Positions 1-64,000 are shown, numbered from the stretch's first letter. The stretch: 64,000 bases of DNA from Candidatus Brevefilum sp. (GCA_029210815.1 JARGGB010000005.1:1-64000), one strand, 5' to 3'. A program made the numbers and translations. The notes: generated by a model not told the origin, from the sequence alone.

Positions 1-1
1 T

Positions 2-415
2 CGCTATCTCTGGCTCAAAAATCCAACCCGGTTGACCTCTAAACAAAAGCAAACCATGGACGATTTATCCACACATAATCTAAAAACAGCAAAAGCTTAT
101 CAGATGCGCCTGACCTTTCAAGAATTCTTTACGGTACCGGACCGTCAATCGGGTGAAGCGTTTCTTCAGCGCTGGTATACCTGGGTATCGCACAGTCAAT
201 TGGAGCCCATCATCGAGGCTGCTGAAACAATAAAAAAACATTGGGAGGGGATTCTCAATTGGCTAGATAGCCACATCTCTACGGGTATTCTTGAGGGTTT
301 CAATAGTCTTATCCAGGCGGCTAAAGCTCGGGCGCGTGGTTACCGTACCAACCGCAATTTGATCACTATGGCTTACCTTATCGCCGGAAATCTCGATTAT
401 GGCTTACCCACATAA
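2..415 (+). pseudogene. C-terminal part of an ISL3-family-like transposase, truncated by the window edge
   Basis: Frame open from base 2 (RYLWLKNPTRLTSKQKQTM...); C-terminal motif GILEGFNSLIQAAKARARGYRTNRNLITMAYL is typical of ISL3/DDE transposases. Could be intact beyond the window. Confidence 0.75.
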
Positions 416-438
416 AACAGCGAGGAACCGCAAAAAGG

Positions 439-834
439 ATGCGTCAATTTATTCAGTATCTGGTCAAAAACCAGGATGGTCTCTTGGATCCAGACTGTCG
501 GGCACACCTGCAACCAGGTGTTCACCGGCTGGGAGCGATTGAAGGGAATGTGGATAAATTGGTTGTCAGACGGCTCAAAGGTCGAGGAAGGAGCTGGAGC
601 TTGGATGGGGCTAAAGCCATGTTAGCCGTTTGCCGTCATAAGGATAAATTGAAGCAAAGCGCCTTCAAACCTTTTGAAAAGTCTCCTGCAAAAAAGCATA
701 GGAAAGACAAGGTAGCTAAGGATGATCATGGTGAATGGTTGCAAGCTGGTGTCCCATCGCTTTATTCTTCGCACCAAAATCGGCCATGGGCAAGAATATT
801 GCGGGATAGAATACATCCATCGGAAGTTCTCTGA
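439..834 (+). pseudogene. ISLre2/UPF0236-like transposase C-terminal fragment
   Basis: AIEGNVDKLVVRRLKGRGRSWSLDGAKAMLAVCRHKDKL resembles the conserved C-terminal block of ISLre2-type transposases; the N-terminal portion is absent. Confidence 0.6.
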
Positions 835-1089
835 TTTGTTTAAATATGCAATTCCTTGACAGAAACTTAAGTAGACTTAATCTTGGCTTTAAGGTACAAT
901 TTTCAAAGTGAAAAGTTTGGCTACTTATTGTTTATTAGAATGGTAATAAAGTGAATTATTTTTCCGTTTAAATTTTCGACAATTCATACCTGATCAAAGG
1001 AACCCTTTTCCAAATGTATTGCGCTCATCCAGCACAGTCGGCACCAGGCATACCAGGGGTAAGGGGAAAAATTCTTGAGGAGAAATAAG

Positions 1090-4000
1090 ATGAAACGTTT
1101 TCTGACTTACGTATTAACCATTGTTGTAGGGCTTTCTTTATTCTTTTTCAATGCTGGCCTGGTTGAAACTGTATCAGCCCGAGAATTACCAACGCGCGTT
1201 GTTGGTAAACATACAATGCCGGCGGTCGCCTCTGAACAGTCTTCACTTGAGGATCTCGTCGGGGCGTACGATATTCCTGGAGATGCCTCTGAAAAGGTAT
1301 CAGACGCGATATTAACGGCTGGGACTGTTGAGAAAGCAACTGCTGCTAACCTCCTATCAACGTTTACTTTTACCCCGATTGCTGACACGTATTTAAGGCA
1401 AGACGCGGCCACTACAAATTATGGTGGTGCCGTAGTATTGCAGGTGGAACCCGAAAGTACTAAACTCAAACGCACCTTGTTGAAGTTCGATTTGAGCAGT
1501 CTGGCAGCAGGTTTAGTGGTTGATTCGGCTACCTTAATCCTTGAAAAAACAGTCGGAGACGATACCCTTTATGACGTCGGTGTGTATAAAATGCTTAATA
1601 CAACACCTGCACAGTCATGGGCAGAAATGACGGCGACGTGGAATACCTATAATGGAACGACGGGTTGGACTGGCGTGGGCGCTGAGGGAGATTATGATAC
1701 AACCCCGGGCGCAACAACCTCTGTCAGCGTTGAAGGTACCTATACCTGGGATGTGACAACAATTGCCCAATCCTGGGTGAGTGGAACTTCACCAAATAAT
1801 GGCATACTGCTCAAAGGTATCACTGAACAAAAAGGCGGTCAACCATTATTTCAATTCAGCAGCAAGGAAGGAACCGTTTCCCCTCAATTAATTCTTGAGG
1901 TTTCCCAGGCGTCAGGGGCAGATCTTCAGGTAACCAAAACTGTTGATGACCTGGTCCCATTTGTGGATCAGGCGATCACCTACACTGTCGTTGTATTGAA
2001 TAACGGTCCAGATACTGCTAATAATATCAAAGTATCTGACCAGCTTCAAACGGGCCTGACGTATGTTTCCAGCACGGTTTCACAAGGCACTTACACTAAT
2101 ACAACGGGCATCTGGGACGTCGGCAATCTTGCTGCCGCCGGTGAAGCAACGCTTACCATCACAGCAACCGTGAATAGTGACGTAACACCGCTAACTGTCA
2201 TACCAAATACTGCCAGTATTCTTGCAGTGGATGAGGTAGACCTGCTCCCTGATAATGACACAGACAGCGTCGATATCACTGTGGGTCCAATTGGGTCTTC
2301 CAATTTAATCGTGACCAAAGTTGTCAATGATAATACGCCTGATGAAGGACAAACCATCACCTACACAGTCAATGTGAAAAATGATGCTGGTTCAACCGAT
2401 CCAGCTACCAGCGTCGTCATCGAAGATCTCCTCCCGTCTGGGGTTACATTTGTGTCATATACCGCCGCAGCAGGCACTTACGATCACACCACAGGATTGT
2501 GGCAGGTTGGGACCATCGCCATAAATCAAAACTTTAATCTTGTTATCACTGCCACGGTGAACAGCAGCACAGCTGCCACACAAATTGTCAACACCGCCAG
2601 TGTAAAGTCAATGGATCAGGCAGACCCAGTCCCCGGCAATGATTCAGCCTCGGTCTCAGTCACGGTTAATGGTGCTGACCTTGCCGTGACAAAAACTGTC
2701 GATAACCCCACGCCAATTGTTGGAGCCTCAATTACCTATACCGTCGTTGTTAAGAATAATGGCCCTTTGAAGGCGAATAACATTACCATCACCGACCTGC
2801 TGCCCGAAGGTGTGACCTATGTTTCCAGTACGATTTCACAAGGGACGGCTTACAACCCAGTCACTGGCGATTGGTTTGTCAACGATCTGAACGCTTTAGC
2901 CAGCGCCACACTGACAATCACGGCAACTGTGGACTACGGTTCAGAGACAACCATCACAAACACAGCCAGTGTGACCAGTGTCGTGGAGAAAGATTCAATC
3001 ACAGGCAATAACGCTGCCAGCGTTGATATCACCCTGACCGAGACTGACCTGAGCGTCACTAAAACGGCGGACCCATCGGTTGTGAATGAAGGAGACACAC
3101 TCACTTACACGGTGACCGTCTCCAACCTTGGGCCGAATAATGCCACATTGATATCAATCTATGATATGCTTCCAGCAGGTGTAACTTATGTCTCATCAAG
3201 CAGTTCTCAAGGGACGTATGACCCTGTCACGGGTTTATGGGAGCCCCTTACCCTAGCAAATGGCGAAAATACAAATCTCACAATAACCACCTCCGTTGAC
3301 ACCGGTACAGCGACCCAAACAATCACAAACGCAGCCTCAATTTCATATGCGGGACAAGTGGACTCCGTGACAGCGAACAATGTTGGCGAAGCTTCCGTCC
3401 AGGTTCGAGGTGCTGATCTTTCTATTGTAAAAACAGTCAACAACGCTTTTCCTGTACAGGGTGAAAATGTGATTTTTACACTGACCCTCACCAACAACGG
3501 GCCAGATGAGGCAACAAATATTGATGTCAAAGATGAACTTTCTTATGTCCTTGATTTTTTATTCTATACTACCAGCCAGGGAACCTATGATCCGGAAACA
3601 AGCATTTGGACTGTTGGTAATTTAGCCAACGGCAGCACTGCCACCCTGGAAATTGTTACCACCCTGGCAGAAGGGATTACTTTTGAAAACAGTGCGATTG
3701 TTTTGCATTCCGATCAGCCGGATTCAGCAACTGCAAACAATTTTTCAACGGTAACCCTGTCAGGCTCACAATATTTTAGCGCTGGTGCCTGTGTCATTGA
3801 TATGGGCATACCTACAACTGCAGCAGGACTTAAACCTTATGGTTTGATTTATGACCTCGTGATGAATTACCAGGTTCCAATTTACTGGTCCATCGATCCT
3901 GGAAAAGCCCAGGATGGGGTGGACTTCAGTGTTGATGGTAAGGATTATGCGGGCGGGCCGTTTATCATACCTGCGGAGTGGGTGTCCATTGCCCAACCTG

Positions 4001-7000
4001 CACTGGATGAATGGGCGCTAAAAGGTGTTGTCATCGATTGCGGGTTGTCAGCTTTCACAGCGCCTATTTATGACACAGTCTCAAGCATCCCAAATTCCGT
4101 CTTAGACAGGCAAAATGGTTCCATTGCGGCTAGCGCCTTTTTTACACCGGCAGAAATTCCAACCACTGCATATAAAATTGGCACTCCCGATGACCTTGTC
4201 AATTGTGACGATATTTATGTCATGCCGCATGCTGACCCTCAAAATTGGTCTGATAGCACAAAAACAATCTTCGAGAATTTCATCATGGATGGGGGGGCAT
4301 TATGGGCAGCATGCCATGCGGTCAGCGCTTTGGAAGCACCAAATTACGCCGGCATGAACTTCCTGAGTGACCCGGGCTTGTTGGATTGGAATCAACACGC
4401 TGATGCATCACACATTTTCCCGTATTTATATGATCCTGAATCGTTTGATGACCCCTTGATGCAGTTTATTGGAAATATCGAAGGTGCTCTCAATTCTGGC
4501 TCTGAGCAAATCTACATGCCCGTCAAAGGCGGCATCTGGCGGCCAACCACGACCGTGGCGGTTTGGGATCCCAATCAAGCTGATGTGCTTGCCGGCACAT
4601 TAACCGATGGCGAGGCAGCTTTAGTTGCTTATGGCCGCGCCTATGGCAACCCGGATTACGGCATGGTCATGTATGTCGCCTCTCACAACTTCCAGGATGG
4701 TTCGGTAGCAGAAAATACGGCTGCCGCTCGAACGATCGGGAACCTTCTTCTCCTTGCTGGCATTGAAAACAGACCGCAAATAAGAGCGGAAATTCCGGAT
4801 TATGTTTTCGCCGGGGAGACGGCTTACCTGACGGCAGAGATTTCAGGGGGGACGCCGCCTTATTCTTATGAGTGGACGAGTTCATGCGGCGGCACTTTTG
4901 AGGATGCCACTGCTGCAACGACCACCTTTACAGCACCCATCGTGACAGAAGAAACCGCCTGCATCATCCGTCTTGTTGCGCAGGACGCTTGTAACAGATT
5001 TAACTATTATGGTAACCCTGTCATCATTCGCGGTGCGAGAGGCCTTGAGGTCAGCAAATCAGTAACACCAGAAAAAGCAACCGGCGGCGACCTGGTGACC
5101 TACACTATCATTCCGGAATATACGGGTACCTTGGGATTATCAGACCTTGTGATCTCTGACCCCATCCCTGAACATACATCCTATGTAGGATGTACTGGGG
5201 ATTGTGTCTATGACTCTGTTTCGGATACAGTCACCTGGAACATCGGCAGCAATTTGCCAGGTACAGACGGCATTGTGGTGGGAAACCCCACAGCCTCTGG
5301 CACGGAAACGAAATTAGCTTCTGCAGACACTTATATTAAGAAGGATAAACCTCTTGAAAACAGAGGAACAGACACCACTTTATTAATAAATCCATCCACA
5401 ACGGCAACAAAACACACATTACTCCAGTTCCCACTATCTGGAATCCCGTCCGGGGCAACAATCACAAATGCAACGATGTATGTTAATGTTACAATAGCAA
5501 AAGATAACACAGCAACGGTCTATCCCCTGATCTCCTCCTGGACGGAAACTACCGCGGTTTGGGGAACCGGCTGGGCGGCTACGTCCTTCACTACCGCTGA
5601 TTATGATACAACAACCTCCTATGGAACGATTTTGAATTCCACAACAAGTTGGAAGTCCGTTAATGTGACCGATTTAGTGGACCGCTGGATCAATCAAGGC
5701 TTGACAAATAATGGCGTGGTCCTGATTGCCGGGGGCACAGTTGAAGCTGATGCGAAATATTTCAGCAGGGAAGCAAGTGCTGATCTAAATGATCCATACC
5801 TTAAGATTGATTGGGTGCTGCCGGCCACCACAGGCAGCAGGGTCAGCCTGACTCCAGAACCCTTATATGTGTCAGAAAACGGGCTGGTTACGGTGACCAT
5901 GGATGTGAATTTGTCCTATAACGCAACGCCTGTGGATATTACCCCACCAGCAGATTTGACCATTAACGGTGGTGTGTCGGCTGTTCTGGTTAGCGGTCCT
6001 GAACCTGCCAGTGATACAATTTCATCTGGCGGTGGCACGGTTAGTTTTACCTATGTATATGATGTATCAGCAGGAGAATTGCCGAGCTCTCTAACGTTCT
6101 CTGGGACACCGACTACCACAGCCAGTGATGTATCCTTTGTTGAAGGAGAATCTAAAAATGTTCTTGTTGTGCCAGTGTTGACGTTTCAGGTCAGAGTGGA
6201 TGACCCTTTGGATGCAACGGTAAACCAGATCACAAATACAGTTTCAGCCTGTGACTCGCTTGCATTTGCAGACCCCAACTGTCGCTATGATGATGCGGTT
6301 ATTTCGACCTATTCCGCTGGCGCTTCAATTGGTGACTCAATTTGGTTAGATGAGGACAGTGATGGTGTGCAGGATGCCGGTGAATCGGGCATTGCCAATG
6401 TTGAGGTGCTCGCCACCTGGTACGGCCCGGATGGTGTAGCTGGCGGTGGCGATGATGTCACATATTCCACCTGGACGGACAGCAACGGGGAGTATCTGTT
6501 TACAGACTTACCAGCAGGCAATTACAGCATCGCTGTGAACACAGATACTCTTGCAGATGGCTTGGAAGCCAACCCAACTTACGATAGTGACGGAATTGCG
6601 ACGGCGAATACCACAAAGTTGACTGTGACAGCTGGTGAAGAAAGCGATGTGGCTGACTTTGGCTACAACTGGTCCGCCACATCGGATGTGACAGGCGGTA
6701 CTGGTCTTGGCGCAATCGGCGACAGCTTGTGGATTGATGCTGATGGCGACGGTATTCAGGACCCGGGGGAACCCGGCCTGGGTGGCGTCACCGTGACCTT
6801 GTATACCGATCCTGATGGTGATGGCATCTACGATACGCCCTATGCAACAACGGTAACCGCGGCAGATGGCAGCTATATTTTTGACAATCTTCCTGCTGGC
6901 GCCTATGTTGTTCAAGTTACGCCGCCTGATGGCTATACACCCACTGGCGATCCGGATGGGACGTTTGACAATCAGTCCAACCCAATCCCGCTGGCGCCAG

Positions 7001-10000
7001 GGGATGTGGTCGTCGGCATGGATTTTGGCTACCAGCCAAATGCAGGTGTTGGCGCGACCATCGGTGACAGCATTTGGTTAGATGCGGATACGGATGGATT
7101 CCACGACGCAGGAGAACCACCAATTTCAGGTGTCACGGTGAGCCTGATTGAAGACACCAATGGCAACGGGGTTTGGGATCCGGGGGAACCCATCATTTCT
7201 TCCACTGTCACAGATGCAAATGGTACTTATTCATTCGACGGCGTTCCTGTTGGCGGTGATTACCTCGTTTGGGTCAATGATACAAACGGTGTCTTGAGTG
7301 ATTTGGCGCCCACTTATGATTCCGATGAAATAGCTACAGCAAATATCAGTGCTGTGACAGACTTAACTGCATTGGGCGACGACAGCCAGGATTTTGGGTA
7401 TGCGCCCCCAGCACAAATTGATGAAAACAGCTCAATATCTTCTACCATTTGGTTTGACACAAATGGTGATGGGGTTCAAAACATTGATGAGATTGGCATC
7501 CCGGGTGTTTTGGTAACCCTGACGGATGGTGAAAAAACCTGGACGACCTACACGGACGCAAATGGTGATTACTTCTTTGGCGATCTTCCCGCCGGTGACT
7601 ACACCGTGACGGTTGATCCATCTAATTTTGAACCCGGTGGTATCTTAGAAACACTTTTAACCACCTATGACTCTGATGGTGGATTTGATAATACTTCAGA
7701 GGTCACACTGCTGACCAATGACTCTGCCGATATTAATCAGGATTTTGGTTATACCGGTACAGATCCCCTGTTGAACAGCCTGAGTTCATCGGTTTATGTT
7801 GATGCAGATGGGGATGGCAGACGTGACTCTAAAGAACCTGGTATTGAAGGCATTGTTGTTGAATTGCTTTGGTATGGACCGGATGGTGTTCCTGGCGGTG
7901 ATGATGATGTGATTTACACAACCATCACAGGGCCAGATGGAAACTATAGTTTTGAGAATCTTCCCGACGGTTTGTTTGATATATACATTGATGTCGAGGC
8001 ATACAGCAAACCAGGCGGGCTGCTGGAAGGTTTGAACCCCACAGATGTCGGATTAGATGCAGCAGCAACCATTGATTTAGATTCAGATAATTTGATTCCC
8101 TCTGGAATAACAACCACAACCGTACCCTTTGGCTTCTCACCCTCTGATGGTTTTGGAGACGAAGGAGTCATTGGCGATGTCATTTACATTGACCTGGATG
8201 GGGATGGGATGCCCGATTCAGGGGAAGGTATTCCCGGGGTTCTGGTAACCCTGACAGATGGTACGGATACCTGGACAACCTACACCGATGCAAACGGCAA
8301 TTACATCTTTGGAGACCTCCCTGCCGGCGTTTATACTGTGACGGTTGACCCGACAAACTTCGGTCTTGGAGGGGTATTAGAGGGATTGACAAATGCTTAT
8401 GACCCGGATGGGGGTGGGGATAATACATCCTCAGTAACGCTGATTTCCAATCTGGCTGTTAATCTTGATCAGGATTTTGGATATACCGGAACAAATAGCA
8501 ACCTGAACAGTGTTACCTCAACAGTATTTGTAGACATTGATGGCGATGGTATCCAGGATACAGGCGAAGAAGGCATTAAAGGTGTGGTTGTTGAATTAAC
8601 CTGGTATGGTCCTGATGGCGTCCCTGGGGGGGGGGATGATGTCATCTATACAACCCTGACTGACGCGAACGGGGATTATACCTTTGATTATTTACCTGAT
8701 GGGTATTACAGTATTACAACGGATCTGGATGCAAATACAGATCCTGGTGGTGTTCTTGAAGGTTTATATCCCACAGATCCGGGATTGGATCGAACAGGAA
8801 CATTCTCACTTGACCCAGATAACTCATCTGGGGTAGGCGTGACAGAAACTGATCAGAGCATGGGAAATTCACCAAGTTCTAAATTACTCAATACTGGATT
8901 AATCGGAGACTCCATTTTCCTCGACCTGGACGGTGATGGCATTCAAAGTCCCGATGAAGGGTTGGAAGGTGTAGTTGTAGAACTTTACGACAGCACTGGC
9001 ACGATTTTACTGGCGACAACCACAACCAACGAAAACGGTAACTACTATTTTGGTGGTCTGGGTATTGATAGCACCTACATTGTTAAAGTAGATACCACCA
9101 CCTTACCTAACGGCGGCATCGGACTTACGAACACCGTAGATCCCGATTTGGGTGCTGATAGCACATCACAATTTACGATTACCGCTACAGAATTGATCCA
9201 ATTGGATCAGGATTTTGGTTACCAAGCCACAACCCCGAACACAATTTCAGGCACAATCTGGAAGGATTTAGATGGTGATGGCTTTATGGATGCAACTGAG
9301 GTCGAGGGATTGGCTGGGATAACAATTACCCTGTATGATGAATTTGGAAACATTGTTGCCACAACGACGACAGATGAAAATGGGGATTATAGCTTCCCTG
9401 GTTTGCCCGATGGCACCTACACGGTTGATGTGACGGATGATGCGAATCTCTTGAATGGTTACTGGCATTCAGAGGGTACTGCTGGTGTCGATGGCTACAG
9501 TCAGTCTGATCCATATACAGTGGCTGTTAGCGGTGGTGAGCTTGTTGAAAGTGATTTTGGTTACTACCAAACTCCAGCTTCCGTCGGCAGCTTCGTTTGG
9601 AACGATATAGATGCTGATGGTATCCAGGATACAGGTGAAATGGGCATCGCCAACCTGAAAGTCACCCTGACGATTACTTATCCGAACGGCGATGAGGTTG
9701 TCCTTGTAACATTCACAGATGCCAATGGCGAGTACAGTTTCGATAATCTCCTACTGGATGAAAATTATAACGGTGCCGGTCCCGGTGAACCCACCTTTAC
9801 CCTCACGGCTGAAATCCCTTCAGGTTACTATGTCTCCGAAGCGAATGTCGGCGTAGACGATACTGTTGACTCAGATGGTGCTTGGTCTGAAGCAGGTTCG
9901 ACAGTGACGCTAGCCTCTGGAACACTGGTCATGGGAGTTGAGAACCTCGATGTTGACTTTGGTCTGACAGCCTCACCCACGGCGTTATTCCTGCCCACGA

Positions 10001-10302
10001 ATTTCAAAGCAGATTACGCCAATGGCGGTGTGCGCTTAAGCTGGGATTCTCAGAACCCAATTATTCGCCGCTTCAGGATAGAGGTGTCAAATGAAGCATC
10101 AATTGAGCGAGAATGGGCAGAACTGGCGGTGGTCAATGCCGAATTTGGCACCATTCATTACGAGTGGTTCGATCAAAATACGGTACCGGGTATCGTTTAT
10201 AACTACAAGCTGATTGTGATTTACGATGGTGACACGTATGAGGTTGGCCCTGCTTCAATTACCGGTCCGTTTAATACATTCGTTCCACTAATAAATAAGT
10301 GA
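1090..10302 (+). CDS. Giant secreted repeat protein: signal peptide, two DNRLRE-like modules, DUF11 repeats, SdrD-B-like repeats, C-terminal FN3-like module
   Basis: ATG at 1090 preceded by GAGGAG (the ORF-track start at 1075 is a TTG). Signal-like MKRFLTYVLTIVVGLSLFFFNAGLVETVSA; repeated (A)DLxVTKTV...YTVVVxNNGP; repeated IGDSIWLDxDxDGxQDxGExGIxGVxV...G.Y.F.DLPAG.Y. Confidence 0.9.
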   Translation: MKRFLTYVLTIVVGLSLFFFNAGLVETVSARELPTRVVGKHTMPAVASEQSSLEDLVGAYDIPGDASEKVSDAILTAGTVEKATAANLLSTFTFTPIADTYLRQDAATTNYGGAVVLQVEPESTKLKRTLLKFDLSSLAAGLVVDSATLILEKTVGDDTLYDVGVYKMLNTTPAQSWAEMTATWNTYNGTTGWTGVGAEGDYDTTPGATTSVSVEGTYTWDVTTIAQSWVSGTSPNNGILLKGITEQKGGQPLFQFSSKEGTVSPQLILEVSQASGADLQVTKTVDDLVPFVDQAITYTVVVLNNGPDTANNIKVSDQLQTGLTYVSSTVSQGTYTNTTGIWDVGNLAAAGEATLTITATVNSDVTPLTVIPNTASILAVDEVDLLPDNDTDSVDITVGPIGSSNLIVTKVVNDNTPDEGQTITYTVNVKNDAGSTDPATSVVIEDLLPSGVTFVSYTAAAGTYDHTTGLWQVGTIAINQNFNLVITATVNSSTAATQIVNTASVKSMDQADPVPGNDSASVSVTVNGADLAVTKTVDNPTPIVGASITYTVVVKNNGPLKANNITITDLLPEGVTYVSSTISQGTAYNPVTGDWFVNDLNALASATLTITATVDYGSETTITNTASVTSVVEKDSITGNNAASVDITLTETDLSVTKTADPSVVNEGDTLTYTVTVSNLGPNNATLISIYDMLPAGVTYVSSSSSQGTYDPVTGLWEPLTLANGENTNLTITTSVDTGTATQTITNAASISYAGQVDSVTANNVGEASVQVRGADLSIVKTVNNAFPVQGENVIFTLTLTNNGPDEATNIDVKDELSYVLDFLFYTTSQGTYDPETSIWTVGNLANGSTATLEIVTTLAEGITFENSAIVLHSDQPDSATANNFSTVTLSGSQYFSAGACVIDMGIPTTAAGLKPYGLIYDLVMNYQVPIYWSIDPGKAQDGVDFSVDGKDYAGGPFIIPAEWVSIAQPALDEWALKGVVIDCGLSAFTAPIYDTVSSIPNSVLDRQNGSIAASAFFTPAEIPTTAYKIGTPDDLVNCDDIYVMPHADPQNWSDSTKTIFENFIMDGGALWAACHAVSALEAPNYAGMNFLSDPGLLDWNQHADASHIFPYLYDPESFDDPLMQFIGNIEGALNSGSEQIYMPVKGGIWRPTTTVAVWDPNQADVLAGTLTDGEAALVAYGRAYGNPDYGMVMYVASHNFQDGSVAENTAAARTIGNLLLLAGIENRPQIRAEIPDYVFAGETAYLTAEISGGTPPYSYEWTSSCGGTFEDATAATTTFTAPIVTEETACIIRLVAQDACNRFNYYGNPVIIRGARGLEVSKSVTPEKATGGDLVTYTIIPEYTGTLGLSDLVISDPIPEHTSYVGCTGDCVYDSVSDTVTWNIGSNLPGTDGIVVGNPTASGTETKLASADTYIKKDKPLENRGTDTTLLINPSTTATKHTLLQFPLSGIPSGATITNATMYVNVTIAKDNTATVYPLISSWTETTAVWGTGWAATSFTTADYDTTTSYGTILNSTTSWKSVNVTDLVDRWINQGLTNNGVVLIAGGTVEADAKYFSREASADLNDPYLKIDWVLPATTGSRVSLTPEPLYVSENGLVTVTMDVNLSYNATPVDITPPADLTINGGVSAVLVSGPEPASDTISSGGGTVSFTYVYDVSAGELPSSLTFSGTPTTTASDVSFVEGESKNVLVVPVLTFQVRVDDPLDATVNQITNTVSACDSLAFADPNCRYDDAVISTYSAGASIGDSIWLDEDSDGVQDAGESGIANVEVLATWYGPDGVAGGGDDVTYSTWTDSNGEYLFTDLPAGNYSIAVNTDTLADGLEANPTYDSDGIATANTTKLTVTAGEESDVADFGYNWSATSDVTGGTGLGAIGDSLWIDADGDGIQDPGEPGLGGVTVTLYTDPDGDGIYDTPYATTVTAADGSYIFDNLPAGAYVVQVTPPDGYTPTGDPDGTFDNQSNPIPLAPGDVVVGMDFGYQPNAGVGATIGDSIWLDADTDGFHDAGEPPISGVTVSLIEDTNGNGVWDPGEPIISSTVTDANGTYSFDGVPVGGDYLVWVNDTNGVLSDLAPTYDSDEIATANISAVTDLTALGDDSQDFGYAPPAQIDENSSISSTIWFDTNGDGVQNIDEIGIPGVLVTLTDGEKTWTTYTDANGDYFFGDLPAGDYTVTVDPSNFEPGGILETLLTTYDSDGGFDNTSEVTLLTNDSADINQDFGYTGTDPLLNSLSSSVYVDADGDGRRDSKEPGIEGIVVELLWYGPDGVPGGDDDVIYTTITGPDGNYSFENLPDGLFDIYIDVEAYSKPGGLLEGLNPTDVGLDAAATIDLDSDNLIPSGITTTTVPFGFSPSDGFGDEGVIGDVIYIDLDGDGMPDSGEGIPGVLVTLTDGTDTWTTYTDANGNYIFGDLPAGVYTVTVDPTNFGLGGVLEGLTNAYDPDGGGDNTSSVTLISNLAVNLDQDFGYTGTNSNLNSVTSTVFVDIDGDGIQDTGEEGIKGVVVELTWYGPDGVPGGGDDVIYTTLTDANGDYTFDYLPDGYYSITTDLDANTDPGGVLEGLYPTDPGLDRTGTFSLDPDNSSGVGVTETDQSMGNSPSSKLLNTGLIGDSIFLDLDGDGIQSPDEGLEGVVVELYDSTGTILLATTTTNENGNYYFGGLGIDSTYIVKVDTTTLPNGGIGLTNTVDPDLGADSTSQFTITATELIQLDQDFGYQATTPNTISGTIWKDLDGDGFMDATEVEGLAGITITLYDEFGNIVATTTTDENGDYSFPGLPDGTYTVDVTDDANLLNGYWHSEGTAGVDGYSQSDPYTVAVSGGELVESDFGYYQTPASVGSFVWNDIDADGIQDTGEMGIANLKVTLTITYPNGDEVVLVTFTDANGEYSFDNLLLDENYNGAGPGEPTFTLTAEIPSGYYVSEANVGVDDTVDSDGAWSEAGSTVTLASGTLVMGVENLDVDFGLTASPTALFLPTNFKADYANGGVRLSWDSQNPIIRRFRIEVSNEASIEREWAELAVVNAEFGTIHYEWFDQNTVPGIVYNYKLIVIYDGDTYEVGPASITGPFNTFVPLINK
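1915..3765 (+). repeat. Array of about five DUF11 repeats inside the giant protein
   Basis: Successive GADLQVTKTV, SNLIVTKVV, GADLAVTKTV, TDLSVTKTAD, GADLSIVKTV units, each with a 'TYVSSxxSQGTYDxxTGxW' segment. Confidence 0.85.
6319..9970 (+). repeat. Array of ten SdrD-B/Cna-B-like repeats with DxDxDG calcium-type motifs
   Basis: Ten copies read directly: WLDEDSDGVQD, WIDADGDGIQD, WLDADTDGFHD, WFDTNGDGVQN, YVDADGDGRRD, YIDLDGDGMPD, FVDIDGDGIQD, FLDLDGDGIQS, WKDLDGDGFMD, WNDIDADGIQD. Confidence 0.85.
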
Positions 10303-10323
10303 TGACTAAATATCAAGATTGAA

Positions 10324-10357
10324 AATGGGTCTGTGAGGCTGTTTTCTCAGACCCATT
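10324..10357 (+). terminator. Hairpin between the giant repeat protein and the pqqD-like gene
   Basis: Perfect inverted repeat AATGGGTCTG (10324-10333)/CAGACCCATT (10348-10357); only a weak T-run further downstream. Confidence 0.5.
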
Positions 10358-10376
10358 CTATGGAGTAAATTTTTAA

Positions 10377-10673
10377 GTGACACAAAATTTAGAAGCTGTT
10401 TTTCAACACGATCCCAACATCGTCAGCCGAAATATCGCCGGCGAGATGATCCTTGTACCCATTCGCAGCAACGTCTCAGATATGGCTTTTGTTTATACCC
10501 TGAATGAAACTGGGGCGATGATCTGGGAAAATCTTAATGGGAAGAATTCATTGAACGAAATTATTCAGTTAATGGTTGAAGCCTACCAGGTCTCACCAGA
10601 GGAGGCACAGCAGGATATATCCGATTTAATCAACAACCTTCAAGACATTGATGCCCTGGAAGCGGTTTCCTAA
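10377..10673 (+). CDS. PqqD-like RiPP recognition element (RRE) protein
   Basis: 98 aa, GTG start; architecture ...FVYTLNETGAMIWENLNGKNSLNEIIQLMVEAYQVSPEEAQQDISDLINNLQDIDAL is PqqD-like; immediately upstream of a radical SAM gene. Confidence 0.85.
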   Translation: MTQNLEAVFQHDPNIVSRNIAGEMILVPIRSNVSDMAFVYTLNETGAMIWENLNGKNSLNEIIQLMVEAYQVSPEEAQQDISDLINNLQDIDALEAVS

Positions 10674-10685
10674 TAAAGGAATGAT

Positions 10686-11780
10686 ATGATCTGTTCACAA
10701 CTCAATGAATTAGCCTATCTTGATTTCGGACAGCAAATGTTCAACAACGTGGGTCAGCAGCACATTCCGCTGATTGTCTCTGCAGAGGTGACCATGCGCT
10801 GTAATTTACGCTGCAAGCATTGCTATATCCCCATGGCAATGCGTAAAGGTCCAGATTATCAGGAATTGTCCCTGAAAGAGTATGAGAAGTACTTTGCGGA
10901 ATTTGCCGATGCCGGGACTTTGTGGCTGCTGCTGACCGGAGGTGAGCCATTTTTACGTCCGGATTTTCTGGAGATTTATGATGCAGCTAAACGACAAGGC
11001 TTTATCATTACGATTTTTACCAATGGCACCCTGATACAGGAGCATCATCTAAAGCACCTGGCTGAATACCGACCATTTAATGTTGAAATTACCCTGTATG
11101 GCGCCACACAACAGACCTACGAGGGTGTCACAGGTGTTCCTGGTTCTTACCAGCGATGCATGCAGGCAATTGAAGGCATTCTGGCACATAACTTGCCCCT
11201 TAAATTAAAAAGTACCCTCTCAACCCTTAACGTCCATGAACTCAACCAGATGGAGAAGTTGGCTGAAAGTTTCGGTTTACAATTTTATTTTGACCCTGTT
11301 ATCTCCTCTCGGATTGATGGTGATCATACCCCCCTGCAATACAGGCTGACAGCAGATAGGATTGCAGCGATTGAAGCCAGGGATGAAAATCGAGCAAGAG
11401 AATGGCATCACCTTTATAATTTAGATTTTGATTTGGAAGATCGAGCAGGCAAGATGTATATATGTGGTGCTGGCCGAACTGGGCTTCATATGGATTCAAC
11501 CGGGAAACTGTCCCTTTGTATGTCATCCCGGGCGCCGCAGTATGACCTGCGCCGGGGTAGTTTTCAGCAAGCCTGGGATGTTTTTTTTCCTGAATTAATT
11601 GAGAGACAATATTCCAGGAAAATTCTTTGTCATGATTGTGCTTTACGTGGTGTTTGTGGTGCGTGCCCTGCTTCTGCTTATATTGAAGTCGGTGATTTTG
11701 AAGGTGTGGATCCCTTTGCCTGTGAATTAACCCACGAAAGAGCAAAGATCTTCCTTGCAAAAACCACGAAAGTGGAGTAA
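10686..11780 (+). CDS. Radical SAM/SPASM peptide-modifying enzyme
   Basis: Cluster motif MRCNLRCKHCYIP (CxxxCxxC); LLTGGEPFLRPDF; C-terminal Cys-rich SPASM (CGAG...LCMSS...CHDCALRGVCGACPASAYIEVGD...FACE). Confidence 0.92.
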   Translation: MICSQLNELAYLDFGQQMFNNVGQQHIPLIVSAEVTMRCNLRCKHCYIPMAMRKGPDYQELSLKEYEKYFAEFADAGTLWLLLTGGEPFLRPDFLEIYDAAKRQGFIITIFTNGTLIQEHHLKHLAEYRPFNVEITLYGATQQTYEGVTGVPGSYQRCMQAIEGILAHNLPLKLKSTLSTLNVHELNQMEKLAESFGLQFYFDPVISSRIDGDHTPLQYRLTADRIAAIEARDENRAREWHHLYNLDFDLEDRAGKMYICGAGRTGLHMDSTGKLSLCMSSRAPQYDLRRGSFQQAWDVFFPELIERQYSRKILCHDCALRGVCGACPASAYIEVGDFEGVDPFACELTHERAKIFLAKTTKVE

Positions 11781-11823
11781 TTTTATATGAAATGTATATT
11801 TTTAAAAAAATTTGGAGCATATT

Positions 11824-12024
11824 ATGGTTCAGGTAAACAACAAAAAAGCAAAACCTAATACGGATGAAAGAAAATCTTACGTCAAACCAGAGCTGGTACA
11901 GGTCCATCTTGTGGCTGAACAAGCTGTTCTGGCATTGTGTAAAACAGGCGGAGGCTTATCATCTAAAAATGATTGTATTGCTGCTGGTGGCTATTTGACC
12001 TGTGCATCAAGCGGGACAAGTTAA
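11824..12024 (+). CDS. Putative RiPP precursor peptide (66 aa, three Cys in core)
   Basis: ATG 11824 with GGAG 11814-11817 (ORF-track start 11812 is TTG within the SD region). MVQVNNKKAKPNTDERKSYVKPELVQVHLVAEQAVLALCKTGGGLSSKNDCIAAGGYLTCASSGTS; sits between rSAM and kinase genes. Confidence 0.75.
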   Translation: MVQVNNKKAKPNTDERKSYVKPELVQVHLVAEQAVLALCKTGGGLSSKNDCIAAGGYLTCASSGTS

Positions 12025-12050
12025 GATGGTATGGTGATTAATAACTAATT

Positions 12051-12914
12051 ATGCCTGAATCGGTTGTTATCAGTATTGGCGATATTCCTATTCAGTTGGA
12101 TCCAGATATTATTAGTGGAGATTTCCAATTTGAAAAGAAAATGGAAGATTTTATCAGTGATTTAACACCCAAAATTTATCTTAATGTCTTTTGCGGATCC
12201 TTCCCAGAAAATATACATCAAGAGATTATATTTGAAACAAACATTTCCTGGCGTTTTGGGAGATTAGGTCATAAATGGGTGATCAGTTATCCTGAGGTGT
12301 CTGCACATCAGTTAGGTATTTTTAATCGTGATTTTTCTAATGGTAATATTTATGTGTCAAACGAAAACGGTGATGAAAATCACTTTATATTTCCATTATC
12401 CTATCCAATGGGAGAGCTGTTAATGATCAACCTCTTAGGCCTTGATAGGGGAATAATGCTCCATGCATCTGGTGTTATCTATAAGGGTGAAGGGTATCTC
12501 TTTCCCGGTCAGGGTGGTGCAGGCAAGTCAACAATAGCAAGATTGTGGAATCAATTACCAGGTGTAGAAGCAATCAATGACGATAAAGTCATCCTTCGAA
12601 AAATGGGTGATACATATTTTATTTATGGCACACCCTGGCATGGTGAAGGGGGACTGGCATTGCCCCAATCTGCCCCCTTAAAACAAATTTTTTTGATTGA
12701 AAAATCGGAACACAATTACATTTCAGCCCTCTCACAGACACAGTCAATCATCCGAATCATGAATGGGGCATTTTTACCACTCTGGGACCAACAAAAAATG
12801 GATTTTACACTTGGTTTTTTGAGCGATCTCACAAAGGACATCTCCGTTCAGGAATTGGGCTTTGTTCCTGATAAAAGTATCATCGATTTTATTCTTAACT
12901 TACCGATAAATTAA
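12051..12914 (+). CDS. HprK-like (HPr kinase-related) P-loop kinase
   Basis: 287 aa with LHASGVIYKGEGYLFPGQGGAGKSTIARLW (Walker A) and AINDDKVILRK; resembles HprK-related kinases of RiPP clusters. Confidence 0.8.
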   Translation: MPESVVISIGDIPIQLDPDIISGDFQFEKKMEDFISDLTPKIYLNVFCGSFPENIHQEIIFETNISWRFGRLGHKWVISYPEVSAHQLGIFNRDFSNGNIYVSNENGDENHFIFPLSYPMGELLMINLLGLDRGIMLHASGVIYKGEGYLFPGQGGAGKSTIARLWNQLPGVEAINDDKVILRKMGDTYFIYGTPWHGEGGLALPQSAPLKQIFLIEKSEHNYISALSQTQSIIRIMNGAFLPLWDQQKMDFTLGFLSDLTKDISVQELGFVPDKSIIDFILNLPIN

Positions 12915-12932
12915 TAGAGAAAGGCTTTACCA

Positions 12933-15900
12933 ATGGATAAACACAAGGACAGGAAGCCAATCAGGGGAAAATTGATCATAATTCTCATGATTGGGATGAT
13001 CATTGGGTCATTCTACAGGACAACCAGTTCCGCAGAACCACTGCAGATGTCAATTGAAGGTCCAAACGATTTATACCCCTATCTAACGATGGTCAGCAGC
13101 ACCGCTGAAAGTATTGTGTTGGAATTTACGCCACCACGACCTGAATTTATACAAATGAATACGGATTCAGGCGGTTGTCAGAGCCCATCCATATTGGGCT
13201 TATCCAATAGTGCAGGCAAAGGTCAACCCGAGCTCCCCAGCCAAGGTGTGCTGATCGGTATGCCTGTACAGGCGCAGCAGCCCAATCTGGAGGTTATCTC
13301 AGCTAACACCATAACCCTGGATGAGACCTATCAGCTTTGTGCTGGTCAGGACCTTGAGGTCAACTCGATTGAAAGGGATATCTTCAGCCTTCCTGAGCTG
13401 CGCACGGCACAAATTTCACCGGTCAATCAATTTCTGCCGGTTGATCCCGCCGTCCTGGTTTCCCAGGGGATGATCAGAAATCAAGCTTATATTTCCCTTC
13501 AATTTAACCCCATCCAATACAATTCGTATTCAGGGGTAGTTCAATACACCAGTAACATCCGGGTTGAAATCAACTTCAATGCGCCGCAGACATCTCTTGA
13601 TGTTAACAGCCAATTTATAGAAGATCCCTATTTTGAAGACAACTATCAGCGGTTGCTGATCAATTATGAACAAGCGAAAGCATGGCGAAAGGAACCCACC
13701 AGCACTGCCTTGCGGACAGACCCTGAAAGCACTTTGGTAGAACCAGAGTCATTTTATATGGAGTCTCCTCTATATAAAATCACCGTAACCGAAACGGGAA
13801 TTTATCAACTCAACTATACGGACCTGGCTGGTGCAGGACTTCCCGTAGATACGCTGGACCCCCATACTTTAAAATTATTCTACCAGGATCAGGAGATACC
13901 AATTCGAGTCATCGGTGAAGCAGATGGTTCCTTCGACGATGGGGACACCATTTTATTTTTTGGTGAACAAATTAATTCCTTGTATACCGAAGAAAATGTG
14001 TATTGGTTAGGTTATGACGGTGAGGACGGATTACGAATGGAAGGTTTGGATGGTTCTCCTTCAGATTCCACAATTCCAGAAGAATTTCTAAAGAATCTGA
14101 GAATTGAAAAGGATAACGAATATTTTTGGGAAGCGCCAAGTGGGACTTATGATGATAATTGGTATACAACTGTTATCTATGGAAACGGCAGTGTTGATAT
14201 TCCATTCAATCTACCTGCATTAAGTCCCATAGGACATGAAATCCAATTGCGTGGTCTTGTGAGACCTTATGACTATAACAACGGTCTTCCCCACCTCCGT
14301 CTTTATATAAATGGGGCAGTGTTTTTTGATGATGTGGTGAGTGATAATGAAGCATTCAATATCGATACAACATTAGGACAATCGGATTTGTTAGAGGGTG
14401 TTAATACACTCACCATTGAAACGGTCGCTTCACCAGATATTCTAATTAATTGGTTTGAACTGGATTATTTTGGAGCTTATCATGCGGTGAATGATCTGCT
14501 TTATTTTGATGGAGAAGGACCTGGATCATTAACATTCCATTTAAATGACTTCAGCACAGATCAAGTTGAGATTCTCGACATCACCGATCCCTTCTATGTA
14601 AAGAATATCGAAAATGCATCCATCGTTTCAACAGTTGGTGGCTTTCAGGTAAAATTTGACGCCGCCATCTCAGAAGAGCACCATTACCTGGCATTATCAT
14701 CGACGAATTTCCTTTCACCGGCGAGTATCAATTTAGACACAGACTCAAATTGGAAATCCCCTACCAATGGCGCTGACTATATCATCGTCAGCCATGCGGA
14801 CTTCTTAGATGCCATGCAGCCCCTCGTTGATTTTCGTGAAAACCAGGGATATCGGGTTGTCCTGGTGGATGTTCAGGATGTGTATGATGAGTTTAATGGG
14901 GGTGTTTTCGACCCGAATGCGATCCAAACTTTCTTGCAGTATGCCTATGAAAATTGGACAACACCGGCACCGAGTTTTGTTTTGCTGGTTGGGGATGGGC
15001 ATTGGGACTATAAAAATGCTTATGGGACTGGAGAATTAAATTACATCCCCCCTATCCTGGCTGATGTGGACCCGTGGATGAGTGAAACAGCGACTGATAA
15101 TGCTTTTGTTAGTGTTTCCGGTGACGATAACCTGCCGGATTTGCACTTGGGCCGCTTCCCAGTTTCAACGGTCGCTGAAGCACAGGCGATGGTGGCTAAC
15201 GTCCTTTCTTATGAGCAGACGCCCCCCGCCAGTGATTGGAACACCAAATTAACCTTTCTCGCCGATAATGCCGACAGCGGTGGGGATTACGCCGCTGAAT
15301 CGGATGATGCCATAACGGTGCTTCCTGTTGATTACACCGCTGATAAGATTTATTACGGTGTGAATTATACAGATGCAGGGCTGGCAAAAAGCGATTTCAT
15401 TGCAAACATCAATGAGGGTCGCCTTATCATTCATTATGCCGGACATGCTGGCTTTACTCAGTGGGCAAGCGAGAAACTATTTAGTGTGTCAAACCTCTCC
15501 TCCTTAACAAATGCCGGAAAATTACCTTTGGTGTTACCCATGACGTGCATTGATGGATATTATGTTTATCCTGGTATTCCCTCACTTGGTGAAAGCATTG
15601 TCAGGATGAATGATACCGGGGCTATCGCCAGTTTCTCGCCCACAGGCTATGGGTTGACCTCGGGGCACAGCGTGATGGCAGAAAGTATATTGGATCACTT
15701 GTTCAACAAGTACTACACTCAGTTAGGGTATCTGACCACACAGGCCAAGTATGACCTGTTTGCAGCCTCGCCCAGTCAACCTTACTTACTTGATACTTAC
15801 ATGTTATTCGGTGACCCGGCGCTGCGCCTGCAGACTGTCCCGGTGGATCTTGATGATCCCAGCGACCTGGCTGCAGCTGCGGTGTCAAATAATCAAATTG

Positions 15901-16739
15901 ATCTTTCATGGACGGATAATTCAGACCCAGAGAGCGCCTTTTTAATTGAGCGCTCACCATCGGGCTTGGATGGCACCTGGATGCAAATTGCCAGTTTGGA
16001 AGAAAACGCCACAACCTACAGCGATACCGGCTTATCAAAAGACACAACCTATTTCTACCGTGTCAGGGCTTATCGTTTTGCAGATGATCAATATTCCGAT
16101 TACACCAATACAGCCTCTGCGACGACGCTTAATTTGCCTGAAACGCCCACAGACCTGGCTGCGCTGTCAGTTTCGACACAACAGATTAACCTGAGTTGGA
16201 CAGACAATGCGGATGATGAAACAGCCTATTTCATCGAGCGCTCTCCTGATGGCGTGGGTGATTGGACATTGATTGCTGAAATCTCAGCAGACGCAACAGC
16301 GTACAGTGATACAGGGCTGACCCCTGGAACAACTTATTATTATCGTGTAAGGGCATACCGGGCTGACGATGGGTTATACTCCCCGTATTCGAACATCGCT
16401 TTTGCACAAACACATGATTTGCCAGCAGCACCCACGGATCTTACTGCGGAGGCGAAGTCAATCGAACAAATCGATCTGAGTTGGACCGACAACGCAGATG
16501 ATGAAACCGCCTATACCATCGAGCGCTCTCCTGATGGGGTGGTTGATTGGACATTGATTGCTGAAATCTCAGCAGACGCAACAGCGTACAGTGATACAGG
16601 GCTGACCCCTGGAACAACTTATTATTATCGTGTAAGGGCATACCGGGCAATTGATCAGCAGTATTCACCCTATTCAAATGTGGCAAGTGCGGTTACCGAT
16701 AAATTGATCAATCTGTTCCTACCCATTATTTTTCACTAG
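12933..16739 (+). CDS. Gingipain-type (peptidase C25) secreted cysteine protease with C-terminal FN3 repeats
   Basis: N-terminal TM/signal segment; LIIHYAGHAG (catalytic His) and LPLVLPMTCIDG (catalytic Cys); TFLQYAYENWTTPAPSFVLLVGDGHWDYKN; three FN3-like repeats; ends LFLPIIFH. Confidence 0.88.
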   Translation: MDKHKDRKPIRGKLIIILMIGMIIGSFYRTTSSAEPLQMSIEGPNDLYPYLTMVSSTAESIVLEFTPPRPEFIQMNTDSGGCQSPSILGLSNSAGKGQPELPSQGVLIGMPVQAQQPNLEVISANTITLDETYQLCAGQDLEVNSIERDIFSLPELRTAQISPVNQFLPVDPAVLVSQGMIRNQAYISLQFNPIQYNSYSGVVQYTSNIRVEINFNAPQTSLDVNSQFIEDPYFEDNYQRLLINYEQAKAWRKEPTSTALRTDPESTLVEPESFYMESPLYKITVTETGIYQLNYTDLAGAGLPVDTLDPHTLKLFYQDQEIPIRVIGEADGSFDDGDTILFFGEQINSLYTEENVYWLGYDGEDGLRMEGLDGSPSDSTIPEEFLKNLRIEKDNEYFWEAPSGTYDDNWYTTVIYGNGSVDIPFNLPALSPIGHEIQLRGLVRPYDYNNGLPHLRLYINGAVFFDDVVSDNEAFNIDTTLGQSDLLEGVNTLTIETVASPDILINWFELDYFGAYHAVNDLLYFDGEGPGSLTFHLNDFSTDQVEILDITDPFYVKNIENASIVSTVGGFQVKFDAAISEEHHYLALSSTNFLSPASINLDTDSNWKSPTNGADYIIVSHADFLDAMQPLVDFRENQGYRVVLVDVQDVYDEFNGGVFDPNAIQTFLQYAYENWTTPAPSFVLLVGDGHWDYKNAYGTGELNYIPPILADVDPWMSETATDNAFVSVSGDDNLPDLHLGRFPVSTVAEAQAMVANVLSYEQTPPASDWNTKLTFLADNADSGGDYAAESDDAITVLPVDYTADKIYYGVNYTDAGLAKSDFIANINEGRLIIHYAGHAGFTQWASEKLFSVSNLSSLTNAGKLPLVLPMTCIDGYYVYPGIPSLGESIVRMNDTGAIASFSPTGYGLTSGHSVMAESILDHLFNKYYTQLGYLTTQAKYDLFAASPSQPYLLDTYMLFGDPALRLQTVPVDLDDPSDLAAAAVSNNQIDLSWTDNSDPESAFLIERSPSGLDGTWMQIASLEENATTYSDTGLSKDTTYFYRVRAYRFADDQYSDYTNTASATTLNLPETPTDLAALSVSTQQINLSWTDNADDETAYFIERSPDGVGDWTLIAEISADATAYSDTGLTPGTTYYYRVRAYRADDGLYSPYSNIAFAQTHDLPAAPTDLTAEAKSIEQIDLSWTDNADDETAYTIERSPDGVVDWTLIAEISADATAYSDTGLTPGTTYYYRVRAYRAIDQQYSPYSNVASAVTDKLINLFLPIIFH
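15850..16700 (+). repeat. Three tandem FN3-like repeats at the C-terminus of the C25 protease
   Basis: Repeated 'PTDLxAxxxSxxQIxLSWTDNxxDExAYxIERSPxGxxDWTLIAEISADATAYSDTGLTPGTTYYYRVRAYRAxDxxYSPYSN'. Confidence 0.85.
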
Positions 16740-16776
16740 TAATCCTTAGCTCTTCAGGTTATGAAGGGATCAACTA

Positions 16777-16806
16777 TTGAGGGTTGTGCTGACGCTCAAC
16801 CCTCAA
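16777..16806 (+). terminator. Hairpin downstream of the C25 protease gene
   Basis: Perfect inverted repeat TTGAGGGTTG (16777-16786)/CAACCCTCAA (16797-16806), no strong T tract. Confidence 0.5.
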
Positions 16807-17303
16807 ATGATCTTAAATCCCCTTATCAATCTGTTTTGGGATTCTGAGGTGCAAATTATTTAGAAAAAATACTCAAAATAAGATTATCATCGGCAAGAAT
16901 AACTGCTAGAAAGTGTCCAATTCATCCTAGCGTAAATGTCCATCTAAATCTGACCCATCAGGAGATGTTTCTGAGCTTGGTGAATCGAATCAGCGTCGTC
17001 CTATTAATAACAACCTTTGTATGATCTGTATCCATTCTGTTTCTGATTTTCTTCTCTCAATTGAGTTGATTGGAACCCTTTCTATCAGTGATTGGATTAT
17101 CATCAATTAATCTTTGCTCAAAAAAATGCAGATTTACAATTCTGGTATGAAAATTGTAGTCATGATCTCATTTGGCGAATAGATGTTAATGTAGTAAATT
17201 TAAGGTTTATAATGATGATTGTCTTTGTTTGGATTGCATCGACATTTTTGAAAGGTCTCAAGAGACATGAAGTTGCGAAATTATACTGTTTGGAGATGAA
17301 CAG

Positions 17304-19160
17304 ATGGAGATTAAACAATATCTAAATATTTTTAAACGCTGGGTCTGGTTTCTCATCTTAGGGTTGATTGTTGGTTCGGGACTTGGTTATTTTCTAAGTC
17401 TACGCCAAGCACCCGTTTACCAGGCTGAATCTCGATTTATCATCCTGACTGCAGCGCCAACCAGCGAATTCCAGATGTATTTTAATTACATAGATAGTGC
17501 CCAGCTTATTTTAACATATATGGAACTTCTATCTGCGGATTCGACCATTGAACAGGCTTCTCAGGAATTGGGTTTTAGAATATCGGCAGGTCAGGCAAAA
17601 GCTGAACGTGTAGGTGAGACCCAGTTTATCCGCTTGGTTGTCAAAAATAATGATCCGGAAAAGGCTGCTGCGATTGCAAATGGATTAGTTAAAATACTGA
17701 TTGAACAAAACGAAGAGCTGCAGTCCATCCGGTATGTCACGACGGAACAGAATTTACAAAATCGCATCAGTCAAGCAGAACAACAAATCGCAAGTATTCA
17801 ACAACAGATCAATGATATGTCTACAGCTTACGTTCAGGAAAACCTGAGTGAGGTCACAGCGCAAATTGATACGCTACAAAATGAGATCAATATTCTGGAA
17901 AATAACATTGACGAATTCAACCCTTATGCCATGACGGATGAAGAAGAAGCGCAAATGGTTGAATACCAGGACCAGTTAGACCAGCTTAAACCTGTTTTGG
18001 AACTTTACCGGGAAATTTACACGAACCTGGTTGTGTTGGGTCGGGGTGTTGAAGGTGGAATGAGCGAAACAACCCAATTAAGCCAGCTTCAATTCACACT
18101 TGATCTTTTTCAACAAATTTATATCAGCAGCATGGCCAGCCTGGAAAGCTTACAACTTTCACGGGCCCAGAGCATACCCAACGTGGTTCAAACAGAACCA
18201 GCAAAAGTGCCCTCCCAACCAATTTCTCCTAAACCAATGCATACTGCAGCTTTGGCTGGGGTTGTCGGATTGTTGATAACCGGTGGGCTGGCTTTTTTGA
18301 TTGAGTATCTCGATGACACGGTTAAAACCCCTGATGAGGTAAAACAGCTTACAGGCTTACCGGTGATCGGCTATGTCTCTGAACTGCAATCTCGATCTAA
18401 AAAGAAAGATCAGAATGGAAAATATTTATTTGTCTCAGAACAACCACGATCAGCAGTAACCGAAGCTTTGCGTTCTTTGCGTACAAATTTAGAATATTCC
18501 GCTGTAGATCATCCAGCAAAAACCATTGCTATCACGAGTGTAAATCCTGAAGAAGGGAAGTCAACCATCGCTTCAAATTTGGCGCTCACCATTGCTCAAA
18601 GTGGTAAGAAAACGCTTTTGCTGGACGCTGATATGCGCCGTCCCAATGTTCACAGTTTTTTTGGAATCTATAACCGGGTTGGATTAAGTGATTTGTTGCG
18701 GAACAATCTCCAATTTGATCAGATAGTGAAGCCACATGGGTCATCCCCTAATCTTCATATTATCACAAGCGGAAGTTTACCGCCTAATCCTGCAGAATTG
18801 CTGGGAAGTAAAAAAATGAAAACATTATTGGAAACTTTTAAGCAGGATTTTGATATGATTATTATGGATACTTCACCCATGGTTGTAGCTGATCCTCAGA
18901 TCCTCGCAACAAGATGCGATGGTGTTATCTTTATTGTTCAGCCTGGAATGACGCGCAGCAATCACCTTTCATCCAGTATTCAACAACTGGAACATATTAA
19001 CGCAAGAATTCTTGGAATTGTGTTTAACCGAATACCCCGCCGACGCAATGCCTACTACAACGGCTATTACTATTCATATCATTATTCAAAAGATAAAAAT
19101 GAGTATTTTGGGCAAGATAATGCTGGAAATGAAAATATGAGTCTTAAGAATGGGACTTAA
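17304..19160 (+). CDS. Polysaccharide co-polymerase/bacterial tyrosine kinase (Wzz-type + CpsD-type)
   Basis: N-terminal Wzz domain with coiled-coil; C-terminal SVNPEEGKSTIASNLALTIAQSGKKTLLLDADMRRP (Walker A and A'); Tyr-rich tail NAYYNGYYYSYHYSKDKNEYFG. Confidence 0.92.
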   Translation: MEIKQYLNIFKRWVWFLILGLIVGSGLGYFLSLRQAPVYQAESRFIILTAAPTSEFQMYFNYIDSAQLILTYMELLSADSTIEQASQELGFRISAGQAKAERVGETQFIRLVVKNNDPEKAAAIANGLVKILIEQNEELQSIRYVTTEQNLQNRISQAEQQIASIQQQINDMSTAYVQENLSEVTAQIDTLQNEINILENNIDEFNPYAMTDEEEAQMVEYQDQLDQLKPVLELYREIYTNLVVLGRGVEGGMSETTQLSQLQFTLDLFQQIYISSMASLESLQLSRAQSIPNVVQTEPAKVPSQPISPKPMHTAALAGVVGLLITGGLAFLIEYLDDTVKTPDEVKQLTGLPVIGYVSELQSRSKKKDQNGKYLFVSEQPRSAVTEALRSLRTNLEYSAVDHPAKTIAITSVNPEEGKSTIASNLALTIAQSGKKTLLLDADMRRPNVHSFFGIYNRVGLSDLLRNNLQFDQIVKPHGSSPNLHIITSGSLPPNPAELLGSKKMKTLLETFKQDFDMIIMDTSPMVVADPQILATRCDGVIFIVQPGMTRSNHLSSSIQQLEHINARILGIVFNRIPRRRNAYYNGYYYSYHYSKDKNEYFGQDNAGNENMSLKNGT

Positions 19161-19300
19161 GAATAAATAAAAAATTCTGTTAATAATCTCATGCAAGTCA
19201 ACTTATTAGTACCTCCTTCTGGACCGGGTGTCCAATAGAAAAATACTGTTAATCATTGGTTTATTCGTCTGACAATAGCAGATGTATTGGAGACAAAATT

Positions 19301-21200
19301 ATGGATATTCGAAGAATTTTGACAATATTAAAACGGTGGCTTTAGCTTCTGGTATGAAGTGCGCTTATTGCAGACGGTATGGGATATTTTATAAGCAATC
19401 GACAAACACCCATGTATCAGACTAGCACAAGGTTTGTTGTTTTGAGAGCGGCTACCACGGGTTATGATTACTATGCATTCCTGGATTACCAGCAGCTTCT
19501 ATCAACCCATACCCAATTACTTTCCACAGATGCTCTACTTTCACAAGTTTCTGATGAGGTTGGTTTTCCTGTTTATGCTGGGCAGGCGAATGCTCAGCAG
19601 ATTGATGAAACCCAATTTATTCGCTTGACAGTTACGCACCAGGATCCAGTTAAAGCCGTAACGATTGCCAATACTCTTGTAAATGTTCTGATTGAGCAGA
19701 ATGAGGAACTGCAGTCTGTGCGCTATGTTACAACCAAACAAAATATGCAGAATCGTGCCAATCAAGCGCTAAACCAGATGCAAATATTGCAGGACCAGAT
19801 TGAAGAACTTTCCATCACAACCCTTGAAAGGCAAATTGAGGAGGTTTAGAATCAAATTGATGAAATTCAAACTCAGGTTACAGATTTGGAATTTAACATT
19901 TCAAGTAATGATCCCCTTTTTGCCACGGAAGAAGAGATTTTACAACGATTTCAATTCCAAGATGAATTAGATCAAATTCAAGCACTTCTTGAATTGTATC
20001 AGGAAATCTACACCCAGCTGGTTGTTATGGGTGAGCCTATGCAAAATGAGAATAGCTCCTCAATCCAAATAGCTAGGCTTGAAAGAACGCTCGACCTTTA
20101 TGAACAATTTTATTTCACAAGCCTTAGCTCCCTTGAGAATATCAATCTCACACAGGCACAAAGCACACCAAATGTTGTTCAAGTGGAACCTGCTGTGATT
20201 CCCAGCGGACCAATTTCTCCACGGCCTTTCCAATCAGCAACTTTATATGCCGCAGTAGGCCTTCTTATCACAGGTGGTGTTGCTTTTTTAGTCGAATACC
20301 TTGATGATACAATAAAGACGCCCGATGAAGTCAAGAGTTTGCTCCAGCTGCCTGTGATTGGTTTGGTGGGTGATATGGAAGAAGCAAGTTTTCAAAATAA
20401 AGGGAATCTTCAAAATATCTATGTCGCACAGCATCCCCGATCGCCAATTTCAGAAGCTTTTCGGTCTTTACGAACAAGTCTTGAATTTTACAGTGTTGAT
20501 TCTCCATTGGAAATATTAAGTATCACAAGCTCTGGTCCTGAGGAAGGTAAGACGACTATTGCGGCAAATTTGTCGGTCATACTTGCCAGCGGGAATAAGA
20601 AAGTCTTATTGTTGGATGCAGATTTAAGGCGCCCGAACATCCATAAGATGTTTAGTGTGATAAATCGTGTAGGTCTTTCAGATTTGTTACGAGGAAATTT
20701 AGATTATTCAGAGGTCATTCATACTTTTGATGAAATTGCAAATCTAAGTATCATTACTTCCGGCAGCTTACCCCCTAATCCTGCTGAACTTGTTGCCAGC
20801 AAGAAAATGAATAGTATCATTGATGAATTGAAATCTTCATTCGATATGATTATCATCGACACACCCCCTGCAATTGTTACCGATTCCTAAATTGTAGCCA
20901 GCAAAGCAGATGGTTTATTCCTGAGACCTGGGGAAACTCGCTCAGTGACCGTCCAGACGCCCCTGGAGGAATTCCACAGGGTTGGCGCAAATATGATTGG
21001 TGTTGTCATGAACCGAATTCACCGCAACCGGGGGGTATTATTACAGTGGATATGAATATTATGCACCTGGAGCGCAATTCAGTGAAAAATACTATCGTTT
21101 TGAGAGTGATATTGGACCACTAAGTGAAGCCAATAACTCTAATGATGATAAATTTGTTGATAATAAAACTGCAGAGCCTAATAAAGCACCATTGGAATGA
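19301..21200 (+). pseudogene. Decayed paralogue of the Wzz/BY-kinase
   Basis: Homologous to 17304-19160 along its length. In-frame stops TAG 19343, TGA 19355, TAG 19847, TAA 20888, then a frameshift at the G6 run near 21030-21036, after which the Tyr-rich tail YYYSGYEYYAPGAQFSEKYYRF resumes. Confidence 0.88.
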
Positions 21201-21235
21201 TTGCGTTGGGATAGCCATGCTAATAAGGGACTGAG

Positions 21236-22158
21236 ATGGATATTAATCATACAGAGAATCCATTAAAATCGAATGCGGACAGTTGCCCAAACATCGGTTT
21301 AAAAAACGATCGGGAAACTTATTCCGGATACCCTTCTCAATGGAATGCTTGCTATCATGTGAATCCTATTTCAATTCCCCGGTTCTATCATCAGGAAAAT
21401 TATTGTTTGGGACCTGGATATATGAAATGTTCTATATTTACCAATCACCTCCTGGTCAGAAAATGCCTGAGAGTATTATTGGGGGATCCAATGGTATGTT
21501 GCGTGATAAAAAAAGACGCAGGATTATTTATATTTGCCTTTTTATTCTTGTAATAATAATTCTGGCTTTTATTCTTAGGAATTTAATGGTAACTACTAGT
21601 GTAAAACAAAACTTTTCATCACCTACGAAAGAGACACATAAAGTTGTTGAGGATGTTTTACTAACACCAATCAAAAGTGAAATTGCTGTGTTGAACCCTA
21701 CCTCAACTGTTCAAACTATTCAAGCAATAACTTTGTTGCCATCACCGATGATAACAGTAGATGAACAAACACATCAAGCTCAACAGCTGACTCTGGAAGA
21801 ACCTATTGGTTCTTAGTATAAATTTATTAATCATCGCGTTCAGGAAGCTGAATCTTTGCAACTTTTTGCTGATCAATATGTTACAATTGTTGAGTCGATT
21901 TCTGCAATAAACTATAGGATTATTACGCCGTTGTGGGTTGATTGGTTGGTAATCATTCCAGTAAACATGATAGATGTTTCAGGTTTACCCGCATTTGAAG
22001 CTTATCAGATTTTAGAAGATGGGATCACAGCCAAAGATTTGGCTGAAAAATTTGCTTTATCACTGGAAGATTTTTATTTTTATAATAACATTGACTTAAA
22101 TCACGAATTGCATCAGGGAGATTGGGTCCTATTACCGCGAGAAAGGGTACAACCATAA
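21236..22158 (+). pseudogene. Decayed paralogue of the Cys-module/TM/LysM-like protein at 22255
   Basis: Starts MDINHTENPLKSNADSCPNIGLKNDRETYSGYPSQWNACYHV; frameshift near 21440-21470; in-frame TAG at 21814; continues YKFINHRVQEAESLQLFADQY...GDWVLLPRERVQP. Confidence 0.82.
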
Positions 22159-22254
22159 TTGTAATGCTTGTTTCTCAATTATGAATTTTATGAGTATGGT
22201 GTTGGAGATTCAGTTGTATGAGACAAGAGTTATTAATGATAAGGAGTTATTAGT

Positions 22255-23151
22255 ATGACAGATGAAAAAAATTCATTCGAGGAACCGAAATGTCCATATA
22301 TTGGTTTGGTTAACGACGCAAAAACGTCAGTAGGGTATCCATCCCCGGCTAATGTTTGCTATCGTGTTCGTAAAAAGAAAACGCCTAAACTTGATTTTCA
22401 GAGAAATGCTTGCCTTACATCGGATTTTGTAAACTGTCCAATCTATAAAGATCCCGAGATGAAAAAGATGCCTCAAAGTCTTCAGCATCGCCCAGGAGGA
22501 CCCCTTGCTAACTCTAAACGCCCTGCGAAGATCGTGCTCACTGTTTTATTGCTGTCTGTGATTGTTCTGGCAGTATTCAATTTCAATAATTGGTTTTCAT
22601 CATTTCCCAATTGGTTATTACCCGCATGGCAGAGGACCAGCGCGCCGCCCCCAGGCATCATCACATCAACTTTGTACGTCAACCCGACTTTGGTTTATCG
22701 AACGCCAACCTGGACACCCTCGACAACCTCAACACCTGAACCAAGCGCAACCCCCACCCTTGAGCCCAGTGCAACACCGGAGCCAATCGTGCTTGCCCTG
22801 GATGTGCCCATTGGCAAGGATGTCAAATTTGTGATCCGCCAGGCAGCGCAAGGGGAATCACCCGGGCAGTATGCAACACAGTACAATACCACCATCGACG
22901 CATTTTTCGCTGTTAATTACAACATGCCGTCCGTTTTGTATGTTGACCGGGTTGTTGTCATTCCTGTGGATATCAAGGATGTGTCAGGTCTCCCCGCTTT
23001 TGAAACCTACCAGGTCAGGTTTCGAGGTCAGACTGTTAAGGATTTGGCCGAAGACCTATCGGTTGATATTGAGGCCTTCCGGTTGTATAATAACCTGCCT
23101 GAGGATTATGTCTTCAATCAGGGTGACTGGGTGCTTGTCCCCCGTGAATAA
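22255..23151 (+). CDS. Membrane protein with N-terminal Cys module, TM helix, Pro/Thr linker and LysM-like C-terminal domains
   Basis: CPYIGLVNDAKTSVGYPSPANVCYRV...ACLTSDFVNCPIYK, TM LTVLLLSVIVLAVF, P/T/S-rich linker, C-terminal YQVRFRGQTVKDLAEDLSVDIEAFRLYNNLPEDYVFNQGDWVLVP. Confidence 0.78.
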   Translation: MTDEKNSFEEPKCPYIGLVNDAKTSVGYPSPANVCYRVRKKKTPKLDFQRNACLTSDFVNCPIYKDPEMKKMPQSLQHRPGGPLANSKRPAKIVLTVLLLSVIVLAVFNFNNWFSSFPNWLLPAWQRTSAPPPGIITSTLYVNPTLVYRTPTWTPSTTSTPEPSATPTLEPSATPEPIVLALDVPIGKDVKFVIRQAAQGESPGQYATQYNTTIDAFFAVNYNMPSVLYVDRVVVIPVDIKDVSGLPAFETYQVRFRGQTVKDLAEDLSVDIEAFRLYNNLPEDYVFNQGDWVLVPRE

Positions 23152-23179
23152 GTATTGAGTTTCTAGAGAAAACGTTTTT

Positions 23180-23665
23180 ATGGTTTCTATTTTATTTGTT
23201 TGTACTGCCAACCGATTTCGTTCGCCTTTAGCAGCCTTGTATTTTGCCCGTGAAATTGTCCGTCGTGGGGATGTCCATGAAATAGGCTCTGCCAGTGCGG
23301 GTACCTGGGGTGTGGACGGGCTGCCGGCAATGGCCACAGCTGTTGAGCTTGCCAAAGACTACAGCTTGAACCTAGGCGATCACAATTCACGGATTATCTC
23401 CGAGGAAATTCTTTCAGGGGCAGATTTAATATTAGTGATGGAAACTGGACTTAGAGAAGGTATCGTCCATGAATTTCCCGCTTATGTTGATCGGGTATTT
23501 CTCTTAACCGAAGCTGTGGGTGAGCCGCCCAGCGATATCGATGATCCTTACGGTCCACGGCAGGCATCCCCCACTGATGTCGCCAGGGAAATTATTGAAT
23601 TGATTTCTAAAGGTTACGATCAAATCATCAAGCTTGCAAGAAATACTGCAAGTAAGGATGGATAA
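23180..23665 (+). CDS. Low-molecular-weight protein tyrosine phosphatase
   Basis: N-terminal P-loop ILFVCTANRFRSPLAA (CX5R) and C-terminal DDPYG motif. Confidence 0.9.
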   Translation: MVSILFVCTANRFRSPLAALYFAREIVRRGDVHEIGSASAGTWGVDGLPAMATAVELAKDYSLNLGDHNSRIISEEILSGADLILVMETGLREGIVHEFPAYVDRVFLLTEAVGEPPSDIDDPYGPRQASPTDVAREIIELISKGYDQIIKLARNTASKDG

Positions 23666-23682
23666 CCTTTTTAAATGTGGTT

Positions 23683-23832
23683 TCAAACTTTTAGTGCAAC
23701 AACATTATTGAAGACCTCGTTAGGTTTATTGAAGTTCAGTGCTTTACGAGGTCGATCATTTAATTTTCTTTGAACTTCATTGATTTCATCTTCAGACACT
23801 TGAGTGAAATCTGTTCCTTTAGGGAAATACTG
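23683..23832 (-). pseudogene. C-terminal remnant of an IS30-family transposase, cut at the IS256 boundary
   Basis: Reverse frame QYFPKGTDFTQVSEDEINEVQRKLNDRPRKALNFNKPNEVF is typical IS30 C-terminus; the match ends at the first base of the IS256 inverted repeat. Confidence 0.82.
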
Positions 23833-25167
23833 GGGGGTGTCTAGAATCTTGTGAAAATGGAATTTCACAGGGGCCACCGATCCTCAAACCGAATGGCTAA
23901 TTGGTTGAGTATCAATGGCCAATTTCGGATGGGGGCTGTCCATTTCTTCGTAATGTCCATCGTGGCCAAATAAAGCAATTTTCGTACAGACTGTTCCGTA
24001 GGAAAGGAACCTTTATTCTTGATCACTTTCCTTAGTTGTCTATGATACCCCTCGACCGTGTTGGTTGTATAGATCAAACGGCGGATCTCTTGGGGAAACT
24101 CAAAGAAGGTCGCCAAATCTTCCCAGTTGTTTTGCCAGGAGCGGACCGCTGCACCATACTTGCCGCCCCAAATTTCTTCTAACTTGAGTAGATTCGCTTC
24201 GGCCTCTTCTCGGGTAGCCGCCTGATATATCTTTTTCAGGTCAGCCATGAAAGCTTTTCGATCTTTCCAAACCACATATTTCAGGCTGTATCGGATCTGG
24301 TGAATAATGCAACGCTGCACCTTGGTTTTAGGGAATACAGAGTGGATAGCATCTTTGAATCCTGATAATCCATCAATCGCAGCCAGGAAAACATCTTGCA
24401 CGACACGGTTCTGAAGATCAGTTATCATGGAGAGCCAAAAATTTGAACCTTCTGCCCCATCACCTATCCAATGACCTAAAATCTCTCTATGACCGTCTAA
24501 ATCAATTCCCAGCACGTTGTAGACTGCCACATTGGCGATTTTACCGTCTCTTTTGAGCTTGATATGGATCGCATCCAAAAAGAGCATCGCATATACTGGC
24601 GCTAATGGACGATTTTGCCAACTCTCTACCATTGGCCAGACTTTATCGGTTATTGCACTGATGGTGTCCGGGGAAACATCAATCCCATACAGCTCCGTCA
24701 GCATATCCTGGATGTCTCGCGTGGAAACACCCTTAGCATACATCGCAATGACTTTTTGCTCAATTTCATTGCTGTTCTTTTTCAATAGCGCAGATTGAAA
24801 TTCCCCATTTCGATCTCGAGGCACTTTGATTTCAGCATCACCACCAGATGTGCGCATCTTGCGTGTATAGTGACCATTGCGACTGTTCCCTGAGTTTCTA
24901 CCTTCTGCTTGATAGGGCTCATAACCTAATTGGGAGGTTAGTTCTGCTTCCAGCATCTCTTCGATGGTCTTGGAAAATAGCTTCGCAAAGATGCCTTCTT
25001 TCCCATAAAAATCGTCGATTGAGGTCGCCTTGCCCAGCTCACGTACTACCTCTTCTGCATTGGGCATATGTTCCTGGATGTCTTTCTGGTTCTTTTTGTT
25101 CATGGGTTTTTCCTTGCTTTTTCAGTCTATTAGGATAACCCATTTACACAATTTTTCCGATACCCTC
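23833..25167 (-). mobile_element. IS256-family insertion sequence (~1335 bp) with imperfect terminal inverted repeats
   Basis: Left end GGGGGTGTCTAGAATCTTGTGAAAATGG (23833-23860) versus reverse complement of right end GAGGGTATCGGAAAAATTGTGTAAATGG (25140-25167): 20/28 identities by hand; encloses the transposase. Confidence 0.85.
23865..25103 (-). CDS. IS256-family transposase
   Basis: 412 aa; LFLDAIHIKLKRDGKIANVAVYNVLGIDLDGHREILGHWIGDGAEGSNFWLSMITDLQNRVVQDVFLAAIDGLSGFKDAI...; IYTTNTVEGYHRQLRKVIKNKGSFPTEQSVRKLLYLA. Confidence 0.95.
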   Translation of the reverse strand: MNKKNQKDIQEHMPNAEEVVRELGKATSIDDFYGKEGIFAKLFSKTIEEMLEAELTSQLGYEPYQAEGRNSGNSRNGHYTRKMRTSGGDAEIKVPRDRNGEFQSALLKKNSNEIEQKVIAMYAKGVSTRDIQDMLTELYGIDVSPDTISAITDKVWPMVESWQNRPLAPVYAMLFLDAIHIKLKRDGKIANVAVYNVLGIDLDGHREILGHWIGDGAEGSNFWLSMITDLQNRVVQDVFLAAIDGLSGFKDAIHSVFPKTKVQRCIIHQIRYSLKYVVWKDRKAFMADLKKIYQAATREEAEANLLKLEEIWGGKYGAAVRSWQNNWEDLATFFEFPQEIRRLIYTTNTVEGYHRQLRKVIKNKGSFPTEQSVRKLLYLATMDITKKWTAPIRNWPLILNQLAIRFEDRWPL

Positions 25168-25311
25168 TTTTTATTGGATGCTATCAGGAATTTTTTGGCC
25201 TCTTTTGTATTTGATAATCGTATTTGTGGTTTTTTAATGTGCTAGTTTTTTCAGTGAAGTCATATATGTAATTTCAATCTATGATGAGGTTTGTAGATTC
25301 CTCTGTAGATA

Positions 25312-26217
25312 TTAGATAAAGCTGTCAATAGGTCCATGCGCTTTGTGAGCTTCAACCAAATCTTCATCCAGCATTTGGATATATTTTCTTGTCATCTCAA
25401 GACTTGAATGCCCCATCATCGCTTGTAACTGAATAAGGTTCATCCCAGCGCGCAATGATAATGTAGCAAAGGTTCTTCTTAAAGCATGTGGTGTTATATG
25501 AAAGCCGGCACGGTTACCAATTCTAAGCAAAGCTGACCTAAGCCCATTTGGTGAAAGACGTTTTCCGCCAGCTATTTGCAAAACGGGTTGGTCATCCTCA
25601 TGGTTAATATCTCTCCGATATGCTAATAGTGCACGTCGGGTTTTTATTCCAGCAACAACTGACCTAGCTTTTCCACCTTTACCTCTAGCCACTCTCACTA
25701 TGCCTGATGAGATGTCTATATCCCCCCAGTTTAGCGCGCAAATCTCTGCCCTGCGTAATCCTGTATCGACTAAAAGCATAATGATGGCTTTATCCCTTTT
25801 GGTTGTGCAAGCGTCTAAAGCCTTTTTAACTTCTGATGCGGAGAGTACAAGCAATCGCTTTTTTGCGATGGTTGGCATTCTGAATTCTGGTATTTCTGAA
25901 ATGTAATTCTCTTTGTGCCAGAATTGAACCAGTGTTTTGATGGCTCTGGCGTGACCATGTATATATGAATCGCTTAATTCTTGTGCTACCAGTGAAGCGA
26001 GGTATGCTCTGATATACCTGGCAGACACTCCCTCTGGTTCTGTGACGCCGTTCTCTTCAAGATAGTTTACAAACCGGCCGGCTGTGAAATGGTAGAATCG
26101 AATTGTCTTTGGGCTGCATAGCATCGCTTGTCTGGATAGGATAAAGTCGGTATAAGCATCCTGTAATTCATACGAAGCTACTGCCCATCTCTGTTGTAAA
26201 TCGGTTTGCTGAGACAT
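25312..26217 (-). CDS. Tyrosine recombinase/integrase
   Basis: Catalytic motifs TGLRRAEICAL, HALRRTFATL, MGHSSLEMTRKYIQ; N-terminal SAM-like core-binding domain. Confidence 0.93.
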   Translation of the reverse strand: MSQQTDLQQRWAVASYELQDAYTDFILSRQAMLCSPKTIRFYHFTAGRFVNYLEENGVTEPEGVSARYIRAYLASLVAQELSDSYIHGHARAIKTLVQFWHKENYISEIPEFRMPTIAKKRLLVLSASEVKKALDACTTKRDKAIIMLLVDTGLRRAEICALNWGDIDISSGIVRVARGKGGKARSVVAGIKTRRALLAYRRDINHEDDQPVLQIAGGKRLSPNGLRSALLRIGNRAGFHITPHALRRTFATLSLRAGMNLIQLQAMMGHSSLEMTRKYIQMLDEDLVEAHKAHGPIDSFI

Positions 26218-26285
26218 GAAAAAACCACCTTTCTGCAGTAGAATCGGTGGTTTTACGGGGAAATTGACTTATTATTCCTTTATAA

Positions 26286-26356
26286 GCGGGCGACGAGATT
26301 CGAACTCGCGAATGGTAGCTTGGGAAGCTACTGCCTTACCACTTGGCTACGCCCGC
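26286..26356 (-). tRNA. tRNA-Gly (CCC)
   Basis: Reverse complement GCGGGCGTAGCCAAGTGGTAAGGCAGTAGCTTCCCAAGCTACCATTCGCGAGTTCGAATCTCGTCGCCCGC folds as a cloverleaf; anticodon loop TTCCCAA. Confidence 0.93.
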
Positions 26357-26553
26357 AGTCTTACAGTCCTATATTTTACCGCGATTGGGTGATTTTGCAA
26401 ATTGATTTTGCAGGCGTGATCGTTATTTTTCGCAACTACTTTTTCTTAATAAAGCCTTAACCATGGTTATTTGACAATAAAGATAATATAAGGTAAATTT
26501 CTATATGTGAAATTCTTCACAATCAAAAATTTTATCAATATAAAGGAGTAAAA

Positions 26554-26997
26554 ATGCCTGTCGCAACATTCAAAGCAAGCAGTAAGTGGGTAGAGGGATT
26601 AAAAGTGGATACAAAAGTGAGAGATTTTTCAATTCGCATGGATGAGCCGGCGAACCTTGGCGGTTCAGATACCGGCATGAACCCGGTTGAAGCACAATTA
26701 GCCGCTTTAGGCTCGTGTTTAACCATCGTTGCTGCTGCTTTTGCCAAACAGCACAATATCGATTTGCAGGAATTTTGGGTCGAGCTTGAAGGTGATCTGG
26801 ACCCGGACGGTTTCTTAAAGGGAAAACCCGGTGTGCGAAATGGATTCCAGGAAGTTCGCGTCATCCCACATATTAAGACCAGTTCATCAGAAGAGGATGT
26901 CCAGAAATTTATGGCATTCATCAAGTCGCGGTGTCCTGTCAGCGATAATATGTCAAACGACACAAGGGTTATTGCATCAGATCCCAAGTTTGTTTAA
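26554..26997 (+). CDS. OsmC family protein
   Basis: MNPVEAQLAALGSCLTIVAAAFAKQHNIDLQEF...SRCPVSDN, with conserved Cys positions of OsmC-like proteins. Confidence 0.88.
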   Translation: MPVATFKASSKWVEGLKVDTKVRDFSIRMDEPANLGGSDTGMNPVEAQLAALGSCLTIVAAAFAKQHNIDLQEFWVELEGDLDPDGFLKGKPGVRNGFQEVRVIPHIKTSSSEEDVQKFMAFIKSRCPVSDNMSNDTRVIASDPKFV

Positions 26998-27021
26998 TCG
27001 AATTTGATCGTGTTGAATTCC

Positions 27022-27045
27022 GGAGCTGTGAACAGTCACAGCTCC
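27022..27045 (+). terminator. Intrinsic terminator after the OsmC gene
   Basis: Perfect stem GGAGCTGTGA-ACAG-TCACAGCTCC followed by TATTTATTT. Confidence 0.75.
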
Positions 27046-27277
27046 TATTTATTTAATCATGAGAAAAAAGTTGAAAATCGCAAATTTGCTGTTGCCGTTT
27101 TCCAATTGTAAACCACCGCTCCATCACTGGAAAAAAGTGTAAGATTAAAGCATGCTATAATATAGCGATCTTTTTTTGGCCTTCAATTCATCCATTGAAC
27201 ATGGGTCGTGAGAGGTGCTAAAATTTTGATTATGTCGATCTTATCAATCAAACCACAAATGAAGGGATGAAACTTAT

Positions 27278-28174
27278 ATGTTGAAAGTAGGCTATATTGG
27301 TTTAGGTATCATGGGGAAATCCATGGCTCGGAACATCATGAAAGCGGGACATGAGGTCGTCGTCCATAACCGCAGCCGCGGAAGTGTTAATGAACTGGTC
27401 AGCGAAGGGGCGATTGAAGGGCATTCACCAGCAGATGTTGCTTCGCAGGTGGATGTTGTAATCACCAATCTCCCTGATTCGCCCGATGTTGAATTGGTCG
27501 CTTTAGGAAAAGACGGCATTATCGAAGGTGCGCACGAGGGATTGATCTATGTTGATAACTCCACAATCAAACCTGCAACTGCCAGGAAGGTCGGTGAGAA
27601 ACTGGCTGAGAAAGGCGTTTTGATGCTGGATGCGCCTGTCAGCGGTGGGGATGTAGGCGCACAACAGGGCACGCTGACCATAATGGTGGGCGGCGCTGAA
27701 GAAGCGTTGGAAAAGGTCAGGCCTGTCCTGGAAGCGATGGGAAAGACGATCACACATGTGGGTGGCGCCGGAGACGGTCAAATTGCTAAAGCCGCCAATC
27801 AGATCATGGTTGCCGCACAAATGGTCGCCATGGGTGAGCTTTTAGTTTTGGCTCTAAAAGCCGGTGCAGACCCGGAGAAGGTCGTTCAGGCAATCAGGGG
27901 CGGTGCTGCAGGATGCTGGACTTTGGATAACAAACCCCAGCGATTGTTCAGCGGGAATCGCGGTCCTGGTTTTAAGGCATATATGCAGGCGAAGGACCTC
28001 GGCATTATTATGGATACAGCCCGGGAATACGGCATTCCGCTCCCGTCTGCTGCCGTTCATACGCAGCTTTATAATGCCATGTTAGAAATGGGGATGGCTG
28101 ACCTGGATAATTCAGCTGTGCTGGGTGTGATTGAGAAACTTGCAGGGACAGAGCTTAAGACTCGATCGAGTTAA
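27278..28174 (+). CDS. NAD-binding 2-hydroxy-3-oxopropionate/3-hydroxyisobutyrate reductase family (GarR-like)
   Basis: GYIGLGIMGKSMARNIMKAGHEVVVHNR Rossmann motif; DAPVSGGDVGAQQGTLTIMVGG; GDGQIAKAANQ. Confidence 0.92.
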   Translation: MLKVGYIGLGIMGKSMARNIMKAGHEVVVHNRSRGSVNELVSEGAIEGHSPADVASQVDVVITNLPDSPDVELVALGKDGIIEGAHEGLIYVDNSTIKPATARKVGEKLAEKGVLMLDAPVSGGDVGAQQGTLTIMVGGAEEALEKVRPVLEAMGKTITHVGGAGDGQIAKAANQIMVAAQMVAMGELLVLALKAGADPEKVVQAIRGGAAGCWTLDNKPQRLFSGNRGPGFKAYMQAKDLGIIMDTAREYGIPLPSAAVHTQLYNAMLEMGMADLDNSAVLGVIEKLAGTELKTRSS

Positions 28175-30978
28175 TCTGTTTCAGATGCCTCGAAGACGGG
28201 GGTGATTGCGAGATCATTTTCCAGGAGGATGCTGATTGTTTCATCCTCTGCAATGTTTGGGTCAACACCCTCCCAATGTGAAAATTGATAGCCTGGTTGT
28301 GGAATCGCAGCCAGGCTAATTGGTATCTCGTTGAAATAAATTCCTGACCATGATGCAGGATCTTCAATTCCGGGTGTCCCGTTGACAATATTAATCGAGT
28401 TGATGCGGATATAACCGTGTTTGGGATTGCTTTTTAGATTGATCACCGACATTCCGTTAAGACCAAAGGTTTCAAGGATGTGACTTCTAACAACATCCGG
28501 CCTTTTTATTGCGAATTCCCGGATCACATCGATATTGGCATGCCATTGATCAATAGAATTGTTCATGCTGGACCAACGCACGATGTGTTTCTCAATATCC
28601 CCTTCAAGGGCTGCCGCCATGCTGTCAATTTCAGATAGGAATTGCTCGGGCAAAAAGGCTGTGTTTAGCAAATCAGCATAGCGGTTGATAAACGCAATTT
28701 GGTAATCAGGATTCTTCATCAAGGTATTCAGAATCAGGGTGTAGTCCCGTTCCAAAGAGACAAACTCCGTCATGTTCTTTTCATATTTTATAAATCCGGA
28801 ATCAAAATCGATGATCATCCAGCGCCAACGCCCATCCTGTCCGTAGGGGTCATCAGGATTTGTATTATCTGTCTTCATTTTCCAGAATTTGACGTTGTTT
28901 TCCAACCAATCATCATTGGCAGCATACATGTATATAATCTGGTTCTCAATGAAATTCTCAATGTCTATTTGTTCTTCGAGATTTTCATAGAAATCATCAT
29001 TGAGATCCGCCTGTCCTTTTATGAATTCAAGCAAAGCTAAAAATTCATTTTCAGCAGGATTTTGGCTGTAAAAGTCTTCGTACTTGCTGACCTCGTATAT
29101 CAGCACCCTGTCAGGGTCAATCCCATAATGATTTTCAATGTAATATTCGTCCATTCGTTCACGAATGTTCAGTATCCCCCAGTAATTTCCATTCAAGAAA
29201 ACGTTCACAGGTTGATAAGCCTGAGTATCCATGCTGGTGTGGTCAACCAGCCTGTGCATCAGGGCATCCCGGAAGAATGCCAAATTCCAATCGTTGCCGG
29301 AATTTCGCAAGATCAAAGTTTTAAACTGATCAACAGGAATGCCAGTGCCTGTCCCCATCAGACCTGGGAAGAATTCATTTTCCATGGTCTCAAACTGGTC
29401 ATAATTATTCTCGCCATAGAGCCTGAATGACTTTTGGGATAAATTCCTCGATGTTTGCCCGTGAAGTCTGAACAGAACCTCAGATGTGTAGGTTAATTCG
29501 ACATTGGTTTTGAAATAATCGAGATGGAGGGGACGTTCCCATTTTTTCCCTCGCCGGCGGTAGTTGCCCGTTGTTGCAATACCAATTTCAGGATCATAGA
29601 GGTTGTCCGGGTCTGTCACCAGGGATATGGTTGGCAACGTGAATGCCTCACTGCTTGATGGCCCAACCAGGTATGTTCTGGTGGTGACCGGGCTGGTTTC
29701 CAACCCGTCATCCGTGATAATCCTTGCCCGAATGACATCAGCCCTGGTTGTTTCTATGCTGTCAAAGGCTTTGCTATCGATCCAAATCGGATCGATATAT
29801 TTTTGAGACTTCTTTGATGGCACAGCGCCGTCCAGGGTGTAATAAATTGACGCACCTGCCAGATCGCTTTCAAGTGTCAGGTAAAAGGCTTCCTCGTAGA
29901 AACCAGAATCATGAGAACATTCTGGTGCTGGGAGCACCGATGTATTGATATAAAGGGGGTATTTGGTGTGGATATTTTGCCAATAAGGAATGAGTTCACT
30001 AAATTTTAGGGGGTCGTTGGGGATTTTATTCTCCAGGATATCCAAATAGGCTTTGATATCATTTTCAGGGTCATCCTGCAGTGCGCCCTGTGCCATTAAT
30101 TGAACGAGCACGGAGATATCCCTGATGCCGCTATTTCTCAGGTTCAATCTTTGTAAATTTGTCAGGGCTTCCAGGGAGTCTATTTGATCTCCAATGGGAA
30201 CATTCCTGAGGATCAAAGTTTCGAGGTTGACAAGACCGCTGATAGGTGAAATATAGTGGATATCAGGATTGGAATGCAAGTTCAGGTAGTTTAATCCTGT
30301 TAAATCCCTGATCCCGGAAATATCCTCCAAATTATTCTGCCTGAGATTCAATTCCTCAAGGCTTGAAAGCGTCTCAAGCCCTTCCAAATCCACGATGTGG
30401 TTTTTAGTGAGATCCAGGGTTTTAAGATTTGAAAAATTTGCAAGGGGGCTCAGATTAGTAACGTGGTTATCGATCAGACTCAAGTTTTCAAGGCTTGTAA
30501 AGTCCTTAAGTACACGCAAATCTGACAGGCGGATTACGGACTTGTCATCTAATTCGAGGGTGTTGTGGTCAAGGTTTAAGGCGGTCAGCTTGAGATTGGC
30601 TAATTGATCAAAGTTAGCAGTTTTGAGATCAACCAGGTGGTTATAACCCAGGTCGAGACTGTGCAATTTCGTGAGCGATCCCAGGGGACGAACATCAACG
30701 ATCTTGTTCTCTCGCAGATTGAGGACCTCAAGATTCCTGAAATATTCAATTCCAGAAATATCCTGGATGTCTTTCGTGCCTAAATCCAGTTTGACAAAAT
30801 TCAATAACTGACTTTTGTAAATCGGTTTGGAGTAGTAGTTTAATTTTTCCCTGACAGCAAATTCGAAATTCGGGTCAGCAAAAGTGACCGGCTCATCAAC
30901 GAAAGTCGCCGCAATGAACAAACCAATTAATACCATGCCCAGGGCAAAGAATAAAATAACTTTCCTTGCGATTGTCAT
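28171..30978 (-). CDS. Secreted LRR-CotH kinase-like protein with C-terminal repeat-like domain
   Basis: N-terminal TM; LRR array (LGTKDIQDISGIEYFRNLEVLNLRENKI...); CotH block NGNYWGILNIRERMDEYYIENHYG...WRWMIIDFDSGF; DxAGASIYYTLDGAVPSKKSQKY. Confidence 0.88.
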   Translation of the reverse strand: MTIARKVILFFALGMVLIGLFIAATFVDEPVTFADPNFEFAVREKLNYYSKPIYKSQLLNFVKLDLGTKDIQDISGIEYFRNLEVLNLRENKIVDVRPLGSLTKLHSLDLGYNHLVDLKTANFDQLANLKLTALNLDHNTLELDDKSVIRLSDLRVLKDFTSLENLSLIDNHVTNLSPLANFSNLKTLDLTKNHIVDLEGLETLSSLEELNLRQNNLEDISGIRDLTGLNYLNLHSNPDIHYISPISGLVNLETLILRNVPIGDQIDSLEALTNLQRLNLRNSGIRDISVLVQLMAQGALQDDPENDIKAYLDILENKIPNDPLKFSELIPYWQNIHTKYPLYINTSVLPAPECSHDSGFYEEAFYLTLESDLAGASIYYTLDGAVPSKKSQKYIDPIWIDSKAFDSIETTRADVIRARIITDDGLETSPVTTRTYLVGPSSSEAFTLPTISLVTDPDNLYDPEIGIATTGNYRRRGKKWERPLHLDYFKTNVELTYTSEVLFRLHGQTSRNLSQKSFRLYGENNYDQFETMENEFFPGLMGTGTGIPVDQFKTLILRNSGNDWNLAFFRDALMHRLVDHTSMDTQAYQPVNVFLNGNYWGILNIRERMDEYYIENHYGIDPDRVLIYEVSKYEDFYSQNPAENEFLALLEFIKGQADLNDDFYENLEEQIDIENFIENQIIYMYAANDDWLENNVKFWKMKTDNTNPDDPYGQDGRWRWMIIDFDSGFIKYEKNMTEFVSLERDYTLILNTLMKNPDYQIAFINRYADLLNTAFLPEQFLSEIDSMAAALEGDIEKHIVRWSSMNNSIDQWHANIDVIREFAIKRPDVVRSHILETFGLNGMSVINLKSNPKHGYIRINSINIVNGTPGIEDPASWSGIYFNEIPISLAAIPQPGYQFSHWEGVDPNIAEDETISILLENDLAITPVFEASETD

Positions 30979-30979
30979 T

Positions 30980-31723
30980 TTACCGATGACTCCATGCTGG
31001 ATGGATCAAATCCGGTCGGCTTGCTTGAACACCGTAAACAAACTTGCTGTTGGCTGCAAGGCACAATCCGTAATCCTTGATAACCTTGTTCAACCAGGCT
31101 GGGACGCTGCCCTGGTGTTTGATTTCCATCACAACCATCTGATCGTGATGAATGTGCCAAAAGATGTGCTCCGGAAAGAGCTGATTTGTTGAGGCACTTT
31201 TTATCCTGTGATCGAATGTGATCCTGATATCATTGCCGTCAATGGTTTGGTAGCCTTCTCGCTGGTATTCAACAAGGGCTTTCGGGAGCAAATTCAGCAA
31301 ATGGCTTTGGCGTTCAAATTCCACCAGCACCGGGTCCTTACGATTGTCCCAATTGCGATGACGCAGAAAGGAGTCACAATCTTCCCAGGTGATGTAAGCG
31401 CCATATTTGGTCGTCAGGTTGGCTTGCCTGACCTTCATCTCAACACGAATGTCTGGTGACTCACTAGCTTCACTGCCGTAGGTTCGAATCCGAAATTTGA
31501 TTCGGTCGCTGTTGCCGTTGACTTTTTCCATAAAAAGCCTGTAGGTGTAGGTGTCGAAATACAAGCTCCTCACCAAATACTTCTTGTCCGGTGACTTTTT
31601 TGTGAAAAGGTCTTTTTTAAGATATGGATAAAGGGCGCTTTTTACGGAAAAATATTGATTAATGGGGCAGCGATATTTCCGTTCAAAACGGGATGTTTCA
31701 ATGAAGCGCTCGTCAATATTCAT
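30980..31723 (-). CDS. VTC-domain (polyphosphate polymerase-like) protein
   Basis: FERKYRCP, LVRSLYFDTYTYRLFMEKVNG, RIKFRIRTYG, RVEMKVR, EYQREGY, MEIKHQGSVP. Start chosen at MNIDERF; the ORF track extends to 31780. Confidence 0.85.
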   Translation of the reverse strand: MNIDERFIETSRFERKYRCPINQYFSVKSALYPYLKKDLFTKKSPDKKYLVRSLYFDTYTYRLFMEKVNGNSDRIKFRIRTYGSEASESPDIRVEMKVRQANLTTKYGAYITWEDCDSFLRHRNWDNRKDPVLVEFERQSHLLNLLPKALVEYQREGYQTIDGNDIRITFDHRIKSASTNQLFPEHIFWHIHHDQMVVMEIKHQGSVPAWLNKVIKDYGLCLAANSKFVYGVQASRPDLIHPAWSHR

Positions 31724-31739
31724 GGGTCGGAAAATTATA

Positions 31740-32438
31740 TTAAGCAGGTAATGCCAACTGCGGTGCCAGCAATGAAACATTGCTGATCGATTCGATGTTG
31801 TTTAAATCCTTCAACAATTTGTCAACAACCGGGTCGATTTTTGCCAGGTGTAGTTCGTAAACAACTTCCCAGCTGTCTTTGTTGATGGTTTGAGACCGAA
31901 TTTTGGGATTGGTTGTATATTGATTTAGCACGGTCTTGATCGCTTCTTGTTCAAGCTGGTTTCCGCCGCTGATGATGAGAATATAGTCATGATTCTGCGA
32001 TTGACCGTAGTTCAAGAAATATAAAATGACGATCAAAGCCAGAATAGCCAGGGAAGAGATGATCACAATTCCCCAATGATAGGTACCTGTACCGAGGCCA
32101 ACAGCAATCACCCAGAAAAGGTAGACCATGTCCCTTGTGTCTTTGATGGGTGTGCGGAATCGGATGATCGAAATCGATCCCACCAAACCCAAAGACAAGA
32201 CCAGGTTTCCCTGAATAAAAAACATCACGACGGCAACGATCGGCGCCAGCATCACCAGGGAGGTCATAAATGTGCTTTCAAAATTTACGCCGCGATGGGT
32301 GAGTTTATAGGTTTGCGAGATAACAAGCCCAATGATGATGGACACGATTAACGAGAAGATGATGTTGAAGATATCTTCACTGGTTAAGGCCATACTTGCA
32401 AATGCTCTTTGAATGATATTGATTATTTCATCCCACAT
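31740..32438 (-). CDS. DUF4956-type membrane protein
   Basis: Multiple TM segments; SLGLVGSISIIRFRTPIKDTRDMVYLFWVIAVGLGTG, a motif characteristic of DUF4956 proteins. Confidence 0.85.
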   Translation of the reverse strand: MWDEIINIIQRAFASMALTSEDIFNIIFSLIVSIIIGLVISQTYKLTHRGVNFESTFMTSLVMLAPIVAVVMFFIQGNLVLSLGLVGSISIIRFRTPIKDTRDMVYLFWVIAVGLGTGTYHWGIVIISSLAILALIVILYFLNYGQSQNHDYILIISGGNQLEQEAIKTVLNQYTTNPKIRSQTINKDSWEVVYELHLAKIDPVVDKLLKDLNNIESISNVSLLAPQLALPA

Positions 32439-32678
32439 AAGATTCCTCGTGATTGCGTTAGAGAATTATTCTCATTGAAATTAATTCGATCAATTGTTAA
32501 TGACATTTTTGATAGGTAATTTCCTTCCATTCTATCAATAAGGATTGAAAATAATTGCACAGGTAATATTACCAAGTTTAACCAATATTGTCATAATTGG
32601 CTATTGAATTTCAAAATTGTTTTCATTCACCTTGTGAGTTGGCGTTTATTCCGAAGAAGAAATGACTGAAGAAAACAA

Positions 32679-34457
32679 TTATTGTTTTGAATAGAACTTC
32701 TTCCGCGTTTTGAATTGTTCTTCCCTGTTGTTGCCCGAATTATTCACAGCACATTTTGGGATGCGAGCAGGGGTTAAATTTGGCGAAAAATAAGGATCAT
32801 GCTTTGATAAAGCTGACTCCATTTTCTGGTAACTCCTGATGATGTCTTCTGGCGGTGTCGCATAACCTCTTGATTGTCCTTCGTAATGGAAAAGGCTTGC
32901 GAAGGGGGTATACACAATGCGATAGCCATTCTCGTGAATTCGAAGGCAGATGTCAATGTCCCCAAAGGCAAGTTTAAATCCTTCATCGAAACCGCCAATG
33001 TCATTAAAAATGCCACGACGCATCATTTGACAGGCGCCTGTTACAGCCAGGTAATCTCGATACCAGTCCACTGATCCGAAAAGCCCGTGGTAATGCTCTG
33101 GTGCGTTAAGATAAATGTGCCCCGCAAAGCCATTAAGCCCCATGATAATGCCGGCATGCTGGATGGTGCGATTTGCACGGATTAGCTTTGTCCCTACAAT
33201 TCCAATCTCAGGGCGTTCTGCCCACTGGACGAGTTCTGTAAGCCATTCTGGGTCGATAACCGCCATATCATCGTTCAAAAACAACAGCAGGTCTGAGTCC
33301 GATCCTGCAGCGCCCAGGTTATTTGCCTCGGAGTAATTGAATTCCTGGTGGTAGGGATGGATTTGAACTTTTGGGTTTGATTCAATTTGATCGTAATAAT
33401 TGAGGGTTTCAATTTCGTCGGAGTTGTTATCGACCAGGTGAATCTTGAAATTTGTGTAACTTGTTTTGGTGAGCAGAGAATCAATCCATGGCTCCAGCAA
33501 ATTTCGATTGTTCTTGGTGGGAATGACAACAGCCACCGATGAATTCTTATTCCGCCAGGTAAATCGAATGCCATAGGTGCTTGATTGGGCGGAAACGTTT
33601 TCTAAACCCAAATCAGATAAATAACCGCCAATTATCGTACTGATTTCAGATGTTACAGGGGAGGATAAACCAATTTGGTTGACTAAAAGATTTGGAATAT
33701 GTCTTACTTTTCTATTAGTTTCGTGTAGCTTTAGAGCGAGGGCGTATTCAACGGCCAAGGGACGCTGGTTACTTCGATATTTTGTAAAGCTTTCTTTGAC
33801 AAAGGACGCTCTTACGAAGCCCCGGGAAAGATAATTGACTGAAAGCAGCATCGAGGGTGAAAGGGACGGCGGTTTGAACAGGGGAGAGGCTTCATTCGTT
33901 TTGATGTTTATGAATTCACAATCATAATAAACCCAATCAGCCGGTTCGTCCTCAGACAAAGAAGCGTAAAAATATTGAAGCAAGCCTTTATTAAATCGGT
34001 CACCTGCCTTACAGAAAACCACAAATTCACCATTGATTGCATCATCGAAGTTGAGATCATTCAGAGCTAAGAAACTGATGCGGGCATCCGATTTGAGATT
34101 TGCTGATAATCCAGGCACATCCTGGTCACGATCAGTTATCACAGTTGCTTCCCAATTGTCCCCTACAAGATTTTGGATGGAATTCAGGGTTTCGAAAAGG
34201 TCTGATTTCTTGCTATCAAAATCAGATACAAGAAAAGTGACCTTGGGCTGATATTTCATATCCTTGGTATCTGGCATAGGTTTTTTATCTTGAGCTTTTC
34301 GCCAGCCAATATATGACTTTTTTGCGAGCCAATTGTTAAGTATGAAAGCTGCTTGCGTTTTATTAAATTGATGGTATTGGGTTCGAAGCCAGAGCTCCAA
34401 TTTGGAATTTGGCGAAAGGAAGGTGGAACGCAGTTTAAAAAGAAATTTTGAATTCAT
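32679..34457 (-). CDS. Family 2 glycosyltransferase
   Basis: VAVVIPTKNNRNLLEPWIDSLLTKTSYTNFKIHLVDNNSD...LLLFLNDDMAVIDPEWL...GGFDEGFKLAFGDIDICLRI. Confidence 0.9.
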   Translation of the reverse strand: MNSKFLFKLRSTFLSPNSKLELWLRTQYHQFNKTQAAFILNNWLAKKSYIGWRKAQDKKPMPDTKDMKYQPKVTFLVSDFDSKKSDLFETLNSIQNLVGDNWEATVITDRDQDVPGLSANLKSDARISFLALNDLNFDDAINGEFVVFCKAGDRFNKGLLQYFYASLSEDEPADWVYYDCEFINIKTNEASPLFKPPSLSPSMLLSVNYLSRGFVRASFVKESFTKYRSNQRPLAVEYALALKLHETNRKVRHIPNLLVNQIGLSSPVTSEISTIIGGYLSDLGLENVSAQSSTYGIRFTWRNKNSSVAVVIPTKNNRNLLEPWIDSLLTKTSYTNFKIHLVDNNSDEIETLNYYDQIESNPKVQIHPYHQEFNYSEANNLGAAGSDSDLLLFLNDDMAVIDPEWLTELVQWAERPEIGIVGTKLIRANRTIQHAGIIMGLNGFAGHIYLNAPEHYHGLFGSVDWYRDYLAVTGACQMMRRGIFNDIGGFDEGFKLAFGDIDICLRIHENGYRIVYTPFASLFHYEGQSRGYATPPEDIIRSYQKMESALSKHDPYFSPNLTPARIPKCAVNNSGNNREEQFKTRKKFYSKQ

Positions 34458-34686
34458 GAAAGGCTGAGCGATGCAAAGTGACTTTTGTGAAATATTAACA
34501 CACTTGATTTCTTTCCGATTTTACCACATGCTGGTTTTTCTCCAATCGATTGAACATTATCCAAAAAAGGATCATTGTCCTTCATCAATGAGGAAATTTT
34601 GAGGATAACCGATTGATATCTGCAATGTCTGGTAAAATAATCCATAGTTTTAATCAGGATCATCCATTTACTAGCGAGGTGTTTTT

Positions 34687-35325
34687 ATGGCTGGAGACTT
34701 CTACGTTCATCCCACTTCAGATGTGTCACCTGATGCAAGAATTGGGTCAGGCACAAAAATTTGGCAGCATTGCCAGGTTCGTGAAAATGCAGAAATCGGA
34801 TCGAACTGTATTTTAAGCAAAGGCGTTTACATTGATGCAGGTGTAAAGATTGGCAGCAATGTAAAAATCCAGAATGGGATATCCGTTTATCATGGCGTCA
34901 GGCTTGAGGATGGTGTCTTCTGCGGTCCCCATTGTGTGTTTACAAACGACAAACGGCCGCGTTCCATCAACCCGGATGGCACCTTGAAGGGCGGGGATGA
35001 TTGGGAAGTCAGTGAAACGCTGGTCAAAAAAGGTGCTTCCATTGGCGCACACGCAACCATCATTTGCGGGACTGTTTTGGGTCAATGGGCAATGGTTGGG
35101 GCAGGGGCGGTCGTTACAAAAAATGTACCCGATTACGGTCTCGTTGTGGGAAATCCTGCCCGTCTGATTGGTTTTGTTTGTCCTTGCGGCGAAAAGCTGG
35201 GTATTTCTGAAGAATCACGGGAAGTCTTTGATAAAGGGCGTCCCATTGAAAATGTCCAGATGGTTTGCCCAAAATGTAAAACGGAAATTACAATTCCGTA
35301 TGCTGAATATCGAAAATTGTCATAA
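34687..35325 (+). CDS. Left-handed beta-helix N-acetyltransferase (WbpD/WlbB-like)
   Basis: Hexapeptide repeats; FCGPHCVFTNDKRPRSINPDG; GAHATIICGTVLGQWAMVGAGAVVTKNVPDYGLVVGNPARLIGFVC. Confidence 0.88.
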   Translation: MAGDFYVHPTSDVSPDARIGSGTKIWQHCQVRENAEIGSNCILSKGVYIDAGVKIGSNVKIQNGISVYHGVRLEDGVFCGPHCVFTNDKRPRSINPDGTLKGGDDWEVSETLVKKGASIGAHATIICGTVLGQWAMVGAGAVVTKNVPDYGLVVGNPARLIGFVCPCGEKLGISEESREVFDKGRPIENVQMVCPKCKTEITIPYAEYRKLS

Positions 35326-35354
35326 TTATTCAATTTGAACAGGAGCAAAATTCA

Positions 35355-36425
35355 ATGATCTCAATTGCAAAACCCTATATTGGGGATGAAGAAAAGAAAC
35401 TGGTTATGGAAGTGCTTGATTCCGGAATGCTGGCACAGGGTCCGAAAGTGGCAGCTCTGGAAGAGGCATTTGCGGCATTATGCAATGTCAAACATGCAAT
35501 CGCGACCACCTCCGGGACGACTGCGCTGCATGCAGCACTTCTGGCGCATGACATAGGTCCTGGGGACGAAGTGATAACTTCACCCTTTACCTTTATTGCA
35601 TCGGCGAACAGCGTTCTGTTTACAGGTGCAAGGCCTGTTTTTGTTGATATTGACCCCAAAACTTTCAATATTGATCCTGCTCTTATTGAAGATGCGATAA
35701 CCCTGAAGACAAAGGCAATCATGCCAATCCACCTCTATGGCTATGTATGTGACATGGATGCGATCATGGATATTGCAGAACGCCATAATTTGGTGGTCAT
35801 CGAAGATGCCTGCCAGGCGGTGGGCGCAAAATTCAACGGGAAAGTCGCGGGAAGTTTTGGCACCGGGACATTTTCTCTCTACGCCACCAAGAATGTGATG
35901 TCCGGTGAAGGTGGTATGATCACCACGGACGACGATGAAATTGCGGAAAAATGCCGCTTAATTCGCAGCCATGGAATGAAGGTGCGTTATTATCATGACA
36001 TGCTGGGATACAACTATCGCATGAGCGACCTGCACGCTGCAATTGGTCTTGCGCAAATGCAGCGATTGGAAGCGTTCATGGCAATCCGGAAAAATAATGC
36101 TAAATACATGAATGAGCATATTAATTCCGTCATGACACCCGAGGTCAAACCTGGTTATGAACATGTTTGGCACCAATACACCGTTCGTGTAGATGGCGGC
36201 AGGGATCGTGATGCTGCTGTGAAACAACTCAATGAGGCTGGCATTGGCACCGGAATTTTCTACCCGGTTCCTGTTCATCAGCAAGGGTACATGCGTGAAA
36301 TTGTTGGCGATTATCATCTACCGGTAGCTGAGCGGTTAGCGAAAGAAGTCATTTCTCTCCCAGTCCATCCGCAGGTCACCCAGGAAGATTTAGAAAAGAT
36401 TGTTACTGAGGTCAATAAACTATGA
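35355..36425 (+). CDS. DegT/DnrJ/EryC1-family sugar aminotransferase (WbpE-like)
   Basis: ATTSGTTALHAALLAHDIGPGDEVITSPFTFIASANSVLFTGARPVFVDIDPKTFNID; VIEDACQAVGA; PLP-Lys region SLYATKNVMSGEGGMI. Confidence 0.93.
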   Translation: MISIAKPYIGDEEKKLVMEVLDSGMLAQGPKVAALEEAFAALCNVKHAIATTSGTTALHAALLAHDIGPGDEVITSPFTFIASANSVLFTGARPVFVDIDPKTFNIDPALIEDAITLKTKAIMPIHLYGYVCDMDAIMDIAERHNLVVIEDACQAVGAKFNGKVAGSFGTGTFSLYATKNVMSGEGGMITTDDDEIAEKCRLIRSHGMKVRYYHDMLGYNYRMSDLHAAIGLAQMQRLEAFMAIRKNNAKYMNEHINSVMTPEVKPGYEHVWHQYTVRVDGGRDRDAAVKQLNEAGIGTGIFYPVPVHQQGYMREIVGDYHLPVAERLAKEVISLPVHPQVTQEDLEKIVTEVNKL

Positions 36426-37429
36426 CATTAAAAACAGCTGTTATCGGTGTAGGGTCCATGGGGAAAAACCATGCCCGTATATACTGGGAATTGCCCAATG
36501 CTGACCTGGTTGGTGTGGCTGATTTTGACAAGGACACAGCCGATTCAATTGCGAATAAGTATGGGACGAAAGCTTATTACGATTACAAGGTTCTACTGGA
36601 TGAAGCGAAACCCGATGCAGTCACACTGGCAGTGCCAACGATTTATCACCGGGATATTGCCCTTGAAATCATTGATCGAGGCATTCCGCTTCTCATAGAA
36701 AAGCCCATCGCTTTCACAATTGAAGAAGGCCAATCAATTATCGATGCTGCCAGGAAGAAAAATGTCAAGTTGATGATCGGTCATATTGAACGCTTTAACC
36801 CCGCAATCATCACGCTAAAAGACCACGTTAGCCAGGGCAAACTTGGGCGAATTTTCCAGATGGACGCTCATCGCCAGGGGCCTTTCCCGGCGCGCATTGC
36901 TGATGTCGGCGTGGTCGTGGACCTCGCTGTGCATGACCTGGATGTAATGCGTTTTGTTTCGCAAAAGGAAATTATCCGTGTCTATGCCGAAACGGAGAAA
37001 CATATTCACAGCAAATATGAGGATTTGTTAACGGGCTTGGTGCGTTTTTCCGATGGGATCATCGGGACTTTAACCATCAACTGGTTGACCCCGACTAAGA
37101 TCAGGGAATTTATTGTCACAGGCGAGCGTGGATTGTACCGCTGTGATTACCTGACACAGGACTTGTTTTTCTTTGAAAACCCGGTTTCATCGGGCAGCGA
37201 GTGGGACAACCTTCGAGTCTTACGCGGTGTCAGAGAAGGTCAGATGGTACGGCATATCATCGCCAAAAAAGAACCCTTGCGTTCAGAGCAAGAGGCATTC
37301 CTCGATGCCGTTGAAAACGACAAACCCGTTGCTGTTTCTGGTGAGGACGGTTTACGAGCGCTTGAGTTGGCAAAGACGATTGTTAAATCCGGCACTGATC
37401 ATCGGATCATCAGTACAGAAGTGAATTAA
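36422..37429 (+). CDS. Gfo/Idh/MocA oxidoreductase (WbpB-like)
   Basis: AVIGVGSMGKNHARIYWELPNADLVGVADFD; PLLIEKPIAFTIEEGQSIIDAARKKNVKLMIGHIERFNPA. Confidence 0.9.
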   Translation: MTLKTAVIGVGSMGKNHARIYWELPNADLVGVADFDKDTADSIANKYGTKAYYDYKVLLDEAKPDAVTLAVPTIYHRDIALEIIDRGIPLLIEKPIAFTIEEGQSIIDAARKKNVKLMIGHIERFNPAIITLKDHVSQGKLGRIFQMDAHRQGPFPARIADVGVVVDLAVHDLDVMRFVSQKEIIRVYAETEKHIHSKYEDLLTGLVRFSDGIIGTLTINWLTPTKIREFIVTGERGLYRCDYLTQDLFFFENPVSSGSEWDNLRVLRGVREGQMVRHIIAKKEPLRSEQEAFLDAVENDKPVAVSGEDGLRALELAKTIVKSGTDHRIISTEVN

Positions 37430-37430
37430 T

Positions 37431-38756
37431 ATGAGATCTTTGCAATCACTTAACGAGAAAATTCAAAATAAGCAAGCGAAAGTAGCCGTGATCGGTCTTG
37501 GTTATGTTGGGCTGCCGGTTGCCTGCATGCTTGCGGATGCGGGATTCAAGGTGATCGGTGCCGACATCAAACAAGATCGTGTTGATTTAATTAACCAGGG
37601 TATTTCCCCGATCGAAGGCAAGGAGCCGGGTTTAGCTGACTTGTTGAAGTTTGTTTTTCACCTTGGCAACTTCGATGCCACAACGAGTTATGAAGCATTG
37701 GCAGACGCAGATATTGTGCTGATTGATGTTGAGACGCCGATCGATGATGATCACATCCCGCAGTATGTGGCTTTGCGATCAGCGTGTCAGAGCCTGGGTC
37801 AGGTCATGAAAGACGGCGTCCTGGTGATTGTTGAATCAACCATTGCACCTGGAACGATGGAAACTTTTGTTCGTCCTTTGATTGAAGAATCAAGTGGAAA
37901 GAAGTCTGGTGAGGACTTTTTCCTGGGCGCCTGTCCTGAGCGGGTCATGCCGGGTAAATTGCTGGCGAACCTGAGGAATATGAGCAGGGTATGCGGCGGT
38001 GATACGCCAGAAGTCGCTGAGACGATGAAGAAGTTTTACCGGCATATTGTCCAGTCGGATTTAGATACAGCGGATTTGATCACTGCCGAAATAACAAAAA
38101 CGGCAGAGAATGCATACAGGGATGTAAATATTGCTTTTGCAAATGAGTTAGCATTGATTTGCCAATCTGTTGGGGCTGATTTTCTAAAAGTAAGAGAGCT
38201 TGTGAATAAGTCACCGGGGCGAAACGTTTTGTTTGCCGGTGCGGGAGTTGGCGGACACTGCATCCCCAAAGATCCATGGCTGCTGGCATATGGTGCAAGG
38301 GGGCAAGCAGACCTGAAACTTATCCCGGCTGCCAGAGCTGTAAATGATTCAATGCCTGCCCAGATTGTAAAGATTTTGAAAAACGCGCTCGATGCTTTTC
38401 AGAAACCATTAAAAAACGCAAAAATTGCAATCCTGGGTTATGCTTACCTTGAAGAAAGTGATGACACCCGAAATAGTCCCAGTGATGCGCTGGTTAATTT
38501 GCTCAATGCTGAAAGCGTCACTGTCGTTGTTCAGGATCCTTATGTCGCACCTTATCAGGAAAATATTCTTGATTGCATTGAAAATAGCGATGCCGTCATT
38601 ATTATGGTCGCACACGAAGCTTATAAGGAATTGGATTTGCTTGAAGTCAAGCAGAAGATGCATTTGCCAATTGTGATTGATGGACGACGTGTGCTTGATC
38701 CCCTCAAAGCAAAAAAAGCAGGCCTGGATTATTACGGCATTGGTTACGGCAAATAA
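37431..38756 (+). CDS. UDP-N-acetyl-hexosamine 6-dehydrogenase (WbpA/WecC-like nucleotide sugar dehydrogenase)
   Basis: KVAVIGLGYVGLPVACMLADAGFKVIGADI; STIAPGTME; ACPERVMPG; GAGVGGHCIPKDPWLL (catalytic Cys). Confidence 0.93.
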   Translation: MRSLQSLNEKIQNKQAKVAVIGLGYVGLPVACMLADAGFKVIGADIKQDRVDLINQGISPIEGKEPGLADLLKFVFHLGNFDATTSYEALADADIVLIDVETPIDDDHIPQYVALRSACQSLGQVMKDGVLVIVESTIAPGTMETFVRPLIEESSGKKSGEDFFLGACPERVMPGKLLANLRNMSRVCGGDTPEVAETMKKFYRHIVQSDLDTADLITAEITKTAENAYRDVNIAFANELALICQSVGADFLKVRELVNKSPGRNVLFAGAGVGGHCIPKDPWLLAYGARGQADLKLIPAARAVNDSMPAQIVKILKNALDAFQKPLKNAKIAILGYAYLEESDDTRNSPSDALVNLLNAESVTVVVQDPYVAPYQENILDCIENSDAVIIMVAHEAYKELDLLEVKQKMHLPIVIDGRRVLDPLKAKKAGLDYYGIGYGK

Positions 38757-38783
38757 AGTTTAGAAAGATAAATATGGTGGAAG

Positions 38784-39734
38784 ATGTATAAAGGCAAATC
38801 TGTCGCAGTCGTTGTTCCAGCTTACAATGAAGAAAAATTGATCGGAAAGGTTATTGAAACAACGCCAGATTACGTTGATTATGTTGTGATCGTGGATGAC
38901 CTGAGCAAAGATAAGACCGTTGATGTTGTTAATGGTTACATCGATGCCCCTGATAACCGAATTGTTCTGATATGTATGGAAAAGAATGTCGGCGTCGGCG
39001 GCGCCATTGCTGAAGGATATAAGTGGTGTCGGGATCATCAAATTGATGCAACGGCTGTTATGGCAGGGGATGCACAGATGGACCCATCAGACTTGCCTGC
39101 ATTATTGGACCCCATTGTCAACGGCGAAGCAGACTACACTAAAGGGAACCGGCTATTTACCGGTGAAGCCTGGCATAAAATCCCTAAAGCGCGTTACATG
39201 GGCAATGCAGCGCTGTCTTTACTGACGAAAATTGCTTCCGGGTACTGGCATGTGGCGGATTCTCAGACCGGTTTCACTGTGGCAAATCACAAAGTGCTCT
39301 CGACGCTTGATTTGGGAGGGATTTACAAGCGTTACGGTATGCCAAATGACATGCTTGTGAAATTGAATATTTATAATTTTAGAGTTCGCGATGTTGAAAT
39401 TCAGCCCATTTACGGGATTGGTGAGAAATCGGGCATTAAACCTTTGCTGGTGATCCCAAAATTTACCTGGCTACTTTCACGCTTGTTTTTCTATCGTATG
39501 ATCCAAAAATACGTCATTCGAGACTTTCACCCACTAATTTTCTTTTATTTTTCAGGATTTGCATTTTCCTTAATCGGGTGGCTGTTGGGTCTGTATTTAT
39601 TTATCGTAAGAATTACAACAGGTCCAGTCGCTGCAACAAGCACGATTGTTGCCATCTTTTTGATCATCACTGGAATGCAATCTTTATTTTTTGCGATGTG
39701 GTTTGATATGGATTCGAACAAGTATCTGAAGTAA
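38784..39734 (+). CDS. DPM-like family 2 glycosyltransferase with C-terminal TM helices
   Basis: VAVVVPAYNEEKLIGKVIETTPDYVDYVVIVDDLSKDKT...MAGDAQMDPSDLPALLDPI; two C-terminal TM segments. Confidence 0.9.
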   Translation: MYKGKSVAVVVPAYNEEKLIGKVIETTPDYVDYVVIVDDLSKDKTVDVVNGYIDAPDNRIVLICMEKNVGVGGAIAEGYKWCRDHQIDATAVMAGDAQMDPSDLPALLDPIVNGEADYTKGNRLFTGEAWHKIPKARYMGNAALSLLTKIASGYWHVADSQTGFTVANHKVLSTLDLGGIYKRYGMPNDMLVKLNIYNFRVRDVEIQPIYGIGEKSGIKPLLVIPKFTWLLSRLFFYRMIQKYVIRDFHPLIFFYFSGFAFSLIGWLLGLYLFIVRITTGPVAATSTIVAIFLIITGMQSLFFAMWFDMDSNKYLK

Positions 39735-39768
39735 CAGCAAATCCAGAAATGGTTTAAGCCTGAGTCTC

Positions 39769-40869
39769 ATGAAAAATTCATCAGAAAAGAAATTGAAGAT
39801 TGTAACAATCATTGGTGCCCGCCCGCAATTTATTAAAGCGGCAGCGGTCAGCCGACTGCTGCGGGATGAAGCTGATGAAATCATTATGCATACCGGTCAG
39901 CATTATGATGAGAATCTTTCGAAAGTTTTCTTCGATGAACTTGATATTCCCACCCCGCAGTTCAATCTGGGGGTTGGATCCGGTACACACGGCGTCCAGA
40001 CGGGTGAAATGCTGGCAAAAATTGAAACTGTGTTAATTGATACTCAGCCAGATTGGGTGTTTGTTTATGGCGATACAAATTCAACTCTGGCAGGCGCATT
40101 AGCTGCGGCAAAATTGCATATTAAAGTTGCGCATGTCGAAGCAGGCTTGCGAAGTTTTAATCGCCGAATGCCAGAAGAGATCAACAGGATCCTGACGGAT
40201 CACATCTCTGATACACTTTTCTGCCCAAGCGAAGTTGCCGTAGAAAATTTAGCCAATGAAGGCATAACTGAAAAGGTGGTTATTGTCGGTGATGTCATGG
40301 CGGATTCGCTTTCGTATGCTGCTGAAAAAGCAGAAATGAATTCGGGTATTCTTGAGTCACTAAACTTAGAACCAGGTCAATATTATTTGGCAACAGTGCA
40401 TCGCGCTGAAAACACGGATGATCCATTACGGTTGGAAAATATTTTAGATGCGTTAACCTCACTGGATGAAAAAGTTGTTTTTCCTATCCATCCCAGGACA
40501 AGACTGGCAATTAAAAATTATCGCTATCAACATTATTTAACAGCGTCAAACATAGAACTGATCGATCCGCTGGGATATCTTGACATGGTTCGGCTTGAAG
40601 CCTCTGCCAGGATGATCCTGACGGATTCGGGCGGCATTCAAAAGGAAGCTTATTGGCTTCGAGTCCCCTGTATAACCTTGCGCGATGAAACCGAGTGGGT
40701 TGAAACCGTCCAGTCTGGGTGGAATGTTTTAGCTGGTGGGGATAAAGAAATCATTTTAGAAAAGGTCCTAAATTTTGAGATTCCTGAAAATCATCCTGAA
40801 TTGTACGGTGATGGAAAAGCAGCAAGAAAAATTGTGGATTGTCTGATTCAATCTCTATTAAGCAGCTAA
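39769..40869 (+). CDS. wecB: UDP-GlcNAc 2-epimerase family (WecB/WbpI-like)
   Basis: IVTIIGARPQFIKAAAVSRLLRDE; HTGQHYDENLSKVFFDELDIPTP; HVEAGLRSFNRRMPEEINR; ILTDSGGIQKEAYWLRVPCITLRDETEW. Confidence 0.93.
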   Translation: MKNSSEKKLKIVTIIGARPQFIKAAAVSRLLRDEADEIIMHTGQHYDENLSKVFFDELDIPTPQFNLGVGSGTHGVQTGEMLAKIETVLIDTQPDWVFVYGDTNSTLAGALAAAKLHIKVAHVEAGLRSFNRRMPEEINRILTDHISDTLFCPSEVAVENLANEGITEKVVIVGDVMADSLSYAAEKAEMNSGILESLNLEPGQYYLATVHRAENTDDPLRLENILDALTSLDEKVVFPIHPRTRLAIKNYRYQHYLTASNIELIDPLGYLDMVRLEASARMILTDSGGIQKEAYWLRVPCITLRDETEWVETVQSGWNVLAGGDKEIILEKVLNFEIPENHPELYGDGKAARKIVDCLIQSLLSS

Positions 40870-40994
40870 AATCCTCTAAAGAAACCCTCGATTATTTTGT
40901 GCCTATCTTCTCATCCATTCAAGCCATATTGATGGTAATATCATTGTGAAAATTGTTCTAAAAATTTTTATGGGTTAAGCGGAGTGGTTATTAA

Positions 40995-42050
40995 TTGATT
41001 GCTTCAAAACACAAGCGCATACTTGTAGATATCGGGCATCCTGCACACGTCCATTTATTTCGAAATGCGATAAAGATCTGGCAGTCGCACGGCCATGAGG
41101 TTACCATTACGACCCGTGAGAAGGATGTAACGCTTGATTTATTGGATTCCTATGGCTTTGCCTATGATGTGGTCTCAAAAGCCCGTAAGGGCACACTGGG
41201 GCTTGCTTACGAGATGCTGGAGCATGATTTTGGTGTTCTGAGAGCAGCACAGCGTCATCGAAGCAAGATTTTAATTGGCACTTCCGTTTCAATTACACAT
41301 GTTGCCCCGTTTATTGGCGCAAAATCAATTGTGTTCAACGAAGACGATGCCAGCGTTGCAAAATCCTTTGTCAGGCTGTCTTACCCGATGGCGCATAGAA
41401 TTGTGACCCCAAAAGTGTTGAATGAAAATCATGGGAAGAAGCATATCACCTATGAAGGCATACAAAAATTAGCTTATTTACATCCCAATCATTTCTCGCC
41501 TGATCGAAAAATTATTGGCGGATTGGGTGTCGGTCCTGATGAGAGATACTTCTTACTGCGTTTTGTAAACCTGAAAGCAGCCCATGATCAGGGAGAGTTT
41601 GGCATGGGGCTCGAAATGCAGCGAAAATTGATCAAATCCTTAAATCAGTATGGCAAAGTGTTTATCTCCAGTGAGGGGACTCTGCAGCCCGAGTTTGAGC
41701 CATACCGCATTCAAATTGACCCTGCGGACATGCACCATGTGCTGGCTTTTGCTGATGTTTTTATTGGCGACAGTCAATCGATGACGGTAGAGGCAGCTGT
41801 GCTTGGCGTGCCATCGATCCGCATTAATTCTTTTGCTGACCGATGTTCCATCTTGCAGGATTTACATGATGAATATCAATTAACCTATGCGTTTTTCCCA
41901 AAACAGGAAGAAGAAATATTTGCCTTGCTCAACATTTGGTTGGAGGATGGCGCATTGAGGCAAAAATTCCAATCGAAAAGGAATCGTTTGCTAGAAAAGA
42001 AAATCGATTTAACCCGTTGGATGGTGGATTTTATAGAAAATCTCGATTGA
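40995..42050 (+). CDS. DUF354 family protein (predicted glycosyltransferase)
   Basis: ILVDIGHPAHVHLFRNAIKIWQSHGHEVTITTREKDVTLDLLDSYGF...; FADVFIGDSQSMTVEAAVLGVPSIRINSF. Confidence 0.85.
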   Translation: MIASKHKRILVDIGHPAHVHLFRNAIKIWQSHGHEVTITTREKDVTLDLLDSYGFAYDVVSKARKGTLGLAYEMLEHDFGVLRAAQRHRSKILIGTSVSITHVAPFIGAKSIVFNEDDASVAKSFVRLSYPMAHRIVTPKVLNENHGKKHITYEGIQKLAYLHPNHFSPDRKIIGGLGVGPDERYFLLRFVNLKAAHDQGEFGMGLEMQRKLIKSLNQYGKVFISSEGTLQPEFEPYRIQIDPADMHHVLAFADVFIGDSQSMTVEAAVLGVPSIRINSFADRCSILQDLHDEYQLTYAFFPKQEEEIFALLNIWLEDGALRQKFQSKRNRLLEKKIDLTRWMVDFIENLD

Positions 42051-42064
42051 TTTGGTGAGAATTA

Positions 42065-43132
42065 ATGAAAATAGTCACAATTTGCGGGATGAGTGAAGAC
42101 AAGGTCAGGGCAAGCTTGCTTCCCCTTGTGGAATTAGATCCTGTAGAAAAAATCTTTCTGGTCAGGCGCTCACCGGTCCCTATGGCCAAAGTTAAGTCCT
42201 ATTCGCCGCCAAAAATTCTCGGCTGGTCTTTGTTCCTGACAGAGGTGTACCGTTTTATTGCTTTGTTCGCTGTTTGTGTAAAAGAAAAACCGGACTGCAT
42301 TTATGCCATCTATTTTGTCCCCCACGGCGTTTATGCCGCCATCATCGGCCGCTTCTTAAATATTCCGGTCATACAGGAACTGATAGGGACTGATCGCCCC
42401 CTGGTAAACAAATCAAAATTTTATCAAAGCTTGCTTGCGCAGGCTGAGCGCATTGGTGTCAGAGGCAAGTCTTCAAAAACAAATCTTTCATATCTTGGAT
42501 TGCCTGATGAGAAATTTTTCATTTCTAAGGCAGTGAATGCAATTGATTTTGATTTATTTCAACCTGATCAGACTCAGAAGATTTTCGATTTTGTTTATGT
42601 TGGACGTTTAGACCAGAACAAACAGGTCCACCTGATTGTTGATGCTTCTTATGCCCTGCAACAGCAATATCCTGATATCAAATTACTAATCGTCGGTGAT
42701 GGACCTGAAAGCTCCAACCTGACAGATAAAGTCGCGGATTATGGGATTACTGAAAGTGTGCATTTTGCCGGCAAACAAAAATACGAGGATATACCGAATT
42801 TCTTGAATCAATCCCGGGTTTTCATCATGGCATCTGCTTTTGAGGGCTTACCGGTGGCGATGATTGAAGCGTTAAGCTGCGGACTGCCTGTTGTCATGCC
42901 CGATATTGGCGATATCAGCGATATTGCCCTTGATGGTTATAATGCGTTGTTAATTGACGAAGTCAGCCTGGATTCATATGTGAAGGCGCTTTCTGAGCTG
43001 TTAACGAACCAGGCACTTTATAGAGATTTAGTTAAAGGTGCACTTAAGACTCGAGAAAAGTTTTTAGCCGAGTATTCCTTGGAGAGTGTGAAAAGATCCT
43101 GGCATGAAATTCTTTTAGAAATCAAGGCATGA
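42065..43132 (+). CDS. GT4-family glycosyltransferase
   Basis: FDFVYVGRLDQNKQVHLIVDASYALQQQYPDIKLLIVGDGPE...FIMASAFEGLPVAMIEALSCGLPVVMPDIGDISDI. Confidence 0.9.
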   Translation: MKIVTICGMSEDKVRASLLPLVELDPVEKIFLVRRSPVPMAKVKSYSPPKILGWSLFLTEVYRFIALFAVCVKEKPDCIYAIYFVPHGVYAAIIGRFLNIPVIQELIGTDRPLVNKSKFYQSLLAQAERIGVRGKSSKTNLSYLGLPDEKFFISKAVNAIDFDLFQPDQTQKIFDFVYVGRLDQNKQVHLIVDASYALQQQYPDIKLLIVGDGPESSNLTDKVADYGITESVHFAGKQKYEDIPNFLNQSRVFIMASAFEGLPVAMIEALSCGLPVVMPDIGDISDIALDGYNALLIDEVSLDSYVKALSELLTNQALYRDLVKGALKTREKFLAEYSLESVKRSWHEILLEIKA

Positions 43133-43180
43133 AAAGTACAAAGTTAATTCAATAAATATCTGACTGGAAATAATAATCGT

Positions 43181-44323
43181 ATGGGATCGTCCAAAGAACA
43201 AAATGCTAATAAATACGATCAGATAAAAGTATTGATGCTGATAGGCAATTTAGATGCAGGGGGCAAGGAAAGACAGCTGATCGCCTTATTACAAGGCTTA
43301 AAAGAGAGGAAGCACTTCTCAACGATTGTCGCAGTAATGAATCCAAATGGATTGAGAGAATCTGAAGCAAGCCAATTTGCCAACAGTCTTGTAAATGTCA
43401 GCCGGTTGTTTGGGCTTGATCTGCTGAGCCCTGTAATCAAGTTGATACGGCTTGTTAAGCGTGAGAATATTCAAGTCATTCACACCTGGGGTAGCGGCAT
43501 TTGGGATCTGGTTGGTTTGTTGGTAGCAAAATTTTGCCGTGTACCAATGCTGCACGGCGGCATTCGTTTATCGCCGTCTCGCTTGGATTTTTCGAATCGT
43601 CTCACAAAGTGGAGTGCTAAAAAAGCGGAGGCGATCGTTGCCAATTCACAAGCAGGTTTGAAAGCTTTTGGCTTTGAAGCCGACCCTCGAACACGGGTGA
43701 TATATAACGGCGTGGATATGAGCCGTTTCGAAGGACTGCCAGAGTCCCCACCTGAAAATCATGAAAATTTATGCATGGTTGCAAATTTCAGTAATAAGAA
43801 GGATCACATCAGCCTGGTGGCAGCTATGCCTGCCATTCTCACATCCTTTCCTGATGCCCGGCTGCTGCTCGTGGGTCATGATGCAGGCACATTAGACGCT
43901 GTCAAAGCTTACGCTTTGGAGATCGGCGTGGGATCGCATGTTGAATTTATTACTGACACCCTCAAACCTGAGCCATATATTGCAAAATCACGTATCGGCA
44001 TTCTTTCAACCAATGAAACGGTTCACGGCGAAGGGACAGCGAATGCGCTTCTGGAATACATGGCATTATCTAAACCTGTTGTGGTTTCGGATAATGGCGG
44101 CAACAGGGAAGTCGTGAAGGACGGCGAAAGCGGTTTTGTGATCAAGCCAGGATCCCCGGACGAAATTGTAAAGCATGTTAATTTGCTCCTTGCAGATGCG
44201 GCACGTGCGCAACAGATGGGGCGGATGGGAAAAGCCATTCTTATTGAGAAATTCGGTATGGATGAAATGATCAATGCCTACGTCGATATTTATCAGGCTT
44301 TAAAGAATCAGGATACAGGGTAA
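43181..44323 (+). CDS. GT4-family glycosyltransferase
   Basis: LDAGGKERQLIALLQGL; RLLLVGHDAGTLDAVKAYALEIGVGSHVEFI; NALLEYMALSKPVVVSDNGGNREVV. Confidence 0.9.
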   Translation: MGSSKEQNANKYDQIKVLMLIGNLDAGGKERQLIALLQGLKERKHFSTIVAVMNPNGLRESEASQFANSLVNVSRLFGLDLLSPVIKLIRLVKRENIQVIHTWGSGIWDLVGLLVAKFCRVPMLHGGIRLSPSRLDFSNRLTKWSAKKAEAIVANSQAGLKAFGFEADPRTRVIYNGVDMSRFEGLPESPPENHENLCMVANFSNKKDHISLVAAMPAILTSFPDARLLLVGHDAGTLDAVKAYALEIGVGSHVEFITDTLKPEPYIAKSRIGILSTNETVHGEGTANALLEYMALSKPVVVSDNGGNREVVKDGESGFVIKPGSPDEIVKHVNLLLADAARAQQMGRMGKAILIEKFGMDEMINAYVDIYQALKNQDTG

Positions 44324-44877
44324 TGAAGATAAAAAATATTCTTAAAAAGATATTCGAACAGATAAAGTATTACCTGATATATCGGGGGAACAAGGTTAAA
44401 TATCTGCGATCGATGGGCGTGAGGATTGGTTATGATTGCCAGTTATTAAATCATCCGCATAACTACGGCTCAGAACCCTGGTTGATTGAAATTGGGAACA
44501 AGGTGACGATCACCTATGGTGTGTTCTTTCTAACGCATGACGCATCGAGCCGTTTGTTTCGAGAGTCAATCTCTAATTCATCGCCATTTGGCAACCGTTT
44601 TGGCGCAATCCATGTTCAGGATAACTGCTTTATTGGTGTCAACAGCATCATTCTGCCAGGTGTCAGCATTGGGCCAAACAGTATTATTGGCGCTGGATCC
44701 GTGGTCGTGAAAGATGTCCCGCCGAATTCGGTGGTGGCGGGTGTGCCGGCAAGAACGATCTCCAGCCTTGAAGATTATATAAAAAAATACAAAGAGCGGA
44801 TGACCCCGATCAGTGCAACCGATCGTGAAGATTTACGAAAGGAATTGACCCAATACTTTTGGGGAGAAGAGCGATAA
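44323..44877 (+). CDS. LbH-type acyltransferase
   Basis: CFIGVNSIILPGVSIGPNSIIGAGSVVVKDVPPNSVVAGVPARTI. Confidence 0.9.
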   Translation: MKIKNILKKIFEQIKYYLIYRGNKVKYLRSMGVRIGYDCQLLNHPHNYGSEPWLIEIGNKVTITYGVFFLTHDASSRLFRESISNSSPFGNRFGAIHVQDNCFIGVNSIILPGVSIGPNSIIGAGSVVVKDVPPNSVVAGVPARTISSLEDYIKKYKERMTPISATDREDLRKELTQYFWGEER

Positions 44878-44908
44878 AGCTTTCAAGACCGTTGATGATT
44901 TTTAGGGT

Positions 44909-45880
44909 TTATACGTACTTGATCTTTCGGAACATGCTTAAAAATTGACGGTATTTTTTCCACAGCCCGTATCGTCCGATAAAATTAAATATTTTGTACT
45001 CGAGTTTCAACAAAGGGGTCAATTGCAAATAGTATTTTTTAAATAACGGCGAATCCTTTTCCATCAACAAGAGCGCACCAACGCTGATCAACCTTGTCTT
45101 GCGACGAATTAATTTTTCGTATTTGTTCTCTGTTGCCTGGTTGAATCCCTCTAATAATTTCAATGTTTTGAGAATATGGGATTTTCTTTTTTCCAGGACT
45201 TTAACATTTTTTTGCATGTAGGAGCCAGGTGTGTTTACGCGATATGCAGAAGTGACTTTGTTCAGGTAATAGATTTCTCCATGCAGTGTTGATAACAGCG
45301 GAACGGTGTTGTCCCACATCTGGGAAAAATAATACCAGTCCGGCACTTCATCAAAAACTGATTTTTTCGCAACCGCCGAGCCCATATCCAGTAAATGGCC
45401 GCCGATTAAGATCACATTTTCTGCGCTGACAGGGCTGTCAGCATTTTTATAACGTCTTATCGAGTATTCCTCGGGATTGGCAGCATCTACGGTTTTGGTT
45501 GCCGTAAAACACATTGAGACTTCCGGGTGCGATTCCATGAAGTTAACCTGGTATTGCAATTTTTCTGGATCGATCCAATAATCATCGGCTTCTAAAAAGG
45601 CGATGTATTTGCCCTTTGCTTGGGGAATGGTGATTTTTGCATTGATTTCTGTCCCCTTTGAAAATTGGTTTTCCGTCTGAATAATTGGGCGGATGATTTC
45701 AGGGTATTTTTCTGCATATTCCAAAATGATTTCAGCCGAATTATCCGCAGATGCATCATCATGGATGATAATCTCGTAGTCAAACTGCGTCTTTTGCATC
45801 AAACAGCTCTCAATTGCTTCACGGATGAAAGAAGCTTGATTGAAGGCAACCAAACTGACAGTGACCAATGGATTGCTCAT
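44909..45880 (-). CDS. Family 2 glycosyltransferase
   Basis: LVTVSLVAFNQASFIREAIESCLMQKTQFDYEIIIHDDASADNSAEII...YIAFLEADDYWIDPEKLQ. Confidence 0.92.
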   Translation of the reverse strand: MSNPLVTVSLVAFNQASFIREAIESCLMQKTQFDYEIIIHDDASADNSAEIILEYAEKYPEIIRPIIQTENQFSKGTEINAKITIPQAKGKYIAFLEADDYWIDPEKLQYQVNFMESHPEVSMCFTATKTVDAANPEEYSIRRYKNADSPVSAENVILIGGHLLDMGSAVAKKSVFDEVPDWYYFSQMWDNTVPLLSTLHGEIYYLNKVTSAYRVNTPGSYMQKNVKVLEKRKSHILKTLKLLEGFNQATENKYEKLIRRKTRLISVGALLLMEKDSPLFKKYYLQLTPLLKLEYKIFNFIGRYGLWKKYRQFLSMFRKIKYV

Positions 45881-47349
45881 CGTTTGCCTTTCAGTTTTGA
45901 TAATAGTGTTTTCGTGAAATTCCCAATGATGGACAAGAATTCTTCGAGTTCCGGGGATTTGATAAGTTTGTTCAACAGGAAATAAATGATCACACCCAGA
46001 ACAATTTGAGTCGAGAAAATGAGTAGATTACTGTCGGTGTTTAGTAAATTCCCAACAAAATAAATGCTGCCGCCCATGATCAACGAAATGACCCCTTGCG
46101 GGAACAATGCTTTTAATTGGTCAATCAGTGTGTAATCAACCAATCTGCCAACGAAATAACTGACGACGAAATGGGATATCACAGCGACTGCAATTTGCCC
46201 GTAAATTAAGGCGATAATGCCGTGTTTGTAAGTTAAAGCGATGGCAATGACTGTGATGATGTATTTGAAAATTTCTAAACGCAGGTGCAAATCCGTCCGC
46301 CCTTTGATGCGAAGCAAATTGTAGTTTTGCACAACAATCGGGAAGAGCAGGCCGATCACACTGAGCAGTTGGAAATAAGGAATACTCTCTGCCCATTTTT
46401 CGGTCAGAAGGAAGAGGAATAAAGGTTCGGCAATTGCGATCAAGCCGATCATGACCGGCATCAGAACAAACATCGACATTTTGATGGTTTTACTGTGCAC
46501 TTTCCTTAAGGTTATATCATCATCCTGGTAGGGAGAGAAGGCGGAAAAAACGACGGTGCCAAGTGCCATGCTTGTCGCGACGGAGGCAGCAGATCCCATG
46601 GTGGAAGCCCTGGAATAATAACCGACATCACTGGGGGAGTAAACCTTGCCAATAAAGGTTTGGTATAAGTTCTTAAAGACCGTCTCAATAATACCAGCCA
46701 CGAGCAGCCTTGAGCCAAAGGAGAACATGGTCTTGAGAGATTTGAGTGAAAAATGCCCGATCGGACGCCATTTGCTCAATATCCACAAAGCGCTTGCCTG
46801 TGCCAGGCTGTGGGACAAAGTCTGAATAACAAGACTCCATACCCCCAGTCCATTATAAGCAGCAAGTATGCCAGTAACCCCAGAGAAAAGGACGGCGATC
46901 AAGCTGACGATGAAATGGTTTTTAAATTCCATCTTCTTTCTTAGGATGGAAAGCTGAACGAGGCTGAAAGCATTGATGATCATGTTCAATGAGAGAACGC
47001 GTGTGATTGGCTTGAGAATAGGCTGTTGATAGAAGTCGGCTATTAATGGGGCAGAAAAGAAAAAGATACTTGCCAAAAAGATCCCAATCAACAAATTGAA
47101 GTAGAAGATCGAGGAGGAATCAGTCTGGGTTGCGTCTTTCTTTTGGATCAATGCGCTGCCAAAGCCGCTGTCTAATACCGATTGGGCAATACTTGTGAAT
47201 ATTGCCAGCATGCCCAAAAGGCCAAATTCCGATGGGCTGAGCAACCGGGCTAAGATGATTGAGATGAGCATGTGCATCACCTGGAGGCTGATACGTTCTG
47301 AAACCGACCAGACCATGCCGTTAATTGTTTTTTGTTTTAGTTCTGACAT
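45877..47349 (-). CDS. MOP-superfamily polysaccharide flippase (Wzx/WzxC-like)
   Basis: Polytopic; KTINGMVWSVSERISLQVMHMLISIILARLLSPSEFGLLGMLAIFTSIAQSVLDSGFGSALIQKKDATQTDSSSIFYFNL. Confidence 0.92.
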   Translation of the reverse strand: MSELKQKTINGMVWSVSERISLQVMHMLISIILARLLSPSEFGLLGMLAIFTSIAQSVLDSGFGSALIQKKDATQTDSSSIFYFNLLIGIFLASIFFFSAPLIADFYQQPILKPITRVLSLNMIINAFSLVQLSILRKKMEFKNHFIVSLIAVLFSGVTGILAAYNGLGVWSLVIQTLSHSLAQASALWILSKWRPIGHFSLKSLKTMFSFGSRLLVAGIIETVFKNLYQTFIGKVYSPSDVGYYSRASTMGSAASVATSMALGTVVFSAFSPYQDDDITLRKVHSKTIKMSMFVLMPVMIGLIAIAEPLFLFLLTEKWAESIPYFQLLSVIGLLFPIVVQNYNLLRIKGRTDLHLRLEIFKYIITVIAIALTYKHGIIALIYGQIAVAVISHFVVSYFVGRLVDYTLIDQLKALFPQGVISLIMGGSIYFVGNLLNTDSNLLIFSTQIVLGVIIYFLLNKLIKSPELEEFLSIIGNFTKTLLSKLKGKR

Positions 47350-47512
47350 TCAATAATCCAATTCGTTTTCGCGGCGGTAAGATAAAGTTCTAATTTTTGC
47401 TCCGCTGAGGAATTTTTCATCGTCTTTCATCACTCAAAATTAATCGCTGTTTGATAAGAATGTTTTCACACTTTCCCCCAAATCCCTCTTTCCAAACAGC
47501 GGCTTGTTCTAA

Positions 47513-48205
47513 TTATTTGGCTAATATCATCAGTGAGAAACCGCCCAGCAATTTCGCAGCAAGATTGGGGTTTATCGCATGCATGATTTTCCGGGGGATT
47601 TTCCACAGCTTATCTTTTCCCTGCGGGTCAGGCAGGTCCAGGGAGCGGGATGTAAACATGTAATCAATGATTTCATAGCCTGTGCCTTGCAAGGTGCCCA
47701 GAGCCGTGTCTTTGTTAAAGTGATGCAGACTGCTGCGCATGTACTCTTTATTCGCAAAATAACGGCTTCTTAACACAGAATAAAAAGTTATTTGCAGCGG
47801 AATATGGAAGACCTTATATTCTCCCTTTGATCGAAGTTGACTTAAGAAACCCAGGTAATCCCTGACATGCGTGAACACGTTGATTGCCATCACAACGTCG
47901 TAGTGGGCATCTGTTTTGAGTAAATCTTTGAGATAATAATGAATATTTTCTTGTTCTTTTAATTTGGCAATTTCAAAGGCTTCTTCAGAGGTTTCGTATC
48001 CGTAAAAATCAACTTTCTCACCATAACAATTCGCCAAATTTACAAGCAAGCCGCCAGCGCCATAACCAATTTCGCAAATGTTATTGGGTTGGATGTTGTT
48101 TTTGTCTAAAATTTTGTAGATATTTTGTGCTTTCCAGGGATCGTCCTCTTCATGCCAATTCCGTTTGCCAAGAGAATCTGTCCCATATTCATATTCGAAT
48201 CGCAT
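47513..48205 (-). CDS. Class I SAM-dependent methyltransferase
   Basis: NNICEIGYGAGGLLVNLANCYGEKVDFYGYETSEEAFEIAK; YDVVMAINVFTHVRDYLGFLSQL. Confidence 0.85.
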   Translation of the reverse strand: MRFEYEYGTDSLGKRNWHEEDDPWKAQNIYKILDKNNIQPNNICEIGYGAGGLLVNLANCYGEKVDFYGYETSEEAFEIAKLKEQENIHYYLKDLLKTDAHYDVVMAINVFTHVRDYLGFLSQLRSKGEYKVFHIPLQITFYSVLRSRYFANKEYMRSSLHHFNKDTALGTLQGTGYEIIDYMFTSRSLDLPDPQGKDKLWKIPRKIMHAINPNLAAKLLGGFSLMILAK

Positions 48206-48246
48206 ATCTTTTTCCTTTAGGCGCTTTGCAAAGTTCTTGAATAGCC

Positions 48247-49452
48247 TCAGTACTTCTTGATGTCCGGGAACATGACAATGAATTCGCCATCATATTGCCC
48301 TTTAAGTGATTCAATAATGTAATCTTTGAAATTATGGGCAAGAATGAGAATGTAATCAATTTTGTTTTCGAAAAGTACTTCTCTTGAAACGACTTTAATA
48401 CCTGTTCCCGGAACAAATTTCCCTTGTTTGAATAGTGTGTCATCAACAATAAATTCAATCATTGAATCATCAATACCGACGGAATTTAGAAATACGCAAC
48501 CTTTTGCTGCTGCACCAAATCCTGCAATGCGCTTCTTTTGTGAAACCAGGTCCTTGATGTAGTTTTTGAATTCATCGATCTTTTCATGGGTTCGCTTCCC
48601 CCAGCGGATGCAGGATTCTTCAGTGATCGTTTTTTCCAAATTTAAGAATGAGGGGATGGTGATATCCTGGTTCCTGTGAGATGACTTTTTCGTCATCAAT
48701 ACCCTCAGGGTGCCGGCGTGCATATCATGGTAGGACACATTGATTACTTTCAAGCCTTCCTGGTTCGCAAGGTCCATAATGTTTTGTAGGTTGAAGTAAT
48801 ACACATGTTCATGGTAAATCTGATCGTAATTATCATTGAGCAGGGTTGTAAGGATGTAAGGGAATTCAAGGCTCCAAATACCGTTGTTTTCCAGGTTGTT
48901 GTAAATGCCTTTCACAAAAGAACGTATGGGTTGGGTATGCTGAAAGACATTGGTTGAGGTGATCAATTTTGCTTTCTGAGGTAAAACGGTATCTTCACCA
49001 AAGTACTCATTGAAATACGCAATGCCAGCTTCAATGTTGATTTCCTTAAAACTCTGGCTGGCATCCACGTTGATTAATTGCAGATCTGGATTTTTCTTAC
49101 GAAACTCTAAAAGCAAAGAACCATCGTTGCCGCCAATATCGACAACAATGTCCCCGGGTTTCAAATCAACATACCCGGTCAAATAATCAAACATTTGAGA
49201 ACAATGTTGTAAATATGGCTTATTAACATTTGACCGATAAAGATAATTTTGAAATAATTTATCTTTGTCGACAACATCGGTCAAGCAGGTTAGATTGCTC
49301 TCAGGGAACAATTGTATCGCAAGCGGGAAACGCTCAACTTCAAGGGATTCTTTCCGGGTATCGCATAGGTTGTTAACCAGGGGAACATTTCCCAGATCGA
49401 GGTAGGTGACCCCTCTTGAGCTGCCGATAATCGGACAATGAGTAATTTTCAT
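48247..49452 (-). CDS. Sugar C-methyltransferase-like protein (SAM methyltransferase + C-terminal domain)
   Basis: DIVVDIGGNDGSLLLEFRKKNPDLQLINVDAS; YDQIYHEHVYYFNLQNIMDLANQEGLKVINVSYHDMHAGTLRV; KKRIAGFGAAAKGCVFLNSVG. Confidence 0.87.
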   Translation of the reverse strand: MKITHCPIIGSSRGVTYLDLGNVPLVNNLCDTRKESLEVERFPLAIQLFPESNLTCLTDVVDKDKLFQNYLYRSNVNKPYLQHCSQMFDYLTGYVDLKPGDIVVDIGGNDGSLLLEFRKKNPDLQLINVDASQSFKEINIEAGIAYFNEYFGEDTVLPQKAKLITSTNVFQHTQPIRSFVKGIYNNLENNGIWSLEFPYILTTLLNDNYDQIYHEHVYYFNLQNIMDLANQEGLKVINVSYHDMHAGTLRVLMTKKSSHRNQDITIPSFLNLEKTITEESCIRWGKRTHEKIDEFKNYIKDLVSQKKRIAGFGAAAKGCVFLNSVGIDDSMIEFIVDDTLFKQGKFVPGTGIKVVSREVLFENKIDYILILAHNFKDYIIESLKGQYDGEFIVMFPDIKKY

Positions 49453-49748
49453 AATAGGTAATTATTATACGCATTCAATATTCTAAGTCAAATTAATATT
49501 GTCAAGCAAAAACAGCAAAAGTTTGAGGTTTAAACACAGTAATGCTCAAGTTCTTCTGCTCAAATTTTACTTTATTCATTATAATGGCTTTAATCAATTG
49601 CCGTGTGAATCTGAGGATTGCATGATAAATCCAGGCTGCCAAGAGATTCAAAATCAAGTAAAATCAATGCTCTGATTTACAAAAAGCTATGTAGATTTTT
49701 TTGATATAAGTTTTAATAAGGTTTTTTAATAGAGAGTGGAGTAACCCA

Positions 49749-50930
49749 ATGCCAATTGAAGACTTGAGCAGAAATCGACAAATTCCTGCTTTCAAAAGCT
49801 ACGAAAATTTTCATAACCAGGTGCTTGTTTACGAATTTAAACGGGCAAAAGAAAAGGTGGACAAACTCCAGCGGTGTACGAGATGTGTCTTGCCGGAAAC
49901 ATTTCCATTTATTGAATTTGATGAAAACGGCGTTTGTAATTTTTGTCATCATTATGAAAAGAAAAATCTTTTAGGGATGGATGCGCTGCAAGCCTTACTT
50001 GACAGCAATAAAGATGCCGACGGCCAGGTTAAATGCGTGGTGTCCTTTAGCGGCGGGCGTGATAGCAGCTTTGGATTGCATCTTGTTAAAAAGGTTTTAG
50101 GACTTGATGCTGTTGCCTTTACGTATGATTGGGGTGTTGCAACCGATATGGCACACAGAAACCAGAAACGGCTGTGTGAAACACTTGGCGTTGAGCAAAT
50201 TGTGATTAAAGCTGACCTGGATCAGAAGAAAGCGAATATCAAAGCAAACCTCCAGGCGTGGTTGAAAAAGCCTGATTTGGGAACAATTCCATTATTGACA
50301 AGCGTTGGTCAACAATTTTTCTACCATGCGAACCAGGTTGGCAAGAAACTTGGGCGGGACATGATTGTTTTATGTGCGACACCCTTTGAACACACCTATT
50401 TCAAGGCAGGATTTTCGGGTATTAAACCACATTTTGACAGCTTAGATAATTCGGCAGCAGACAAATTGAATATGATTTTCAGTTATCTCAGGAAATATAT
50501 CGATAATCCTTCCTACATCAACAGGTCATTGGTTGACACAATTGGCGGTTATCTTTCCTTCTATATCATTCCACATAATTATCTACGTCTATTTGATTAC
50601 CTTCGATGGGATGAAGAAGAAGTAAACAAGACCCTGATCGAAGAATACAGCTGGGAAACATCTGATGAAACCCCCAGCACCTGGCGGATTGACGATGGAA
50701 CGGTTCCGCTTTCTGACTATATGTTCTATATGATGTCTGGCTTAACCATCAATGACACTTTTCGAAGTAATCAAATCCGTGAAGGTCGAATTACAAGGGA
50801 GCAGGCATTGCACCTTCTTGAAAGAGAAAACCTTCCGCGTTTCAATGCTATTCAATGGTATTGCGACCAGGTCGGGGTTGATTTTGAAAAGACTGTTCGC
50901 ACAATCAATAATGCACCTCGCCTATATTAG
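49749..50930 (+). CDS. N-acetyl sugar amidotransferase-like PP-loop protein (WbpG-like)
   Basis: CTRCVLPETFPFIEFDENGVCNFCHHY zinc-type motif and SFSGGRDSSFGLHLV PP-loop. Confidence 0.85.
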   Translation: MPIEDLSRNRQIPAFKSYENFHNQVLVYEFKRAKEKVDKLQRCTRCVLPETFPFIEFDENGVCNFCHHYEKKNLLGMDALQALLDSNKDADGQVKCVVSFSGGRDSSFGLHLVKKVLGLDAVAFTYDWGVATDMAHRNQKRLCETLGVEQIVIKADLDQKKANIKANLQAWLKKPDLGTIPLLTSVGQQFFYHANQVGKKLGRDMIVLCATPFEHTYFKAGFSGIKPHFDSLDNSAADKLNMIFSYLRKYIDNPSYINRSLVDTIGGYLSFYIIPHNYLRLFDYLRWDEEEVNKTLIEEYSWETSDETPSTWRIDDGTVPLSDYMFYMMSGLTINDTFRSNQIREGRITREQALHLLERENLPRFNAIQWYCDQVGVDFEKTVRTINNAPRLY

Positions 50931-51013
50931 ACCAGTAAAAAGGAATAAGGGTTTGGATCTTCTGGGAAGTAAAAAGAAAAACAAATCACCAAAACATCGA
51001 ACAAGCGGCAAGC

Positions 51014-52171
51014 ATGAAACCTAAAGAAATCAGCAAAATCGGAATAATTGGCACAGGGTTCATTGGCAGCGGATTGAAGCGAACCATTAACAGGCTGCCT
51101 GACATGGAAGTTTCTCGCATCCTGACACAAAGGGATTTGACAGACTTTCCTGATGATGGTATTCAAACCCATTCTACCCAGGATTTGATTGATCACAGTG
51201 ACCTGGTTGTGGAATGCAATGGCAACCCGGTTTATGCAACCGAGGTGCTCTGCCAGGTGATGGATGCAGGGATTCCTGTAGTCACCATGGATGCCGAGCT
51301 CCATGTTACGACCGGCACATATCTGGCTAAGAAAGGTTTGATCACAGAAGCGGAGGGTGACCAACCTGGTGCAATTGCAGCGTTGAATAGAAAGCTTCTT
51401 GAAGTTGGTTTTAAGCCCCTTGTTTACGGGAATTTAAAAGGGTTTCTCAACCTGACCCCGACGCCTGATGAAATGGCATATTGGGCAGAGAAGCAAGGCA
51501 TCTCTGTGGAGCAGGTTACTGGTGCCACAGATGGGACGAAAATCCAGATTGAGCAGGTTTTTGTCGCAAATGGTTTGGGTGCAGTTATTGGCATCCAGGG
51601 ATTGTATGGATACGAAAGTATGGACATCTCTGAAGGTGCCCAAAAACTTGCCCTACGTGCAAAAGAAATCGGGCAGCCCATCAGTGATTACTTGCTGTGC
51701 AGTCCAAAAGCAAAACACAGGTTCCCTGCGGGGGTGTTTATCACTGCTGAATATGATTCGGTTGAAGCACCAATATTCGAGTATCTGAAATTGGGGGGTG
51801 GACCGTTTTATACAATGCTTCAAAGTTTCCACCTGATCTACCTGGAGATCCCGGTGACGATCCGACAGGTGCTGCAGGGGCAGGGAGTTTTGTTGAATAA
51901 TGGATTGAAACCGAAGGCAAGTGTGTGCACAATTGCGAAACATGCGCTAAATCCTGGGACAGTCATCAAGCGTGCAGACCGAAATTTCCACGTTCGCGGT
52001 GAGGCAATTCCTATTGCAGATGCACCCAATCATGTTCCGATTGGGTTAATGTATGATGTTGTTATTAAGCGTAAGATTGAACCAGGCCAGATGCTTGCAT
52101 TTGAGGATGTCGAAATTCAAGAATCAAAAGCATATCATGCTTGGAAAGATACACTGAGCGGTTTGCGCTAA
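51014..52171 (+). CDS. NAD(P)-dependent oxidoreductase with C-terminal SAF-like domain
   Basis: KIGIIGTGFIGSGLKRTINRLPDMEVSRILTQR Rossmann motif; C-terminal HVPIGLMYDVVIKRKIEPGQMLAFEDVEI. Confidence 0.8.
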   Translation: MKPKEISKIGIIGTGFIGSGLKRTINRLPDMEVSRILTQRDLTDFPDDGIQTHSTQDLIDHSDLVVECNGNPVYATEVLCQVMDAGIPVVTMDAELHVTTGTYLAKKGLITEAEGDQPGAIAALNRKLLEVGFKPLVYGNLKGFLNLTPTPDEMAYWAEKQGISVEQVTGATDGTKIQIEQVFVANGLGAVIGIQGLYGYESMDISEGAQKLALRAKEIGQPISDYLLCSPKAKHRFPAGVFITAEYDSVEAPIFEYLKLGGGPFYTMLQSFHLIYLEIPVTIRQVLQGQGVLLNNGLKPKASVCTIAKHALNPGTVIKRADRNFHVRGEAIPIADAPNHVPIGLMYDVVIKRKIEPGQMLAFEDVEIQESKAYHAWKDTLSGLR

Positions 52172-52245
52172 GTTTCAATCATTGGTTGTGAAACCGGCAA
52201 GATCCGTAATAGATTCGGGGGAGAGAAAATTTGGTGTACTATTCT

Positions 52246-52482
52246 TTATTTTCCCAACTTTTCTTCAATACCCTGGCGTAATTCCCCGACATTTGCAAAA
52301 CTCTGAATCTCGTTTTGTTTGAATTCAATCCCGAAAGCGATCTCAATCGCAATCATCAAGTTTACATGCGAGAGAGAATCCCAGGCATCCACATCGTCGG
52401 CAGTCATTTCATCAGTCAGGACTAAAGTATCGTCATCAAAGACTTCTCTAAAGACCTGCGTCAATTTTTCTGTAATCGCCAT
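52246..52482 (-). CDS. Acyl carrier protein
   Basis: 78 aa with phosphopantetheine site DAWDSLSHVNLMIAIEIAFGIEF. Confidence 0.9.
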   Translation of the reverse strand: MAITEKLTQVFREVFDDDTLVLTDEMTADDVDAWDSLSHVNLMIAIEIAFGIEFKQNEIQSFANVGELRQGIEEKLGK

Positions 52483-52487
52483 TTTAT

Positions 52488-54095
52488 TTACTCCATTGTA
52501 GAAATATCACCGGGGTCTTCGCCTTCGTAATAGGCTTTGAGTACGCGCCGAAGAATTTTCCCGCTTTGGTTTTTGGGTATTTTGCCAGTAATAATGAATT
52601 CAGAAGGGATTGCCACCGTTGATACCTTGTTGGATATGTAAATTCGGCATTTCAATTCGAGGGTGCGATCCCATTTTACCTCTTCTGGCAGAACGATATA
52701 GGCAACAATCTTCTTGTGCAAGAGCGGATCGTCAGCACCGATAACTGCTGCATCCGCGATTTCGTCAATTTCCAGCAGCGCGCTTTCGACTTCAAAGGGA
52801 CCCACCAGGTGGCCAGCGGTGTTTATAACATCATCAGAACGGCTTACGTACCAGAAGTACCCCTCCTCATCCTGGTAGGCAAGATCGCCTGTTATATAAT
52901 ATTCGCCACGGAATTTATCCGCATATGCATCTTCTTTGTGGAAATAGGTCCTAAACATAGACCGCCAACCCTTCCTCAAAGTCAGGTGACCCTGTAAGCC
53001 AACCGGGCGGGCTTGCATATCATCATCCAATATGAAGACCTCAATACCGGACCTGGGCTTGCCCATTGAACCGGGTTTTACCGCCAGCCCTGGGCGATTT
53101 GCGATCATGATGCTGCCAGTTTCAGATTGGAACCAATTATCATAAACTTCGGTACTAAATACCTTTTTACCCCAATGATAAATTTCAGGGTTTAAAGGCT
53201 CGCCAACGCTGTAAATCCGCTTCAAGCTGTTGGATCGAATCGCGACAAATTTTTCATCATCTTCTTGCATCAACATCCTGAGCGCTGTTGGTGCCGTGTA
53301 CCAGATGTTTACCTGTTTATCTTTAAGAATTTTCAACCAGTGGTCAGCATTGTAAGTGCCGCTGAACTGGATGCTGTCTGTGATTGTGCTCAGCGGTGCG
53401 ATGATGCCGTAAGATAAACCTGTAATCCAGGCAGGATCTGCTGTGCACCAATACAGATCATCAGCTTCAGGTTTTATAATTTCTTGAAAGGATTGAATAA
53501 TATCCTGGATTGCGCCGTGAACATGCAGTGCCCCTTTGGGCTTGCCCGTTGACCCTGAGGTGTACTGCAAGAAGGCTGGCATTTCTCCATCCACTTGATG
53601 CGGATATTCAAAGTCTGTATCAGCATTTTTCAGTAATGCTAGCAGGCTTAAAATAAAATCGTCACGATGTTCCTCTTTGTCAACGACAAGTATTTTTCCC
53701 AATTCAGGCAATTGGTCTTTAATTGCCAGTATCTTTCTGACGAGGCTGTTTTTTGTGATGATGACCTTTGCCTGGCTGTTACCCAACCTGTCAAGCAAGG
53801 CGTCCTCTCCTAATGTGGAGAATAAAATACAGGACATTGCCTGTAATTTTTGGATGCCAAAGAAGCTTGTGATCAATTTTGGACTTCTTGGGAGAAAAAT
53901 ACTGACGACTTCTTGCGCTTGAACACCTAAATCCTTTAATATGTGGGCAATCTGGTTAGATTCACGTTCAAATTCACCATAAGTGAATCTGGTTTCTGAA
54001 AGGTCGTTATGGATCCAGTTTATGCTCTCTTTGTCTTCGTGCCCATTTTCACAATGCTGTGTGAGGCAGGCGTACGCTATGTTTTTTACGATCAT
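52488..54095 (-). CDS. AMP-dependent acyl/acetyl-CoA synthetase-like ligase
   Basis: LQYTSGSTGKPKGALHVHGA; GEYYITGDLAYQDEEGYFWYVSRSDDVINTAGHLVGPFEVESAL; KIPKNQSGKILRRVLK. Start placed at MIVKNIAY (54095); the ORF track extends to 54128. Confidence 0.9.
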   Translation of the reverse strand: MIVKNIAYACLTQHCENGHEDKESINWIHNDLSETRFTYGEFERESNQIAHILKDLGVQAQEVVSIFLPRSPKLITSFFGIQKLQAMSCILFSTLGEDALLDRLGNSQAKVIITKNSLVRKILAIKDQLPELGKILVVDKEEHRDDFILSLLALLKNADTDFEYPHQVDGEMPAFLQYTSGSTGKPKGALHVHGAIQDIIQSFQEIIKPEADDLYWCTADPAWITGLSYGIIAPLSTITDSIQFSGTYNADHWLKILKDKQVNIWYTAPTALRMLMQEDDEKFVAIRSNSLKRIYSVGEPLNPEIYHWGKKVFSTEVYDNWFQSETGSIMIANRPGLAVKPGSMGKPRSGIEVFILDDDMQARPVGLQGHLTLRKGWRSMFRTYFHKEDAYADKFRGEYYITGDLAYQDEEGYFWYVSRSDDVINTAGHLVGPFEVESALLEIDEIADAAVIGADDPLLHKKIVAYIVLPEEVKWDRTLELKCRIYISNKVSTVAIPSEFIITGKIPKNQSGKILRRVLKAYYEGEDPGDISTME

Positions 54096-54109
54096 GGTCA
54101 GGTCCTTTA

Positions 54110-55387
54110 CTAAGGGTTTATCTTCCAATATTCAAGATCTTCAAAGGCGACATTGTTATCGCCAATTATTAGTATATCATCCACGTCATGCTCAGCCAAA
54201 AATTCTGATAAAGAGAAATCGGTGAAATAGCGCAAATCGACACAGTATGTCTTTTTATAATGCGATGCAACCAGCGGATCCAATGCATACCGGTAAGATG
54301 AACCAATGAATAACAAATTGCGGTTTGAGTCATTTTCAAAGGTATATTCTGTGTAATTGGTGACATAGCCGTAAAATTCATTGTAGTGGTTGGTATAAGG
54401 CACGGTTGAGTAGTTGCCTTCGAAATAAGTTTGCCTCAGGTTCTGCTCGATGAGCTGGTCGTTGACTTTCATCTCATAGGCTGGAGAATCAACAATTTCC
54501 ACAGCAAAATCATCACCTTTGATGGGATAAAAAGTTCGGCGTGCCATCAACCCTAAAAATTTTATATCCGGGAATTTAAGGATGTCTTTGTGCTCAAGCA
54601 TCGGTGAAATGCCGGGGTAATTTGAAGCGAGCATATCATGGATATCCCCATAGGCTTTTAGGATGCCATACACATTCCAGTGGTGATCGGTCCTGTAATA
54701 ATTTTCTAGATGATCTTCCATGCCCTCAAGCATAAATTTCTTCAAAACCAAATTCTCGGGCAAATTCTCTTCAAAATAGCCGATGGATTGACTCCTATCC
54801 GCATAAGCAAAGCTGGTGCTTAAAGGATGGAACTCGGAATTTTCAAGGGTTTGATGGTAATAGAGATAAAAATTTTTATCGGGATGTGATTGGATAATGT
54901 CTTCGTAATTGCTGATGCGTTCGTCAATTGCTTCTTTGGCTGCTTCATTAAAAAGATTCGGCGAGAATACCAGCTGGTTATTTGTTTTGTCATAATAAAT
55001 ATCCGATGTCATATCCGCCGGAATCGCTGTATCCTTGAGCAAGCCGTAAGCAATTTTAATGATTCCTCTATCCAGTGCTTTGGAGAATTGAATGATTGGC
55101 ATTCGGAAGGGGAATTGATCGCTTGTTGCACGTTCAAATTTGTTGACGAATGAAGCACTGGTGTACAAATTGATCAGGATCTCGGCAGCATCACGATAGT
55201 TTCCCTGTTCAATGAAATCAAGAGCACGTCCAAGATTTGGGTTAGACGCAGGCTCTAAGGCGACCAGGGTCCTTGCCTCAACCACGGATTCCTCGGGGGA
55301 AGCGCCGAGGTTTGTCAGCCAGGAAATTTGCACAAAAAGCACTATTAAGAAAAACAAGATTAAGAAGTATTGTGTGAATTTCTTCAA
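54110..55387 (-). CDS. DHHW/AlgJ-AlgX-like SGNH protein, copy 1
   Basis: N-terminal TM; NYYRTDHHWNVYGILKAYGDIHDML; block LLFIGSSYRYALDPLVASHYKKTYCVDLRYF. Confidence 0.85.
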   Translation of the reverse strand: MKKFTQYFLILFFLIVLFVQISWLTNLGASPEESVVEARTLVALEPASNPNLGRALDFIEQGNYRDAAEILINLYTSASFVNKFERATSDQFPFRMPIIQFSKALDRGIIKIAYGLLKDTAIPADMTSDIYYDKTNNQLVFSPNLFNEAAKEAIDERISNYEDIIQSHPDKNFYLYYHQTLENSEFHPLSTSFAYADRSQSIGYFEENLPENLVLKKFMLEGMEDHLENYYRTDHHWNVYGILKAYGDIHDMLASNYPGISPMLEHKDILKFPDIKFLGLMARRTFYPIKGDDFAVEIVDSPAYEMKVNDQLIEQNLRQTYFEGNYSTVPYTNHYNEFYGYVTNYTEYTFENDSNRNLLFIGSSYRYALDPLVASHYKKTYCVDLRYFTDFSLSEFLAEHDVDDILIIGDNNVAFEDLEYWKINP

Positions 55388-55459
55388 AAATCAATCCTTT
55401 TACTGGTAATTATCATTTAGATTTACTCGTCAGTATTTATTCAAAGCTAAGCGCACTGC

Positions 55460-56734
55460 CTAAGGTTGTATCATCCACTGGTCTGTGTCCAAAAAAACGA
55501 CTTCGTAATCACTGACAATTAGAAAGTCTTCAATGGTGTGGTTCTGTGTGAAACCCGACATTGTGAAATCCGTGTTTTGCCTTAGGTCGACAAAATAGGT
55601 GTGATGATAATGCGATGCAATTAAAGCTACCAGCGGTCGTGTGTAAGAATCGCCAATGATGAGGATATTCCGATCGGTTTGGGTCTCACAAATGAATTCC
55701 AGCTGACCTCTTTGCGAGCCAAAATATGTGCCATAATGATCCGTGTAGGCTGTCGTTGGATAATTTCCGGCAGCATACTCATCTCGAAAATCATAATCTC
55801 CTGGCATGCCCTGGTCTTTCACAAGACAATCGGGAAAATTTGCTTCATAACCGATGAAATCATCACCCTTTAGCGGGTAGAGGGTTTTCCTGGCATAAGC
55901 GCCTAAATATTCGATCTCCGGAAAAGGGATCAAAGTTGTTGATAATAATTCTCGAGGAAAATCTGGTTTATCTTTTGAGATCAAATCGTAAATCCCGTTA
56001 TAGGCTTCCAGTATGCCGTTGACATTCCAGTGGTGATCGGTGCGGTAATAATTTTTTAAGTGCTCTTCAAGGTCACCGAGCGGCATAGCGTCAAGGTTAA
56101 TTTTTTCAGGCAGCCTGAATTGAAAATATTCAAATCCCTGTCCCTGATCCGCTTTTGAAAAATATTTATTGAGTGGATGATACTGGGAATATGGCAGGGT
56201 TTCAAGGTAATAAATGTAAACGTTCAGATCAGGGTATCTTGAAGCAATGTCCTTGTAATTCGCCAACCGAAGGTCAATATTATTACGGACGTTCTGGTCA
56301 AAGCTTCCTGGCGGCACAATGAGGGCATCGTGCTTATGCATGATGTAAATGTCCGAAGTCATATCTGCCGGGATGACATCATCATCTGAGAAACGATATG
56401 ACAGTTTAATGACCTGGCGATCAACAGCTTTAGCAAACTTGATCAAAGGCATCCTGAAGGGGAACTGATCGGTGACAGCGCCATCGAATTTCTTTTGCAG
56501 TGATCCGCCTGTGTAAAGATCCCAAACAAGGCTGATTGCCTTTTCGGGTTCTCCTTGCTGGATATAATCCAACGCAATTTTTAAGGTGGGATAGGATTTC
56601 TCAGGTAATCCCAATACTCTTCCTTCGATAATGGACACCTCAGCGGCGGGTTTCCCTCTGAGGAGCCAATAACCGGGGACAGAGACCAGGAGTATAAAAA
56701 ATACCAGGAGAAAATACGGGCTGAATTTTTTCAT
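55460..56734 (-). CDS. DHHW/AlgJ-AlgX-like SGNH protein, copy 2
   Basis: N-terminal TM; NYYRTDHHWNVNGILEAYNGIYDLI; block ILIIGDSYTRPLVALIASHYHHTYFVDLRQNTDF. Confidence 0.87.
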   Translation of the reverse strand: MKKFSPYFLLVFFILLVSVPGYWLLRGKPAAEVSIIEGRVLGLPEKSYPTLKIALDYIQQGEPEKAISLVWDLYTGGSLQKKFDGAVTDQFPFRMPLIKFAKAVDRQVIKLSYRFSDDDVIPADMTSDIYIMHKHDALIVPPGSFDQNVRNNIDLRLANYKDIASRYPDLNVYIYYLETLPYSQYHPLNKYFSKADQGQGFEYFQFRLPEKINLDAMPLGDLEEHLKNYYRTDHHWNVNGILEAYNGIYDLISKDKPDFPRELLSTTLIPFPEIEYLGAYARKTLYPLKGDDFIGYEANFPDCLVKDQGMPGDYDFRDEYAAGNYPTTAYTDHYGTYFGSQRGQLEFICETQTDRNILIIGDSYTRPLVALIASHYHHTYFVDLRQNTDFTMSGFTQNHTIEDFLIVSDYEVVFLDTDQWMIQP

Positions 56735-56736
56735 AC

Positions 56737-58155
56737 TTAGAATTCAACATACATAAAAGCAGTGAAGCCTTTAGAAAGAATAAAGGTGATGGTGAACAAG
56801 AATAAGGCAATGTAACCCATATCCAATACTAATAAAGCTTTCCCACCTTTGGCTTTTATCTTCTCGCCAAATTGGTGCAAAAAGGGCAGGCTCAATAATA
56901 TTGCCGGAATCAAGAAGGGAAGATAAAAGAGGATGTTTAGTGACCTGAATGTCACTAAATTCGTCCATCCATTTGCCCCAAACAAAGCGCTGAAAAAGGA
57001 ACCCCATTTGCTCACATCGGTAATTCGGAAGAAAATCCAGCCAATCATGATTAAGATGATTGCATAGGCATACTGGAAAAAGGGGGCAGCTTTCTTTAGC
57101 ATTTTGCTAAAACCGCTGGCTTCGATGGCAAGAATCAGGCCGTAATACGCTCCCCAGATGACAAAATTCCAGCTGGCACCATGCCAGAGACCGGTTAATA
57201 GGAAAACAATCATCAGGTTAGATTGCTGGCGTAGGTTCTTTGCTTTTTTACGGGCGAACTCAAGCGGGATGAATAAATAGGTTCTGAACCATGCACCGAG
57301 GGTGATATGCCATCGACGCCAAAAGTCAGAGATGCTGCGGCTAATGTAGGGGAAGTTGAAATTTTCAGGGAGTTTGAACCCCAGCATCTGACCAACCCCA
57401 ATAGCCATGTCGGTATATCCTGAAAAATCGAGATAAATCTGGAGGGTATATGCGATCAATCCAAACCAGGCAAGACCTGCCCCCATTTCATTGAATTCTG
57501 TCGCAAAGACCTTATTGGTTGCCATGCCCAGGCTGTCGGCTAAGATTACCTTTTTTGCCAGACCCCCAATAAATCTGCGAACACCTTCCATGATACCCAG
57601 AGGGATAAATTTTGGCTGAAGCAGCTCGTCTTTAACCTGGATAAACCGGGTAATCGGCCCCTGTACCAGTTTTGGAAACATGATCAAATAAGAACTGAAA
57701 CGCACCAGGTTTTTCTCTGGCGGGTGGATTTCGTTGTAAATGTCCAGAATGTACGAAATGCCGGAAAAGGTGAAAAAGGAAATCCCAAGCGGCAGCGCTT
57801 TTTGCGCATAATCAATCGATATTGGGAGGACTGAATTCAAAATGTCGAGGAAAAAGCCGGTGTATTTATAGAAACCCAGAAGGCCTAGGTTGAGAAGAAT
57901 GCCAATCCACATCTGCGTTTTCGCGCTTTTTGTGGCATTTTGCGCTTGTGCCTTGCCGATGAAACAGCCCCAAAGGTAATTAATTATTATTGATAGAAAT
58001 AAGATGTGGATGTGGGTGGGGTCTGACCAGGCGAAGAAAACAAGCGAGGTAAGGACGAGAACGAGATTACGCCATCCCTTCCGTGGTAGGACGTAAAAAG
58101 CGATCAGTGTAATTGGTAAAAATAAAAAGATAAATGTGATACTCGAAAATGGCAT
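56737..58155 (-). CDS. MBOAT-family O-acyltransferase (AlgI/DltB-like)
   Basis: MPFSSITFIFLFLPITLIAFYVLP; NFNFPYISRSISDFWRRWHITLGAWFRTYLFIPL; LLTGLWHGASWNFVIWGAYYG (catalytic His region). Confidence 0.95.
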   Translation of the reverse strand: MPFSSITFIFLFLPITLIAFYVLPRKGWRNLVLVLTSLVFFAWSDPTHIHILFLSIIINYLWGCFIGKAQAQNATKSAKTQMWIGILLNLGLLGFYKYTGFFLDILNSVLPISIDYAQKALPLGISFFTFSGISYILDIYNEIHPPEKNLVRFSSYLIMFPKLVQGPITRFIQVKDELLQPKFIPLGIMEGVRRFIGGLAKKVILADSLGMATNKVFATEFNEMGAGLAWFGLIAYTLQIYLDFSGYTDMAIGVGQMLGFKLPENFNFPYISRSISDFWRRWHITLGAWFRTYLFIPLEFARKKAKNLRQQSNLMIVFLLTGLWHGASWNFVIWGAYYGLILAIEASGFSKMLKKAAPFFQYAYAIILIMIGWIFFRITDVSKWGSFFSALFGANGWTNLVTFRSLNILFYLPFLIPAILLSLPFLHQFGEKIKAKGGKALLVLDMGYIALFLFTITFILSKGFTAFMYVEF

Positions 58156-58255
58156 TTAGTCCCTTTCAGCTGGAATAATGTCGTTTTTATAATCGCAAGA
58201 TGCCATTATACCTAATATCAATTATTGGTGTTAGGAAATTATTTTGTTGAATATT

Positions 58256-60526
58256 TTAGTAGAACCCAAACTTTGTCAGGGCTTCTTCAACATAATCCCG
58301 CCATACCCCTGGATAATGCGTACCACCTAACTTGATCCTGTAGTAATAAGGTACGCCATCAGCATCGTATTTTTGCTTCACCTTGTCAGCACCTTCTTTA
58401 TAAGCAACTGGCCAAGTTAATAAATCGCCATTGGTCTTGTCAACCTGTGGGTAACCGCCAGCGCCGCTTTCATTTGTTCCAACGTACAGGTAGTGAAATA
58501 CGTTGGTCGGCGCTTGATAGGTGTTAAACCAGACTGAAAGTTGATTTGTTGTTAACCATTCCGGGTATCTTAATGGAAGGTTTGGCCCACCTTCAGCCAT
58601 CCAGACTGCCGGGGACATAGCCATTACTTTTGAAAAATTTCGGGATTCCCGCAACCCCGCATAAATTGAAAAAAGACCGCAGCGACTACCTCCGCCTATG
58701 GCTGTGTGATCCCTGTCGGGAAGCGTTCGGTAGCTTGAATCAACGATGTTTTTCAGTTCATAAACGATGAAGTGTAAAAAATTATCACCCTCTCCTTGAA
58801 GCGTTGTGGGAGAGCTCATCCAATTGTCCATGTTATTGTTATCCCAGGGCGTGTATTCATCCCAGGGATAATCCGCATCGAGTTCAACACCAATCGCAAT
58901 TGTTCCTTTACCGCTTCTAAGGAAAAGGTCATCTAAAGTTTCATCGAATTCCCAGTCCCAGGGATAATCAAGCGGCACATCCGCCTGTTCTCCAAAGATA
59001 TGCTGCGCATCAAGAAGGTAAATCACCTGGTAATCAAGCCCACTGGTGTTGTAATTAGGGGGCAGATAAACCCAAATTCTTCTTGTACGCTCTAAAAATG
59101 GCGTCATGGACATGTCAAAGTTCAAGATACAGCTGTCACTTGTCGGGCAGGCTAAACCATCTGGTCTGGCAATCCTGAGCTCAAAATATTGGACGTCTGG
59201 CGGATCGATACCATTATCTGCAGTAATCGTGATTGGATAAACGCCCACCGTGTCAATGGGAGGATTATTAAACTCCAGTGTCGCAGTGCCGTTGCCGTAA
59301 TCAAAAAAATTTAGTTGACCATCGATGGGCGTGGCTGATTTGGTGATCTTTGGCGCTGGAAAACCCGTTGCAGTGATTGTGAATTCATTATTATGACCGG
59401 TGACGAAAGTCGTTGCTGGAACGCTGGTGATTTGCGGCGGTTTTGGTGGGGGCGTCATAATCAGTGGGAAATACATCTTAAAATTCGCTCGAGTCTCCCT
59501 GTCTGTTGACCCAGTCAGCCAATCCATCCACTCGTTGGGATAAGAAAGTCCGCCAGAGATGTTTGCTGCTGGAAGTCCACGAGCCACAAGTGATTTTACA
59601 AAACTTTGAGTACCTTCCAGGTAGGCTTGCGGATAAGAAATTTTGCTGCCGTAAGAATCGTTGATCACAGGGTAGAAATTTTGACTTGCAGTTCTATCCT
59701 CAGCAGGGATCTCAATGGAAAATCTCACATTTTCAGGGGTACCTGAGGTTTCAATGAGCGACAGCAGCCGGTTGTTTGACAGCCACGGTTCGCCATTTTC
59801 TGCGAACCAGATTGCCGGGGATGAAGATGTGACCCGAGAGAAGGTTGCGGGCTGGGTCAGACCGGCGTATAGAGAAATCAGGCCGCCCATCCCGGCACCG
59901 GCGATCCCGGTATTTGCCTGATCTGGCAGGGTGCGATACCGGCTGTCAATAATCGGTTTCATGGTGTGGACAACAAAATCCAGGTAGGCATCACCTTCGC
60001 CGCCTTCAACCCGGTTGCCTTCATAGGGATCGACCCAGTAATACATGTCCTCTTTGACCCAGGGCGAATATTCATCCCAGAATTTATTTGTTTTGTTTTG
60101 CAGGGCAACAATGATTACTTCAGAGGAAAAGTCTTTCGTATAGAAATCAAATAAGGGCTGATTGAGGTTCCAATTTTCCTGCAATGGATCATATACAATC
60201 AGCGACTCTTTTGTTTCGTTGACATAGATTACAGGGTATGAGGAAGTACCAGTGCTGTATTCGAAAGGCAGGTAAACGACAACATCCTTTTCTCTGCCAT
60301 CAAGCTGCGGCATATTGAAAGAAAAGATCTCCAATTGATGGTGTGGGATGGGTTCAAGCCCCTGTGAAAGACCAATTTCGCGATCAGCATAGAGTACATT
60401 GTAATCTTGGGTGAAATCTGTTTGCGCCGCAACTGAAACTGATGCTCCGAATATTAGCTGTGAAATAACAAGGAGAAGGATAATGTTTTTGGTTCGAATG
60501 TGTGATGCGGAGTGGAAAAGCTTCAT
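58256..60526 (-). CDS. Secreted protein with two esterase-D-like alpha/beta hydrolase domains flanking an Ig-like domain
   Basis: Signal-like N-terminus; two homologous halves (SYPVIYVNETKE.../LDYQVIYLLDAQH...; YRTLPDQANTGIAGAGMGGLISLYAGL/YRTLPDRDHTAIGGGSRCGLFSIYAGL). Confidence 0.88.
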   Translation of the reverse strand: MKLFHSASHIRTKNIILLLVISQLIFGASVSVAAQTDFTQDYNVLYADREIGLSQGLEPIPHHQLEIFSFNMPQLDGREKDVVVYLPFEYSTGTSSYPVIYVNETKESLIVYDPLQENWNLNQPLFDFYTKDFSSEVIIVALQNKTNKFWDEYSPWVKEDMYYWVDPYEGNRVEGGEGDAYLDFVVHTMKPIIDSRYRTLPDQANTGIAGAGMGGLISLYAGLTQPATFSRVTSSSPAIWFAENGEPWLSNNRLLSLIETSGTPENVRFSIEIPAEDRTASQNFYPVINDSYGSKISYPQAYLEGTQSFVKSLVARGLPAANISGGLSYPNEWMDWLTGSTDRETRANFKMYFPLIMTPPPKPPQITSVPATTFVTGHNNEFTITATGFPAPKITKSATPIDGQLNFFDYGNGTATLEFNNPPIDTVGVYPITITADNGIDPPDVQYFELRIARPDGLACPTSDSCILNFDMSMTPFLERTRRIWVYLPPNYNTSGLDYQVIYLLDAQHIFGEQADVPLDYPWDWEFDETLDDLFLRSGKGTIAIGVELDADYPWDEYTPWDNNNMDNWMSSPTTLQGEGDNFLHFIVYELKNIVDSSYRTLPDRDHTAIGGGSRCGLFSIYAGLRESRNFSKVMAMSPAVWMAEGGPNLPLRYPEWLTTNQLSVWFNTYQAPTNVFHYLYVGTNESGAGGYPQVDKTNGDLLTWPVAYKEGADKVKQKYDADGVPYYYRIKLGGTHYPGVWRDYVEEALTKFGFY

Positions 60527-60650
60527 GGTTTTTTGCCTGATACTTATAATTACTATTAATTCCCAAAATCCATTATATCATCAGGCAGTTTAGCGTGACA
60601 ACAATTTGTTTACTCAGACAGGTTCAATAGATAATCTTGTTGGCTTTCAA

Positions 60651-62003
60651 TCACTGGTAAAAACGCCAGTGAACAAACCGCTCAGCATAGCGTGAAACAT
60701 ACATCCATAAGCCGCCGCTGAAATAAAGCATGATCGATAAAGTCAGTGTCATCCTTTTGAGGAAGGTTGACCGAATTTTCAAGAAGTAGTGAATCGTCAG
60801 CGTGAATAAAACGCCGTAAACAGGAGAAAGATATCTTCCAGAGATCCCAAAATGTTGAAAACTGAAGTTGACTTCATTCCTGAAATTCATTCGGAAAATA
60901 TAAGCACTGTAGGCTAAAAGGATAAAGATTAACAGGTTTGCAATTTTGTCCTGAGGTTTCCAATAGCGAACCAGGTTGATAAATCCCCAAAAGGTCAGCA
61001 AGGTGTGAAGCGCAACAGAGAGCAGCGGAACAAAGGTATTGTGTGAGATAATACCCCAGATTGATTCAGCCATTTTGAAGAACCAGAATTGTTGTGCATA
61101 CTGAATAAAATTCGTGGTGTTATCCCTTTGAAACCAGAATACCCTGAGGCTGAATGGCGAATAATATTCCCTCCTGTTAACAAACCCGCCGCAGTTTTCA
61201 GGATCTTTAATTTGCAGGCAGATAGGTGTTGTCCTTGCGTAGCGGATCAGGTTCACGCCATATAAACCAATGAAAAGGGCTAAGAAGATGACGAAAATTG
61301 AAACGACGAGAATATTTGTTTTTGTGAAGGAGAGTCTAAGACTTTTAAAGTTTCGGATCACATAATAAACCCAGGCAATAAAAATGATCAATGTTAAGAG
61401 CAGGAACTGCTCTTTGGTAAGCGACCCAATGATCACCCAGGTGCCGGTAAGGGCTGTTTGTTTGACGAAGTTTTCGCCTTTGTAAACATTCACCAGATGA
61501 TAAATTGCCGCCATGGCAGCCAAATTCATGAGATTGTCGTAATTAACCGCGCCGCTGACAAATACAAACATCAATGTGTTTGAAAGGAAAAAGGCAGCCA
61601 AAACACCAGCATAAGGATTTCCAGTAACCTTTTTCGCTAATTTATAGCTGTAAAAGACCGTAAAGGTCGACAGTAGCACGGAAAACAAACGCCATACTAT
61701 TACGGTCCTTATTGGCGGCGTATTTGGATAAATGAACTCGTATATTTTTGTTATTGCACCGTTTAGCCAGTAGTAAAGGTAGGGCTGCCCGGTAACGATG
61801 TAATAACCTACTTCCATGTCTTCTTCAGGGAATCCCCACGTTTCCGAAAAGCGTTTAGAGAAATATTGGTGCGGTCCCTGGTCAGGCTGCCCTGCAGTAT
61901 ATGCCATGAATACACCAAAAACAAAAAAATAAACCAGGACAAGAATCAGTAAGATTCTATGCGTTGGAATGGATTTGAGATTCAACTTTTTAATCAATGA
62001 CAT
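60651..62003 (-). CDS. Polytopic membrane glycosyltransferase-like protein (PMT/ArnT-type fold)
   Basis: Many TM segments; periplasmic-type loop AGQPDQGPHQYFSKRFSETWGFPEEDMEVGYYIVTGQPYLYYWLNGA. Start at MSLIKKLN (62003); the ORF track extends to 62060. Confidence 0.65.
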   Translation of the reverse strand: MSLIKKLNLKSIPTHRILLILVLVYFFVFGVFMAYTAGQPDQGPHQYFSKRFSETWGFPEEDMEVGYYIVTGQPYLYYWLNGAITKIYEFIYPNTPPIRTVIVWRLFSVLLSTFTVFYSYKLAKKVTGNPYAGVLAAFFLSNTLMFVFVSGAVNYDNLMNLAAMAAIYHLVNVYKGENFVKQTALTGTWVIIGSLTKEQFLLLTLIIFIAWVYYVIRNFKSLRLSFTKTNILVVSIFVIFLALFIGLYGVNLIRYARTTPICLQIKDPENCGGFVNRREYYSPFSLRVFWFQRDNTTNFIQYAQQFWFFKMAESIWGIISHNTFVPLLSVALHTLLTFWGFINLVRYWKPQDKIANLLIFILLAYSAYIFRMNFRNEVNFSFQHFGISGRYLSPVYGVLFTLTIHYFLKIRSTFLKRMTLTLSIMLYFSGGLWMYVSRYAERFVHWRFYQ

Positions 62004-62838
62004 CTGATTTTCCAGTTTCAGGATCGGATTTTTCATCAGAAAAGGTGATAATTTGTTCATTTAAGCCAAAGAAGAGGAAAGATAAGAAAATTGCGCATAG
62101 AAAAAGCATGCCAGCTTTCAGAGCTAAAAACCAGGCTTTATGCCAGGGGATTGTTATTTTAGAGCCTTGATCGAAACCTTCATCGATGATGACTTCTCCA
62201 GGGAAGGGTTCTTCAGCATCTATATCGAAGTAAACGACCGAGGGTACGTCGTTGATGGCAGTGTAAAACCGACCGTCAGGCGGCGTTGTTTTGATTAAGA
62301 ACCGAACCCTGGGAACAATCCACCATTGATTTGATCGGGAAATCATATTCACCAGGCTGCCGTTGATGCAATTCCCGGATTCCAGGTTCAGGGGGTATCT
62401 TGAATCGCCAAAAGCGAAGGGCGAGTATTGCCGATTTGTGTTGGGATCGATGATTTCATCAATGGTCACACTGCCAGCCCCGTCTTCAGCATCAAAACAA
62501 ACCTGAATTTTGTGCATCACCGGCATATCCCAGTAGTGTTTTGCACCTAAAGACAGCGCAAGGATCAAAATAATAGTGACCGAAGCGATAAAAATTAAAT
62601 TTTTCCACGCATTGAATTTATCAATATTCGGCAGAATAAAAACTCTCATTGAAAATAGGACAAGTATGGCAACAACAAGGGACGCAATCAGGAAAATTGT
62701 GACCTGGCGACCAGGATTTTGTTCATAAAATCCAATCAGGTTAAATAGAATTAATGCAGACAGGCAAATTCCGATTGCCAGGGAAAAAAGAATAATAATG
62801 ATATTGAGAGTTCGCTTTGAAAGTTGATTGAGCATCAA
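61990..62838 (-). CDS. Membrane protein of unknown function (two N-terminal and one C-terminal TM region)
   Basis: Clean 282-aa ORF in the same operon direction with hydrophobic segments; no family recognised by eye. Confidence 0.7.
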   Translation of the reverse strand: MMLNQLSKRTLNIIIILFSLAIGICLSALILFNLIGFYEQNPGRQVTIFLIASLVVAILVLFSMRVFILPNIDKFNAWKNLIFIASVTIILILALSLGAKHYWDMPVMHKIQVCFDAEDGAGSVTIDEIIDPNTNRQYSPFAFGDSRYPLNLESGNCINGSLVNMISRSNQWWIVPRVRFLIKTTPPDGRFYTAINDVPSVVYFDIDAEEPFPGEVIIDEGFDQGSKITIPWHKAWFLALKAGMLFLCAIFLSFLFFGLNEQIITFSDEKSDPETGKSDVID

Positions 62839-62840
62839 AA

Positions 62841-64000
62841 TCAGGTTCCGGTTTTATTCGTTACTGGGGAAAGGTTGACCAGGATCTCTCCATCATCTGC
62901 AATGGTTAAATTTGGATTGAATCCAGGGTCGCGTTTAAAATACTTTTCCCATCTGCTTGTCAATAAATTTTTGTCGATCAGGTAATTGCCATTGCCAGTT
63001 TTATCGTGTTCGCTATTGTAATCGCTATTACCCTGAATGTAAAGTTTTACAGAAGGGCAAAGAACGTTTCTCAGCCCTGCTTCTTTGAACTTCAGACAGA
63101 TATCAATTGTCCAGGCGCTTGGGAGTGTATAATCCTGGTCGAAGCCTTCAACCGACAGGAAATGTGACCTTTTGACTAAAATGCATTTTTCTGAGAAAGC
63201 AGAATAGCCCTTTCGCAGTTTTCCCCAGCCAAAGTAGCCGATAAATTCTTCAGGTTTTCCTTGAAATAAATGGTTGATTTTATTGTCAGGTGTCAGGATG
63301 AGCCCGTTGGAAAACACCTCTCTTTTGCGATTTAAAAGTTTTGGCGCAACAGCGCCTACTTCTTTTTGCATTGCCTGGCTGATTAAGGTGGTCAGCCAGC
63401 CTGGCGAATAACCGGAGAGGTCCGGGCTCAAGATGGCAACAAAATCCACAGGCGTTTCATGGATGATTTTATTGATCGTTTGGGCGGTGGATTTGCCCTC
63501 AGGGATTTGATAACTTGAAAGACGATCATCAAATTCCATCAAATTGAAACTTGAATTTTCCAGGTTGTCAGATTGGTCAATGATGATAATCTGGTAATTT
63601 TGATAGGATGTGTTTTCAAAAATCTCTTTTGTGCAGTTTTTATGCAAACCGTGTCCATAGTTGGCCGGTAGGATGAGCGCAATATTTGGTCCAGGCTTTG
63701 GAAACGCATAATTAATCCTGTAGCCAGCAGATTTTTCGAGGAATTCAGCCTTCCCATCGACAGCTTGTCTCTCCAGGTGTTCATTGATTGCACGTTCACC
63801 TGCCTGGACGGCATAGGGTTTAATATTTAGACTTTCAGCCACACTGTGTTTTGAGATTCGCCAGTGGTATAAGATCTTTGGGATGTGGTGGATTTGCCCA
63901 GGTTCGATTTGTTCGAGTGCTCTCAAGAGCAGGTCATAATCTTGTGAGCCCTCTAAACCCAACCTGAATCCGCCAATTTTGCGAAGGACATCTGCTCTAT
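62841..64000 (-). CDS. Family 2 glycosyltransferase, N-terminus beyond window
   Basis: Frame continues to the window edge (RADVLRKIGGFRLGLEGSQDYDLLLRALEQ); second GT2-like block IALILPANYGHGLHKNCTKEIFENTSYQNYQIIIIDQSD. Confidence 0.85.
   Translation of the reverse strand, partial: RADVLRKIGGFRLGLEGSQDYDLLLRALEQIEPGQIHHIPKILYHWRISKHSVAESLNIKPYAVQAGERAINEHLERQAVDGKAEFLEKSAGYRINYAFPKPGPNIALILPANYGHGLHKNCTKEIFENTSYQNYQIIIIDQSDNLENSSFNLMEFDDRLSSYQIPEGKSTAQTINKIIHETPVDFVAILSPDLSGYSPGWLTTLISQAMQKEVGAVAPKLLNRKREVFSNGLILTPDNKINHLFQGKPEEFIGYFGWGKLRKGYSAFSEKCILVKRSHFLSVEGFDQDYTLPSAWTIDICLKFKEAGLRNVLCPSVKLYIQGNSDYNSEHDKTGNGNYLIDKNLLTSRWEKYFKRDPGFNPNLTIADDGEILVNLSPVTNKTGT

Follow-up and report, generated by a model that had tools for sequence, protein, structure and literature searches.

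We describe here what is, with a probability that we put at about two in three, a RiPP biosynthetic locus that joins a lasso-type front end to radical SAM chemistry. The locus lies within a 64,000-nt stretch of DNA, analysed on one strand and hereafter called the window, from Candidatus Brevefilum sp. (GCA_029210815.1 JARGGB010000005.1:1-64000). The host belongs to the Chloroflexota, whose peptide natural products are, to our knowledge, hardly known, and its genome of 2.66 Mb is 96%-complete. The genes, the conservation and selection of the peptide, the lasso-type motifs, the linkage to a C25 peptidase and the absence of the lasso enzymes B2 and C were all observed directly, and they are consistent with the following series of steps. 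A B1-like RRE would hold the YxxPxL leader and present the precursor to a radical SAM/SPASM enzyme, which would introduce radical-based cross-links, most likely thioethers from three conserved Cys. Like a lasso kinase, the HprK-like kinase would act on the precursor while it is still linear, phosphorylating most likely Ser66, and removal of the leader would follow modification. As there is no lasso protease B2 in the genome, the C25 peptidase, or the S26-like signal peptidase of sister loci, would be the best candidate for final processing; alternatively, C25 may be the partner on which the product acts, together with surface proteins that C25 handles.

Between positions 10377 and 12914 four genes follow one another on the plus strand, separated by 12, 43 and 26 nt, and so as tightly packed as the initial annotation had described them. 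They encode a discrete RRE of PqqD-like/lasso B1-like type (10377-10673, GTG start, 98 aa; Pfam PqqD 60 bits), a radical SAM/SPASM peptide maturase (10686-11780, ATG start, 364 aa; Pfam Radical_SAM 79.8 bits), a 66-aa Cys-containing precursor peptide (11824-12024, ATG start) and an HprK-like kinase (12051-12914, ATG start, 287 aa). The operon-like run extends beyond 12914, as the gene for a secreted C25 (gingipain/PorU-like) peptidase (12933..16739, plus strand, 1268 aa; Pfam Peptidase_C25 301.5 bits) starts 18 nt past the kinase. On the other side, the gene for a giant secreted surface protein (1075..10302, plus strand), an ORF of 3075 aa with Pfam DUF11 and SdrD_B/SpaA-type repeats, stops 74 nt ahead of the RRE gene. 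Between these two genes lies an RNA hairpin on the same strand (10324..10358), with a perfect 10-bp stem and three inner pairs (MFE -17.9 kcal/mol, z -2.3). A T-run was looked for directly 3' of it and none is there; the hairpin is a possible attenuator or processing site.

The precursor (MVQVNNKKAKPNTDERKSYVKPELVQVHLVAEQAVLALCKTGGGLSSKNDCIAAGGYLTCASSGTS) starts at the ATG at 11824, which is preceded about 8 nt upstream by GGAG; an alternative TTG start at 11812 would add 4 residues. Its leader contains the lasso-type recognition motif Y19-V-K-P22-E-L24 (11878..11895, plus strand), and its predicted core (11938..12021, plus strand) combines a three-Cys pattern (C39, C51 and C60) with a C-terminal Ser66. 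No second precursor of this kind was found in a six-frame search of the whole 64-kb window, and the peptide has no match in the Pfam or NCBIfam libraries, as might be expected if the four genes were a chance neighbourhood and the small ORF no precursor. That explanation is refuted, since the same arrangement is found over many families and several classes and is under purifying selection. The initial annotation had staked its RiPP-type reading, namely an RRE, a radical SAM/SPASM enzyme, a Cys-containing precursor and an HprK-like kinase, on the peptide being conserved beside homologous radical SAM and kinase genes. Indeed, a peptide with the pattern [YW]xxPx[LIV]...C and 2-6 Cys accompanies the module in 24 of the 26 sub-family-1 loci, and the module as a whole is conserved. 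One of the two exceptions is cut by a contig end (L043), and the other (L059) has an unlisted candidate upstream of its RRE gene.

The leader motif [YW]xxPx[LIV] was present in all 35 collected precursors, with Y as its first residue in 31, and 29 of the 35 have exactly three Cys. The cores vary strongly apart from the Cys and the C-terminus. Ratios of dN/dS for close precursor pairs were 0.24 (0.15/0.62) for L034/L039, 0.14 (0.27/1.90) for L054/L055 and 0.04 (0.024/0.69) for L105/L108, and the family is under purifying selection; with dN/dS well below 1 and conservation beside the module, a chance ORF is ruled out. The locus has what is looked for in a RiPP system: a short precursor gene with a conserved leader and a variable Cys core, beside modifying enzymes. 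In one locus (L104:882-1238, minus strand) the precursor gene occurs twice in tandem; the two leaders are nearly identical but the cores differ, and both peptides have a KxGS end.

Of the 396 genomes of the class that were searched with the radical SAM protein, 34 gave a match at E <= 1e-40; 400 genomes drawn from the whole phylum added copies from other classes. The phylum search also placed the locus in a family whose genomes measure 6-7 Mb (L103, L105-L110) and which possibly includes cultured strains. The host genome itself holds a second, divergent copy (G000:C58, L055). PqqD, HprK and a small peptide recur around the radical SAM relatives: none of the 26 loci in the window's sub-family lacks a PqqD-like gene, and HprK is missing only from L038 and from two loci cut by a contig end. 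In a second sub-family (L062-L072) the gene order is HprK-RRE-radical SAM, often with two C25 genes.

The best NCBIfam match of the RRE is lasso_PqqD_Bac, below cut-off. When a profile of the RRE family was compared with solved structures, the first match was the lasso B1 protein TbiB1 (5v1u, 2e-10), followed by 9x90 (a lasso PqqD-family chaperone), 9x8z (a PqqD-family protein) and TfuB1 (6jx3), with PqqD itself ranking behind these four. The YxxPxL leader motif is what lasso RREs read (PMC10368454), and in a survey of RRE motifs, most of them class-specific, YxxP was the lasso motif (PMC12710340). Judged by its sequence, the front end of the locus, a B1-type RRE with a YxxPxL leader, is therefore of the lasso type, and the RRE probably binds the YxxPxL leader of the precursor. 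Our search of the open literature found no paper on a radical SAM enzyme with a YxxP leader.

The phosphorylated lasso peptides paeninodin, pseudomycoidin and BsfA share with this locus the B1-type RRE, the YxxPxL leader, an HprK-like kinase and the C-terminal Ser/Thr. They differ in that the window's genome has a radical SAM/SPASM enzyme instead of B2 and cyclase C, and in that the core has three Cys and there is no ABC exporter. Neither the lasso protease B2 (PF13471) nor the lasso cyclase C family (PF00733, Asn_synthase) had a match in the 96%-complete genome, and this genome-wide absence rules out the lasso peptide class, even though the RRE, leader and kinase remain lasso-like. These three lasso-like parts could also have been left by a diverged or broken lasso cluster to which the radical SAM enzyme was a late tailoring addition, and a few relatives do carry a B2-like Transglut_core3 (L064 and L049) or NTP_transf_5 (L038, L041, L045 and L068). 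Yet such an origin is highly improbable for a module that is conserved and under selection, not decayed, in a genome where neither Transglut_core3 nor Asn_synthase has a match. Since such genes persist in these relatives, it would seem that lasso and radical SAM clusters exchange parts. If the lasso-type recognition and phosphorylation parts indeed work with a radical SAM enzyme, as we infer, RiPP front ends would be exchangeable modules. In L064 (L064:5043-7941) the lasso B2-like protease adjoins the kinase.

The radical SAM motif C39-x3-C43-x2-C46 is invariant in 26 of 26 relatives, as are the SPASM-type Cys 260, 278, 315, 318, 324 and 327, while Cys 346 is kept in 25 of the 26. A maturase with CxxxCxxC and SPASM Cys is the hallmark of the ranthipeptides and sactipeptides (PapB, CteB, SkfB, AlbA), which the locus resembles in its radical SAM/SPASM enzyme, its two auxiliary-cluster Cys sets and its Cys peptide; it departs from them in that its RRE is separate and lasso-type and in that it has an HprK-like kinase and a C25 partner. 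Scores against the NCBIfam maturase models, in bits against the cut-off, were 76.3/340 for PapB, 55/850 for AlbA and 70/625 for StsB. As three core Cys are conserved, the predicted cross-linking by this enzyme is most likely the formation of thioethers from these residues; the precursor cores show no conserved residue that could serve as thioether acceptor. The PADLOC viperin models also match the enzyme, only through the shared radical SAM core, and a viperin-like role in defence was rejected.

Instead, the precursor might, like PqqA and MftA, give rise to a prosthetic group or small redox cofactor rather than a peptide product, with the kinase serving activation or transfer. An RRE, a radical SAM/SPASM enzyme and a small peptide without an exporter make up the pattern of PQQ and mycofactocin loci, and mycofact_rSAM and PqqE are among the better NCBIfam matches of the radical SAM enzyme. 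Nor is the module regularly accompanied by an ABC exporter of its own: ABC_tran occurs in just 2 of 71 neighbours, one of which (L034) is ABC-F-like by sequence. Nonetheless we consider a cofactor distinctly unlikely, as the strong variation of the cores outside the Cys and C-terminus is unlike that of a cofactor precursor, the leader is lasso-type, there is no dehydrogenase and no further PQQ or mycofactocin gene, and both models score far below cut-off.

The kinase has no Pfam family over cut-off, and its NCBIfam matches to ScmC (5e-6) and HprK_rel_B (2e-4) are both below cut-off. A profile of its family nevertheless reaches the HprK structures 1ko7 and 1jb1, and the protein has H138, the P-loop G153-Q-G-G-A-G-K-S-T161 and D177-D178. 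H138, G153, G158, K159 and T161 are invariant in 27 relatives, and G156 and D178 are kept in at least 90% of them. The lasso kinase BsfK has the motif H148-G163-G166-G168-K169-S170-D186-D187 (PMC10368454), and the window kinase carries the same lasso-kinase pattern, H...G..G.GKS...DD, in H138, G153, G156, G158, K159, S160, D177 and D178. An AlphaFold model of the kinase from a two-row alignment reached a pLDDT of 34 and was discarded.

The site that lasso kinases of the HprK-like type phosphorylate in the linear precursor is its C-terminal Ser (PMC8498205, PMC9266682), and in lasso clusters with such a kinase this Ser is the conserved, modified site (PMC9266682, PMC8498205); BsfA is instead phosphorylated at core Ser3 (PMC10368454). 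Of the 23 CK/CR-type precursors, 22 terminate in Ser or Thr, among them that of the window, with GTS. In a first precursor set, C-terminal S/T was found in 19 of 28 against a Ser/Thr background of 15% in the core, a comparison uncorrected for relatedness. Given this conservation and the kinase motif, Ser66 is most likely the target of the kinase in the window precursor, by analogy with the lasso systems. A second precursor clade, which includes L055 from the same genome, mostly lacks C-terminal S/T; its cores instead open with C[NHF][TS]S, which would fit a BsfK-like phosphorylation site; since most of its members are without C-terminal S/T, the site used by the kinase may differ in this clade. 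With a compact locus and so simple a motif (a YxxPxL leader, three Cys and a C-terminal Ser), both of the proposed chemistries could be tested in E. coli.

The nearest named system is SynChlorMet (ScmC TIGR04249, ScmD TIGR04248, ScmE TIGR04250, ScmF TIGR04251), which likewise combines a PqqD-like RRE, radical SAM/SPASM enzymes and an HprK-like protein, and whose models are among the NCBIfam matches of the RRE, radical SAM enzyme and kinase of the window. Membership was rejected on the scores, which in bits against the cut-off were 25.9/125 for ScmC, 27.6/100 for ScmD, 100.5/400 for ScmE and 74/400 for ScmF. Unlike SynChlorMet, the window locus has one radical SAM enzyme, not two, and is linked to C25. 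We found no paper naming SynChlorMet in the open literature. Because NCBIfam already names this cassette, the combination of PqqD-like, radical SAM and HprK-like proteins is not new as such, and the locus, put forward by the initial annotation as a candidate new RiPP system, is one member of a phylum-wide family. What sets it apart is a form with a single radical SAM enzyme and a leader of lasso type, the rule of a C-terminal Ser/Thr, and C25 as partner; these features are outside the SynChlorMet cut-offs, and the open-literature search likewise found no paper on them. There is a fair chance that the chemistry makes this a separate RiPP class. A variant comprising L001 (L001:370-6441), L057, L060 and L061 has further radical SAM genes together with PqqD and S26-like genes and no C25 nearby, and is closer to SynChlorMet; in L001, L060 and L061 the radical SAM and HprK proteins are fused and there are WxxP precursors.

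The C25 peptidase is part of the RiPP system. Its protein consists of a signal/anchor, a Propeptide_C25, the C25 domain, three FN3 domains and the tail NLFLPIIFH, and the catalytic His (YAGHAG) and Cys (TCIDG) of peptidase family C25 are present in 53 of 53 sequences. It resembles the gingipains and PorU, the type IX secretion sortase, in the C25 domain, the propeptide and the invariant catalytic His and Cys, but it scores 280 bits, below the PorU cut-off of 420, has a Chloroflexota host and is coupled to a RiPP module. The link to a C25 protease that the initial annotation had drawn held up well: of the 23 loci whose flanks were long enough for assessment, 22 have a C25 peptidase like that of the window next to the module and co-oriented with it, against about 0.7% expected from the density of C25 in these genomes. 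Likewise, 32 of the 34 genomes with the radical SAM gene have C25, as do 198 of the 362 others (Fisher p 2e-6). The RiPP-linked sequences cluster in the C25 domain tree, with 4 label changes against 14.6 in shuffled trees (0 of 5000 as low). Tree congruence (r 0.58, with 0.32 as the highest value among permutations) is weak evidence because common descent can yield the same. In genomes without a radical SAM match, 20 strong C25 loci were examined and most of them lack RiPP genes, so C25 has a wider role and one of its subfamilies is tied to the RiPP module. No paper on C25 in RiPP clusters was found in the open literature. An S26-like signal peptidase gene occurs in about half of the loci and is absent from the window.

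The second link of that annotation, to the giant surface protein, stands in part. In several relatives the gene ahead of the module encodes a smaller secreted surface protein of SpaA/DUF11 type, matching the giant protein of the window in position and domain type; these two shared features are the extent of the association, and nothing beyond them ties the giant protein to the module. It may be, then, that the RiPP product regulates, protects or anchors C25 and its surface partners rather than being released as an antibiotic or signal. This is possible, though we hold it only tentatively. The near-constant co-oriented adjacency of C25, the coherence of the RiPP-linked C25 subfamily, the SpaA/DUF11 surface proteins upstream and the lack of a dedicated exporter near the module all speak for it; however, C25 could equally be a mere maturation protease, and common descent alone may account for the congruent trees. 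Rather unlikely, in so complete a form, is a distinct Chloroflexota RiPP class in which a lasso-type RRE feeds the radical SAM enzyme and the peptide, once cross-linked and phosphorylated at its C-terminus, has a dedicated partner in the gingipain/PorU-like C25, which would free it extracellularly or join it, sortase-like, to the SpaA/DUF11 surface proteins encoded alongside. Under our preferred reading, the C25 data tie a modified peptide to a secreted peptidase of gingipain type across the phylum, in a way that can be tested.

A short C-terminal tail resembling [FY]-L-P-[LI]-x-x-[RK], possibly for sorting, is shared by many C25 peptidases of Chloroflexota and by surface proteins next to them. 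In the window such tails are TFVPLINK in the giant protein (10250-10302) and NLFLPIIFH in C25 (16700-16739), and among the C25 peptidases of L035-L072 they include IFLPLILR (L044), IYLPLILR (L063) and VYLPLVAR (L069). In addition, an FN3-like domain (W[ERS]T..E..NLGFNIYRA...) was seen in 32 ORFs that encode a C25 peptidase or lie next to one (L041, L042, L044-L050, L052, L054, L055, L062-L070 and others). Its matches are mostly in separate secreted or membrane proteins, which are perhaps partners of C25.

Elsewhere in the window, after a Wzz/tyrosine-autokinase gene (17304-19160) comes another copy, which is broken into ORFs at 19379-19849 and 19886-20890 and looks decayed. Within 23865-26356, genes for a mutator-type transposase and a tyrosine recombinase, both on the minus strand, lie beside a tRNA-Gly (26285-26356); from the sequence this is likely a mobile-element insertion site. 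Much of the region from 32 to 63 kb is taken up by an exopolysaccharide-type locus.
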